This document shows, in pieces, positions 1 to 64,000 of a DNA stretch of 64,000 nucleotides. Source of the stretch: Zanthoxylum bungeanum (lineage: Eukaryota > Streptophyta > Magnoliopsida > Sapindales > Rutaceae); the NCBI GenBank assembly GCA_019454045.1, contig SKCR01033644.1, positions 1 to 64,000 of the forward strand, given 5' to 3'. Each line of letters begins with the position of its first letter. Within the stretch, counting starts at the first letter, position 1. The notes beneath the pieces were generated by a model. That model was not told the DNA's origin. It did not search any database and worked only from the letters and a program-made list of their open reading frames with translations. A program made the translations under genes and the position numbers.

Positions 1-1533
1 TTTTTAGTGGAATAACCCGGAGTTAATAATTCGGAATATTTAATTAAGAGCTTAATTAATATTTTGAGATTATTGGAGCTCGGAACCGTAGGTCCATTTG
101 GTCCCCGTGCTAGCTCAATTTACTATAGCGGATTTAGTATAATTGGATAGTCGAATTATACACTCACACATGTATAAATATTATTAATACGATTAATAAT
201 ATTATTTATCACACTTGAAACTTTAATTTAAAAGTTAATATATAGTTTTCTTAAATATATGATATTTAAACACATGTTATTTAATTATATTAGATATAAT
301 TAAATAGAAGGTTAAGTTAGTAATTTCCAAATTTTGGGTTTTGGAAACCTTTGGATTCAATTTGGAAGTTACATAAGTTTAATTGGTATTTAACGTTTTT
401 ATTTTGTAACATATTTTTCATTATGGAAATTAAATATTGATGTTACAAAATTTATTATTTTTCCTTATGGTGGCCGATTTTTTCACTTGGTGGGAGAGGT
501 AAGGTTTATTTTATTTTGTAAAATAAAACCCTAAGTATAAAAAGGAATTTGTTTTTCTTTTTTGGTTAACTCTCTCAATTGCAAAACCCTAGCCTCCATC
601 TTCTTCCTCATTCTCTCTCAATGGTTGAGAAAAAAAATAAGAACAAGAAGAAAAATAAGAAAAAAGATAAGTGTGACTAGTAATCTCTAAAAGGTTTAGG
701 GATTCATTTAGTGAGTATAGCTCACACTACTTTCCGTTGGTTGTGAGACATAGCACGTAAGATCTTTTGGTGTCGAACAAAATCATCGTCTTCTTCTATT
801 TCTTTTTGTCACGACATTGAGCCTTGGTTTTGCTCATTGCCGCCCCTGTCTTGGTGAAACAGAACCCGTTTTGGTTTTGTTTTAATCCAGAATTTTTGGG
901 GATATTTTGTGATGTTTTAGGATTGTGTTGTAGCTGTTTTCATGTGAAAAATCAGAACCAAAGCACACCCTTAGCCCACGCAATTTAGGGGCTGATTCTG
1001 CAGTGCATTTGGCGCATATCGAGTGCTAAAATAGTCCGGTTTTGAGCTGTTGTTCGGGGGTCGTTTCGGGGCTGAAATTTTGTCAAAAACAGAATCAAAA
1101 TTTCAGTATACCCGCTGGTCAAATTCGACAAAAGGAAGGGAGGGGCAAAAAAAAATTTCAAGTTCGATTTGGGTGCCTAAGACGCTTCCGCTGCGCGAGG
1201 AAAGCGTTTCTTACAATTTGCATCGAGAGCGAGGTTGAAAAGTTTTCTTAACCCTTCTCTTTTTCATTTAAAGTTTCTGTTTTTTAATATATTTATATGA
1301 GTTATAAATATGATATGCATGTTTAGATGAGTGGGCACAATATAATATTCATATGATGAATGGTTTTTGTTATTTCATGTGATGAATGAATTTTGCATTG
1401 GTCGTAAATTTTTCCGGCTCTTATTTTTTGTAGTTGGTTTTGTTTTTGGGATGTAAGGCCATAAGGCCATTGATTACATTTGTTGTAATTTTTTTTTCTT
1501 TTAAATAGTCGTAGATTCAATTATCAATTCCCT
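1..1533. other. Unassigned AT-rich, LTR-like sequence
   Basis: No protein-coding evidence was found; the short open frames are low-complexity. The sequence has the texture of a plant LTR or untranslated leader, with oligo-T runs, an A/G-rich stretch near 628-672 and a CT-rich stretch near 585-620. It joins Athila-like 3' sequence near 1534. I found no second copy in the window, so neither its boundaries nor its family can be set. Confidence 0.3.
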
Positions 1534-2928
1534 ACTAACCAGGTGATGTCTTATAAATTCTACTTCTTCTTTTTCAGATATTTGGGACAATGTCTCAAAT
1601 TGGTTGGGGGGAGGGGATAATTTATTAGATAATTTTCATTTTTATGTTTTATTGCTGTGTTTTTTCGTCCAAAGAAATTTTTTTTTTGTTGATTTTTTTG
1701 TAAAAAAAAAAAGAGTTTTTTTATGTTGTTTTTTCTTTATTGTTATTTTGTGCGTAAAAAAAATAAATTGTGTTGATTTCCTTTTCTGTTTTTCAAAAAA
1801 AAAAAATGCACAAACTAACAATAAAATTTTGACTAAACAAGTGGAATTGTTGTTCAGAGGTGGCTGTGTAAAGAGTTTTCGCTCTTGAGACCCATCTCAA
1901 AATAATTTGTTACAAGTTATTTTTGTTTATTTCTTTTTGAATCATTTAAATTTATGAATTATTAATAATATTGATTAAATTTGATCTTCATATGCTCATT
2001 TGACAGGTATTATCAACATACATGGTAACATATGAACATATGTTGTAAGTGAAAATTTTGTAATATTCAGTTTTCTAGTTTGTTGGAGGTAGCACTTAAA
2101 GGTAGTGGAATTTGTATTTTTATTCAAAAAAAAAAAAAAAAAAAACAAAACTAACCATGCTTTTACTTAGTAACATGACATCTTACCTTAATAATCAATG
2201 ATTGTTCACGTAAAATGGTAGAGCTTGAATTAGTTTTAAAAAATTGATAATAATCAAGTTTTTACTCAGTAACCGGACATCTTGCCTCAGTAAGCAGTGA
2301 TTGTTCACGTAAAACGGTAGAACTTGAGTTTGTAAAAAAAAAGTGTGTGAATAAGTTCGATTTCGTAGCCTCTCTAACTCGAGCAATTAAGCCTGTAGGG
2401 GTGCTTTAACACTTAGTGCCCCAAGGCCAACTGGTCTGGGAGTCATTGGCCCAAAGCTCGTTAAATTGGTTAAAGAGAAAGCTTAAGGAAGTCAAACACT
2501 TTTCTTTTTAATATCTGAGATCCGAGCAATTAAGTCTGTATGGGTATCTTAACACCTAGTGCCCTAAAACCAACTAGTTTGGGAGTCACTGGCCCAAAGC
2601 TCGCTACAAGGATTGAAGATATATTATTACAAAAAAAAAAAACTATTTTTGTATTTATAAATAAACTTCCATTGCCAAAAAGGTGTGAACTCTAATATAA
2701 TTTTAGGAAAAAAATATTACCCTCTTTTCAACAAGACCTGTGAATATTGTGAGCACAATGAATTGATTGATACCTTATTTTATGTGTGTATGGAGAAGGG
2801 TAAAAAGTACAGGAGAATTTATTTATTTAATAATTTAGAAAGAAATAAAACAATTACATACTTGGATAAGAATTTTTTTCGCTAAAATTAATAGGGACTA
2901 GTAATAAGCTGGTTGGGGGGGGGGGATG
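1534..2928 (+). mobile_element. 3' non-coding end of an Athila-like element (F)
   Basis: This stretch is collinear with the region after the captured LOG gene in element A (about 35905-37228). Shared landmarks are the CTAACCAGGT block, the GACAATGTCTC block followed by a purine run (1598-1618), two copies of a hairpin-rich 100-120 bp unit (2385-2475 and 2522-2612), the AAGGTGTGAA block and a terminal polypurine tract (2911-2926). No LOG reading frame precedes it: homology stops near 1534, just where LOG would end in element A. It is either a truncated or a LOG-less relative. Confidence 0.7.
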
Positions 2929-4263
2929 TGATGAACATTAAAAAGTGTACAGTTAATAAAAGAGAAATTAATCATTTTACACTTATAATTTCATTAATCC
3001 CCTTAATTTAGCACGTTTGTAAAATAATAATTAAATTTATGTTTTATATATTTTTATTGTGATTTTTATTTCGTATGTAGGTGAAATAATAATTTGGATG
3101 CATAACTAGAAAAAAACGGACTTGATATTTGGATTTTGGATGTCAGAAACTTGGAATGGTGTTTTAACAGTCTACAATTTCGGAAATTCTAGCTTTGTGC
3201 AAGTTTCGTTTATTGGCCATAACTTTTTACTCTGGCATCGGATTAAGGTGATTCATGTTCCAGATGAAAGACGTCTCAAAGATCTACAACTTTGAAATTT
3301 ATAAGATTTTCTAATTCTGAGATTTTCAAGGTCGAAATAGATGAAGAAGTCACGTGTATTGCATGTAATTTTAATTATTTGAAAATAAATAAATGTCACA
3401 ATTCACTTTAGGTGAATTGTAACAAATGTTTGCTACATGATAAAAAAAAATCAAAAAGGAAAAAGAAAAAAATAAATTAGTTAAAGTTTGTTGTTTGTAT
3501 TTGATTTGGAAAGTTGTAATGAATAATTGAGAGATAAGAACTTCTACAATAAATAGAGCTGCTCACCTCTCGTTTTTCTTCATGCTTTCTTTCAAAATTC
3601 TATTGTAGAATTTGGGAGAGAGTATCTTGTGTGTTTTATTTTTTTAACCTTTCTTGTAATTTTTTTTCTTTTGGTAATAAAATTATGCATGTTTTTCTTC
3701 AAATCATGAGTAGTTAATTTCATCATGCTGGGGTAAAGAGTGAAGCTCTTAATATGAGAATATATATTTATATTATTTATATTATAATATATAAATTATA
3801 ATTTGAATAAGTAATTTAAATCTGGATTAATTATTGACAAACTTTGCTACCGCCTATATGACTGGTTTTTATTTTTTTAGCATAATTGAGTACCTAATTG
3901 GACTTGTTATAGACAAATATTATCACCGCCTTTATGGCTGGTTTTATATGTTTTGACATAATTAATTCATGAAAATAAATTAACTGGATAATAATAATAA
4001 TTTGTATATTATAAAAAATAAGATTTCTCTATATTTGAAATATTAAGAGTGGATCTCCTAACCCGCAGCATTTTAATTTACTGTTGTAGTTCAATTTAAA
4101 ATTTTTCATCACTTCAAACAAATCCGATATTTTTATTTCACTCGAATTGTTATTTTATTTTATTAAATTTATTCCCTGTGAAACAACCCCGGACTTACAT
4201 GGTTACTTTATTACTTCGACACTCTTATACTTGGGAGTAAAGAATCACTTTTTAAGCGTGTCA
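2929..4263 (+). repeat. 3' LTR of Athila-like element F
   Basis: Starts TGATGAACATT directly after a G-rich polypurine tract and ends GCGTGTCA, so it has TG...CA ends. It is about 1335 bp long. It contains the family's CCGCC-TATGGCTGG motif twice (about 3850 and 3925) and a short direct match to 19154-19330. The right end abuts and truncates a Mutator-like transposase remnant. The 5' LTR lies outside the window, so the target duplication cannot be checked. Confidence 0.7.
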
Positions 4264-5445
4264 AATACAATGGCAGCAATGCATATGCCTATTATGTAGA
4301 ACCTCGGACAACTTGCATTGCAAACTCTCTGGACCTCTATGCTTGATTGTATGACGATTGAACCACATGCTCAAAATGAATATCACTCACCATATCTCTT
4401 GGCTTAATGATTCTATTGGCATCTAAAAACTTACCTTTGATAATGTCACCAACAACCCTATTACCAATACGACTACCTCCAGAACCAACATCATCAGAAG
4501 TGCTGATGTATGTCTTCACGTATTCAGTTACAATCTAGTTCTAGTTTTGGACTCTAGAAACACTATGTGCCCGTAATTTTTAGTCAAAAGATTGATCCAG
4601 TACAACGAGCTTCAAATCTTGTTGTTGCCGACTTGCTTATTGTGGTTTTAAAGTGTCTCCTTACAGCAATCAGAGCCAAGCCTCTATGTAGCTCAAGTTT
4701 AGAGGAGTAGCATTTACCCACCCCCATTTCGCCCCCACCCGATGGTGATATATTGGTGTATGAAGGCATATCAGTCAAAGAAATGATAGGAGGGAGACAT
4801 CGAGATGCATCCGATCAAATATTCATGGGAACTTCTCGAACTATTGTTGAAGAACCAGTCATATTATCTCCACGAAACTCACCATTTGACCATGACCTCT
4901 GGATATTTTCATCATCTCTACCCGTTGTATAATTATCACTGGGAGCTTCATCCAATATATAAACTAGAACTGAATGACTCACCATATTATAACTCGACGA
5001 AGAACGACCTTGAGATTGTTGACTATCGCTAACAGTAATCTTATCCCAACTTAAATATAACTTGACCACACTATCTTGTCGAATGACATTTGAGTGTAAA
5101 TTGAAAACCATTCACATTCCTTTTGATTATGAATTTCAATAACTAAACGTCACTGTAAATATGACGAAATTAAACTTTTCATACTGCCTTTGTACTCCAT
5201 TTTACTTCTCTGCATCCGCACATATAATATTTCCACTAACTACTCATAAGTTGTGCCTGCGGTAACTAATTCTAAAAAAATATATCCTCTCTTGTATTCA
5301 TTGCTGCCATTATCTAATTTCTCCCAAGATCTCTCACTGTATAAAGTTAGAGGTATTTGTTCTATTTTATACTTAGGAGAATATAAAGAAATTTCAAAAA
5401 ATGAGTTGGCAAATTTTTTTTTATTGTGATAGCAAATGGAAAATA
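4264..5445 (-). pseudogene. Mutator-like (MULE) transposase N-terminal remnant
   Basis: Several minus-strand frames join in order from about 5430 down to 4264. First comes an N-terminal segment of the kind that precedes MULE DNA-binding domains. A segment at 4778-4584 follows, with a Tyr-Ser-Ser start and a TTRFEARC end, matching the MuDR DNA-binding domain pattern (PF03108-like). A segment at 4519-4337 contains GNRVVGDIIKGKF and KPRDMVSDI, the zone leading into the MULE catalytic domain, followed by a degraded AMQVVRGS-like stretch. Frames shift and stops intervene. The catalytic core is missing because the F LTR begins at 4263, and the start is cut by the E LTR at 5446. It was once mobile DNA and is now dead. 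Confidence 0.65.
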
Positions 5446-7104
5446 TGATGAGCGGAAAATATATCAATATTTACCGCCCTTTTTACTTAATATTTTGTAT
5501 AGTTTCTCGGGTATTGTGAATAGTTTGATGTGTTTTGTGTTATTTTATAGATAAATAAAATATCAGGACTCATTGGAATCAAATCGGGGCTAAAACGATG
5601 AAAAATGAATGAAAAGTGGTAAAATGAGAAATTTTATTGTTCACGCGTCGTGACGCACAAGTCCTTTGTGATGCGACGTGCCTCAATTATTCAACTGCCA
5701 ACACGCGTCATCACTTGCATCATCACCGCATCATCATGACGTCCGCACAATTATTGATTTACCGACAGCCGCCATCTACTGTAGCGAGCATCGCGACGCA
5801 CACCGATTTTGAATCCTATAAATATATGCCTGATTCAGAAGGAAAATTCATACTTTCTTCTGGGGAATTTCCTTAGAATACTAAGAAGAGAGTATCTTGT
5901 TTGTTTAATTTCAGTTTTCTTATATTTAATTTTTATTTTAAATAATAAATCTTTCTTTGTTTTACTTAAAAGTATGAGTAGGTAACTTCTTTCTGATGGG
6001 GTAAAAGTGAACTTTTATTATAATAATTTAGATTAATCTCCCTTATTTTATAATATATAAATTATCTTAAAACCTGACTTAATTGGATACCGCTTTATTG
6101 GTAGGTTGGACTTAATTAAATTAATTTTAACCTCACTTAATTGGATACCGCTTTTATGGTCGGTTGGAATTAATTAATATATGACTTAATCAGGATACCG
6201 TCTTTATGGTCGGTTGGTAATATAATACAAATTTATGTATTATAATAAGGGAGATTTCTAGATTTGAAATAATAAATGTGGATCCCCAAACCCCATCATT
6301 TTATTTCATTGTTGTAATTTTTACCTTTTTAGTTTTCAAATTTGTTTTATAATGTTTTATTTATTTATATCTTTATTAGTCCTAGATATGTGTCGTAACT
6401 AAATACGTTGTCTAGGGTTGTGATGATAACCAATATCAATGATTTAATAAGTTGACTTTTCTTATGTCTCGTGTAATGCATAGGTTTATTTATTGAGTCT
6501 TAATCTTAATGTTTCTTATTAACTGGTCACTAATAAGATTGATTTAGTAAACTTAAAATGAACTTGACGAAGAGATTTTAGGTTTCAGCCTTAGACTCAA
6601 TAGCTCATGATCTCACATTCACCTTAGAGATTTCCTTCCAGGATAGACATATACCTGTCGGGCATGGGTAGCCAAAATTGGAACTTAATCTTAATGAATT
6701 CGGGTAACTTAAATAACAAAGACATATAGTTAATTGGATTAATTTGGGTGTTTGCATCTGACCATCGACATAGGCTTTTGCATAACTTCGTATTCCAGGT
6801 TAATAAACTGACATATTACACAAGCATAAGGTAATCAACTCATATTTAGAAAGATATTGGTAGGATTCACAACCCTGGATATTTTCATATCAGTGTTTAA
6901 AACTTAAAATCTACCTTTATTTTGTTTTATTTACTTGTTTTAGATAAAAATCACCTTCCAACCAACAATCAAATCAATTAGATACTCCTAGACATTTAGC
7001 TTTATATATTGATAGCATAGGTATTAAGTCATCGTGGGATCGATACATTTTATACTACTTGAGCGGTACGTGCGCTTGCGTAACGTGAGTGATTTCACCG
7101 ATCA
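5446..7104 (+). repeat. 5' LTR of Athila-like element E
   Basis: Starts TGATGAGCGG and ends ACCGATCA, about 1659 bp. It aligns along its length with the A and B LTRs: the TGTATAGTTTCTCGG start region, the AGATAAATAAA block, CpG-rich CGTCGTGACGC/CGCGACGC motifs (5644 and 5791), a TATAAATA box at 5817-5824, three GGATACCGC...GGTTGG units (6088-6215), and the conserved tail ending just before a primer-binding site. It lacks the CACGTG array of the A and B LTRs. The left end cuts into the MULE remnant. Confidence 0.75.
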
Positions 7105-7385
7105 AGTTTTTGGTGCCGTTGTCGGGACTTATTTATCTCTTACTATTAACTTTGGGGTTTGATACTTTACTTGTGTCTAATTTGTTTTTACTTATTATTT
7201 TTGTTTTCTTATGTTTCAGGTTCTCAGACACTACATGAGAAGAAGCAGAAGCTTTGAAATCCATCCGCTTGACCCAGAAATTGAAAGAACTATAAGACAG
7301 TTGAGAAAGGAAAAGACGGGAACATTAAGAAGTCCTGAGGCCAAATTTGGCAATAAAAAGAAATAACATGTTAGTCAACAAATAG
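7105..7385 (+). mobile_element. Primer-binding site and gag start of element E, truncated
   Basis: A degraded tRNA-Asp-type primer-binding site lies at 7111-7128 (TGGTGCCGTTGTCGGGAC; two or three changes from the element A site). A leader and a start of gag follow (ATGAGAAGAAGCAGAAGC at about 7234), equivalent to the gag start at 39376. Homology fades near 7385, so nearly all of the internal region is missing. Confidence 0.65.
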
Positions 7386-8842
7386 GCTAAAGATGTACAT
7401 AAGAAAATTGAAAATAAAAAAGTAGAAATGCAGAAAATTTGTGATATCATCATATTGCCAACTTCATTTGATACAATGCATCAATAATAAGAAAATTGGG
7501 CAAAACAAAATATTTTCAGCAAGCATATCTTTTTTATTTTATGTACAACAACTAATTACAGTATAATGTGCACTTTAAGGCTCTTATTTCATTTGATTTC
7601 TCTTTGTGTGTGTGTATATATATATACTTGTTTCTTCATGCATTGTATTTGGAAGCTTAAAATTAAAATTATAAACATATAATAATGACATGAGAATTGT
7701 GAATAAAATTTATCATTTTGTATTTTTTTCAAAATCTTTTCATACATGTATCCACAATGGATGAATAATAATGATGATGATGACATGGGAATTGAGAATA
7801 AAATTTATCATATTATATTTTTCCAAAATCTTTTCACGCATGTATCTACCATGTATACATAATAATTTTTCAAAAAAATATAAAAGCAAAAATTAGACTA
7901 TGTACACTTAATCTCCACCAATTAAGGAGAGCTAGAATTGTACATTTTTTTATAAGTTTTGACATTTAATCATTTTGATTGTTGTTCGCATGTGTTTGAT
8001 TCTTGGAACAACTTAATGTACTATATTACTTCTTCAAGCATTGTGTTCATATATAAATGAATTAAACTAAAATATTGACTTAAAAATTGTTATTCCTATA
8101 ATAAATCAATAACACATGGAAATAACTAATTTTATTAATTATATTTGAAGTATCCAATGAACACAAACCAATAACAAAGAACTTTGCCAGTACCAAAGTT
8201 AAATTAATGATAAATAATTTAATAAGTTTTATCTAAATCATTCTCCATGCATTAAATTTCCACCAAATGAGGGGAGAATGTTTAGAAAGCTTATTTTTAT
8301 ATATAGAATGATAAAGAATTTTTTCACTTTAAACATATCTCTTTGGTTAGAAGTTATGTTGTTCTTAAACACTAAGTTAACATTTTTTCTTTCTAAAAAA
8401 GTAAAAGAGTTGAGGAAGTCTAAATTATTTTTTTATCCCTTTACTTTTCATAAAATTTGAAACCAGATAATAAGTTGAATAAAACTACTTGAAAATTATA
8501 CCGGGTCATACTTATTGGAGACCATAATTGACATTCTTTGTTTAGATTAATCTTACCACTAAAGCATATCGGTGAAACATATTCGTTTTATGGAGGAGGG
8601 AATCAAAGTGGGAAATAAAATTTTAATTACAAAAATACAAGTTTCCTTAATTTGGATTTTGATTTTTAGGATTTGTTGTTGTTGGAATTCATTTAGACGA
8701 AAACTTTGCGAGCTATCGAAAAGTATTTAGTCCCGTATAATTTTATCCCCGTGAGAAGCCTAATCTACCATATAGGATTGTTGTTGACATACATGATTGA
8801 AATCCTGACTCTCATGGGTTATACTTGACTTAATGATACCAA
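7386..8842. other. AT-rich unassigned DNA with a 95-bp tandem duplication
   Basis: No gene or recognisable element found. A direct duplication occupies about 7684-7778 and 7779-7873 (period 95 bp, diverged), recognisable from AATGACATG and GATGACATG starts and shared AAAATTTATCAT blocks. Several short open frames here are low-complexity and lack family signatures. Confidence 0.4.
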
Positions 8843-8847
8843 ATGCA
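8843..8847. repeat. Target-site duplication, left (ATGCA)
   Basis: ATGCA directly precedes the 5' LTR start and is repeated at 15296-15300 directly after the 3' LTR. This proves the boundaries of the copia insertion. Confidence 0.9.
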
Positions 8848-9506
8848 TGTTGTAAATTCTCTAAATATGTAGTTTAAGTGTAAGAGAGACATGTCCCTTA
8901 AAAAATGTCTTATGGGAAAACACAAGTTAAAGGGAAAGAAGGGGTATAACCCTTAGGATGGTTACACCCTAAGCCAAAGAGTGCCTACAAAGACACTCTT
9001 CCATGCCTATAAAGGGGGGGCTTAGGTTTATTCTCTCCAATAAAAGAAGGGGTATAACCCTTAGGATGGTTACACCCTAAGCCAAAGGGTGCCTACAAAG
9101 GCACTCTTCCATGCCTATAAAGGGGGGGCTTAGGTTTATTCTCTCCAATAAGAATTTCCTACATTTTACAAATCTTCATTTAGAATAAGTGAGTCAAGTT
9201 AAGAGAGAGTTTTCAACCATTTTGTCATTGTTCAAGTTCTTGTTAAAGGAGTTCCCATTCTACAAGAAGCATCCAAGTAATCATGGGAGAACTTTAGCCA
9301 CAAAACCATTCGTAGAGCACCGAGGCGGGGCTAATAAGTTCTTAAGGACAGAGGCAACTCGACTTGGATCTCAGTTTCATCATCATCTTCTACATTTTCC
9401 AGATTTTTTTATGTTTATGGTTTATGTTCATTTTGATATATTAGTATACAATTGATTGATTGATGTATGTATGATAATTTCATTTGATAACATTTATTTA
9501 CCGACA
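8848..9506 (+). repeat. 5' LTR of the copia element
   Basis: 659 bp, matching the 3' LTR at 14699-15295. It differs by an internal 108-bp tandem duplication (8936-9043 and 9044-9151) that doubles the CCTATAAAGG TATA-like box. It lacks a segment of the 3' LTR near 14765-14845. Confidence 0.9.
8936..9151 (+). repeat. 108-bp tandem duplication of the LTR promoter
   Basis: Two units start AAGAAGGGGTATAACCC at 8936 and 9044, and each ends near CTCTCCAATA. Each contains GCCTATAAAGG, the only TATA-like box in this LTR. The 3' LTR has a single unit (about 14845-14942). Confidence 0.88.
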
Positions 9507-10500
9507 ATCTTAAAAACTTATTACTTATATATGTTGTTAAATGAAATTTTGCATGTGTTAATAGTCATTTTTCTAGAAAATATATTATGTGCATGAAAAA
9601 TAAGCAAGGGCGTTCGAACGCCCGACTAACGCGTAGGCAAAAAATTCTATTTTCGTAATCTCGTTCGAACACTTCTTTAAACGCAACAGGAACGTGAACT
9701 CCCTGGAACATTTCGTTCGAACGCATTTACAAACGCAACACGAATGTGAACTCTCTGGAACACTTTGTTCGAACACGTTTACGAACACTACACGAACATG
9801 AACTCACTGGAAAGTTATGTTCGAACGAATTAACGAATGTGACATTAACGAATTTATTCATGGAATGGTTTTAGATTCAAAAATAATAACATAGATTATC
9901 ATATGATATATGACATATATGCAGTAATGTTAACTTAGTAAAATCATATACTGTATTATTATAAATTTGGTAGTATATGTTTAAGTTAATATTAGGGTAT
10001 TCAATTATCACAAGCACACATATAGTGATAAAGTTGAAAAATTAATTGTGCGTTGCATACTTTGTTGAGAATTAAAAGTGTAACCTTGCACAAGTAATTC
10101 CGTCACAGCTTGATTGACTTATACTTATATACACACATACAAATCTACACATATATATTATTGTATTGTGAATTGAAGTGTAATACTAAGTTTGGATGTG
10201 TAAGATATTCTATTGAGAAATTGTTTAAAGTGTATTCTGTCAAAAAGGCGATAAGAGCCTAAGTGGACATGGATTTAAATGGTTACATCGGACCCCCCTC
10301 ATCCTCTGGGAATATTCCTTTATTCATTTATCATAAGAAATCTTAATCGAAAATTCAATGACTGGTGTTATTTGGTACTAATGTCCAATATAACAACGAG
10401 TGGATTCTTAGTATATCACTTAAACAAGATCATACATTTGATCGTTGTGCAATTTGTCTTATGTAGACTTATTGATTACTGTTGGTTTTTCTAGTTACAC
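9507..10500 (+). other. Long copia leader with 52-bp tandem repeats
   Basis: Non-coding. Four units beginning GTTCGAAC start at about 9612, 9663, 9715 and 9767, with a fifth start at 9819, giving a period of 51-52 bp. Each contains the palindrome GTTCGAAC and a degenerate ACGCAACACGAA block. I could not find a convincing initiator-Met primer-binding site immediately after the LTR. The rest to 10500 is AT-rich with no gene. Confidence 0.6.
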
Positions 10501-13500
10501 ATGGCTAGTGGAAATATCACGGTACCAGTCGATCATGGTGAGAAACCGGAAAAGTTTGGTGGAGCAAACTTTAAACAACGGCAGAGCAAAATGCTATTCT
10601 ATCTGACAACACTGCAGTTGGCTAAGTACCTCAAAGATCCTCCGGGTTCTGTGGAGGGAGAAACAGAAAAAGCCAAGCAACTGCGAGAAGAGACATGGTC
10701 GTCAAACGATTTCTTGTGAAAGAATTACCTATTGGGAGGACTTGACAATACCATGTAATGTATACCAAGACATGACTTCTACGAAGATTCTTTGGGAATC
10801 TCTCGAGAAGAAGCACAAAACCGAGGATGCCGGACAGAAGAAATATATCGTGGGTAAGTTCCTAGACTACAAGATGGTAGATTCAAGGACGGTGATGTCT
10901 CAGTTGGGTGAACTTCAGTTAATCATTCATGAAATATTGGATGAGAGAATGAAACTCAACGCGACGTTTCAAGTTGCCACAATCATTGAAAAATTACCTC
11001 CATCATGGAAGAACTTTAGGAGTTATCTGAAACACATAAAAAAAAGATGAGTCTTCAAGACCTTGCAGTTCGATTGAGGATCGAAGAGGACAATAGGAAG
11101 TCCGAGAAGGCCAGCTACAAGACTATGGAGTCTAAGGCTAACATCGCCGAGGGTGGAAAGGGTAGCAAAAAGAGAAATAACAGTGGAGATGATTCTTCTT
11201 AAGCAAATAAGAAGTTCGAGGGGAAATGCTACATCTTTGGAAAAAACGGGCACATGGCAAAAGACTGCAGAAATAAGAAGTCTCAGGATAAAGGCAAGAA
11301 AAAGAAAAATGAGGCCCATGTCACTGAAGATGAGTAGCTAACTGATGAGATCTCAGAGATGAATCCCTCAGCAGTTATAACAAAAGCGAACTTGGTTGGG
11401 AATCTGAGAGAATTGTGAGTAGACACTAGGGCTACTCGTCATATCTGTGCTGATAATAAGATGTTTTCCTCGTATCAGAAGGTCGATGGTGGCGATCATT
11501 TGACAATGGGAAACTCGTCTACCTTTAGCATGGTTGGACAAGGCACAGTGGTTCTGAAGATGACATCCGGAAAGGAGCTTACATTGAAGAATGTTCTGCA
11601 TGTTCCTGATATTCAGAAGAACTTGGATCCAGGCTCTCTCCTTAGCAAGAATGACTTTAATCTTGTATTTATTTCTGACAAGTTTGTACTGTCTAAAAAT
11701 GATATTTATATAGGAAAACGATACCTCACTGAGGGCCTTTTCAAGTTCGATGTAATGACTGTTAATCGGAACAATGCTAATAATAAAACTACATCTTCCG
11801 CTTATGTTATTGAGTCACAAAATGTATGGCATGAGATGTTAGGATATGTTAATTATGATACAATGTGTAAATTAATTAACATGGACCTTATACCTAAATT
11901 TACAATTGATAACCAACCTAAATGTGAGACATGTGTTGAAGTAAATATGCATAGAGCATCATTTCATTCCATAGAATGAAGTTTTGAACCCTTGGAATTT
12001 ATACACTCCGATGTGTGTGATATGAATATTGTGCAAACAAGAGGTGATAAAAAGTACTTTGTCACTTTTATCGATGATAGCACAAGATTATGTTATGTGT
12101 ACTTGCTGAGGAGTAAAGATGAAGCTATTGAAAGCTTCATACATTATAAGAACGAAGTTGAAAATCAACTTGGCAAAAAAATCAAAAGAATCAGGAGTGA
12201 TAGATGAGGTAAATATATGTCACCATTTGGTGAATATTGTTCCAATCATTGAATTATTCATGAAACTATTGCTCCTTATTCGCCTCAACAAAACGGGATT
12301 GCTGAACACAAAAATCGAACATTGAAGGAAATGATTAATGCCATATTGACAAGCTCTGGTTTACCCCAGAACTTGTGGGGGGAAGCCTTGTTTTCCGCCA
12401 ACTACGTTCTGAACAAGCTACCTCACAGAAGATTGGACAAGACATCATATGAATTGTGGAAAGGTCTGTACCTTCCTACAAATAACTGAAAATGTGGGGG
12501 TGTCTAGCCAAAATGATGGTTATTAAACCTAAGAAGGTTAGAATAGGACCCAAGACTGTTGATTATATATTCATTAGATGTGCTCACAACAGTAGTACGT
12601 ATCGATTCTTGGTACATAAGTCGAAAATTCCTGACATCAATCCAAACATGATAATTGAGTCGAGGGATGCGATATTCTTTGAAGAGACATTTCCTTGTAA
12701 GGAAAGACAAAGAACAGAGTCTCTCAAAAGAACTATTGATACTGTCAAAGGCAGTGATCAGGTTAAACAAGAATCAGATCAACATTAAAATGCCGAGAAA
12801 ATTGAACATAGACGTAGCAAAAGAGCTAGAATGTCAAAGTCATTTGGACCCGATTTTCTAACATAGTTGTTAGAAAATGAGCATCAAGCTATAAAGAAGC
12901 AATGTATTCATCGGAGGCACCTTTGTGGAAATAGGCTATCAACAATAAGATTGATTCCATCCTACAAAACCATACTTGGGAGTTGGTTGATCTTCCTCTA
13001 CGTTGTAAGCCACTGGGCTACAAATGGATATTCAAACGAAAGATAAAACTGGATGGATCAATAGATAAGTACAAAACAAGACTTATCTTACAAGGTTATA
13101 GACAAAAAGAATGCATTGATTACTTTGATACTTAGTCACCAGTGACTCGTATCATGTCAATAAGGATATGTCATTATGTATCTCTACGTAGACGATATGC
13201 TGATAATTGGTAGTAATTATGAGATGATTCAATCTACCAAGAAAGTATTGACCAGCAAATTTGATATAAAAGAATTAGGAGTAGCTGATGTGATCTTAGG
13301 AATTAAGATTTCCAGAACATCAGATGGGTATTTATTATCTCAGACTCATTATGTTGAGAAGATACTTGAGAAATATAATAAAGGAGATTTAAATGTGGCA
13401 AGAACTCTTGTAGACCTAACTCTTCATTTATCAAAGAATACTGGCTCAAGCGTATCGCAATTAAAGTATTCGAGAATCATCGGAAGTCTGATGTATCTCA

Positions 13501-14135
13501 CAAATTGCACATGACCTGATATCGCTCAAGCTGTAAATAGGCTTATCAGATATAGGAGCAATCCAGGACATAACCACTGGAAAGCCATAGTAAGAGTTTT
13601 GAGGTATATGAGAGAAACTTCAAAATATGGTATGCATTATAAGAGATATTCTGCTGTTCTAGAGGGATACAACGATGCTAACTGGATATCTGATACAGTG
13701 AATTCCAAATCTACGAGTGGATTTATTTTCACACTTGGTGGTGCAGCCGTGTCATGGAAATTCTCAAGGTAAACATGTATTGCATGGTCTACTATGGAAT
13801 CCGAATTCATAGCATTAGACAAAACAGCGGAAGAAGCGGAATGACTTCGAAATTTCCTAAAGGATATTCCAAATTGGCCCAAACCAGTGCCATCGATAAA
13901 CATACATTGTGATAGTCAATCTACTATTGGGAGAGCCCAAAATACAATGTATAATTGTAAGTCTCGACACATACGTTGTAAACATAATACCATACGACAA
14001 CTGCTCTCAAGTGGCATAATTTCGATATATTATGTCAAATCGAATGAAAACCTAACAGATCCACTTACTAAAGGTTTACCTAGAGAGCAAGTTGAGAAGT
14101 CATCGAGGGGAATGGGCTTGAAGCTTATAAATTAA
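10501..14135 (+). pseudogene. Copia gag-pol polyprotein, degenerate
   Basis: Starts MASGNITVPV, a typical copia gag start. Gag continues with a frameshift near 10718 into 10742-11050. The zinc knuckle at about 11225 reads CYIFGKNGHMAKDC, so its second Cys is lost. The protease motif near 11420 reads DTRATRHIC instead of DSGATRH. Integrase follows with a WHEMLGY zinc-binding start, the VDDSTR-type core (FIDDSTR) and stops at about 11980, 12205 and 12488. RT fingers remain near 12990-13160 but jump directly to YVDDM at about 13180, a deletion of the palm entry region. RNase H ends with DPLTKGLP near 14080. Confidence 0.9.
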
Positions 14136-14698
14136 GAATTGTCACTGTGGAAACCCAACCTAGCTGACTGGAGATCCCAAGATCTAGGTTAAAAAGGGAC
14201 AACTGAAACTTTGTGCAATTCAAAACAAGCACTGTAGAGTTTTATACTTTTTCCCATTCCTGTAATGACGCAGAGTGCTGTTTGTCAAGGTTAGGATAAA
14301 CTAAAGCTTTTAATGATCACTATATTAGGAGAAGAGTCCTAATGAGGGTAAAGGTAAATTACCTCTTTATAGTAGATCATCTATTTCAAGTAAGAAGTGA
14401 GGCCGCTTCCATGAGAGTTTTTAAAGGCTGAATTCCCTAAAGGACTTGATGAATCTATGACCAATATTCATGGCCGAAATGAACACAACAGTAGAACGAG
14501 AAATGGTTGAAGTAAAGTTGTGTGTTGGCAATTGTTTTGGTTTACACCAATGGCAGAACAGTTTAAGACTATGGTCACTGATTTGCCAAGTAATCCGATT
14601 GTCATTCACTAGAAAAGGTTCAAGGCGAAAGATATCTATTTCGATGCAGTTTTATTTCACAGAAACTCTCTTAAGTGTCTGCATTAAAATTAGAGAAT
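14136..14698 (+). other. 3' untranslated region of the copia element
   Basis: Non-coding sequence between the RNase H end and the 3' LTR. It includes the direct run-in to TGTTGT at 14699, but no clear polypurine tract is visible. One short open frame here lacks any family signature. Confidence 0.55.
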
Positions 14699-15295
14699 TG
14701 TTGTAAATTCTCTAAATATGTAGTTTAAGTGTAGGAGAGACATGTCTCTTAAAAAGTGCATTATGAGAAATGCACAAGTTCAAGGGACATGTCCTCTAAA
14801 TTGGAAGAACACACCTCTAGGCCCCAAAAGGCATAATGAATGGTTATAACTCTTAGGAGAGTTACACCCTAAGCCAAATGATGCCCACAAAGGCACCCTT
14901 TCATGCCTATATAAGGGGGTGCTTAGGTTTATTCTCTCCAATCAGAATTTCCTACATTTTACAAGTCTTCATTTAGAATAAGAGAGTCAAATTAAGAGAG
15001 AGTTTTCAACCATTTTGTCATTGTTCAAGTTCTTGTTAAATGAGTTTCCCTTCTATAAGAAGCATCTAAGTAATCCTGGGAGAGCGTTAGCCACAAAACC
15101 ATCCGTAGAGCACCGAAACGGGGCTAATAAGTTCTTAAAGACATAGACAACTCGGTTTGGATCTCAGTTTCGTCATCATCTTCTACATTTTCCAGGTTTT
15201 TCTATGTTTATGATTTATGTTCATTTTGACATATTAATATAGAATTGATTGATTGATGCATGTTAATTTCATTTGATAGCACTTATTTACCAACA
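14699..15295 (+). repeat. 3' LTR of the copia element
   Basis: 597 bp, TGTTGTAAAT...CCAACA, with TATA-like GCCTATATAAGG near 14905. It is followed by the ATGCA target duplication at 15296-15300. It carries one promoter unit where the 5' LTR has two. Confidence 0.92.
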
Positions 15296-15300
15296 ATGCA

Positions 15301-15678
15301 AACTTGAAATGCGTATATAGACTTTCAAGTCATAAGTTCAAGACTCATCGAACACATATACAATTACAAATCAATCCATAGACCCTCGAATACTAAGATT
15401 ACAATCATACATATCCACAACCACAATCACACACGAATAACCTAGAAAAAACCGTGTGAGACCAAATGGGAGCTGAAATCCAATCTTTGTTTTCTGAAAA
15501 ACATGGGCCGTACTCGAAATCATTGGCCCAGCTGAAATCCGACGAAATCTATTAAAATACCCGACCCGGATCTTCTTTTTTAAAGCGTTTAGATTTGGAT
15601 GTCAATTCAATTCAATTAAATCCTTGGAGCTCTGAAGAAGAAGTCCGAGATTGGAAGCTACTGGAGAATAGAAGAACG
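15301..15678 (+). promoter_or_regulatory. Putative promoter and 5' leader of the small host gene
   Basis: Lies between the copia element and the first credible start codon. An upstream in-frame ATG at 15595 would add 28 residues (MDVNSIQLNPW...). That extension lacks the membrane-protein character of the rest, so I treat it as leader. No clear TATA box seen. Confidence 0.35.
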
Positions 15679-16609
15679 ATGATATACCGTAAGTGGAGTC
15701 TGCTAACGGGTCCAGTGGCCATAATGGGCGGAATCGTGGGTGCCGTGATCGTCGCCACCTACGCTTTCGTTGAGAACGTAAATTCTTATTCCCTATTATA
15801 AACCGTAGCTTTTAGATCCGTCGATGGAATTTTCTTTTTATTAGTTAATCTTCATATTTTGAGTGTTCTACGAACTGGGTTATTAGCTATCTAGTGATAT
15901 TTAGTTCTGATTTAATCCGATATCATTTACGAGAAAGTTAGGGTTTTGAACCTTCATACCAGACTGTTAAATTGTGAGTTCACGTATCATGAAATTGCTG
16001 ATTCAATATTAAAATAATAATAATAATAATGAAAGTCAGAAGAAATGCTAATTGTGATTTATAGATCATTCTTCATAAATTATTTGCTCTCCGTCCATGA
16101 TTCTTTTGATGATAAACTTGGTGTTGAATTTATGGCCTCCAATATTTATGATGCATCATCTAACTAGGCTTGATGTTGTAATTAGAAAAGTCATTCAAGG
16201 ATTTGGTGGTTGTCACTATCCTATTCAATTTACTTTTTATTTTGATTAGGCTTCTATTATTCTAATTTCCAATTTTTGCATTGTAAGAACTCTATACCAT
16301 ATGCCTAAAATACCCGTAATCTAATGGTATCTTTGAATGATCCATTATTGTGATGAATTTGAATAATATGTAAGACTGCTCTGAGTATCTCTTTTATGTT
16401 TATTCAGTTTCATTCCCACAACTGCGTAACTAGAAGTCCTACTTTATGATTTGTTTTTATGTAGTTTCTATAGAAGACTGCATTGAAAAGCTACTAATAT
16501 TTTCATAAGGATTCTGCTTTATCTAATTTCTTGTCAACATCTTCCTATATTCCAGGATCCATTCGTCAAACAGGAGCAGAAGAAGTCAGATGCATCATCA
16601 ACCAAGTAG
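15679..16609 (+). CDS. Small single-pass membrane protein, two exons (exon 15679-15777, intron 15778-16555, exon 16556-16609)
   Basis: The first exon encodes MIYRKWSLLTGPVAIMGG followed by a hydrophobic stretch and AFVEN. It ends at a GT donor (GAGAAC/GTAAAT). A 778-bp intron ends TATATTCCAG, and the second exon reads DPFVKQEQKKSDASSTK then TAG. The phase is 0 on both sides, giving a 50-residue protein with one membrane segment (about residues 8-29) and a lysine-rich hydrophilic C-terminus. The layout suggests a small organelle inner-membrane protein, possibly mitochondrial. I associate this sequence type with small conserved plant proteins of unknown role but cannot name one. An alternative start at 15595 gives 78 residues. 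This is the only gene here that looks host-encoded and intact. Confidence 0.75.
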
Positions 16610-18699
16610 AATGAATGAAGAGCATTCTGGCTGCGGTTCCAAGTTTGTCTGATGTCATGTCTCTGTTTGTCATGGTTTTTGGACCAAAAAGATTTTTGAC
16701 CTGCTGGTTGGTATATGTATTTACAGTTTAAGAAATGTTGAAATAATACCCAATTCGAAGATTCTTGAAAGTTGAATCTGAAATTCGAGTCTCTGCCTTT
16801 CTTGTATACGAGTCATGAGTCTGACTTCAATGTTAAAGCTGGTTTTAGTTACTAAATTTATGTTTATATGGTTGCTAAGATTGCCCTTCTTGCTTCAGAC
16901 ACAGATCTTAGGGAAAAACATTTCTCAGCTATGAGTTGATTTTGTAACAGGTGCTAAAGAAAAAAAGTGGTGAATGTTTCCTTAAAGCTTCAGTAGCAAT
17001 TGGATGTGTACTGACTGCTGAGTAGGGATGGCAATTCTCCTTTCAGTAACTCATCCATCTTCCCATAATCCAGACTAAATCATGTTCAAACTCGCAGAGT
17101 ACAATGCAAGAGAAGTTACAGAACAAACATAACAGAGAAGAGAACAATTGCAGGGCAAGGTTAACTTGTCAGGTTGTGATGGATCTTATGTAGGATGGTA
17201 GTGGGTAGAGTTTGGTGTAGGTTTGTCATTACCAAATCTGCACTCGTATATGTAAATAAATTACCAAACGCGTACCATATCCGCTACAAGTTTTAATTTT
17301 CATTACCAAACCAACCTCTGCATATAAAAATAAATTATCAAATCCGCGCTGGTACTTAATTGATTTTTTGCGGGTTTTTTAAAATATTGAAGTCCATGCT
17401 CTTAATAATAAATCTTTTTAATTAAATATTGATATATTTTCATAACATACAAAAAAGAAAATATTTGACAGTTTATAAATTATGATACATAAATAAAAGT
17501 TTAAAATATTTATAACAATTATATTCATGAATTACTAGTTGAATATATTTCATTATGTTAAATTCGTATCATCAAAATTGTTAAACCATGACCAAAAGCA
17601 ATTCAAAAATTACGAGTTAGTGAGTCCTTTGATATGATAGTTTTTTTCCCCTAAAAATTTAAAACAAAAAAATTAAGTTTATGGGTAGCAAATATCCGCT
17701 GTGGATATTCGTTGGTTCTGTTTAATTATCAAACCCGCAACAAGTTCTGTTTTAAATTTCCAAACCCGCATCAAATTCACTTAAATTTTTGCCAAATCTT
17801 ATTATTACGGGTAATTTTTAAGAATTTATAAATTTACGGGCGAAATTACCGGCGTTTTTGATAACAGAACTTTAGAAAATAAGTGGCTGTGGGGTCTAAA
17901 TATATCTGAAGATGCACCTACCTGTCAAGGAGATCTTTTATTATTACAAAGTTTGATGCTGAGTACCTTGACAACTACGCTTCTTCACATGCACCCGAAA
18001 GTAGATGAGTCATATCACTAATCAAATCACAAGAAAATTTGTCTCAATCAGTAATCGCTGTTCTAAAAAAAACAAAAAACAAAAAAACAAAAAAGACATG
18101 AAAATTTGAACAAACAGATAAATACTTGTCACGACTCTGGATAACTCTTAAAAAGCAGTTGTCTAACCAAGTGCCAGCTATCCTTCATAAATAAATCAAC
18201 TTTATGATTAATTAAGAATTGAATATCTCGAATATTGTTAATTGCTGTGCCATTTCCTGGTAGAATCAAACGAATGAATTATTAGGATCAATTATCATCC
18301 CAGCTTTAAAACGACACATGGCTGTAGCTTTCACTTAAACTTATAAGCTAATAAATTTCAAAATTTCCCGGGCTGAGAGTGCAAGCCAATGACTGCACGA
18401 GAAACAGAATCACCGATAAAGGCCCACCATTTATTCCTCGTCAAATCAAGAAATCACTTGGGATTCGCAGTCCCGTTGATTCCACTTTCCGTAAAGGTAG
18501 ACAGAATTAAAGTCGGCAACGGGGTCATGATAAAAATACATTTCGATCACGTTTTGGTTTATAAAAATTTCATCTCATCTCATGAAAATCATTCAAAATT
18601 TTCCTATCCCATTTTTAAAACAGAATAAAATTTTTTTATCTTGAATCTCATTATAAACGAGATGAAATATTGTTAGGACGGAATGGCCAACTCTAATTA
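16610..18699. other. Intergenic DNA, including a degenerate hAT-like repeat
   Basis: The 3' flank of the small gene, followed by non-coding sequence. At 17027-17040 TAGGGATGGCAA resembles the terminus of many plant hAT elements. From about 17210 to 17860 repeated AACCCGCA/GCGGGTTT-like blocks resemble hAT subterminal sequence. No partner terminus was found. The remaining short frames (for example 18389-18628) show no family features. Confidence 0.4.
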
Positions 18700-18897
18700 G
18701 AATCAGGCCTCCCATTCTTCATACAATTCTGAAGACCTTCATGGAAACCCCGCCACCAAACCACCCATTCTGGGCCGCGGCGCAGGTAAAACCACCGGCT
18801 GTCCCAGACTCTTACAAGAAGTGCACCCCCTGAATTTGAACCCAGAACCTCAAGGTGAGATCCTGGACCCTACACCACCAAGCCACACCCCTTGGGG
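18700..18897 (-). mobile_element. tRNA-derived SINE (minus strand)
   Basis: Read on the minus strand from 18897 the sequence begins CCAAGGGGTGTGGCTTGGTGG, containing a pol III A-box-like TGGCTTGGTGG (about 18875-18885). About 35 bp later comes GGGTTCAAATTC, a B-box-like motif (18832-18843). Box order and spacing fit a tRNA-derived SINE head. The 3' end is not sharp; I set it near 18700 by composition. No target duplication was identified. Confidence 0.5.
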
Positions 18898-19153
18898 ACG
18901 ATATGACATGTAACATGGTTGAGCCTAAACATGTTCTTATAGTTTATAAGTAGTACCATAAGGGTTTTTAGGTAGAACTTGCAATCCTTGATGCTAATAA
19001 CACTAATAACAAAGTCACGAGGGGCTATTGTTTGGATTTGCAATCCACCGTTTTCTGTGCCAAATCAAATAATATCATGTTAGTTTTGTCATTTGATATA
19101 AATAGCATCAAAGTCAGCTTACCTAACAAATGTGCCAATGAGATGTTGGACCC
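18898..19153. other. Short intergenic spacer
   Basis: No gene or repeat recognised between the SINE and the degenerate LTR. Confidence 0.3.
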
Positions 19154-19569
19154 TAATGAATATTAAAAAATATACATTTAATACAAGATAAATTAATCAT
19201 TTACACTTATAATTTCATTAATCATCTTAACTTAGCATAATTGTGAAATAATAATTAAATTTATGTTTTATATATGTTTATTGTGATTTTTATCTTATGT
19301 AGGTAAAATACTACTTTAGATGCTCAACAGAAAAATGGACATAAAATCTGGATTTTCAAGCCCCAAAAATCCAAAAGAGCGTGACAACTAGATTCAATTC
19401 AGATTTGGAAAACATTCATTGTGTTTAGATTGACAACAAAATGAGCTTATAATATTTAGCCACACATGTATCTTATTATTATTATAATATATATAATATA
19501 TTTTGGAGGTCCCACCAATTTTTTTTATATATATAACATTATATATATTATTTTGGAGGTCTCAAAAAG

Positions 19570-19623
<54 letters not shown>

Positions 19624-20300
19624 AGAATAAAATAATATTATATAAAAATATCACAAGAGGCCAATCCACCAAACATTTGCATGCAACATGCAAGTTGCAT
19701 GCAAATTGGAGGAGAGGTGCTGAAACACCTATTTTTCCCTCTACTTTCTCCATATTTTCTTTCTGAGAATTTTATAAAGAGTCATAACTCTTATGTATTT
19801 TATTTTTCAATCTTTATTGTAATTTTTTTTTCTTTTATTAATAAAATTATGTGTTTTTATTCAAATCATGAGTAGCAAATTTATTTCCAACTGAGACAAA
19901 AGGGTGAAGCTTTTGATATAAAAATATAAATAATTTTTACTTATGTTATAAAAATAGATTGTGTTATTTCCCAATTAATATTTGTATTTGTATTATTTCT
20001 CATTTTTGTGTGATTCTTAACTTTCTATAGACAACCTCTGGATTCACCATCGTGGATCTATATTGACTAGCACAAACAATAGTTGAACCTACAATTTATG
20101 TTTTTATTTATTTACTATATTTTTATTATTTATTATTTTATTAGAGTCTTGACTCTCTGTAGCAGTTCCTGGATCTACCGTAGATGATCTATATTGATTA
20201 TCACATATAATACTTAAACCCCATAATTTTTTTATTTCATGTTTATTTAATTTATGCACTTTTATCATTTATGGTGGAGTCTTGACTATAGACACTGTAT
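19154..20300 (+). repeat. Degenerate Athila-like LTR related to the F LTR
   Basis: 19154-19330 matches the start of the F LTR (2932-3130), including the ATTTCATTAATC and GTGATTTTTAT blocks, although the terminal TG has become TA. 19750-19930 matches the F LTR near 3590-3760. Between them lies a TA microsatellite (about 19573-19618). The right end is uncertain. Probably a solo or truncated LTR. Confidence 0.5.
19573..19618. repeat. (TA)n microsatellite
   Basis: An almost pure TA run of about 45 bp inside the degenerate LTR. It produces Tyr-Ile repeats in translation that are not a protein. Confidence 0.85.
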
Positions 20301-21911
20301 TTTTATGCATAACCAAATGATAAGTCTTTTACGGGGACGTTCTCTAAAAATTGAGAAATTATAAGGATGAATGCTATGAAGGAAAGGATCTTCAGGGAAT
20401 ATAGCCCAAAAGCCAGCCGAACATCACCTATGTTCGGCCTATATTCTCTCTAACCAGGACATTCGACCGAACATGACTTGAAAATCCTATATCCGGCCAG
20501 ACATAACACAACAATAACTGAACAAGCAGATTATCAGTTACTGAAATTAAGAGATCTGATTATGTCCAGCTAGATATATAATTCAAATCTAACAACCGGA
20601 TGAACATGTATCGAGTTGTCAGCACACATGTAAAATTCAAATAGCTGGAATCACATGCTTGATTACATCCGACCCGATGTATGTCTCGAAATGTAAATCC
20701 GATCGGACATAATTTGAGTTGTTTTGGAGGTTTTGAATGAAAACCATTCGAGACAGATTAGAGGAAGAGAGGGGATTCTGCTCTTTTATTCCTTTTTTAG
20801 ATTCACCCTCACACTATAAAAATGGAGTCTCCCTCCACAAAACAATTTGGATCCACCCTAAAGAATCCCTTCAAAAATATTATGAAACAATAAGAGAGAA
20901 AGTGAGAAGTAAACACTCATCTTTGGAGTTCTTTCTCTCTGGTACGAATCCAAAAACAACTCAAACTTTAGAAATGGTCTTCAGAGCCACTATATACACA
21001 AAGGTAAGACCTGAGGGCACCATTTTAATACTTATGAATTTTATAATTTATGTTATCAAAACAATATCTTCGGCAGGACATGTACACACATCCGGCCGCC
21101 TATAAATATGTTAGGCCATGTTTACTGCTTTCCCAAGTTAATTATATGATTGGTTACTTTTATGTTATTCGCGATTATTCCTTTATGCATGTTTTATTGT
21201 TTCCTTTTACTACTTTAGTTGGTGATATTCATGTGTTTATTTACTGTCTAAGATAATATGCATGATATGCTCTATTTACTGAGCAATCCATGAAAGATGT
21301 CTATCCATACTCGTCATATGTCTCATCGAACATGTATAATATCTGGCATCATGATCCCTATGGTTTATAGAATGGAAACCTGGACGTATGTTTCATAGCC
21401 GATTCCAAATGGACGACAATATGATTTACACTCGGGATATAACTCCACGTACTATTAGGATATGACCATTTACGAAGATCGGATCAGTTTTGATTATTTA
21501 TGCCATGTCTTGTTTGTTGATAGTTAATCATATATTATTCTGTTGTAAGCATGCCTCTGTTTCTTTGGATTATCTGTCGTATAATGCATGTTTTCTTATT
21601 TTTATTATTGTTCCAACCCATAATAGTTGTGCTACATATTACTTCATCATATGAACATGATTCTGGGTTCCTGCCCACGATACAACTCCGACCAGTCATA
21701 TAAGTCGAACCAGATATATATATTATATATGTATATCCAAACGGGCCTCTTCGAGGCCAGGCCGATGAGGGGCATAACATGTCCCTGTGAGTATGTGATT
21801 GTACTATTGATTTCCGGCTTTCTTGTCATTGGTATGTCATCTTATAGTTATTATGGATGCTAATTTATTACCTATGTACAAATCCGTAATTATTTGGTTT
21901 ATACATATATC
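20301..21911. other. Unassigned LTR-like or transposon-flank DNA
   Basis: No coding domain recognised. A TATA-like box at 20815-20822 (TATAAAAA) is preceded by CT-rich promoter-like sequence and followed by a GT-containing leader. Together these resemble an LTR promoter. A 122-codon open frame at 20737-21105 overlaps this promoter-like region and has no family signature. The hAT element interrupts this sequence at 21912-21919. Confidence 0.35.
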
Positions 21912-21919
21912 CATGTAAT
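21912..21919. repeat. hAT target-site duplication, left (CATGTAAT)
   Basis: CATGTAAT occurs directly left of the hAT terminus and again at 24947-24954 directly right of it. Eight bp is the duplication length expected for hAT elements. Confidence 0.93.
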
Positions 21920-22265
21920 TAGACCCGGCCGGCGGTTCGGTTCCGGTTCGGAACCGAACCGAACCGGCCGGTTTTCGGTTCCACAAGTGTTGAACCGGAA
22001 CCTAAAACCGAACCGGAACCGAACCGTTCGGTTCCGGTTCCGGTTCGGTTCGGTTCTTTTTTTTTATTAATTAAATAAAAAAATTTATTAATTAAAAAAA
22101 ATGAGATTAAATTTATAAATAAATAAAAAATTATTACATTGAAGAGCTTGAGCTTAAATTTTTTAAAATTTAAGTTGCCTACGTATCCTCCAAGGGTGAG
22201 AGGAATCAAAGCTCACGTAGTTCCATTACAAGTTTAAGACATATCCCCTTTGTAAATTATAATTT

Positions 22266-24280
22266 TCAATTATCAATCATCATTATCAGTTGATCCTTCG
22301 GCTCCGGTTCCGCAGCTTCCGCTTCACTTGTTGCAGAAGCATTATCGAACAAATCTTCAAAATCATCGGGGGCATCTTCTTGTTGTCTCAGATCAGCTCG
22401 AGTCCAATCATCCACACAAGCTGTTGCTTCTAGAGTGCTTGGATGTAATGAAGATCGCCTAGCTTCCAATATATTACCTCCCAAGCTGAAGGCTTGCTCA
22501 ACCGCAACGGTGGAAATAGGTGCTGCCAATATCTCTTTAGCAATAATAGATAAAACAAGATATATATTTTGATGCCGGTTCCACCATTCAAGGATTTTAA
22601 AATTTTTACTGCATAAACTTTCATTAGAAAACTCAAAATTTGTAGATAAATAATTATCTAATTCGGGGTTATTAGTTGTTGTCGTATCCCTAGATTTTTA
22701 TTTCGTTGCAATAACCAACGATCCCCTGCGCTAAGTCTTGGTTGAATTACCGGTTCGCTACTACTAGATTGACCTATTGTTCCTAAGTTATATCTTACAA
22801 TATAATCATTAAATAGAATAATTAAATCACTTCTTAAATTCGTCATTATGCTCGTAATATCAATGTCATCTAATATTCCTAAATAACCATAGTAAGCTTG
22901 TAAACCACCATTCAAACCTTCTAATTTAAATCTAGGATCAAAAACAGCAGCAATAAGATAAAGTAAAGGAATTTCTCTAAAATAATTCAACCATTTTACC
23001 TTCATAACAGTAATGGCTTCGAGCAAAACAATATCATTAGGGTCGTCACTGTTAACATGTTCATCGAGAGTGCCAACAATATTCAAACTCTCAAGAAGAA
23101 ATAAATGTGCAGTGGGATAATAAACACCGCTAAAAACTAAAGTAGCATCATTAAAAACTCTTAAAATATCTAAAACTCTTTCACAAATATCCCATTGACT
23201 AGGATAAAGTGTGATATTTTGAACATGTTGAGAAAAAAAACTACATAATGCATCTTTGTATTGAAGTGCTTGACATAAAAGAAAATAAGTAGAATTCCAA
23301 CGTGTTGGAACATCTCTAGAAAATTTAATCGGTTTAATACCATTTATTTTACAAAACTTGGTCCATTCCCTCCTAACTTGAGAATATGACCAAATACAGT
23401 TAAGTGCCGTTTTAATAGGATCAAGGAAAGGAGATAATAATTTTAGACCGTCTTGCACACATAAGTTTAGGACATGACATGTACAACGAATATGAAAAAA
23501 TCGACCCCTTAAATTTGGTTGACATATTTCTTTTAAATCATTGATGGATGCAGTATTTGCAGATGCATTATCAAATCCAATTGTTAAAATTTTTTCTCCT
23601 AAACCATATTCATCAAAAATTACCTTCATCATTCTATAAATATTATGTGCAGTATGTTGGTCATCAAAAACTCTAAATGCAATAAGTCGTTTTTGCATGG
23701 TAAATGATGCATCAATCCAATGACAAGTCACACCCATGTATGAGTGTGTTTGCCAATGGTCACTCCAAATATCAGAACATATAGAAATACGACCTTTCAT
23801 CTCTTTAAATATTTCATTTAAAATAATTTTACCATCTTTATATAATTTGAAAATATGACGTTTTGTTGTGTTTCGAGTCTTTCTACATGCAGCAGGGTTT
23901 AAAGCATTATGCACGTAATTAGTAAAATGAAGTTTTTCACCAAAGCTTAAAGAAAGATGTGCCATACATGTTAATTTCGCAAATTCTTCTCTATTTTTTG
24001 CATCAGAATATTTAAATAAATCTACACTACTCGTACCTCTACTAGATGATGCGTACCTGGCCATTTGAGTCTGCGTCGTATCAATGCCAAATTCAACCGG
24101 ATGATGTTTCTCCATGTGCTTGATCATATTGCCGTATCCACCAGAAAATTTATAGATAATCCCACAATAGTTGCAAATTGCTCGTTGTGAACATCGTCTA
24201 GGCGTTCCAATTAAAATGAATTTTGAAAATATCGGAGGACCGAACCTTAACTTCTCTTCTCCGTGATTGTGCACTGACAC
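22266..24280 (-). pseudogene. hAT transposase (BED zinc finger, hAT dimerisation domain), one frameshift
   Basis: The main frame (24280-22658, 540 codons) starts with MSVHNHGEEK and has a BED-type zinc finger around residues 30-62 (CNYC...HMEKHH). A hAT catalytic region follows, with CSDIWSDHW, FDNASANT, RCTCHVLNL and the highly conserved TRWNSTY. A linker then leads to the dimerisation domain. Near 22690 a single-base frameshift puts the last 130 codons (LDNYLSTNF, then ILAAPISTVAVEQAFSLGG and a short acidic tail) into another frame. The domain set matches plant RICESLEEPER/DAYSLEEPER-like transposases, which bind TIRs and catalyse excision. With one lesion and intact termini this copy died recently or may be a domain-split variant. 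Confidence 0.9.
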
Positions 24281-24607
24281 TAGGGCCGCTCTCTTGGGTC
24301 GGCATATTTGACATTATGTTCTCGGATGAGCTTGCCATTTGAATAATTGCGATGCGAATGATAACAAATTAACAACTAAAATAAGAGAATTGTATTGAAG
24401 TAAGATTGAGAATAAGAGATTTATAGAAAATGAGAGAGTTGAGAATTTGGTGTGTTGAAATTATGAAAAATGAATCCTATTTATAGAATTTTAGAATTTT
24501 TTTTGATACCAAAAATGCCCCTAAATATAACCGTTTTATTACCGTTATTAGGGGTACATTAGTAATTTTTATTTTATATAATAAAAAAAAATTCTAATTT
24601 TTTTTTG

Positions 24608-24737
24608 GCAGGGAGCCGTTTGGCAGGGAGCCAAACGGCTCCCTGCATCCCCCAACGGCTACTAGCCGTTGGGGGAATTAGGCCCCCAACGGCTAGTAGC
24701 CGTTGGGGGCCGTAGGGTTCATGTTGGAACCCTACGG
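24608..24737. repeat. Four consecutive perfect inverted repeats in the hAT end
   Basis: Palindromes at 24608-24646 (17-bp arms, 5-bp spacer), 24649-24675, 24683-24709 (almost the same palindrome as the one before) and 24710-24737 (11-bp arms). All are GC-rich in an AT-rich setting. Confidence 0.85.
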
Positions 24738-25129
24738 TTCCAACAAGAACCCGACGGTTCCAACAAGAACCCGACGGTTCCAACCGGAACCATTCAGTTC
24801 CGGTTGGAACCGTCCGAACCGGTGGAACCGTACGGTTCCACCGGTTCGGACCGGTTCGAGTTGAGGTGGAACCCCAACCGAACCGGTCCCATTCCGGTTC
24901 GGTTCCGGAACCGGAACTGGTTGGAACCGGACCGTGGCCGGGTCTACATGTAATTGTGTTATTTTCTGCACTATCATAGCCACTACATCTTTACTATTTA
25001 TGATTATGATCACACTATTTATATATCATTTGAAATTTTTGGATTCTACTTTGTTGTTTATTACTACACATGTTATGATGACTGTTGGGGCAGATGTGCA
25101 ACCCCTAGGGTTAGATCAGTATCCCGTGC

Positions 25130-25720
25130 AAAGGTCCAGGTCTTGAACTTAACTCGACATGAGCCATGAGGAATGTTCCTGTCGACTGGACCAGATGAAG
25201 GCCATGATAATCTCCAACTGACTGGAGTGAAAAAGACCCAGAGGGAGTCTTTATTGTCGTCTAGATCAGATGAAGGCCCATGTTTTGAACTGGGCTCGAC
25301 ATGAGCCATAAGGGATGTTCCCGTTGACTATATCAGATGAAAGCCAGGATAATCTCCAACCGAATGGACCTGAAAAGGACCTAGAGGGAGTCTTCAATAT
25401 CGTCTGGACCAGATGACGGTCCAAGTCTTGAACTGGGCTCGACATGAGTCATGAGGAATGTTTCTGTCGACTGGACTAGATGAAGGCCAGGATAATCTCC
25501 AACCGAATGGACCTCAAAAGACCCAGAGGAGTATTCAATGTCGTCTAGACCAATAAAAGTCCAAGTCTCGAACCGGGCTCGACATGAGCCATGGGAAATA
25601 TTCCCGTCGACTGGACCAGATGAAGGTCAGGATAATCTTTAGCCAACTGGACCTGAAAAGGATCAAGTGGGTCTTCAATGTCGTCTGAACCAAATGAAGG
25701 TCAAGGTATTGAACTACGTT
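25130..25720. repeat. Tandem repeat array, unit 140-143 bp
   Basis: The marker CGACATGAG recurs at 25155, 25297, 25440 and 25580, giving spacings of 142, 143 and 140 bp. Each unit has an internal half-repeat, GTCGACTGGACCAGATGAAGG versus GTCGTCTGGACCAGATGA, of about 70 bp. Units are diverged. Confidence 0.85.
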
Positions 25721-26201
25721 GTATGACATTGCCTGCAAGTTTTAGAAACATGGCCATGGTTTGTAATAATAGAATTCTTTTACCTGTCATCTAGGCGACC
25801 ACTAATGATACAACATTATTTTTAGAACAATGTATTATGGACAATTGAAGACTTCCAAAGTAAGGATGGTGCTCTATCGTTATTTGTAAAAGATGAATTT
25901 CATTCAAACACCTATGGGCTAGTGTCGAGTGGATATTTAGATAATGCTACTTCCAATTTTGACTTTGTCGTGTCGAATGAGGATCTTACATGTCCCTCTA
26001 TATATGCATGAGATCATGAACGTAGTTAGTAAATATGAATGACTCCATACCTGTCGTTAAGGGGTTCCTTCCAGTGGCCTAATTGGCGGCTGTAAGTTGA
26101 CTAGGAGATGTTGATCAACCTATTAATTGTCAAATGGAAGAAAGCCTTTGTAACTATCGTTTGACACAATGTCTTCTGAGACATTGGATGGTTCTCCAGA
26201 A

Positions 26202-26206
26202 TAATT
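26202..26206. repeat. Target-site duplication of element B, left (ATAAT)
   Basis: ATAAT precedes the outer end of B's left LTR at 26207 and recurs at 49240-49244 after its right LTR. The two halves of B are therefore one insertion despite 14 kb of nested DNA. Confidence 0.85.
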
Positions 26207-26858
26207 GACTGGCGTAAACACACACGTATAACGCAAGCGCACGTATAGTTCAAGTAGTATAAAAATATCGATCCCACGAGGACTTAATTCCTACTTTGTT
26301 ATTAATTATTGAATCTATTTATTTACAAATATCTAATTAAATGGAGAAGAGAATGATTGTTTGATTGGTTGAATGCGGTTTTCCTTAATTAAAATAAATA
26401 AAAGAAAATACTAAGGAAAATAACAAAAGACACAAAGATCTAGGGTTGTGAATCATTCTAATATCTTTTAAAAGATGAAGTGATTATTTCATGTTTTTGT
26501 AATAAATCAGTTTACTAACCTGGAACACGAAATTATGCAAAAGCCTTTGTCGATGGTCAGACATAAATACCCAGTTTAACCCAATTGAACCATATGTCTA
26601 TGTCAACCAAATTATCTAGATTCATTAAGTTTAAGTTCTAATTATGGCTACCCCCGCCCGACAGGTATATGTCTATCCTGTAAGGAAATCTATTAAAGGG
26701 TTATCTATCCTCAAGGAAGATCGTGGACTATTAAGTCTGAGGCTGAAACCTAAAATCCCTATGTCTAGTTCATTTTAGATTTACCAGATTAATGTTATTG
26801 GTGATCAGACAACAAGAAGCAATAAACTTAAGACTTAATAAGTAAACCTTTAAATTAC
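26207..26858 (-). repeat. Element B 3' LTR, outer part
   Basis: Matches 47106-47759 of the B 5' LTR, starting TGACTGGCGTAAAC. It stops at AAATTAC where element A's TGATGAGTG begins. Confidence 0.88.
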
Positions 26859-27165
26859 TGATGAGTGATATTTATATCACTATTTCTCACTCATTTAACC
26901 TAATGTTTTGTATTGTTTCTCGAGTTTTATAAACGTTGTGATGTATTTTATTGTTATTTTGCAGATAAATAAAGTTTGGACAGCATTGGAGGCAATTTGG
27001 GGCAAAACTGGACAAAAATGCGTCAACAGGAATATTTTCGTATTTTGCGCGTCGCGACGCTGAATCACTGCGCGCCGCGACGCCCAGCATGCACCGGATT
27101 TGCTAAAGTGCGCCGGGTCAACGGGTCAGAATCTAAAAAATTGACTTTGCTAACGTGCGCCGTGC

Positions 27166-27427
27166 CACGTGTCACCATCACAAAAGACTTGCTAACTTGC
27201 GCCTGCCACGTGTCATCATCCTACGGTGCCGACAATCATCATCTATGCTATCTTGCGCCATGCCACATGTCGACATCTAAACGGACTTGCTAAAATGCGC
27301 CGCTGCCACGTGTCACGATCTAACGCTGCCGACAATCGCGCCTCAGAGTGACGTAAGCAATGACGTCATGAACAGTGCCACGTCATCGGATAAGAATCTG
27401 AGCCGGTGAATCAGCAAGTGACACGTG
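27166..27427 (+). promoter_or_regulatory. G-box/ABRE-like cluster in LTR 1
   Basis: CACGTG at 27166, 27207, 27307 and 27422, mostly as GCCACGTGTCA, plus a CACATG variant and TGACGTCA. They lie 65-330 bp upstream of the TATA box. Plant bZIP factors of the ABF and G-box classes bind this core; binding here is inferred. Confidence 0.6.
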
Positions 27428-27491
27428 TCACTGTAGCGGGCATCGCGCGCGCAACCCTTTAGCGTCGCGACGCTGGACCCCCATCCGCGCC

Positions 27492-27499
27492 TATAAATA
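27492..27499 (+). promoter_or_regulatory. TATA box of LTR 1
   Basis: TATAAATA after GCGCC and before AGAGCTCGAG. The equivalent position in LTR 2 is TATAAGTA (37834-37841), and in B it is TATAAATT (minus strand, 48488-48481). Confidence 0.7.
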
Positions 27500-27782
27500 G
27501 AGCTCGAGATTTCAGTTTTTGTTGTACCATTTCCTCTAACTAATTGGATGTAATTAGGGAGTTCTTCTCTCCCTAAGTTTCTTTTAATTTAATTTTGTAA
27601 TTTTTAATTACGTTCTGTAATAATAATAAGTTACTTTGTTTATTTTACAGTTTTTACTATTCATCCATGAGGAGGTAACTTCACTCTGCTAGGGTAAAAG
27701 GTAATTCTTTTACTATTGCTTCTTAGATTATTCTCCCATAATTATAATATATTCAAAGTTTTAAATTGGACTTAATAAGGAT

Positions 27783-27991
27783 ACCGCCAGACTGGTCGGT
27801 TGGTAATTTTATTCCGCCTATATGGCTGGTTGTTTTCATTCCGCCTGTATGGCTGGTTGTTTTTATTCCGCCTATATGGCTGTTTATTTTGATTCCGCCT
27901 TTATGGCTGGTTTATGTTAAAATGATTCCGCCTTTATGGCTGGTTGTTTTTAAACTGATTAAATCAAGATACAGCCTATATGGCTGGTTGG
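27783..27991 (+). repeat. Seven CCGCC...GGCTGG units in LTR 1
   Basis: Units of the form CCGCCTATATGGCTGG are spaced 25-45 bp apart, downstream of the TATA box and hence probably in the transcript. The same set of seven occurs in LTR 2 (38124-38333). Five occur in the B LTR, three in E and two in F. Confidence 0.85.
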
Positions 27992-28888
27992 TAATGTTTT
28001 GCAAAGTTTATATTATATTATGGGAGAAATCTAATTAGTATATAGTAGAAGCATTTCCTTTTACCTTAGCAATTTTATTTTAATTCACTTTCAGCATTTA
28101 TTTTATGCAATTTTATTATAAGTCTTTTAAGTTTTTAGCCCTAGTTATGTGTCATAGCTAAGTTAGTTATATAGGGTTGTGATGAATTTCAATTTAACCG
28201 GTTTATAAGGGTTAGATTATATTTTGGGTAATTTAAAGATTTATTTATTGAGTCTTAATCTTAATGCTCTTTAATTAACTGGCCATTGATTAAATTGATT
28301 AGGTAAACTTAAAATGAACTAGACATAGGGATTTTAAGTTTAAGACCTTAGACTCAATAGCCCACGATCTTCCTTGAGGATAGATAACCCGTTAATAGAT
28401 TTCCTTATAGGATAGGAATATACCTGTCGGGCGGGGGTAGCCATAATTGGAACTTGAACTTAATGAATCTAGGTAATTTGGTTGACATAGACATATGGTT
28501 CAATTGGATTATACTAGGTATTTGTAATTGACCATCGGAAGAGGCTTTTACATAATTTAGTGTTTCAGGTTAATAAATTGATATATTACCCAACTATAGG
28601 ATAACTACTTCATCTTTTAAATAATATTGAAATAAGTCACAACCCTGGATAGTTTTTTAAATTGAATTTTCATCATTTCACTTAAGTAAAAATTTATTTA
28701 CTTGTTTTAAATTTAGAATTATCGCCTTTTTCCAACCAAATCAAATCAATTGTTAGATACCAGTAATCAGTTAACCTCATAAAAATTAATAGATAAGGTT
28801 TTAAGTCCTCGTGGGATCGATACTTTTTATACTACTTGACGATACGTACGCTTGCGTTATACGTGTCTGTTTACGCCGGTCAAGTTTT

Positions 28889-28906
28889 TGGCGCCGTTGC
28901 CGGGGA
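28889..28906 (+). other. Primer-binding site, tRNA-Asp type
   Basis: TGGCGCCGTTGCCGGGGA, seven bases after the LTR end. It is complementary to the 3' end of plant tRNA-Asp, the primer used by Athila-type elements. The same site recurs at 39249-39266. Confidence 0.9.
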
Positions 28907-29014
28907 CTTAGTTATCTTTACTATTAGTTTAAAGGTTAGATACCTTTACTTGTATCTAATTTTCTTTTTACTTATTATTTTTGTTTTATTGTGTTTCAGG
29001 TTCTCAGACACTTC

Positions 29015-30224
29015 ATGAGACGAACCAGAAGCTTTGAATCCGATCCCGACGCTTGACCCAGAAATTGAAAGAACTATCAGACAGTTAAGAAGGGAAAGGC
29101 GAGAAGGCCATGAAGCCTTAGTCAACATGGAACCTTAACCTTTGGAGGTTGCACCACCAATTCCCATTCGAGACAGAACCATTCCGGTGGTAGATGGCCT
29201 CATTTCGTGTATTGTACTTCCTCATTTACCAGCAAATGCAGGTGACATCAAAACTTACATTCAGATGATTCAGCAAACGGTTCAGTTTGGGGGAAATGCA
29301 ACTGAAGATCCTAATGCCCACATCAGCAACTTCCTGGAAGTTTGCGGCACGTTCAATTACAACCGAGGAGCTGAGAAGCTATGAGGCTGAGAGTTTTCCA
29401 TATTCCCTGAAAGACAGAGCAAAAGCTTGGCTACATTCACTACCAGCAGGATCAATCACAACTTGGAACACTCTTACCACCAAATTCCTTGCAAAATACT
29501 TTCCACCAGCCAGAACTGCAAATTGAGAAATGACATCACATCCTTTGTGCAGCAAGATTCAGAATCCCTGTACGAAGCTTGGGAAAGATACAAAGATTTG
29601 CTCTGGAAATGTCCTCACCATGAGATTCCAAAATGGCTTCAAGTCCAAACTTTCTATAATGGACTTTCTGGACTGATGAGAACCACAATCGATGCTGCTG
29701 CTGGAGGAGCTTTAATGGCAAAAGGAGAAGATCAAGCCTGTGACCTAATTGAAGAAATGGCCAACAACAATTCTTTATGGCCAACAGAAAGAAGTATGAT
29801 TCAAAGAATTGCAGGAATTTATGAAGTTGGAGCTAATACAGCATTCAACACCAAGCTGGATCAGATATGCAAATTTATGGAGACTCTCAACACTCAAAGC
29901 ACCACTGGATCCACAAGTTCACCATATGGAGGAGCACCAGAACCACACCAACTTGAAGAGACGGTGAATTATGTCAACAATTTCAACAGACAGGGGAACA
30001 ATCCATATTCCAACACCTACAACCCAGGGTGGAGGAATCATCCTAATTTTTCATGGAGCAACAATTCAGGGCAAAAGAACTATCCACCACCTGGATTCCA
30101 GCAAAAAATCCAGGAGCAGACAAATGAACCAGTGATGGCAGAGATGCTAGCTCAATTAAAAAGATATGAAGCCATGATTCAGAGCCAATCAGCTTCCATC
30201 AAAGCACTAGAGAATCAAATCTGA
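29015..30224 (+). pseudogene. Element A gag, copy 1, with stops and two 1-bp deletions
   Basis: Starts MRRTRSFE. A TAA near 29137 interrupts it after NMEP. The Retrotrans_gag core follows (DRAKAWLHSLP, TTKFLAKYFPP, SLYEAWERYKDLL). Compared with copy 2, single bases are missing near 29373 and 29526, shifting the frame. A Gln/Asn-rich C-terminal region ends at a TGA near 30222. Gag forms the particle; this copy cannot make a full protein. Confidence 0.9.
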
Positions 30225-31712
30225 CAACTGGCCAATGCTCAGAGTTACAGACCACCAGGTAATCTTCCCAGCAACACAGAACCAAATCCAAGGAACCGAG
30301 GGAAGGAGCAATGTCAAGCCATTACCTTAAAGAGCGGTACTGAGATCAACAAAGATGTTGGAATCCAGATGTCTCAAGAAGAAGTTCCAAAAGAAACCGA
30401 GAAACAAATGGAAGAAAAAGAAGCAAAATAAAAAGAAGCAAAGGAAAAAGAACCAGAACAGATCACTCCACCTCCACCTTTTCCTCAGCGTCTTCAGAAA
30501 AATAAACTGGACAAACAGTTTGCTCGTTTCTTGGAGATTTTCAAAAAGCTGCACATTAACATACCATTTGCAGAAGCCTTGGAACAAATGCCTAGCTATG
30601 TCAAATTCATGAAAGACATTCTTTCACGAAAATGGAGATTGGGAGATTACGAGACAGTAGCTTTGACAGAAGAATGCAGCGCCATCATTCAGAGGAAACT
30701 TCCCCCGAAGTTGAAAGATCCTGGCAGTTTCACAGTTCCATGCACCATTGGAGAACATTACATCAGTAAGGCTTTATGTGATTTAGGTGCCAGTGTTAAT
30801 TTAATGCATTTTTCTATTTACAGGAAACTGCAAATTGGAGAAGCAATGCCTACCTCAGTATCTTTGCAACTTGCTGATCGAACACTCGCATTTCCGAGAG
30901 GAGTCGTTGAAAATGTGCTTGTCAAAGTTGACAAACTCATCCTTCTAGCAGACTTCATCATCCTTGACATGGAAGAAGACAAAGAAGTACCTATCATTCT
31001 TGGGAGACCATTTTTGGCTACAGGTAAAACTGTGATTGATGGGAAAAAATGAGAACTAACAATGAAAGTGCAGGACCAAGAAGTGACCTTTAATGTTTTC
31101 CAAGCCATGAAATTTCCAAGCGATGAAAAGGAAGAAGAAGAATGCTTCAGAATTGATGTTGTTGATAGAATTGTTCAGATTACTGAGTCAAATCCCACAG
31201 ACACACTTGAAGCTTGCATCACCAACATGACTGACAGCGAGCTAGATGCTGAAATCTTGGAATGTATCAACTACCTTGACAAACCATTCCGATTCAAAGT
31301 AACACCACCAGTTGAAAGCTTGGAACTGCCAAAGAAAGATCGAATCAAACCTTCGATTGAAGAACCACCGCAGCTGGAACTAAGGTTACTTCCAAGCCAT
31401 CTCAGGTATGCATTTCTTGGAAACTCTTCTGAATTACCTGTTATTATTTCTTCTTCACTAACATTGGAGCAGGAAGAAAAGCTACTGAGAGTGTTACGAG
31501 AACACAAAAGAGCCATTGGCTGGACTATAGCAGACATTCGAGGCATTAGTCCATCATTTTGCATGCACAAGATCCTGATGAATGATGAGTACAAACCCAC
31601 AGTGGAGCATCAACGGAGACTCAATCCAATCATGAAGGAAGTCGTGAAGAAAGAAATCATCAAATGGTTGGATGCTGACATCATTTACCCCATCTCAGAT
31701 AGCACTTGGTAA
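30225..31712 (+). pseudogene. Element A gag tail and protease region
   Basis: Continues the gag frame with a Lys/Glu-rich stretch broken by TAA near 30429. Then comes QKNKLDKQFARFLE, the conserved Athila lead-in, and the aspartic protease with DLGASVNLM (about 30781), the active-site variant usual for this lineage (D-L-G-A), and IILGRPFLATG (about 31000). A TGA follows GKK at 31050. The frame from 31062 runs to 31712, leading into RT. Confidence 0.88.
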
Positions 31713-34274
31713 GTCCTATGCAGTGTGTACCAAAGAAAGGAGGAATTACTGTTGTCACCAATGAAAAGAATGAGCTGATTCCAACAAGAACGGTAATTGG
31801 ATGGAGAGTATGTATGGATTATAGGAAGCTGAACAAAGCCACGAGAAAGGACCATTTTCCGCTACCATTCATTGACCAGATGTTATACAGACTGGCAGGA
31901 CATGAGTTCTATTGCTTTCTTGACGGATATTCAGGGTACAATCAGATTGCCATCGCACCAGAATACCAGGAGAAAACTACTTTTACATGTCCCTATGGTA
32001 CTTTTGCTTTCCGCAGGATACCATTTGGATTATGTAATGCCCCTGCCACTTTTCAGTGTTGCATGATGGCCATCTTCTCAGACATGCTGGAGCAGAGTAT
32101 GGAGGTTTTTATGGATGATTTTTCTGTGTTTGGAGATTCTTTTGACCATTGTTTGCAAAATTTGGAACAAGTATTACAAAGGTGCGAAGATACAAACCTG
32201 GTACTCAATTGGGAGAAATGCCATTTCATGGTACAGGAAGGCATTGTTCTTGGACACCGGATTTCAAAAAAGGGAATCGAGGTAGACAAAGCAAAAATCG
32301 AGACAATTGAGAAACTACCTCCACCAACATCTGTCAAAGGGATTCGGAGTTTTGTTGGACATGCATGTTTTTACAGGAGATTTATTAAAGACTTTTCCAA
32401 GATTGCCAAACCTCTTTGCAATATTCTGGAAAAGGATGTGCCTTTCAACTTCACCAAAGAATGCCAGGAAGCTTTCGAGATCTTAAAACATAAGCTGATT
32501 TCTGCCCCCATCATTGTAGCACCAGATTGGACCATTCCATTCGAGGTAATGTGTGATGCTAGTGATTTTGCTGTAGGTGCAGTTTTGGGACAACGCAAAG
32601 CAAAGATTTTCCACACCATTTACTACTCCAGCAGAACTCTGAATGAAGCTCAACTCAACTACACAACCACTAAAAAGGAGTTGCTCACAGTTGTGTACGC
32701 TTTTGACAAATTTCGCTCCTATCTGCTGGGTCCCAAAGTGTTGGTCTACACAGATCATTCAACAATCAAATATCTGATCACAAAGAAAAATGCCAAACCC
32801 AGATTGATCCGTTGGATACTTCTTTTGCAAGAATTCGACGTGGAGATTCGAGACAGGAAAGGAACAGAAAACCAGATGGCAGATCACTTATCGAGGCTCG
32901 AGAATGGAGAAACAGCTGACAGAGAACTGACAATCAAAGAAACATTTCCAGATGAACAACTGTTTTCCATGAAACAACAGGAAGTCCCTTGGTATGCTGA
33001 CTATGTCATTTATATTGTATCAGGAAAATGGCCGTTAGAATGGACAACTAAGCAACGGAAGAAGTTCTTCAAAGAAGTCAAGCACTATGTCTGGGATGAA
33101 CCGTACCTGTTTAAACGCTGTGCTGATCAATTATTAAGACGGTGTGTTCCACAGGAGGAGGTCAACAGTGTTTTGCAACACTGTCATTCATCACCATACG
33201 GCGGACACTTCAGTGGAAACAAAACTGCAGCTAAAGTCCTTCAATCAGGTTTGTTCTGGCCCACACTTTTTAAAGATGCTTATCTTTTTGCTTTTCAATG
33301 TGACAGGTGCCAGAGAACGGGGAATATTTCGAAGAGAAATGAAGGACCGTTGCAAAACATTCTGGAAGTGGAAATATTCGATGTATGGGGTATTGATTTC
33401 ATGGGACCCTTTGTTCCATCATTTGGAAACCTGTACATCCTGGTTGCTGTAGATTACGTCTCCAAATGGGTTAAGGCAATTGCACTCCCATCCAATGATT
33501 CTAAAGTGGTGATCAAATTCCTGAAAAAGAACATTTTCACTCGGTTTGGAACACCTCGAGCAATCATCAGCGATGGTGGTTCTCATTTCTGCTACAAATA
33601 CTTCGATGCACTCCTATCCAAATACAGAGTTACTCACAAAGTTGCCACTGCTTACCATCCATAGTCAAATGGACAGGTTGAGGTTTCAAACAGGGAGATC
33701 AAGAGAATCCTAGAAAGGACCGTTGGATCAACAAGGAGGGACTGGTCTACCAAACTAGATGATGCATTATGGGCCTACCGAACAGCTTACAAGACACCCA
33801 TTGGTATGTCTCCATATCGATTGGTGTTTGGGAAAGCATGCCATCTGCTAGTTGAGCTTGAACACAAGGCGTACTGGGCACTGAAGAAGTTGAATCTTGA
33901 CTCACAAGCTGCAGGAGAGAAAAGACTTCACCAACTCAATGAATTGGAGGAATTTCGCCTACAGGCTTATGACAATGCCAAATTATACAAGGAAAAGACC
34001 AAAAAATGCATACCAAAAAATAGTGCACAGACAGTTGGAACCAAGGCAGCAGGTGTTGTTGTACAACTCGAGGTTAAAACTTTTCCCTGGAAAGTTAAAA
34101 TCTAGGTGGTCCGGACCATTTGTGATCACTCAGGTTTTACCATATGGAGCTGTTGAGTTACTGGATCCCAATACCAACAATACATTCAAAGTTAACAGTC
34201 AGCGTGTCAAACACTACTGGGGAGAATCATTTGAGCGACAAAAAGAAAGTGTCACACTTTCAGATCCAGCATAA
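31706..34274 (+). pseudogene. Element A RT, RNase H and integrase
   Basis: A 652-codon open stretch (31706-33664) follows a one-base loss near 31710. RT shows [24 protein letters not shown] residues and FMDDF in place of YMDDF (about residue 135). RNase H shows [15 protein letters not shown] and TDHSTIKYL. Integrase has the HHCC finger (H...CDRCQRTG) and a core starting GIDFMGPF with [13 protein letters not shown] (from CAG) stops it at about 33662. The integrase tail continues in shifted frames to SVTLSDPA at 34274. It matches Athila-type pol. The enzymes copy and insert the element; this copy is dead. Confidence 0.92.
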
Positions 34275-34413
34275 ACGTTCAAGAAGTCACGTCTAGCTGA
34301 CGACTTTAAACTTAGCGCTCGCAGGGAGGCAACCCATGCAATTTTTGTATATATTGTGATTTGGTGTGATTTAATTTTGTGTGTTTAGTTTTTGCAGATT
34401 AAGTCATTTCAAG
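34275..34413 (+). other. Spacer between pol and ORF X
   Basis: Contains the CGCTCGCAGGGAGGCAACCCA block that follows pol in both A and B (B: 44301-44280, minus). A pyrimidine-rich run ending TTTTTGCAG (about 34389-34397) could be a splice acceptor upstream of ORF X. Confidence 0.45.
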
Positions 34414-34960
34414 ATGGAAGAAGTTCTCGCAAATCTTCACAAGCAATTTCCTTCTCTCCCTCAAAAATCTCTGATGAAAGTCTACAAAGCTCGCTTGGAA
34501 CGGATGAGGTTACTGACGATCTATGGTGTTCCAATGACATTCGTTGGGTAATTGAAGCACGAGTCCGATTGGCAGGTGAGTCTTCTGACTCTTTTATTTC
34601 ACACTTGCCTGGTTTTGGAAGAAGCACCTATGCAAAGAAACGAAGAGCTAAGCAAATGGGTGTTTGTTACAAATGTGCCGTTGGAATTGCAACACTCGTT
34701 GTCGTTATTTAGGAATGATGTCTGTTAATCGCGAAGACAAAATTAAATTCATTAGGGATGGCTTGAGTAAAGAGTCTTTAGATGATATATCTTCGACTCT
34801 TGAGACGCATCCCGGTGGATATGTTCACATAGACTTTCGCAGATTACATACACAATTTCAAAAAGAAAGACAACAGTTAAGTCTTGGGAATCTGACTCAA
34901 AAAGACCCTGTTTGCCAATTTATAAGAAAATTGGATGGGAAGCTTGTCGCTGACGCATAG
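34414..34960 (+). pseudogene. ORF X of element A, unknown protein, two frameshifts
   Basis: Begins MEEVLANLHK and reads 45 codons to a stop at 34549, then continues in a second frame (RWVIEARVRLAGESSDSF, then YAKKRRAKQMGVCYKCA) and a third (NREDKIKFIRDGLS to KLDGKLVADA, stop at 34958-34960). About 180 codons in total. Visible features are a basic KKRRAK segment, a CYKC motif with further cysteines in the next frame, and a charged C-terminal half. I do not recognise the family. It stands where some Athila elements carry an envelope-like frame, but no signal peptide or membrane segment is visible. The copy in B (minus, 44203-43674) retains the same start and end, arguing that it was once a real protein. 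Confidence 0.65.
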
Positions 34961-35162
34961 ACGTTAATCAAGCTGTAAATTTTTGTACATATTATATCTC
35001 TTTGTCTTTTCCTAATAATTTTGATTTGTTTTGTTGTTTTCTTTTGTTTTCTCCGACATGATCCAGATCTTGTTGACTATCACAATCTATTTTACTATTT
35101 TGCTACTAATCGTCCTTTGGAAGATACTTGTGCTATTTTTTTTACTCACCCTTTTCCGGTAT

Positions 35163-35169
35163 TATAAAT
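35163..35169 (+). promoter_or_regulatory. TATA-like box before LOG in element A
   Basis: TATAAAT 67 bp before the LOG start codon, within TTCCGGTATTATAAATTC. Element B has TATAAATT at the same place (minus, near 43450), although neighbouring bases differ. Confidence 0.4.
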
Positions 35170-35229
35170 TCAACTCATCCTTGCACTTTTGAAGTCATCC
35201 AGAGTTGAGAAAGAAAAAAAAAGTAAAAA

Positions 35230-35883
35230 ATGGAAGCCACTTCAAGAAAACGAGTTGAAAACATTTGTGTGTTTTGCGGTAGTAGTGTTGGTACTAAACC
35301 ACAATACAAAGAAGCAGCATAGGAGTTGGGTCGAGTATTAGCTGTAAGGAATATGCACTTAATATATGGTGGAGGAAATCTTGGATTAATAGGGATCGTT
35401 TCAAAGGCCGTACAAGAAGGAGGCAGTCATGTTTTGGGAATCGTCCTAAAATCCTTGGCAGAAGCAAATCTTATTGGATCATCAAACGGAGAGGAACTAA
35501 TCGTGCCAGGTATGTCTGAACGACTGGTAGAAATGATTAACCGTGCTGATGCTTTTATTGCTTTGCCAGGTGGCTTGGGTACATTGGAGGAAATTTTTAT
35601 TGTGTTATCTTGGGCGAACCTAAACATACACCAGAAACCGCTTGGACTACTCAATATTGATGGATTTTATGATTTTCTTTGTGTGTTTCTTGATGATGCT
35701 CGGAGAAATGGGTTCGTGTCAAAACCTATGAAAGAACTCCTCTTTACTGCCAGAACTGCTCCGGATCTGATAGACCAACTCATAGCTTATGAACCACAAG
35801 TTGACCCTATCCTATCAAAGATAAATTGGTCTGAGGACGATCGTGGTAAGAGGCGTCGAATTAATCTGGATCTTAACCTTTAA
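35230..35883 (+). pseudogene. LOG-like: Captured LOG gene in element A (cytokinin riboside 5'-monophosphate phosphoribohydrolase), one nonsense codon
   Basis: 217 codons from MEATSRKRVE to a TAA at 35881. LOG enzymes release free cytokinin base from its riboside monophosphate, in the cytosol and nucleus. Key parts are visible: VCVFCGS-type start (NICVFCGSSVG), YGGGNLGLIG at residues 46-55, the conserved Arg in MSER at residue 98, and the signature PGGLGTLEE at 113-121. The C-terminus ends RGKRRRINLDLNL. Length fits the family. The frame has no introns, whereas plant LOG genes are normally multi-exonic, pointing to capture through RNA. The only break is TAG at 35320 (codon 31; CAG in element B). 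It lies between ORF X and the 3' non-coding region of a retrotransposon. Databases often label this family lysine decarboxylase-like; the PGGxGTxxE signature supports LOG. Confidence 0.92.
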
Positions 35884-36424
35884 TTTCCTGTAGATTTCAG
35901 CTAACCAGGTACAACCTTCTAACTCTCATTTTACTGTTTAAGACATTGGGGACAATGTCTCATTTAGGTTTGGACGAGGGATTTAGTTGATTAGTACCTT
36001 GTTTTTAGTTTGTATGTTTTTTTTATTTTTAGTCCAAAACTTTTCGAAAAATACAAAAAAATTGAAAAATTTTCAAAAAAACTACAAAAATATTTTGCGA
36101 TTCTGTTTTTATTTTTGACTAAAAAAAGGTGAAATTGGTAAGAGATAGCCGAGTAAGGAATTTCCACTCCTGAGACGTATCTCAAACCATTTATTTCGAA
36201 ACAAGTTAATTTTTGTTTATTACATTTTGAATTATTTAATTCGTAAATTCTCCAAAAAAACGGACTAAAATGGACCTTCATATGCTCAGTTGGCAGATAT
36301 TATCAATATACATAGTAACATACGGACATGAGCTAAAATTGAAAAGTTAGTAATATTTCGTGCTATAGTTTAATTGGAGGAAGCATCTCTAAATAGTGAT
36401 GGAGTAAAAAAAAAAGTATCTAAG

Positions 36425-36640
36425 ATCCGGGTTATTAAGTCTGTAAGGGTGTTTTAACACCTAGTGCCCTAAAACCAACTGGTTTGGGAGTCACTGGCCC
36501 AAAGCTCGTTACATGGATCGAAGATGCTGCAAAAAAATATATCTGAAGTCTGAGTAATTAAGTTCGTAGGGGTGTCTTAACACCTGGTGCCCTAAAGCCA
36601 ACTGGTTTGGGAGCCACCAACCCAAAGCTCGCTACATAGA
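36425..36640 (+). repeat. Two tandem hairpin units near the element A 3' end
   Basis: Each unit holds a stem of TTTGGG with CCCAAA (9-nt loop) preceded by an AGGGTGT...AGTGCCCT pairing. Equivalent pairs lie at 2385-2612 (element F) and 41998-42210 (element B, minus). Confidence 0.6.
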
Positions 36641-36674
36641 CGGAAAGTATTGTATATAAATAAAAATAAAGAAA

Positions 36675-36730
36675 AAAAATCAGAAAAATCAGAAAAATCA
36701 GAAAAATCAGAAAAATCAGAAAAATTATTC
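36675..36730 (+). repeat. Short tandem repeat AGAAAAATC
   Basis: Five or six consecutive copies of a 10-bp unit of the form CAGAAAAATC. They are not seen in the B or F counterpart. Confidence 0.8.
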
Positions 36731-37228
36731 CATTGCTACAAAAAGGTGTGAAATCTGATAGAACTTTAGGACAAAAATATTACTCTTTTATCAACTGCAC
36801 TTATGACTGTTGTGGGCAAAAATGAGTTGATTAATATTTTGTTGGCTGTGTATATGGAGAATGGTAAAAATAATGGGAGAATTTACTTATTCAGTAATTT
36901 AGAAAGAAACAAAACAACTAGTAACTTGGAGTAGAATTTTCACCTGATTAGTCACTAACTATCTTTATTCTCTTTTCGCTTGTCTTTTCGCTTTTGTGTG
37001 CATTAGTTTTACTACCTTTTTACTTTTGTAAAATGTTTGTGGGTATCATTGCTGTAAACCCTCACGAGACTACACTCGTCCACTAGGGACACCTAGAGGT
37101 TTAAAGGCTTGTTGCATATGCTAAATGCAACCGTGATCCCTACGAAAGTGGCTTAGTTAAATTTTATTTTCATGTTATTTTATTTTTTGTTTTGCTCAAG
37201 GACTAGCAAAATGTTAGGTTTGGGGGTG

Positions 37229-39242
37229 TGATGAGTGATATTTATATCACTATTTCTCACTCATTTAACCTAATATTTTGTATTGTTTCTTGAGTTTTAT
37301 GAACGTTTTGATGTGTTTTATTGTTATTTTGCAGATAAATAAAGTTTGGACAACATTGGAGGCAATTTGGGGCAAAACCGGACAAAAATACGTCAACAGG
37401 AATATTTTCGTCTTTTGCGCGTCGCGACGCTGGACCAGATTTGCTAAAGTGCGTCGGGTCAACGGGTCAGAATCTGAAAAATTGACTTTGCTAACGTGCG
37501 CCGTGCCACGTGTCACCATCACAGAAGACTTGCTAACTTGCGCCTGCCACGTGTCATCATCCTACGGTGCCGACAATCATCATCTATGCTATCTTGCGCC
37601 ATGCCACGTGTCGACATCTCAACGGACTTGCTAAAATGCGCCGCTGCCATGTGTCACGATCTAACGCTGCCGACAATCGCGCCTCAGAGTGACGTAAGCA
37701 ATGACGTCATGAACAGTGCCACGTCATCGGATAAGAATCTGAGCCGGTGAATCAGCAAGTGACACGTGTCACTGTAGCGGGCGTCGCAACGCGCAACCCT
37801 TTAGTGTCGCGACGCTGGACCCCCATCCGCTCCTATAAGTAGAGCTCGAGATTTCAGTTTTTGTTGTACCATTTCCTCTCACTAATTCGATATAATTAGG
37901 GAGTTATTCTCTCTCTAAGTTTCTTTTAATTTAGTTTTGTAATTTTTTAATTACGTTCTGTAATAATAATAAGTTACTTTGTTTATTTTACAGTTTTTAC
38001 TATTCATCCATGAGGAGGTAACTTCCCTCTGCTAGGGTAAAAGGTAATTCTTTTACTATTGCTTCTTAGATTATTCTCCCATAATTATAATATATTCAAA
38101 GTTTTAAATTGGACTTAATAAGGATCCCGCCAGACTGGTCGGTTGGTAATTTTATTCCGCCTATATGGCTGGTTGTTTTCATTCCGCCTTTATGGCTGGT
38201 TGTTTTTATTCCGCCTATATGGCTGGTTATTTTGATTCCGCCTTTATGGCTGGTTTATGTTAAAATGATTCCGCCTTTATGGCTGGTTGTTTTTAAACTG
38301 ATTAAATCAAGATACCGCCTATATGGCTGGTTGGTAATGTTTTGCAAAGTTTATATTATATTATGGGAGAAATCTAATTAGTATATAGTAGAAGTATTTC
38401 CTTTTACCTTAGCAATTTTATTTTAATTCACTTTCAGCATTTATTTTACCGTATTTACTTTATGCAATTTTATTATAAGTCTTTTAAGTTTTTAGCCCTA
38501 GTTATGTGTCATAGCTAAGTTAGTTATCTAGGGTTGTGATGAATTTCAATTTAACCGGTTTATAAGGGTTAGATTATATTTTGGGTAATTTAAAGATTTA
38601 TTTATTGAGTCTTAATCTTAATGCTCTTTAATTAACTGGCCATTAATTAAATTGATTAGGTAAACTTAAAATGAACTAGACATAGGGATTTTAAGTTTAA
38701 GACCTTAGACTCAATAGCCCACGATCTTCCTTGAGGATAGATAACCCTTTAATAGATTTCCTTACATGATAGGAATATACCTGTCGGGCGGGGGTAGCCA
38801 TAATTGGAACTTGAACTTAATGAATCTAGGTAATTTGGTTGACATAGACATATGGTTCAATTGGATTATACTAGGTATTTGTAATTGACCATCGGAAGAG
38901 GCTTTTATATAATTTAGTGTTTCAGGTTAATAAATTGATATATTACCCAACTATAGGATAACTACTTCATCTTTTAAATAATATTGAAATAAGTCACAAC
39001 CCTGGATAGTTTTTATAAATTGAATTTTCATCATTTCACTTAAGTAAAAATTTATTTACTTGTTTTAAATTTAGAATCATCGCCTTTTTCCAACCGAATC
39101 AAATAAATTTGTTAGATACCAGTAATCAGTTAACCTCATAAAAATTAATAGATAAGGTTTTAAGTCCTCGTGGGATCGATACTTTTTATACTACTTGAAC
39201 GATACGTACGCTTGCGTTATACGTGTGTGTTTACGCCGGTCA
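37229..39242 (+). repeat. Element A LTR 2
   Basis: 2014 bp, nearly identical to LTR 1 with scattered substitutions and small indels (for example an added segment at about 38447 and a missing CpG-rich segment near 37430). Four CACGTG motifs lie at 37507, 37548, 37605 and 37763, TATAAGTA at 37834 and seven CCGCC-GGCTGG units at 38124-38333. It acts as the 3' LTR of the first copy and the 5' LTR of the second. Confidence 0.92.
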
Positions 39243-39375
39243 AGTTTTTGGCGCCGTTGCCGGGGACTTAGTTATCTTTACTATTAGTTTAAAGGTTAGA
39301 TACCTTTACTTGTATCTAATTTATCTTTTTACTTATTATTTTTGTTTTATTGTGTTTCAGGTTCTCAGACACTTC

Positions 39376-40584
39376 ATGAGACGAACCAGAAGCTTTGAAA
39401 TCCGACTGCTTGACCCAGAAATTGAAAGAACTATCAGACAGTTAAGAAGGGAAAGGCGAGAAGGCCAAGAAGCCTTAGTCAACATGGAACCTTAACCTTT
39501 GGAGGTTGCACCACCAATTCCCATTCGAGACAGAACCATTCCGGTGGTAGATGGCCTCATTTCGTGTATTGTACTTCCTCATTTACCAGCAAATGCAGGT
39601 GACATCAAAACTTACATTCAGATGATTCAGCAAACGGTTCAGTTTGGGGGAAATGCAACTGAAGATCCTATTGCCCACATCAGCAACTTCCTGGAAGTTT
39701 ACGGCACGTTCAATTACAACCGAGGAGCTGAAGAAGCTATGAGGCTGAGAGTTTTCCCATATTCCCTGAAAGACAGAGCAAAAGCTTGGCTACATTCACT
39801 ACCAGCAGGATCAATCACAACTTGGAACACTCTTACCACCAAATTCCTTGCAAAATACTTTCCACCAGCCAGAACTGCAAATTTGAGAAATGACATCACA
39901 TCCTTTGTGCAGCAAGATTCAGAATCCCTGTACGAAGCTTGGGAAAGATACAAAGATTTGCTCTGGAAATGTCCTCACCATGAGATTCCAAAATGGCTTC
40001 AAGTCCAAACTTTCTATAATGGACTTTCTGGACTGATGAGGACCACAATCGATGCTGCTGCTGGAGGAGCTTTAATGGCAAAAGGAGAAGATCAAGCCTG
40101 TGACCTAATTGAAGAAATGGCCAACAACAATTCCTTGTGGCCAACAGAAAGAAGTATGATTCAAAGAATTGCAGGAATTTATGAAGTTGGAGCTAATACA
40201 GTATTCAACACCAAGCTGGATCAGATATGCAAATTTATGGAGACTCTCAACACTCAAAGCACCACTGGATCCACAAGTTCACCATATAGAGGAGCACCAG
40301 AACCACACCAACTTGAAGAGACGGTGAATTATGTCAAAAATTTCAACAGACAGGGGAACAATCCATATTCCAACACCTACAACCCAGGGTGGAGGAATCA
40401 TCCTAATTTTTCATGGAGCAACAATTCAGGGCAAAAGAACTATCCACCACCTGGATTCCAGCAAAAAAGCCAGGAGCAGACAAATGAACCAGTGATGGCA
40501 GAGATGCTAGCTCAATTAAAAAGATATGAAGCCATGATTCAGAGCCAATCAGCTTCCATCAAAGCACTAGAGAATCAAATCTGA
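39376..40584 (+). pseudogene. Element A gag, copy 2, one internal stop
   Basis: Starts MRRTRSFEI. A TAA at 39493 splits 39 leading codons from an uninterrupted 361-codon gag core (39499-40584) ending at a TGA. It keeps the frame in the two places where copy 1 is shifted. It shares with copy 1 the TAA after NMEP, the TGA after LENQI and the TAA in the Lys/Glu tail. Element B has sense codons at the first two. Confidence 0.9.
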
Positions 40585-41105
40585 CAACTGGCCAATGCTC
40601 AGAGTTACAGACCACCAGGTAATCTTCCCAGCAACACAGAACCAAATCCAAGGAACCGAGGGAAGGAGCAATGTCAAGCCATTACCTTAAAGAGCGGTAC
40701 TGAGATCAACAAAGATGTTGGAATCCTGATGTCTCAAGAAGAAGTTCCAAAAGAAACCGAGAAACAGATGGAAGAAAAAGAAGCAAAATAAAAAGAAGCA
40801 AAGGAAAAAGAACCAGAACAGATCACTCCACCTCCACCTTTTCCTCAGCGTCTTCAGAAAAATAAACTGGACAAATAGTTTGCTCGTTTCTTGGAGATTT
40901 TCAAAAAGCTTCACATTAACATACCATTTGCAGAAGCCTTGGAACAAATGCCTAGCTATGTCAAATTCATGAAAGACATTCTTTCACGAAAACGGAGATT
41001 GGGAGATTACGAGACAGTAGCTTTGACAGAAGAATGCAGCGCCTTTATTCAGAGGAAACTTCCCCTGAAGTTGAAAGATCATGGCAGTTTCACAGTTCCA
41101 TGCAC
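40585..41105 (+). pseudogene. Element A gag tail and protease lead-in, copy 2, cut by deletion
   Basis: Continues collinearly with 30225-30745 as far as FTVPCTM. There the sequence switches at about 41106 to the minus-strand LTR of element B. A TAG near 40876 replaces a Gln codon of copy 1. The protease active site is missing. Confidence 0.88.
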
Positions 41106-41419
41106 CATGGCACGGCACACGTTAGCAAAGTCAAAATTTTCTCAGATTCTGACACGTGGACCCGATGCACGTTAGCTTTGTTTGGCGCACGTTAGGTGTC
41201 GCGATGCCAAGGGCTTGCACGTCGCGACGCGTGAAATGACCATTTTGCCCTTTTCATTCAATTTTCACTGTTTTGCTCCAAATTACCTCCAGAATGTCCT
41301 GAAACTTTATTTATATACAAAATAACACAAAACACATCAAAATATTCACAAAAATCAAGAAATTATACAAAATATTATGTTAAATGAGTGGGAAATAGTG
41401 ATAGATTTACCACTCATCA
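41106..41419 (-). repeat. Element B 3' LTR, inner part
   Basis: Matches 48986-49239 of the B 5' LTR and ends ACTCATCA. A CACGTG occurs at 41153. Together with 26207-26858 it forms the 3' LTR, less a missing middle of about 1.2 kb. Confidence 0.85.
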
Positions 41420-42750
41420 CACTCCTAAACCTAACATTTTGCTAGTCCTCGAGCAAAACACAGAATAAAATAACATAAACATCCTTAAAATAAAATTTAA
41501 CTAAGCCACTTTCGTAGGGATCACTGTTGCATTTAGCGTATGCAACAAGCCTTTAAACCCCTAAGTGTCCCTAGTGGACGAGTTGTAGTCTCGTGAGGGT
41601 TTACAACAATGATACCCACAAACATTTTACGAAAGTAAAAATGTAGTAAAACTAATGCACACAAAAGCAAAAAGACAAGCGAAAATAGAATAAAGAAGTT
41701 AGTGACTAATCAGGTGAAACTTCAACTCCAAGTTACTAGTTGTTTTATTTCTTTCTAAATTACCGAATAAGTAAATTCTCCGATTATATTTACCATTCTC
41801 CATATACACAGCCAACAAAATATTAAACAACTCATTTTTGCCCACAACAGTCATAAATGCGGTTGATAAGAGAGTAATATTTTTGTCCTAAAGTTTTATC
41901 AGAATTCACATCTTTTTGTAGCAATGGAATAATTTTTCTCATTTTTCTGATTTTTTCTTTGAATTTTTTTCTTTTATTTATATATAATATCTTCCGTCTA
42001 TGTAGCGAGCTTTGAGTCGGTGGCTCCAAAACCAGTTGGCTTTAGGACACCAGGTGTTAAGACACCCCTACGGACTTAATTACTCAGACTTCAGATATAT
42101 ATATTTTACAGCATCTTTGATCCATGTAGCGAGATTTGGGCCAGTGACTCCCAAACCAGTTGGTTTTAGGGCAATATGTGTTAAAACACCCTTACAGACT
42201 TAATAACTCGGATCTCAGACGTTTTTCTTTTTACTCCATTGCTTTTTGAGATTCTTCCTCCAATTAAACTAGAGCACCAAATATTACAAACTTTTCAATT
42301 ATAGCTCATGTCCGTATGTTACTATGCATGTTGATAATACCTGTAAACTGAGCATATGAAGATCCATTTTAGTCAGTATTATGGAGAATTCACAAATTAA
42401 ATAATTTAAAATGAAATAAACAAAAATTAACTTGTTTCGAAATAGGTTTGAGATACGCCTCAGGAGTGGAAACTTCTTACTCAATTATCTTTTACCAATT
42501 TCACCTTTTTAGTCAAAATAAAACACAAAAATATAAAATATTTTTGTAATTTTTGAAAAATATTCAATTTTTTTTGTAATTTTCGAAAAATTTTAGACTA
42601 AAAATAAAAATAACACACAAAATAAAAACAAGGTACCGATCAACTAATTCTCTCCCCCAAACCTAAATGAGACATTGTCCCCAATGTCTTAAACAGTAGA
42701 AGAAAAGCTTGAAAGATAGTACCTGGTTAGCTGAAATTCTACACGAAAAT
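41420..42750 (-). other. 3' non-coding region and polypurine tract of element B
   Basis: Minus-strand counterpart of 35884-37228: polypurine tract at 41420-41433, hairpin units at 41998-42210, an internal purine tract (TTTGGGGGAGAG, about 42650-42662) and the GACATTG/CAATGTC hairpin (42671-42688). The internal purine tract is better preserved here than in A. Confidence 0.75.
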
Positions 42751-43404
42751 TTAAAGGTTAAGATCCAGATTAATCCGACGCCTCTTACCACGATCGTCCT
42801 TGGACCAATTTATCTTTGAAATGATATGGTCAATTTGTGGTTCATAGGCTAATATTTGGTCAATTAGATCCGGAGCAGTTTTGGCAGCAAAGAGGAGTTC
42901 TTTTAAAGGTTTTGACACAAACCCATTTCTCCGAGCATCATCAAGAAACACACAAAGAAAATCATAAAATCCATCAACGTTAAACAACCCAATTGGTTTC
43001 TGGTGTATGTTCAGGTTCGCCCAAGATAGCACTATAAAAATTTCCTCCAATGTGCCCAAGCCACCTAGCAAAGCAATAAAAACATCAGCACGATTAATCA
43101 TTTCTACTAATCATTCAGACATACCTGGCAAGATCAGTTCATCTCCATTTGATGGTCCAATAATATTTGCCTCCGCCAAGGGTTTTGGAATGATTCCCAA
43201 AATGTGACTGCCTCCTTCCTGTACGGCTTTTGAAATGATCCCCATAAGTCCAAGATTGTCTCCGCCATATACTAAGTGCATATTCCTTGCAGCTAAGACT
43301 CGACCCAATTCCTGTGCTGCTTCTACGTATTGTGGCTTAACACCAACACTAGTTCCGTAAAACACACAGATGTTTTCAACTCGTCTTCTTGAAGTTGCTT
43401 CCAT
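42751..43404 (-). pseudogene. LOG-like: Captured LOG gene in element B, one nonsense codon
   Basis: 217 codons, the same length as the A copy, from MEATSRRRVE to the RRRINLDLNL tail. It is intronless. TGA at 43113-43111 replaces codon 98, which is the conserved Arg in the A copy (CGA to TGA). Two key changes are also seen: YGGG has become YGGD, and the signature is LLGGLGTLEE, with its Pro lost. Codon 31, a stop in A, is a sense Gln here. The two copies differ at many positions but align without indels. Neighbours match element A: ORF X upstream and the hairpin-rich non-coding region downstream. As read, this copy could not make an active enzyme. Confidence 0.92.
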
Positions 43405-43439
43405 GTTTTACTCTGGATGTCTTCAAAAGTGAAATGATG

Positions 43440-43463
43440 AGTTGAATTTATAACACCTGAAAA
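43440..43463 (-). promoter_or_regulatory. TATA-like box before LOG in element B
   Basis: Minus-strand TATAAATT lies about 50 bp before the LOG start. It is preceded by CTTTTCAGG, which also resembles a splice acceptor. It is at the position of the element A box. Confidence 0.4.
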
Positions 43464-43673
43464 GGGTGAGTAAAATAATAGCACTAGTACCTGCCAAATG
43501 ACAATTATTAGTTAATAGTAAAATAAATCGTAATAGTCAAAAAGGTCTGGATCCTATCGGAGAAAATAAAAGAAAACAACAAAACAAATTACAATTATTA
43601 GGAAAAGACAAAGAGATATAATATTTACAAGAAAAGTAGCGGCTTGATTGACGTCTATGCGTCAGGGACAAGC

Positions 43674-44203
43674 TTCCCATCCAATTTTCTTATAAATTGG
43701 CAAATAGGGTCGTTTTGAGTCAGATTCCCGAGACTTAACTATTGTCTTTCTTTTTGAAATTGTGTATGTAATTTGCGAATGGCTATATGAACATATCCAC
43801 TGGGATGCGTCTCAAGAGTCGAAGATATATTATCTACAGACTCCTTACTCAAGCCATCCCTAATGAATTTAATTTTATCTTCGCGATTATCAGACACCAT
43901 TCCTAAAGAACGATAACGAGTATTGCAATTCCAGCGTGCATATTTGTAACAAACACCCATTTGCTTAGCTCTACGTTTCTTTGTATAGGTGCTTCTTCCA
44001 AAACCAGACAGATGTGAAATAAAAGAGTCAGAAGACTCACCTGCCAATCGGACCCGTGCTTCAATTACCCAACGAATATCTTTAGGAACATCATGGATCG
44101 TTAGTAATCTCATCCGTTTTAAGCGAGCTTTGTAGACTTTCATCAGAGAGTTTTGAGGGAGAGAAGGAAATTACTTGCAAAGATTTGCGAGAGCTTCTTC
44201 CAT
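43674..44203 (-). pseudogene. ORF X of element B, unknown protein, two nonsense codons
   Basis: Starts MEEALANLCK, with TAA at codon 11 (CAA in A). It is then open for 134 codons from MKVYKARLKRM to KERQ, where TAG (CAG in A) occurs near 43740. The remaining codons run in frame to the same end as A. It carries the basic KKRRAK segment and a CYKY...CNTRY stretch, which suggests that one Cys of the A motif changed. Unlike A it has no frameshifts. The function is unknown. Confidence 0.65.
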
Positions 44204-44341
44204 CCTAAAATGTCTTAACCTGCAAAAACTAAACATACAAAATTAAATCACACCAAATCATAATATATACACATATTGCATGGGTTGCCTCCCTGCGAGC
44301 GCTAAGTTTAACGTCGACAGCTAGACGTGACTTCTCGAACA
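44204..44341 (-). other. Spacer between the integrase tail and ORF X in B
   Basis: Non-coding, the counterpart of 34275-34413 in A, with the conserved AGCGCT...GGGAGGCAACCCA block. Confidence 0.45.
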
Positions 44342-44935
44342 TTAGGCTGGATCTGAAAGTGTGACACTTTTTTTTTGTCGCTCAAACGATTCTCCCCAGT
44401 AGTGCTTGACACACTTGTTTTTAACCTTAAAAGTTTTGTTGGAGTCAGGATCATGTATCTCAACGGCTCTATCTGGTAAAACTTTGGAGATCACAAATGG
44501 GCCTGACCACCGTGATTTTGGCTTCCATGGGAAGAATTTCACCATTGATTTGTTTAAAAGTACCTTCTGCCCTGGTTCCAGTTGTATGCGCACTAACTTC
44601 TCATCCTGTCTCTTCTTGGCCTTTTCTTTGTACAATTTGGCATCCTCAAAAGGCTGATTGTGAAATTCCTCCAATTCGTTGAGCTGTTGGAACTTTTTCT
44701 CTTCTGTTGCTTGTAGTGCAAGAATTGGCTTTTTCAGTGCAAAAGACGCTTTATCTTCAGGCTCCATAGGCAATTGACATATTTTAAGTTTGTCAATAGA
44801 ACTTTGCATTGCATTGGAGTTCTGAATGGTACTGTGTATCATATCAAGTCTGAAATATTCCTCATTCTTTTCATCATCTGGGAAATTCATGGCCTTGAAA
44901 ACATTGAATGTTACCTCTTGGTCATGTACCCTCAT
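44342..44935 (-). pseudogene. Protease tail fused in frame to the integrase C-terminus in B
   Basis: A 197-codon open frame. Its first 30 residues match the segment after protease in A (VHDQEVTFNVFKAM). Its last 120 residues match the integrase C-terminus ([35 protein letters not shown], ending SDPA). RT, RNase H and the integrase catalytic core, about 2.7 kb in A, are gone. The joining segment of about 45 residues (SIDKLKICQLPMEPEDK...) is not obviously related to A. Keeping the frame open across the junction hints that the short form was once translated. Confidence 0.85.
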
Positions 44936-46966
44936 GGTTAATTCTCCTTTTTGTACATCAATAATGGTTCAACCTGTAGCCAAGAATAGTCTCCCGATGA
45001 TGATTGGCATGTCTGCATATTCCTCCATATCAAGGATAATAGAATCTGCTGGGAAAATAAATTTGTCAACCTTGACCAGCACATCCTCAACTACGCCTTT
45101 TGGAAATACGAGCGTTTTTCTATCAACAAGTTGTAGAGAGACTGAAGTTGGCATTGTTTCTCCAATCTGCAATTTCCTGAAAATAGAAAAATGTATCAAG
45201 TTAACACTAGCACCTAAATCACATAAAGCCTTACCAAAGTTATGTTCTCATATGATGCAATGAATGGTGAAACTGTCAGGATCTTTCAACTTTGGTGGAA
45301 GCTTCCTCTGAATGATGGCGCTGCATTTTTCTGTTAATGCTACTGTCTCGTAATCTTCCAATCTCCGTTTTCGTGAAAGAATGTCTTTCATGAATTTTAC
45401 ATAGCTGGGCATTTGTTCCAAGGCTTCTGCAAATGGAATGTTGATGTGAAGCTTTTTGAACACCTCCAAGAATCGAGCAAACTGCTTGTCCAGTTTTTTT
45501 TTTCTGAAGACGCTGAGGAAAAGGTGGAGGTGGAGTGATCTGTTCTTTTTCATTTGCTTCTTTTTCCTCCATCTGTTGCTTTGTTTCTTTTGGAACTTCC
45601 TCAGTAGTTGTTTTGGCTCCAACATCTTTATTGATTTCAGTACCGCTTTTTAATATGATGGCATGACATTGCTCATTCCCTCAGTTATTTGGATTGGGTT
45701 CTGTGTTGCTGGGAAGATTATCTGACGGTCTGTAACTTTGAGCATTGACCAGTTGTCCGATTTGATTCTCCAGTGCTTTGATGGAAGCAAATTGGCTCTG
45801 AAAGATAACATCATATGCTGCCTGTTGCTTTTTGAACATCTCTGCAATCCATTCTTTCATTTCTGGTTCTTTTTCATGTTCCTGGCCTTTGTTCTGTTGT
45901 TGAAATCCTGGTGGTGGATAGTTCTGCTGTTGGAATCCAGGTGGTGGATTGTTCTTTTGTCCCGAATTGTTGCTCCATGAAAAATTGGGATGATTCCTCC
46001 ACCATGGTTGTAGGTGTTGGAATATGTATTGTTCCCATGTGTGTTGAAATTGTTGACAAAATTCACCGTCTCTTCAAGTCGGTTTGGTTCTGGTGCTCCT
46101 CCATATGGTGAACTTGTGGATCTAGTGCTGAGAGTCTCCATGAATTTGCATATCTGATCCAGCTTGGCGTTGGCTGCTGTATTGACTCCACTTTCATAAA
46201 TTCCTGCAATTATTTGGATCATGCTCATTTCTGTTGGCCACAAGGAATTGTTATTGGCTATTTCTTTGATTAGGTCTCAGGCTTGATCTTCTCATTTTGC
46301 CATTAAAGCTCCTTCAGCAGCAGCATCAATTGTGGTTCTCATCAGTCCAGAAAGTCCATTATAGAAGATTTGGACTTGAAGCCATTTTGGAATCTCATGG
46401 TGAGGACATTTCCGGAGCAAATCTTTGTACATTTCCTAAGCTTCGTAGAGAGTTTCTGAGTCTTGTTACACAAAGGATGTGATGTCATTCCTCAGATTTC
46501 CAGTTCTGGCTGGTGGAAAGTACTTTGCAAGAAATTTGGTGGCTAAAGTGTTCCAAGTTGTGATGGAACTTGTTGGTAGTGAATGGAGTATGGGAAAATA
46601 CGCAGTCTCATTGCTTCTTCAGCTTCTCGGTTGTAATTGAAAGTGCCGCAAACTTCCAGGAAGTTGCTGATGTGGGCATTAGGATCTTCAGTTGCATTCC
46701 CCCAAACTAAACTGACTGCTGAATCATCTGAATGCATGTTTTGATGTCACCTGTATTTGATGGTAAGGGAGGAAGTACAATACATGAAATGAGTCTGTCA
46801 ACCACCGGAATGGTTCTGTCTCGAATGGGAATTGGTTGTGCAACATCCAAAGGTTCAGGTTCCATGTTGACTAAAGCTTCTTGGCCTTCTCGCCTTTCCC
46901 TTCTCAACTTTCTGATGGTTCTTTCAATTTATGGGTCAAGCGGTCGGAGTTCAAAGCTTCTGGTTT
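44936..46966 (-). pseudogene. Element B gag and protease, degenerate
   Basis: Minus-strand gag with lost start (ATA for ATG near 46970), an early TAA near 46930 and later frameshifts (46440-46560). The gag C-terminal Asn/Pro-rich region at 46243-45857 is followed by the ERQ-rich tail and the protease region (45625-44969). That region carries the IHFSIFRKL and IIIGRLFLATG segments and a broken DLGAS zone near 45205-45230. It is collinear with A 29015-31060. B retains sense codons at two stops shared by the A copies. Confidence 0.88.
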
Positions 46967-47081
46967 GTCTATGAAGTTTCTGAGAACCTGAAACACAAGA
47001 AAACAAAAACAATAAGTAAAAAGAAAATTAGATACAAGTAAAGGTATCTAACATTAAAACTAATAGTGAAAGATAAATAAG

Positions 47082-47099
47082 TCCCCGGCAACGGCACCA
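47082..47099 (-). other. Primer-binding site of element B
   Basis: Minus-strand TGGTGCCGTTGCCGGGGA, one base different from the element A site, just inside the 5' LTR. Confidence 0.88.
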
Positions 47100-47105
47100 A
47101 AAACT

Positions 47106-49239
47106 TGACCGGCGTAAACACACACGTATAACACAAGCGCACATATCGTTCAAGTAGTATAAAAATATCGAGCCCACGAGGACTTAATTCCTCCCGTTGT
47201 TATTAATTGTTGAATCTATTTATTTACAAATATCAAATTAAATGGAGAAGAGAATGATTGTTTGATTGGTTGAATGTGGTTTTCCTTAATTAAAATAAAC
47301 AAAAGAAAATTCTAAGGAAAATAACAAAAGACACAAAGATCTAGGGTTGTGAATCATTCTAATATCTTTTAAAAGATGAAGTGATTATTTTATGTTTGTG
47401 TAATAAATCAGTTTACTAACCTGGAACACGGAATTATGCAAAAGCCTTTGTCGATGGTCAGACACAAATACCCAGTTTAACCCAATTGATCCATATGTCT
47501 ATGCCAACCAAATTATTTGGATTCATTAAGTTTAAGTTCCAATTATGGCTACCCCCGCCCGACAGGTATATGTCTATCCTGTAAGGAAATCTATTAAAGG
47601 GTTATCTATCCTCAAGAAAGATCGTGGGCTATTAAGTCTGAGGCTGAAACCTAAAATCCTTATGTCTAGTTCATTTTAGATTTACCAGATTAATCTTATT
47701 GGTGATCAGACAATAAGAAGCAATAAGCTTAAGACTTAATAAGTAAACCTTTAAATTACCCAAACTATAAAATAACCCCTTATAAACCGGTGATATTAGA
47801 ATTCATCACAACCCCATATAACTAACACATAACTAGGGCTAGTAAAAACTTAAAAGTAAAAGACATAAAGTAAAAATGCTGAAAAGTAAAAAACATAAAG
47901 TAAAAGCTGAAAAGTAAAATAAAATAAAATGCTAAGGTAAAATGATCAACTTTTACTATTTACTATTTAGATATCCCCTTTAATATAATATATTAACTTG
48001 TGATTATTTTACCAACCAGCCATATAGGCGGTAACCTGATTAAGTCAATTTAAGTCCAACCAGCCATAAAGGCGGAACCAAAATAAACCTGCCATATAGG
48101 TGGTAAATTTAATTACCAACCGACCAATCTGGCGGTATCCTTGATTAGTTAGGTTTAAACCAGATTAAAATGATTTACCAACCGACCAATATGGCGGTAT
48201 CCTTTTTAAGTCAATATTTTAAATAGTGAATATATTATTTTTAAGGGAGATTAATCTAAATAGTAACAGTAAAAGAATTACCTTTCACACTAGCTGGGGA
48301 AGTTACCTTCTCATGGTGAATAGTAAAAACTGTAAAAAGTAAGAAAGTAAATTACTATTATTACAAAACGTAATTAAAATTATTTACAAAACTAAACTAA
48401 AAGAAACTAGATAGAAAACTCATTATTTACATCAGAGAATTCAGAGAGGAAGGTATATTTGAAACTGAAACATCGAGCTGAATTTATAGGCCTCAGTAGG
48501 CTCTGGGCGTCGCGACGCCAAGGCCTTTGGTGTCGCTACGCCAGCTTATTTTGGTCGTGGCATGCTGAGGTGATGACACGTGGCGATTCTGGATAAGGTG
48601 ATAAGGTGACACGTGGCAAGGTGGTTAGAGCTCAATTATTGTAACACATGGCGGCTTCTGAATGGTCGGTTCAGATTCTTATCCGCCACGTGTCGATTTC
48701 AGATAATAGAGCCAATAATTAATGCTAACGTGGCGCTGATATGGCGACACGTGGCAAAGTGACTGTCGCCACCATAGAATTGTGACACGTGGCACTTCGT
48801 GATTGGCTGATGATGACGTGGCGGTGAGGTGGCACGTTGACTCGGTCAACTGATGATGTGGATGATGACGTGGATGACAGGTGGAGTGACACGTGGCAAC
48901 ACGTGGCGATGGTGACTGTCGGCACCATAGGATGATGACACGTGGCACGACGCATGTTAGCAGATCGGCTGTGATGGTGACACGTGGCACGACGCACGTT
49001 AGCAAAGTCAAACTTTTCTCAGATTCTGACACATGGACCCGGTGCACGCGCGAAATGACCATTTTGCCATTTTCATCCAATTTTCACTGTTTTGCTCCAA
49101 ATTACCTCCAGAATGTCCTGAAACTTTATTTATCTACAAAATAACACAAAACACATCAAAATATTCATAAAACTCAAGAAACTATAAAAAAATATTAGGT
49201 TAAATGAGTGTGATATAGTGATAGATTTACCACTCATCA
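47106..49239 (-). repeat. Element B 5' LTR
   Basis: 2134 bp. On the minus strand it runs from TGATGAGTGG at 49239 to GCCGGTCA at 47106. Contains a dense CACGTG array (48577-48986), TATAAATT (48488-48481), a CpG-rich TCGCGA motif (about 48511) and five CCGCC-GGCTGG units (48200-48013). Confidence 0.92.
48577..48986 (-). promoter_or_regulatory. Array of nine G-box/ABRE-like motifs in the B LTR
   Basis: CACGTG at 48577, 48610, 48687, 48748, 48786, 48890, 48900, 48939 and 48981, mostly inside GACACGTGGC, with additional ACGTGG half-sites (about 48727, 48816 and 48868). The array lies 90-500 bp upstream of the minus-strand TATA box. GACACGTGGC is the textbook ABRE/G-box context bound by ABF/bZIP factors. 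ABA or stress response is inferred, not shown. Confidence 0.7.
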
Positions 49240-49244
49240 ATAAT
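49240..49244. repeat. Target-site duplication of element B, right (ATAAT)
   Basis: Repeats 26202-26206. Confidence 0.85.
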
Positions 49245-49944
49245 GTCTCGTAATGTCGTATGAGACTTGATCATTATGCGCTGATTCGCATATCTAGCAT
49301 CACAAAAATAGTTAGTAATAATGATTGTATACCTATCGTCTGGGGAGTCATATCTCCTGGGTAATTGATGGTTTTTCTAAGTAGGAATAATTTCTGTCGT
49401 CTGGAGGGTATAATTGATGAACTTCTTCATTCAGTAGACGTCACATTGCTTATTCATCGTCTGGGATGAATGTATAATTTTTATACGTATTTTGAAGGGA
49501 ATTGGTATCTGAATAATCATAGACCTTTCGAAATGTTCTCGGTCGATGACTGGGTTCACCTCTCCTCACTAGTTGGGCCTTAGTTGAGTTTTGGGCCTTC
49601 AATTGATGTTGAAACCCTAACGAGAGTTACGAGGCATCTTTTAGGCAGGAAAACGAAGTGCCAAAATGAGAAAGTGTTATAAGAGGGCCTTTGGAGGCTC
49701 ATTCGCTTAAATTTCCTCATTTACAAGTTGGAAGAGCTCTCATGATCTTCAAGGTACTCCTCATACTCTTCATCGTGTTCTTCAGTTCTTCAATTTGTAG
49801 ATTCAAGCTATTCTTATTTAAATAGTCCATTTGATCTTTAGGGTACTTTAGAGGATTGTTTAGATCATGTTTGTGGGTTAAGGTAGTTTGATCTTCTGGG
49901 TATAGAATTTCCAAGAAGGTTTGGTGTTTGTAGTCTAAAATCTT
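49245..49944 (+). promoter_or_regulatory. Probable promoter side of the antisense ORF of element D
   Basis: Non-coding, with GTCGTCTGG motifs shared with 25255-25700. The stretch before 49945 looks like a leader (GGAGGCTCATTCGC near 49692). No clear TATA box seen. Confidence 0.35.
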
Positions 49945-51868
49945 ATGTCGACCAAGAGTTCTTCGAGTTGCAGCGACACCCCAATGGATATGTATGTAGA
50001 CTCACCACTACAGGTCGCCTCGTCCATTCTGAGATTTTCTATTGAGACTGGTTATGTTGAGTCGAGTGGGAGTGGTCATGATACCCGAGTTTTTGTGATT
50101 GTATAATCACCTTTAGGTATCCCCAAGATGTTCCTCCATTAAGAATGATGCTGGCGGATTGGGAGTCGAGTGAGATTCCAAGTACCAACCGATAATCATA
50201 CTGATAAAGAACCCAACAAGTCGAGAAAGGGAGATACCACTTATTTCTTCGACATAAGAGAAAGCACCTGATATATGGTTTGACCATAAATGATCGAGGA
50301 GGTTGGCAGAAGTTCTATTTTTCTGTGAGGGGATAAAGTTTCTTTGGATCAACTGGAGCAGGTCGTATCACCGAGTACTAGAATATCACGAGTGATTGTG
50401 GAATTGTATATATGATATTGCTTCTTTGTTCTATCGGATGGCTGATATTCATTCACTTCTTCTTTTTGTTGTGACAGGTTCATCTCAAAATCGTACCTTT
50501 GACGTGACTCCAGGTGTCGTTGTAAACGCCAACTATTTTTTTAGTATACCTACTGCAGAGAGGAATTGGAGGGTCGTGTTAGGGGAGAGAAGGTTGAAAC
50601 CATTGTGGAGGGAGGTTTTCGATTCTGAAGGTACCCCATTGGCCCCTATTAAATATATTTTGGCCATTATTCGGAATACTTAGGCGTTTCAGCTCGTGTA
50701 TGATAGCCATTTTTTTGTGGCCGCTAACACCTGAGGAAACTTTATGCGCAATAGAGATACTGGTTGGTCGCTTCAAACTTTCATCGATGGAAGAAATTAC
50801 TGGCTAAGAGAAAGAGCAGGAAGGCCAAGGGGAAAGAAATTGATATGGTTTCTGAGCTTCCATTGTCGAAGGAGGATGCACATGTGAAACCTTCTATAGA
50901 GGTCATCTTAAAAGTGTCAACTATGGTGGGCCAGTCTTTGAGAAATATGAAATCGTTGATTAACCTAGAAGAAGACCTGGAGAACATGGTTATTAAAATT
51001 TTGTGGAGTACGAATGTGATGTCGGATCCATCCAGCTTGTCCAAGTTTATGGAAGAATTTCTATTAGAGTATGAGTGTCAACTGATGACTCTGGGGACAA
51101 TGGAGGCGGTGAAAAGGGCAGTGGCTCGGTGTTACAATATAAACTGCTACTTAGACGGATTTATAATTTCTTCAATTTTTTTACTAACACTTTTTTTTCC
51201 ATTGTAGACTCTTGAGTGCGTTTCTTTTCAACAAAAGTATGTAGAGGCAAATCTGAAGAGGACGAAGGTTGTAGAGAAATTGAATAATGCTCTGCTGAAG
51301 GAGTTACTAGAGGCCAATGCTGAAATGAAGGCAACAGAGAAGAAGGCGAATGAGGCTAAGAGTGAGGTCAAAACAGTGAAGGAAACTTTAAACATTGAGA
51401 GGGAGATACTGTCGACCCAAATCATACAAAGAAAGTCTTAAAGTTATCGAGGGAGAGAATGCCAAGTTAGTTGATCGAATGGAATTAATTTTTGTCGAGG
51501 CCATGGTAAAAGAGAGAGGTAGCCTGATGCAATCGTACCTTACCGGGGAGCATGCTTTTTAGAATCTTCTAAAGTGGATCAGGCTGAATGAAAGGTTGGA
51601 TGCTGGCCTCTATCTGTTAATTGAGAGTGAATGTGGTGATGAAGGGCATGGAGTGAGTTCGAAGGAGGCTGCTGGTGAGGCGGTTACTGAGCGAGTTTTT
51701 AAGGAGGCTCAAGGAGTTGCCGAAGTTGTTGGAGAGGAAGAGACTAAGCCAATGAACAACGAAAGATCTGTTGAAATGGAGGCTGATCCTGTTATGGATA
51801 CTCAAGATGCCCCTTCTGTTGTTGAGGCTCCTGCTGAAGTTATTCCTTCTGAAGGCCTTGAAAATTGA
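49945..51868 (+). pseudogene. Antisense ORF of Tat-type element D (gypsy-type putative transposase domain)
   Basis: Starts MSTKSSSSCSD. Broken segments follow: WYLPFS/YFFDIRE-like residues near 50240, TPGVVVNANYFFSIPTAERNW (about 50505) and a coiled-coil-like Lys/Glu-rich zone (51240-51440) that ends in an acidic tail (51596-51868). The order resembles the protein family labelled putative gypsy-type transposase (PF04195-like), which Tat/Retand elements carry antisense, downstream of pol. Intron-like junctions (TTGTTGTGACAG at about 50478 and TTCCATTGTAG at about 51207) run in this strand's sense. Stops and frame changes make it non-functional. Confidence 0.6.
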
Positions 51869-52199
51869 TCTCTTTTTTATTTTTAGACTTTTTGGAATGT
51901 AGACTATTAGCCAATTGCCCCTTTTGTAAAAACATAATCATCTTTATCTTAAATATATTGCCATGTTTCTTTAATGTAGCATGGATATTTTATTCTCAAA
52001 TATCTAATTCATCATCTAAACTTAGTACGGAGGTAGAATGCCCTTAAGTCGAATAATTTTTTTTTTATAAATTCACCTCGAATGAAAGAAACCAGGTAGT
52101 CTCCTTGTCCCATAGTCATAGAGCAGTCACTAGTCGAGTGGCTGATTTATGACTCTTAGTCAGGAAGTCTACCTATAGTATTGCCTGAGGTGTATTGCA
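51869..52199. other. Spacer between the antisense ORF and integrase of element D
   Basis: No coding evidence on either strand; it separates two convergent reading frames. Confidence 0.35.
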
Positions 52200-53130
52200 T
52201 TCTAGCTATTTTTGATGGGTCTCCCATATTTTGTTTTCAACTTGTAGGCTCATTGTCCCACTACCTTGGTGATAATGTATGGGCCCTCCCATGTAGAAAC
52301 TAGCTTTCCTTCTCCAACCTCCTTGGTATTCTAAAAAAATTTACGTAGGACTGAGTCTCATTCATTGAATGTTCTGCACCTTACATTCTTGTTGAAGTAC
52401 CTTGTCATTCTCTACTAGTGGGCCACAAGTCATATGGAAGCGTTTTCCCTTACTTTATCAATATTGTCAAGGCTTTGGTACAAGAGCTATCGATTGGAAT
52501 CTTCTTCAAGCCATTGGTAGCGTGGGGATGAGATATTTCGTTCGGCTGGAATGACTGCTTCTGCTCTAAATTCTAGTGAGAATGGGGTTTCTCCAGTCGA
52601 TGAATGGACAATTATTCTGTATGAACACAATACTCATAGGAATTCGTCTGCCCATGCTCCTTTTGTTTTTTCTAACATTTTCTTTCTTATAGTCTTGTTG
52701 GAAGATTCGGTCTGACCATTGGCTTGTGGATAGCATGGGGTTGAGAAGCTTAATTTGATTCCCTAATTCCTGAAAAAGTCTTGGAAGTGGTGGCTGATGA
52801 ATTATGAACCATTTTCGGTCATGATCTCTCTCGATAGCCTGAATCGACATATGGTGTTCTTCCAAACGAAAGCTTCTACTTCTCTATCACGTATCTTAGC
52901 GAATGCTTCATCTTCAATTTATTTGGAATAGTAATCTATCAGCACAAGCATGTAGACTCGCTGTCCGAGGACTGTTGGGAGCTTTCTGACGATATCCATC
53001 CCCCACTTCATGAATGTCCAATGAGAGAGGATGGCTGAGTCTCTCTGGTGAGAGATGAGAGACTGGGGCAAACCTTTAACATTTCTCACATCTACGAGTG
53101 AATTTTGTAGATTCGAGGTGAATTTTCATG
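52200..53130 (-). pseudogene. Element D integrase remnant
   Basis: The minus strand contains DYYSK (stop) IEDEAFAKIRDREVEAF near 52930-52870, then REIMTENGS near 52810 and a [15 protein letters not shown] stretch near 52740-52690, the DDE core of gypsy integrases. A GKLVSTWEGPYII-like tail follows near 52310. Several stops and shifts. RT and RNase H are missing between this and gag. Confidence 0.7.
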
Positions 53131-53289
53131 TCTGTTGGTTCTTACGAGTGGAGTCTTTGATTAGCTTGGGGGATTCAATATTCTTTCATTTTATAGGCTG
53201 AAGGAAATTTCACTTCTCTTATTCCTTTTATTCTCCTCCCATATGATTTCGATTTGGGCTCGAGCCATCACTTGATCCATAATATAACA

Positions 53290-53800
53290 TCAACTTTTGT
53301 TAGTTTATTGTAAAGCCCGCTGTCCGCCAGCTGTCCATTTCTAAAGGCTTCAACTACAATAGGTTGGTGGAGATCCGAAATGGTTATTATTTCCTTGTTG
53401 AAGTGTGCTACGTAGCCTCACAATGATCCCCTCTTACGTTGATGGATTGCATTAAGTTCGTCTATGGTTTTCTCAAGTTTGCAAGAGTTAGAAAAATGCT
53501 CCATAAACTTATCGGCTAGTTCTTGATACGACCCAATAGTGCGATATGGTAGGTTGATGAACCAAGTGAGGGCTGTACCTACCAATGTCTCTCCAAACCC
53601 TCTGCATATTTTGGTTTCCCATTAGTGCGGAGCCAAACCTTCAGACATCATTTTATATTTATAATGGATTACATGGTCGTCTGGGTCGGTGGAACCATCA
53701 TACAACTTCATATCTGGTGGTCTAAACTTTTATGGTAGTTCGAGGGAAGTGATGGACCCTGAAAAGAGAGTCTCTCAGTTGCGTCGGCTCAGCTTTTTCT
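53290..53800 (-). pseudogene. Element D gag remnant
   Basis: Minus-strand ICRGFGETLVGTALTWF, then LPYRTIGSYQELADKF and LEKTIDELNAIHQRKRG, typical Retrotrans_gag residues. Stops occur and only the core is left. Confidence 0.75.
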
Positions 53801-54200
53801 CACTAGTAGTCTGACGTTGGGTAGGTTGGAGACAATTGCATATTTAAACTCATGTATTTCCTTGCGTATGTTAGTGTCAACTTGCTGTGCTTGGTCGGTT
53901 GAGGAGATATGTTGACTTCTTTCTTGAATTGATAGGTGGTTGTCTGATGGCGGATTGTCGTTGTTGAGAAGTAGATGAAATTTTCCCCAACTTCTTTTCG
54001 AGGTTTGTATTGGAGCTTCGCATGACTGAGTTTTCCTCCTCTAAAACTCATAGTCGATCTTTGAGAATGGCCAACTAAGTGGCCACAAGGTCTGGTGTCT
54101 ATTCATTGCTAGAAGTTATGAGTAGCTGCGTTGAAGGAATCATAGACTGAGAGGTCTTTGCTTGTTATAATTTGCTAAGGCCCCATAGTGGGCGCCCAAT
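53801..54200 (-). other. Leader and primer-binding region of element D
   Basis: The leader lies upstream of gag on the minus strand. Next to the LTR (54175-54200) is GGGCGCCCACTATGGGGCC, the Tat/Ogre-type primer-binding region. Confidence 0.6.
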
Positions 54201-54743
54201 TGTAGACGTTGATTTTTGCTTGAGGTCCATAATCGAGAATTTATAGAGTGCTGGCACTAGCGATATTGTAAAACAAAGATAGAGTGAGCGTGGAGAGTCT
54301 ACCCACCGGTGTGGTGGGTGCCGAAGGCTCTCTGACGCTCAAGTCAGTAATGGAAATGATCAATAAATAGGATAGAAGGAGGAGCAAGGTCTAAGGCTAC
54401 CTTGATATCCGTAGACTACCGGAGTATAGTTGGTCAGAGTTTTTAGAGGGTTCTGGTGAGAATGACTAAGCTTGGAATTAGAATGCTTAAGTTGGACTGA
54501 ATTTTCTCTTGCATCTTATTCCCTTTTATAGGTTCTAAAAGTGATCTTCCAGCTAAAAAAGGGGTCTATTAATGAAGGTGGGACCCACTAACATGCTTAA
54601 CATTCTTCTTTCGGTGTTGTTGTAGCTAATTGTTCAAGGAATAATTAATTTCTGAAAAAGTGTCTTCTTAGTGGGTCTTCTTTTAAGAAATGGGTTTTAA
54701 TATGAATTGGGCCTAGAAAGTTGGCCTAAATTCGGCCTCAACA
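54201..54743 (-). repeat. 5' LTR of Tat-type element D
   Basis: Minus-strand TGTTGAGGCC...GACGTCTACA-like ends (plus strand TGTAGACGTT...GCCTCAACA), 543 bp. Contains CCTATAAAAGGG near 54530 (minus), a good TATA box. No matching 3' LTR was found in the window. Confidence 0.7.
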
Positions 54744-56042
54744 ATGTTTATGGCATTGGGCTATATCTTATATTGGCCTTGAGGTGAAAGGACGAAAGTG
54801 CCATTGGCCCAAATTTGGCCCGTACAACTGCTACCCACTTACTTAACAGAGTTCCATCGAAAGCTATTTCTAGAATCCCATATCCGATATGGTACGTTAG
54901 AAATCCAAGTCTTGAATATTTAAAGAATTGAGGTTGTCCCGTGTACGTTAGAGTTGCACAACATGATAAACTAGCACCCATGGGGTACAAATTCAGGTTT
55001 GTTGGATATCCTGAAAATTATTTGGGATATCAATTCTACGATTCTGAGTAATGAAATATATTTATTGCTCGTTTTATCATTTCTCTTGAAAAGGAATCTT
55101 TTAGAGATGGTGTGAATTGTAGAAAGATTTAACTCTATGAGTTTGATCCCAACATTGAGAAACCTGAGATGGAACCGAAGATCCAACTAAGTGAATGATT
55201 TATGACATAGATTCTACGTAGGTCGAATAGAATATCAAGAACTCCAGAGAGATTGTTTTTGATGTATGATGTGAGCCTCGATGTTATCCTCTTAGAGGAA
55301 ATAGATCTGACTATGTATAAACATGCGATATTGGATATCGATTTGGGAAAAATGGTTGGAAGCCTTGAAATCCGAAATGGATTATATGCATGACAATCAA
55401 GTCTTGGACTTGGTTGAATATCTTGAATGATTTAAACCTATTGGTTATAAAATATTTTGTAAAAGGAAACGAGGGCCTGATAGAAATGTGGTAACCTTTA
55501 AGGCTCGACTGGTAGCGAAATGTTACACTCAACGTCCTAGGATTGACAATGAGGAAAAAATTTCACTAGCAGTGATATTAAAATCCATTAGGATTATTTT
55601 AATCATTGCTGCCTATCATGACTATAAGATATGTCAGATGGATGTGAAAATCGCGCTCCTAACTGGATTCCTCGATGATGATATCTATATGGAACAACTA
55701 GAAGGTTTCGTATCCAGTGAGACTTGAAACTTGATTTGTAAGCTTAAGAAGTCTATTTTTGGACTTTAACATGCATCGCGAAGCTGAAATCATCATTTTG
55801 ATTAGATGGTTAGATTATCTAATTCATCAAGAACAAGGTAGAACCATGTTTCTATAAAAATGTTAGTGGGAGTATGATATCTTTATCATTGGGAATAATA
55901 TAGGATTGATGAGTGTGCAACCCTACATATACAAGAACTTCTCCAAGAAGACATGGGTGAAACTTCCTATATACATGGTATAAGGCTCTATCGAGATATA
56001 GTAAATGTATGAGCGAAGTGGGGTTTATCGCTATGCCTATGA
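54744..56042 (+). pseudogene. Copia element G: integrase end and RT, left part
   Basis: Degraded plus-strand frames: an integrase C-terminal zone near 54840-55040 (HDKLAPMG, FRFVGYPENY-like), then RT near 55490-55720 with FKARLVAKCYTQRP, CQMDVKIALLTGFLDDDIYMEQLEGF. A broken GL..AS segment follows. Stops are frequent. It is interrupted at 56043 by an LTR-like insertion. Confidence 0.75.
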
Positions 56043-57857
56043 TGTTCAACGACCACGCCACTATTGGGCTCGCAGCCCGTCGAGAGTACGATTTAGCCCA
56101 CAGGGGACTAAACTAGAGAATAAAGGAGTCGCCACCCAGTGTCAACTGAGAAAGATTTAAGGCCGCACTCACCCCTCGCAAAAGAAGACCTCAAGTTGTT
56201 GGGTTCGGAATGGTCCCTTACTTATGCCAGAATAATGGACGGGTTCACACAATGGTATAGCCAAGTCTTAATGTAATTCATGCATAAAAACGAATAAAAA
56301 TGTAATAACATACCCAACCAAAATAATAATCACAATAACGTAGTTCCGAAAGCACGTTAAATTAAGAAATACAAGATGCGATAACGAAAATTATAATAAA
56401 CAATCAAAAGCAGGAAAACCGTCAATAAATTAATAGCAAACAAAAAGGGGGTTAATCACACATATACGAGTATTTCCCGAGTGGCACGTTGAGTTGTATC
56501 CCAAGTACAAACTGCACTACTGTCCATTCAGATTCGGCTATGAAATTTACGTCTGGGTTTCCATCCGATATAATGCAATGGATAATAACATACATGATCA
56601 TCAATGCAATGTAAACATACAAAAAATAGACATGAAAACATATAACGATGCATATACATATAATAATCAAAATATGAACAAAAATAAACAAAATAAAGGT
56701 GAAATAATAAAACAACAATAAAAGTGAATAAATAGATAAAAATGATAAATAACGAAATTCCAAAGAAAGAAAAAAATGTGACCAGAAATTTGACCGTCTT
56801 TGATGTAGGACTTCGCATACCCGGATTGACGTATTTCACGTTCAGCCAGGCATGCAGCGTCCGGAACTAGAAAATAAATATGGTAAGGGTGCCCTCAGGT
56901 CTTATCTTTTAAGTTGCTTTCTTGGAAGTGAGTTAGGTCGTCGCCGGAAGGATTGAAGCTTGATTTCAAGGTTTTCTATTTCTGGTTGCTGTTTTGCTGC
57001 TTCTGCTTGATGTCTCACTGTTTTTGCTCGCTATTTCTGCTGTTTCTGCTCACTATTTTCTCAGTTTCACGCTAATTGCTTTGTTGTTTTTCTGCTTCAC
57101 GCTGTTTCTTTCTGTTTCGGTGGTTGGCTGGTTATTTTTGGGTGGTTGGCTAGTTGTTTTCTTTCGGTGGTTGTCTGTTTTTGGTGATGGCTAGTTTTGG
57201 TGATGGATGGTTGTTTTTTTTTTTTTGGTTTTTTTGTTATTTTTTGCTTCTGGTTTCTGGTTATTTTTCGATCAAGCGTCATGCCTAGGGTTCTCCTGTT
57301 TGTGTTCAGAGTTTCGGTGGTTCCATAGGGTTTTTCTCCAAGTTGCCATCTAAGAGCCTCATTTTTGTGTCAAGATTTGGTCTTTTTTTTATAATGATTT
57401 GAAGGGATCTCCAAATAGGGAAATAAATCATGTTGATTTGGGGAAAATATTATCAAATTATTTAGGGAATAAAATCTCATAAATTTGTTAATGAGGAGAT
57501 CTCAAATCTTGTTATATTGGTAAGGATGTGATCCTAAAATATCATTAAATTGGAAAGTGTTGATGCTCTCGTAACTAAGGAGATTTTATCATATTTGAGA
57601 AGATTATGGGGTTTTGGGCGTGCATGGTGGGTCATGGGCCACGTGGATGGGCTGCATGAGAGGTTCGAAGCTAAGGTTTGAAGCAGCAGCTGACTGAGCA
57701 AATCCGAGTTTGGCTAGTGAGTTTGAATCAGATAAGGGGCTAATTTTGGAGGTTTTCTTTCCTTCAAGCATTCGTTTTTCGCAACTTCCGTAACTTTTCA
57801 GGTAGTGCCTCCATACGAGGCTCATCATCGGGCTCATGCAAAAATGTAGTGTCTACA
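56043..57857 (-). repeat. LTR-like insertion inside copia G
   Basis: Minus-strand TGTAGACACTACATTTTTGC... to ...GGTCGTTGAACA gives TG/CA ends. The inner-end sequence GGGCTGCGAGCCCAATAGTGGCG and GTGGCGACTCC are common near the ends of Tat-type LTRs. It splits the copia RT from its RNase H. No matching target duplication was found, so the exact ends are uncertain. A GT-rich low-complexity tract occupies about 57100-57260. Confidence 0.5.
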
Positions 57858-58434
57858 GTAAGAAAGCTTATAGGATTGTCGAAATCCACATACATATATA
57901 AAATGTTAGAAAGGTATGGTCTTACAAACTGAAAGACAGTAAATATACCATTTGGATACGGCATTTATCTTTCAAAGAAAATAACGCCTCAGATGGAGGA
58001 AGAAATAGTTAGATTGTCTAACTTGTCATATGCTTCTTGTATTGGAAGAATTATATATGTTATGCTATTTACAATCCCGATATCAGTTTCAGCGTTAGTG
58101 TGACTAGCCTATATCAATCTGATCTAGCAATTTTATCACAGAACTTGATATTGTGCCTAATATTACGAATCCAGTCCCACTGTACTGTGATAATAGTGGA
58201 GCCATTGTGGAGGCTAAATAGCCAAGTGCATATTCCAAATCTAAACATGTGGAAATGAAATATCGTGTGATTAGAGAAATCATTGAATGAAAAGACATAG
58301 TGGTTTTAAAAGTTCACGGACAATACAATATAGCATACCCGCTTACTAAGGCCTCACCCCTAAGTTATTCGATAAGCATATGAAGGAGATATGACTTCGG
58401 TACCATCCGGATTGACACTAAGCAAATGAGAGTT
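57858..58434 (+). pseudogene. Copia element G: RNase H, right part
   Basis: Shows PQMEEEIVRLSNLSYASCIG and a YVML-like stretch near 57990-58075, then LYCDNSGAI-like, SKHVEMKYRVIREIIE and YPLTKAS (about 58170-58350), the end of a copia RNase H. Frames are shifted. Confidence 0.75.
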
Positions 58435-59266
58435 TGTTAGATTTGGTGCTTGGACTGTCAATCCAAGTAATGTATTGTACATTATATTTTATTATTTATT
58501 AATAAAATAAATATATTTTCATTTCAACCTTGTTAATGGTAATTATTATGTCATAGTGCATATAAGTTTGATATATAAATATGCTGAGAATGACATCGAT
58601 CTTAGAATAGTCATGTAGTAATACTATACACTGAGTGGTCTGACATTGTGATAGTATTACTATTATAAACTATTCTTAAAGTAAATATTCCTAGTATTTG
58701 GTTTTGGAATAAAATAGAATTTATATAACCTAGAAGACTAGAAAATGTCATATATTGGAATTGGAGTTCTAATAGTCTAACCTAGTAAACCATGAGCAAG
58801 GGAAGCTCATATAGACATGTGGGTATTTATTGGAGCGAATACTGAATGACTCACATGTGATTCCTAATAGTTAGAAGTACACACCACCGGCAATAGGAAT
58901 CTCCTTGGGTCGAGTAACATATGTGATCTTTTGACTATAATATAGCAATAATTTTGTGTGTGATCTTCCACATTTTGATGCCATGTATTTTAGAGATCTT
59001 TCATGGTCTAACGCTAGATGTTCGTTAGGTGTGGACCGATGTACTCGTAATCAAGTGTGTATCAAGATAGGATCCGTCAGTCTTTATTTGTATCATAAGG
59101 GGTTAAGGTGTCCATGTGAGTAAGTCACGATTCTTAAGACTTTGGCCAAAGCCGATCACCAATGGTTAATCGTATATACATCAGAAATAGTGTTCCGACT
59201 AATTGTAAAAAGTTATAGACATGTCGACAATATGAGATATGAACCTTTGAAACTTGACATTGTAAT
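58435..59266 (+). repeat. Probable 3' LTR of copia G, truncated
   Basis: Follows the RNase H end directly and starts TGTTAGATTTGG. Non-coding. It is cut at 59267 by the LTR of element C. No second copy in the window to confirm it. Confidence 0.45.
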
Positions 59267-59564
59267 TGACCGGCGTAAACACACACGTATAACACAAACA
59301 TACGTATCGTTCAAGTAGTATAAAAATATCGATCTCACGAAGACTTAATTCCTACTGTTGTTATTAATTGTTGAATCTATTTATTTACAAATATATAATT
59401 AAATGGAGAAGAGAATGATTGTTTGATTGGTTGAATGTGGTTTTCCTTAATTAAAATAAATAAAATAAACAAAAGAAAATACTAAGGAAAATAACAAAAG
59501 ACTCAAAGATCTAGGGTTGTGAATCTTTCTAATATCTTTTAAAAGATGAAGTGGTTATTTCATG
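59267..59564 (-). repeat. LTR of Athila-like element C, left part
   Basis: TGACCGGCGTAAAC start. Matches 47106-47400 of the B LTR. Interrupted at 59564 by the solo-LTR-like insertion and resumes at 63779. Confidence 0.85.
59560..59564. repeat. Target-site duplication, left (TCATG)
   Basis: TCATG recurs at 63774-63778 on the other side of the 4.2-kb insertion, inside the C LTR. Confidence 0.85.
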
Positions 59565-62500
59565 TGTAACATCCTGCCTAGGCCAGGATGCTACCGGCAG
59601 GAGACAGGCTAATCCCGCCTCCATAAGCCTCTGACTCTGACGAAAATTCGGCATGACATAATTGTAACATCATGCAACATGGCCTATAGCCAGTATCCAT
59701 TTACAACCTGAAAATAAAATCTCGGCCTCAGGCCGGTGTCTCAACATTAATGCAATCTAAGGGCCCAACTAAAATACGATGCAGACATAATACAACCAGG
59801 GCTTCGTGCCCGAAAATACGTATATACAAAAACTTTTCTAAAATAAACTCGAGCTCAGCACGTTACAACTTATACAAACTAAAACATAAATTACTAGACT
59901 CTTTATTTCCCCCAAGACCTGGTGACTGGCTGACTGCAATGCTGCTATCCGGCTCCTCCAGCTCTGGTGTTTGTGGTTGACCGATCAGGTCACCAACCTG
60001 CAAAACTAACAAACTGTTGTGGTGTGAATCATAATGACTCAGTAAGTAACTATGCTCATAACTTGAGCGTCGGACACACACAAAGTCTGAATTCCATTTC
60101 TGAATTAACCTGAGTTGTCTATATGTCCATGAAACTACGTATTAAGTCTGAACTAACTATCTAGGTATTGTCCATTTACAAACATATAACTTGTTACTGA
60201 TCATTTTATCTGATTACTCATACACTTTAAATTCTACTTATCGTTTATAGTTTAAACATCTTAATATATATACACATATACATCAAGTTTCCATATCACT
60301 GTCAACCATGTCCTTTATTAAAACTCTTTTTACTCTGATCACACATATCTCAGATCTTGTTTACTAGTTATATTTTCATACATTCATAATATACATGTCA
60401 AGTTTATATATCATTAACAGCCTTATCAACACCCATCACGCTTCCGTTGCGTAACTCAACTATCTTTCTACTTTCCTATTCATTCTTTGCCAGTTTGGTT
60501 TGGACACTTAATATAATTATCTTTCTTTTATTTCATTGAAATATCATCAAATCGGTAATATAAAATATTATTTATATTCACATACTATCATCAACCACGT
60601 ACTCATGTATATAGAATCATGTTATCATACATCAATGCTTTCTAAAATACTCATTATATGTAGACATACAATACATATAAACATCAGTCATATACTTATA
60701 TGAATGTGATCACGCTATCATGCATTGACATCAACTATATACATCTCAGATGTTTTCTAGAGCATATGACCTTTATACTCATCTTGTGAATCATACTCTA
60801 CACAATATGTCATGCTTTTATGAACTATTATTTTAAAATCTTTTCTGAAACACTCACACATGAATATACTAATGCTATTATGTATAATTATCATCAATAT
60901 GCATTTCTAAATGATCTCCAAAATGTACGATTCATATGCATGACTGGTAAACTATAATCTGCTTTAACATGTTATGCTTCTATAATGCTTGAAAATCATT
61001 TTCTGAAATATTCTTTTCTGAAAAATCATTTCTGAAAACTTTTTGCTGAAACTCTATTTTTTTCTTTTTCTTTCCTGAAAATCTCTTTGAAAACTGTATT
61101 TGAAGACTGAAATCTGTATCTTAGAAAACTGTTTTCTGAAAATCTGAAATCTCAAAACTTCTTTTCTGAAAAACTGATATATGAAATCTGAAATCCTTTT
61201 TCGGAAAACCAAATCTCCGCCCGTAGGCGTATCTCCGCCCGAAGGCGCATCTCCGCCCGTAGGCGCATCTCCGCCCGAAGGCGCATCTCCGCCCAGGAAT
61301 ATACCATCTGAGCGCTGAGGATCTAGGAGCGTCCCCCCAGTCCTCCACATGTGCATGTGTCTAAATCCATCAATTCCAATTAGTGTACAGCTGGGATGGG
61401 TCAAATCCCAAATCCCGAATCCATATGATATCCGTCAATTCCAACTGAATCTCAAGTTACATACTGGGGTGAGTTTTTCCCTCATGCCCCGAAAAACATA
61501 AAATCATGCTTTTAAATCTCAAGCTGTAAAAACATTTTCTGAAATGCATTCCCTTCAAAAGTATCTGAAACTTTTGTTTAAAACACTTTGGATTTCAAAA
61601 ACATTCTCAATTTCAACTCAATTTATGAAAATCATAATGCACAAATATGCATATGCATTTTATGCTTTCACTTATCCTAGCCAAGCTTTCTTGTATGCTT
61701 ATCTTTAGGCTGCCACATGTTCACATGCTTATGCTCATGCGTTCCTACAACTTAATGATATATGTATTCTATTCCCTATATACTTGCATCATGCATGCTC
61801 AAGTTTATTGTCACAATATTATAAACATGTGAAATCTAATGTGCCACACAGTGTAATACATCAACCCAAAGGAAACATTTTGCAGATTTAAGAATTTTAT
61901 TTCTCAATTCATAAAATTCTATCCGTAGGCCTCAATAAACAATCAATCAGACAATGTAGGCGATTCTTAAATCAATGGAAGATCTACAGGAACATCAAAT
62001 AAATCATTGATTTACAGAAACATCGATTTTAATTCTTAAATCATTTTCGGCCACCTCAATAGAAGATTTATAGAAACATCTAATAAGAAAGCCACTCATT
62101 TACAGAAACATCAAATAAGAAAACCATTGATATATATAAACATCAATTTTTCTGGCATAGACGCAAGTCATTGTTCCAGTATCTTACATAATTTCAATTC
62201 ATACTCTTCATACTCAAAGCCTATTTATTTAAGACCTAACCAATAAACTCAACAACAAGTATTTTAACCATCGTATAGTAATGATCATTCTATGCGCTAT
62301 CCAAGTCAAATCAACTTCAAGCCATTACTAAAACCAATCAACTAGGTTGTTCTCTCTAAGAATTCTTAAATCATTTTTCATTGTGGCATTGAAACTAACT
62401 TGCCCACAAACTGTATTATGCTGTCATTGAACTCAACTCTCATTATAACAAAATACAATTCAAACAAACTTAAACAATCAAAATAAAACACTAATCCTTA

Positions 62501-63773
62501 ACCCTTGCTTATAATGTTATGCCCATTACCCTATCTCATTCTTCTTTCAATAACACTCCACAACAATCAAACTTTTATTCCATTACCTAACTCCCTACCA
62601 TTAGACTAACTCAAACATAGCGAAGATAAAATAATATTCTATACTTTGGAATCAAAAATGATATTTTCAAATATTTCTCACCCGATTTTTTTCTTTTATA
62701 ATTAAAACAACTTGCACTTTACAGTAGGTAAATTCATGATTAGGTTTTTGAGCTGAATTTTCTAATTGAACAAACTCAAGAAATATAATGCATTTCATTG
62801 GGGAATTTTGACAACCACCAAAAATATGTAAACTATCATGCCAAACTTTTATTTTTCTGAAAAATGAAATTTTTTTTACTAATTGTTTACGCAATCACAG
62901 TATATATATAGTTTGATATTATTATCTGAAAATGAACAATTACTAAATAATGATGATTACTTACCTTATTATGACATTAATACTTCAGTGATTTAAAATC
63001 CCCAATTTCTATGGTATGCCGATTCTTTTTTTTTTTTTTTTTTATTATTTATTTCATATAAAATAATTAATCTAGGTTATTTTTAGCATGCTCCTAACCC
63101 ACCATTTAACCCAATTTCGAAATTCATCTCAAATCCCAAATTATAAAAGCAATCGATTTCAAGGGATTTATAGCATAATGTACTTACAGTTTGTATCCAT
63201 AAATGAAATCAAAATTTGGAATTGTTGAATCCCCCTTATTCTCGATCTCTCTCCAATCTTCTTCTTTATCTTCTCGGTTCTCTCTCTATCTCTCGACACA
63301 GCCCCTGTTTTCTCCCCCTCTCGCTGCTAGCTCGCTATCACCACTTCGGAGACTCACCGGCGGCGAGTCACGACAAAAGATAGCCAAAAACAGCCTCCCC
63401 TCTCTCTTTCTCTCTCCTTTTCCTTCTGTCTTTCTCGATTTCTCTCGGTGTTTTCCCTGTTTCTTTTCTTCCTTTTTTTTTTTCGTTTTCTGCCTCTCTC
63501 TATTAGGTGTAAATCACATGTTTTTATTAAGTGTGGGTGTGTATAAAACGTGTGTATTTGTGGGGGACACGTGTGTGTGTTTTAGAAAATATCTAGGGTT
63601 ATTTATTCTAGTTTGATAAATTTCAAATCAATCCCCCCAAGTTAGTGGTATATAATCTTATAATTAATTTCAAAAGAAAAAAATCACATTAACAATAAAA
63701 ATTGACCTTGAGTTCGGACGCGGAAAAAAAATTAAAATTTACATGACAGGCTAAAATAAATCGAGATATTACA
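59565..63773 (-). repeat. 4.2-kb solo-LTR-like insertion
   Basis: Plus-strand ends TGTAACATCC and GATATTACA, with TG/CA ends and a 5-bp target duplication. On the minus strand it begins TGTAATATCTCG, as long LTRs of Tekay/Del-type gypsy elements commonly do; strand and family are inferred from that. There are no protein domains. Contents include an 18-bp GC-rich repeat array (61213-61294), a CTGAAAA-rich zone (60985-61190) and a CT-rich zone (63230-63500). Confidence 0.65.
61213..61294. repeat. 18-bp tandem repeat, 4.5 units
   Basis: Units ATCTCCGCCCGTAGGCGT and ATCTCCGCCCGAAGGCGC alternate (T or A at one position). Each contains a GCC...GGC inverted motif. It lies in otherwise AT-rich sequence. 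Confidence 0.88.
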
Positions 63774-63778
63774 TCATG

Positions 63779-64000
63779 TTTGTGTAATAAATCAGTTTAC
63801 TAACCTGGAATACTAAATTATGCGAAAGCCTCTGTCGATGGTCAGACACAAATACCCAGTATAACCCAATTGAACCATATGTCTATGTCAACCAAATTAC
63901 CTGGATTCATTAAGTTTAAGTTCCAATTATGGTTACCCCGCCCGACAGGTATATGTCTATCCTGTAAGAAAATCTATTAAAGGGTTATCTATCCTCAAGG
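63779..64000 (-). repeat. LTR of Athila-like element C, right part
   Basis: Continues the B-type LTR match (47400 onward), with the GCCCGACAGG block at about 63940, to the window edge. The rest of element C lies beyond the window. Confidence 0.85.

What the first reader, a model, noticed from the sequence alone, without database searches (positions are those of the whole stretch)
35230..35883. A retrotransposon has captured a cytokinin-activating LOG gene
Inside an Athila-type element, between the integrase/ORF X region and the 3' LTR, lies a 217-codon frame with the LOG signature PGGLGTLEE, a YGGG nucleotide-binding loop and a conserved Arg. It is intronless. Capture of a host hormone-activation gene by an LTR retrotransposon would be a notable case of transduction, with a possible effect on host hormone levels when the element is expressed.
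Basis: partly seen in the sequence, partly recalled or inferred. Interest (0 to 1): 0.92.

Follow-up and report, generated by a model that had tools for sequence, protein, structure and literature searches.

The report
Jumping gene with remodelled LOG enzyme
A plant retrotransposon present in very many copies carries its own version of the plant LOG gene, which in plants activates the growth hormone cytokinin; selection has acted on the protein it encodes, but residues predicted to line its substrate pocket have changed, so it likely acts on some other molecule, and beside it lies a second gene that resembles a plant-virus nucleic-acid-binding protein.

Summary
The frame is real: a full-length, intronless LOG homologue at 35230-35883, but this copy has a TAG at codon 31. 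It is not a chance insert. A second broken copy lies in the window (42754-43404, minus). LOG lies 1.2-1.4 kb before an LTR in 26 of the 28 loci long enough to show it, and copies picked by integrase or by the neighbouring ORF, not by LOG, carry it in 10 of 10 and 25 of 28. The LOG frame shows purifying selection (omega about 0.29; other sense frames 1.3 and 1.7).

(1) The element-type LOG clade, distinct from the sampled plant LOG genes (99/97 support), mostly keeps the catalytic Arg and Glu, but 96 of 101 relatives lack both Lys100 and Glu125 of the proposed prenyl/adenine pocket, and 84 of 101 end in a strict LxLxL tail. Cytokinin activation is therefore not the likely function. (2) Just upstream lies another selected ORF, related to betaflexivirus nucleic-acid-binding proteins.

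LOG/YgdH in Gypsy elements of Citrus and poplar is already in print; matK places this genome near Zanthoxylum (same family as Citrus). So: a new variant of a known kind. Activity, expression and the tail's role are untested.

The parts
26859..28882 (+). 5' LTR of element A (ends placed by eye at TG...CA)
   Evidence: 95.5% identical to the 3' LTR by BLAST, K2P 0.022
28889..28906 (+). primer binding site-like sequence TGGCGCCGTTGCCGGGGA (complementarity to tRNA-Asp is recalled, not tested)
29427..30224 (+). gag ORF fragment
   Evidence: PF03732 E 4.2e-7
31706..33664 (+). pol: RT, RNase H, integrase zinc-binding and core
   Evidence: PF00078, PF17917, PF17919, PF17921, PF00665
34392..34960 (+). 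NABP-like accessory ORF (broken in this copy; outer limits approximate)
   Evidence: PF01623 Carla_C4 E 3.1e-6 on the ORF 34392-34712; an intact natural copy is 182 aa
35230..35883 (+). LOG-family accessory gene; TAG at codon 31 in this copy
37216..37228 (+). G-rich stretch directly before the 3' LTR (likely polypurine tract)
   Evidence: sequence
37229..39242 (+). 3' LTR of element A, also 5' LTR of the truncated tandem element B (B ends at 41108)
42754..43404 (-). second LOG copy, in element C (minus strand, 49239 to 41108, lacking most of pol); stop at the catalytic Arg codon
43739..44143 (-). NABP-like ORF of element C
   Evidence: PF01623 E 8.7e-5

Best explanation
An Athila-like LTR retrotransposon carries a LOG-family gene between pol and the 3' LTR as an accessory gene whose protein shows purifying selection, most likely captured as a processed plant LOG transcript and since likely reshaped to cleave a nucleotide other than a cytokinin precursor. 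Shown: position, presence in copies sampled without regard to LOG, selection, one well-supported clade with relatives from other plants, catalytic Arg/Glu mostly kept, Lys100/Glu125 (and in most also His97) lost, a conserved C-terminal KRRR-x-x-LDLNL-like tail. Inferred: capture through mRNA (from the lack of introns against host LOGs split over several exons); a LOG dimer fold with phosphoribohydrolase chemistry retained; a changed base pocket, hence a changed substrate; nuclear targeting by the basic tail and recruitment of a TOPLESS-type corepressor, or another partner, by the LxLxL end (the meaning of both motifs is recalled). How it would help the element: the enzyme would lower a nucleotide signal or modified nucleotide in or near the nucleus, together with the NABP-like protein encoded just upstream, and so favour expression or copying of the element.
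For: Presence: NABP-chosen 25 of 28 (two partial), integrase-chosen 10 of 10 (10 fetched of 39 other scored copies); 28 of 28 chosen by LOG itself, which says nothing on presence. LTR start 1194-1413 bp after the LOG stop in 26 of 36 loci looked at; 8 of the 10 misses (L029-L036) end too early, L002 and L025 show none. Selection: omega 0.29 in frame in 34 copies not chosen by LOG score (one of them, L066, came from a LOG-exon query), 2dlnL 275; 1.28 and 1.72 in the other sense frames; 0.98/1.05/0.70 in downstream non-coding DNA; shared changes N/S 1.27 against 3.16 for singletons, p 7.5e-4 in all 60 copies. Fold: AlphaFold2 pLDDT 83.6, pTM 0.82; best PDB match AtLOG3 2a33_B, TM 0.94 by target and 0.75 by query, 50% identity. 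Pocket: 15 of 15 host/Arabidopsis rows keep M96/H97/R99/K100/E121/E122/E125/W129; of 101 relatives 96 lack both K100 and E125, 91 keep both R99 and E122; own copies S97 57/60, L100 57/60, I125 46 and T125 13 of 60. Tail: strict LxLxL in the last 10 residues of 84 of 101 relatives; LDLNL exact in 52 of 60 own copies; no LxLxL in the last exon of the 27 of 29 host LOG loci read to the stop. Order of change: rows with a canonical pocket and basic tail without LxLxL (P0099, P0039, P0044, P0050), then P0045 with a canonical pocket plus LxLxL, branch first within the clade. Six of 28 LOG-chosen loci have no NABP-like ORF and no window-type gag or pol in the stretch fetched, yet carry LOG, intact in 3 of the 6.
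Against: No assay, no expression data, no substrate. Only one bacterial LOG study was used to assign pocket residues, and it infers the prenyl site by superposition. In the 33 copies chosen without regard to LOG the shared-versus-singleton test alone is weak (1.19 against 1.93, p 0.06); one antisense frame gave omega 0.44 (2dlnL 148) and one non-coding frame 0.70 (2dlnL 29). Most copies sampled without regard to LOG are broken (intact 4 of 23 NABP-chosen, 1 of 8 integrase-chosen). The element clade lies beside, not inside, the sampled host LOGs, so the donor is not identified. That the relatives from other plants sit in retrotransposons was not checked here.
Confidence: 0.6

Rival explanations
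1. One reading: the element-borne protein is a working cytokinin-activating LOG and raises host cytokinin when the element is expressed.
For: LOG fold, PGGLGTLEE, catalytic Arg and Glu and Trp129 mostly kept; purifying selection. PMC11593424 (abstract and passages) reports that LOG sequence group and activity do not always agree, so pocket reading from sequence is uncertain.
Against: His97, Lys100 and Glu125, identical in CgLOG, AtLOG3, OsLOG and CpLOG (PMC4979012 passages) and in 15 of 15 host/Arabidopsis rows here, are replaced in nearly all own element copies; Lys100 and Glu125 in 96 of 101 relatives.
Confidence: 0.2
2. Selected but non-catalytic: the LOG fold serves as a nucleotide sensor or scaffold whose basic-LxLxL tail recruits a host partner.
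For: Pocket changes plus conserved tail; 10 of 101 relatives lack R99 or E122.
Against: 91 of 101 relatives keep both catalytic residues, and 55 and 57 of 60 own copies keep Arg98 and Glu121 of the element numbering, unexpected for a pure scaffold.
Confidence: 0.15
3. Passive hitchhiker: a host LOG retrocopy caught once and multiplied without function.
For: Many copies are broken, including both in the window.
Against: omega 0.29 against 1.3 and 1.7 in the other sense frames; conserved clade with named relatives in several plant genera; LOG kept in copies without window-type pol.
Confidence: 0.04
4. A host LOG gene beside which the element landed, or an annotation accident.
For: None found.
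Against: Nearly the same distance to the LTR in 26 loci; host LOGs have introns, a different pocket and a different C-terminus.
Confidence: 0.01

Closest known systems
Ty3/gypsy elements with a LOG/YgdH domain in Citrus sinensis, C. clementina and, with a looser filter, Populus trichocarpa (PMC9289625, section 12 read; it cites Steinbauerova 2011, which was not held)
   Same: LOG-family domain inside a Gypsy-type LTR element; Citrus is in the same family (Rutaceae, recalled) as the matK-based nearest genus here, Zanthoxylum
   Different: The section read gives only domain presence; selection, changed pocket, tail, carriers without pol and the adjacent NABP-like ORF are not described there
Canonical plant LOG (AtLOG3, At2g37210, PDB 2a33)
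   Same: Fold (TM 0.94 by target), PGG-GT--E motif, catalytic Arg/Glu, about 50% identity
   Different: Element LOG has H97S/K100L/E125I-type changes and a basic-LxLxL tail, and is intronless unlike the host LOG genes of this genome
AlkB-carrying Gypsy elements of Phalaenopsis (PMC9289625, abstract and passages)
   Same: LTR element with an extra enzyme-coding ORF kept over many copies
   Different: Different enzyme; there activity was shown in vitro
Carlavirus/betaflexivirus nucleic-acid-binding proteins (PF01623, PF05515)
   Same: Upstream ORF scores above both curated cut-offs (29.6 vs 20.9 and 26.9 vs 23 bits)
   Different: Encoded by an LTR element, 182 aa with its own long C-terminal part; match limited to about 40-80 residues; no viral structure matched

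Membership tests
Type-I LOG (cytokinin riboside 5'-monophosphate phosphoribohydrolase) | LOG/Lysine_decarbox fold and family profile | tested here: met
   PF03641, TIGR00730 over cut-off; AF2 model of copy L007 to 2a33
Type-I LOG (cytokinin riboside 5'-monophosphate phosphoribohydrolase) | PGGxGTxxE motif with catalytic Arg99 and Glu122 | tested here: met
   R99 55/60, E122 57/60 in own copies
Type-I LOG (cytokinin riboside 5'-monophosphate phosphoribohydrolase) | Prenyl/adenine pocket M96, H97, K100, E125, W129 | tested here: not met
   H97, K100, E125 replaced; M96 and W129 kept
Type-I LOG (cytokinin riboside 5'-monophosphate phosphoribohydrolase) | NCBIfam equivalog CtkRMPhLog cut-off | tested here: inconclusive
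   91.3 bits against a cut-off of 300, but only the 185-aa open part of the window copy was scored and no plant LOG was scored as a control
Type-I LOG (cytokinin riboside 5'-monophosphate phosphoribohydrolase) | Conversion of iPRMP to iP | not testable with these tools
   needs an enzyme assay
Athila clade of Ty3/gypsy | Gypsy domain order RT-RH-INT, no chromodomain or second RNase H hit | tested here: met
   on the ORF 31706-33661 and the neighbouring ORFs listed there only
Athila clade of Ty3/gypsy | tRNA-Asp type PBS | tested here: inconclusive
   TGGCGCCGTTGCCGGGGA found; link to tRNA-Asp recalled; PMC6317226 passages name tRNA-Asp as one of several primers of non-chromoviruses
Athila clade of Ty3/gypsy | RT/RH/INT phylogeny with reference elements | not tested
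   no reference set at hand
Athila clade of Ty3/gypsy | Athila ORF-1 domain PF03078 (16% of Athila elements, PMC6317226 passage) | tested here: not met
   no hit in the eight ORFs scanned; not required for membership
Betaflexivirus NABP | Carla_C4 / Viral_NABP profile match over curated cut-off | tested here: met
   150 of 150 scored genome hits over cut-off for PF01623
Betaflexivirus NABP | Fold match to a viral NABP | tested here: inconclusive
   model poor (pLDDT 65); no hit at E<=0.001 in BFVD

The most novel reading that the evidence does not exclude
This plant retrotransposon lineage carries a two-gene accessory cassette comparable to retroviral accessory genes: a LOG that has become a nuclear enzyme for a non-cytokinin nucleotide signal and recruits TOPLESS-type corepressors through its LxLxL end, and a betaflexivirus-type nucleic-acid-binding protein, acting together against host silencing or defence and shared, with the changed pocket, across eudicot orders.
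Probability: 0.2. Interest if true: 0.92.

Novelty: new variant of a known kind. Interest (0 to 1): 0.68.

Why it matters
Extra genes in plant LTR elements are easily taken for passengers. Here one shows purifying selection, a shared change of its predicted substrate pocket and a shared new tail in relatives from several plant genera (named ones include Populus, Paulownia, Reevesia and Diplodiscus), so the question of what an accessory enzyme does for a plant retrotransposon becomes directly testable with one purified protein. The neighbouring NABP-like ORF raises a second testable question: gene exchange between RNA viruses and LTR retrotransposons in plants.

Tried and rejected
Rejected: host gene beside the element; passive passenger; nested position within the sampled host LOGs. 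Led nowhere: IMG/VR scans for LOG and NABP, no relative confirmed; BFVD fold search with the weak NABP model; literature on NABP-like ORFs in LTR elements (listings of an open-licence library, none on this). The donor LOG group could not be named. No lineage tree of RT was made. Target-site duplications were not tested, because element A shares its 3' LTR with B. The genome's copy number is not counted: 47,331 and 21,755 are unscored first-look candidates.

Rows dropped or weak: 19 of the 120 listed LOG relatives lie outside 195-262 aa and were left out of the tree and the pocket counts; 5 own element copies were used there (L001 with X at its stop); 13 of 29 host loci were used (others near-duplicates or partial), and the stitched row of host_L047 holds a spurious first piece. 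4 of 64 full-length copies at or above 99% identity to another were dropped before the selection tests, and L068 and L083 (600 bases or less of the frame) before that; of the two LOG copies in L012 only one was used. Host and Arabidopsis rows end at the AtLOG3-aligned part, so absence of the tail rests (27 of 29 loci; L045 and L046 not read to the stop); the full C-termini of the Arabidopsis proteins were not seen.

Full report
Observation. The frame 35230-35883 is a complete LOG homologue broken by TAG at codon 31. It lies in element A: LTRs of 2.0 kb at 26859-28882 and 37229-39242 (K2P 0.022), PBS-like site at 28889, gag and pol domains. At the rate quoted for Zanthoxylum bungeanum (3.92e-9 per site per year, passage in PMC8417289) the LTR difference would mean roughly 2.9 million years, but the 3' LTR is shared with a truncated tandem element B, so this is only indicative. 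A second LOG lies at 42754-43404 (minus) in a pol-deleted element C, with TGA at the catalytic Arg codon.

Which genome. A broken nuclear matK copy (L097) is closest among named records to Zanthoxylum calcicola (86% over 62% of the query); the next named ones are mostly Rutaceae, then other Sapindales (family placement recalled). The assembly is 3.96 Gb in 51,709 contigs. I infer a Zanthoxylum-like Rutaceae; the species is not shown. Citrus, where LOG/YgdH-bearing Gypsy elements were already listed (PMC9289625, section 12 read), belongs to the same family.

Family-wide. PF03641 in the whole genome: 47,331 first-look candidates, 150 of 150 scored over cut-off. Presence of LOG: in loci chosen by the NABP-like ORF, 8 of 8 (L029-L036, the best hits) and 17 of 20 (L067-L086, 20 of its other 142 places; two of the 17 partial; none found in L070, L077, L085, whose fetched pieces are about 1.5 kb); in loci chosen by integrase DNA, 10 of 10 (10 fetched of 39 other scored copies, all 97% or more identical to the window's integrase stretch). 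The 28 loci chosen by PF03641 itself all hold it, as they must. The LTR begins 1194-1413 bp after the LOG stop in 26 of 36 loci looked at, window 1346; of the 10 misses, L029-L036 end before the LTR is due, L002 and L025 show none. Six of the 28 PF03641-chosen loci (L002, L003, L007, L020, L022, L027) show no NABP-like ORF upstream, and neither pol nor gag of the window is found by tblastn in the stretch fetched; LOG is intact in L003, L007 and L022. They look like a pol-less subfamily.

Selection. Sixty non-redundant copies: shared changes N 75 (2 of them to or from a stop) and S 59, singletons N 101 (9 stops) and S 32 (p 7.5e-4; neutral expectation N/S 2.67). In the 33 copies not chosen by LOG: 1.19 against 1.93, p 0.06. 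Codon model (GY+F3X4): omega 0.29 in frame for 34 copies not chosen by the PF03641 score (the 33 plus L066, fetched by a LOG-exon query), 2dlnL 275; 1.28 and 1.72 in the other sense frames; antisense 1.38, 0.44 and 2.44; downstream non-coding DNA of 30 copies 0.98, 1.05, 0.70. The NABP-like ORF: omega 0.395 in frame, 1.16 and 1.02 in the other two (42 copies). The fast tree search gives inconsistent likelihood differences in some controls (negative values), so the estimates matter more than the exact test values.

The protein. AlphaFold2 gives a confident LOG fold for the copy in L007, except at both ends. Against CgLOG numbering (PMC4979012, passages: Arg99 and Glu122 proposed catalytic; Met96, Lys100, Glu121 adenine; Met96, His97, Lys100, Glu125, Trp129 prenyl site), all 15 host/Arabidopsis and both bacterial rows are canonical. 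The five own element rows and 96 of 101 relatives lack K100 (L, M or I) and E125 (H, Q, T, I and others), while 91 of 101 keep both catalytic residues. H97 is S in 60 and H in 20 of the 101. In 60 own copies: S at 97 in 57, L at 100 in 57, I or T at 125 in 59. The five relatives that keep the pocket are the earliest branches of the clade; four of them (P0039, P0044, P0050, P0099; their grouping has weak support, 87/37) have a basic tail without LxLxL, and P0045 has LxLxL. This suggests an order: basic tail, LxLxL, then pocket change; whether the early branches are element or host genes was not tested.

Tree. 123 rows, LG+C20+F+G4 PMSF: element-type clade 106 rows 99/97; host clade (13 own genes, AtLOG3, AtLOG8) 15 rows 99/92; bacterial pair as the far group, which the program flags as long branches; root at the midpoint. 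Host LOG genes here are split by introns, all seven AtLOG3 pieces being found in 11 of 29 loci, and none of the 27 read to the stop ends in LxLxL. The sample lacks several plant LOG groups, so 'sister to host LOGs' is provisional.

The neighbour. The ORF directly upstream (182 aa in a natural intact copy) exceeds the curated cut-offs of PF01623 Carla_C4 (E 7e-7) and PF05515 Viral_NABP (E 5.5e-6). PF01623 in the genome: 21,755 first-look candidates, 150 of 150 scored over cut-off, although the control genomes barely ring (1 of 14, none over cut-off). 368 of 429 candidates in the protein collection are relatives; among the 120 listed, named ones come from Xanthoceras, Populus, Acer, Orobanche and Rhamnella, and many carry both Pfam domains. 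The majority line of 28 aligned relatives has the core GKS-YAKKRRAK-L-VC-KCARWTCNTRCRSLGMVS-NREDKIQFI. Direction of transfer and function are open; the role of carlavirus NABPs in silencing suppression is recalled, not tested.

How it most likely works. Shown: an accessory gene, carried at a nearly fixed place, selected as protein, with the catalytic core mostly kept and predicted pocket residues changed. Inferred: captured as a spliced transcript; still a nucleotide monophosphate hydrolase; substrate no longer a cytokinin nucleotide; tail for nuclear import and corepressor binding; benefit to element expression or copying. Cytokinin activation remains possible (0.2), a non-catalytic sensor 0.15.

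Novelty. LOG in Gypsy elements is known as a domain listing. The selection, pocket change, tail and NABP-like neighbour are, as far as the listings of searches of an open-licence library show, not described there. Vicient and Casacuberta 2020 (PMC7264820) has no occurrence of 'LOG', 'lysine decarboxylase', 'Citrus' or 'YgdH'.

Noticed in passing
window 34392-34960 and 43739-44143: NABP-like ORF related to betaflexivirus nucleic-acid-binding proteins, amplified with the element and under selection.
   Followed up: partly
window 37229-41108 / 41108-49239: Tandem element B shares an LTR with A and breaks at 41108, where element C begins in the opposite direction.
   Followed up: partly
L002, L003, L007, L020, L022, L027: Copies without window-type pol in the stretch fetched that keep LOG, with another acidic ORF upstream (no tblastn match to the window's gag).
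   Followed up: partly
L012: Two LOG copies about 3.5 kb apart in the same orientation.
   Followed up: no
window 1826-2876: Relative of the stretch between LOG and the 3' LTR, 70-78% identical, with no LOG found beside it in the window.
   Followed up: no
window 25131-25715: Tandem repeat, period 143 bp, about 4 copies.
   Followed up: no
window 26205-26858: LTR-like stretch in the opposite direction directly before element A, with 92-96% identical matches at 47105-47759, 59263-59565 and 63768-64000.
   Followed up: no
P0011, P0018, P0035: Xanthoceras predicted proteins with two LOG-like stretches in one chain.
   Followed up: no
L097 and one search list: Many nuclear matK fragments, many with internal stops.
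   Followed up: no
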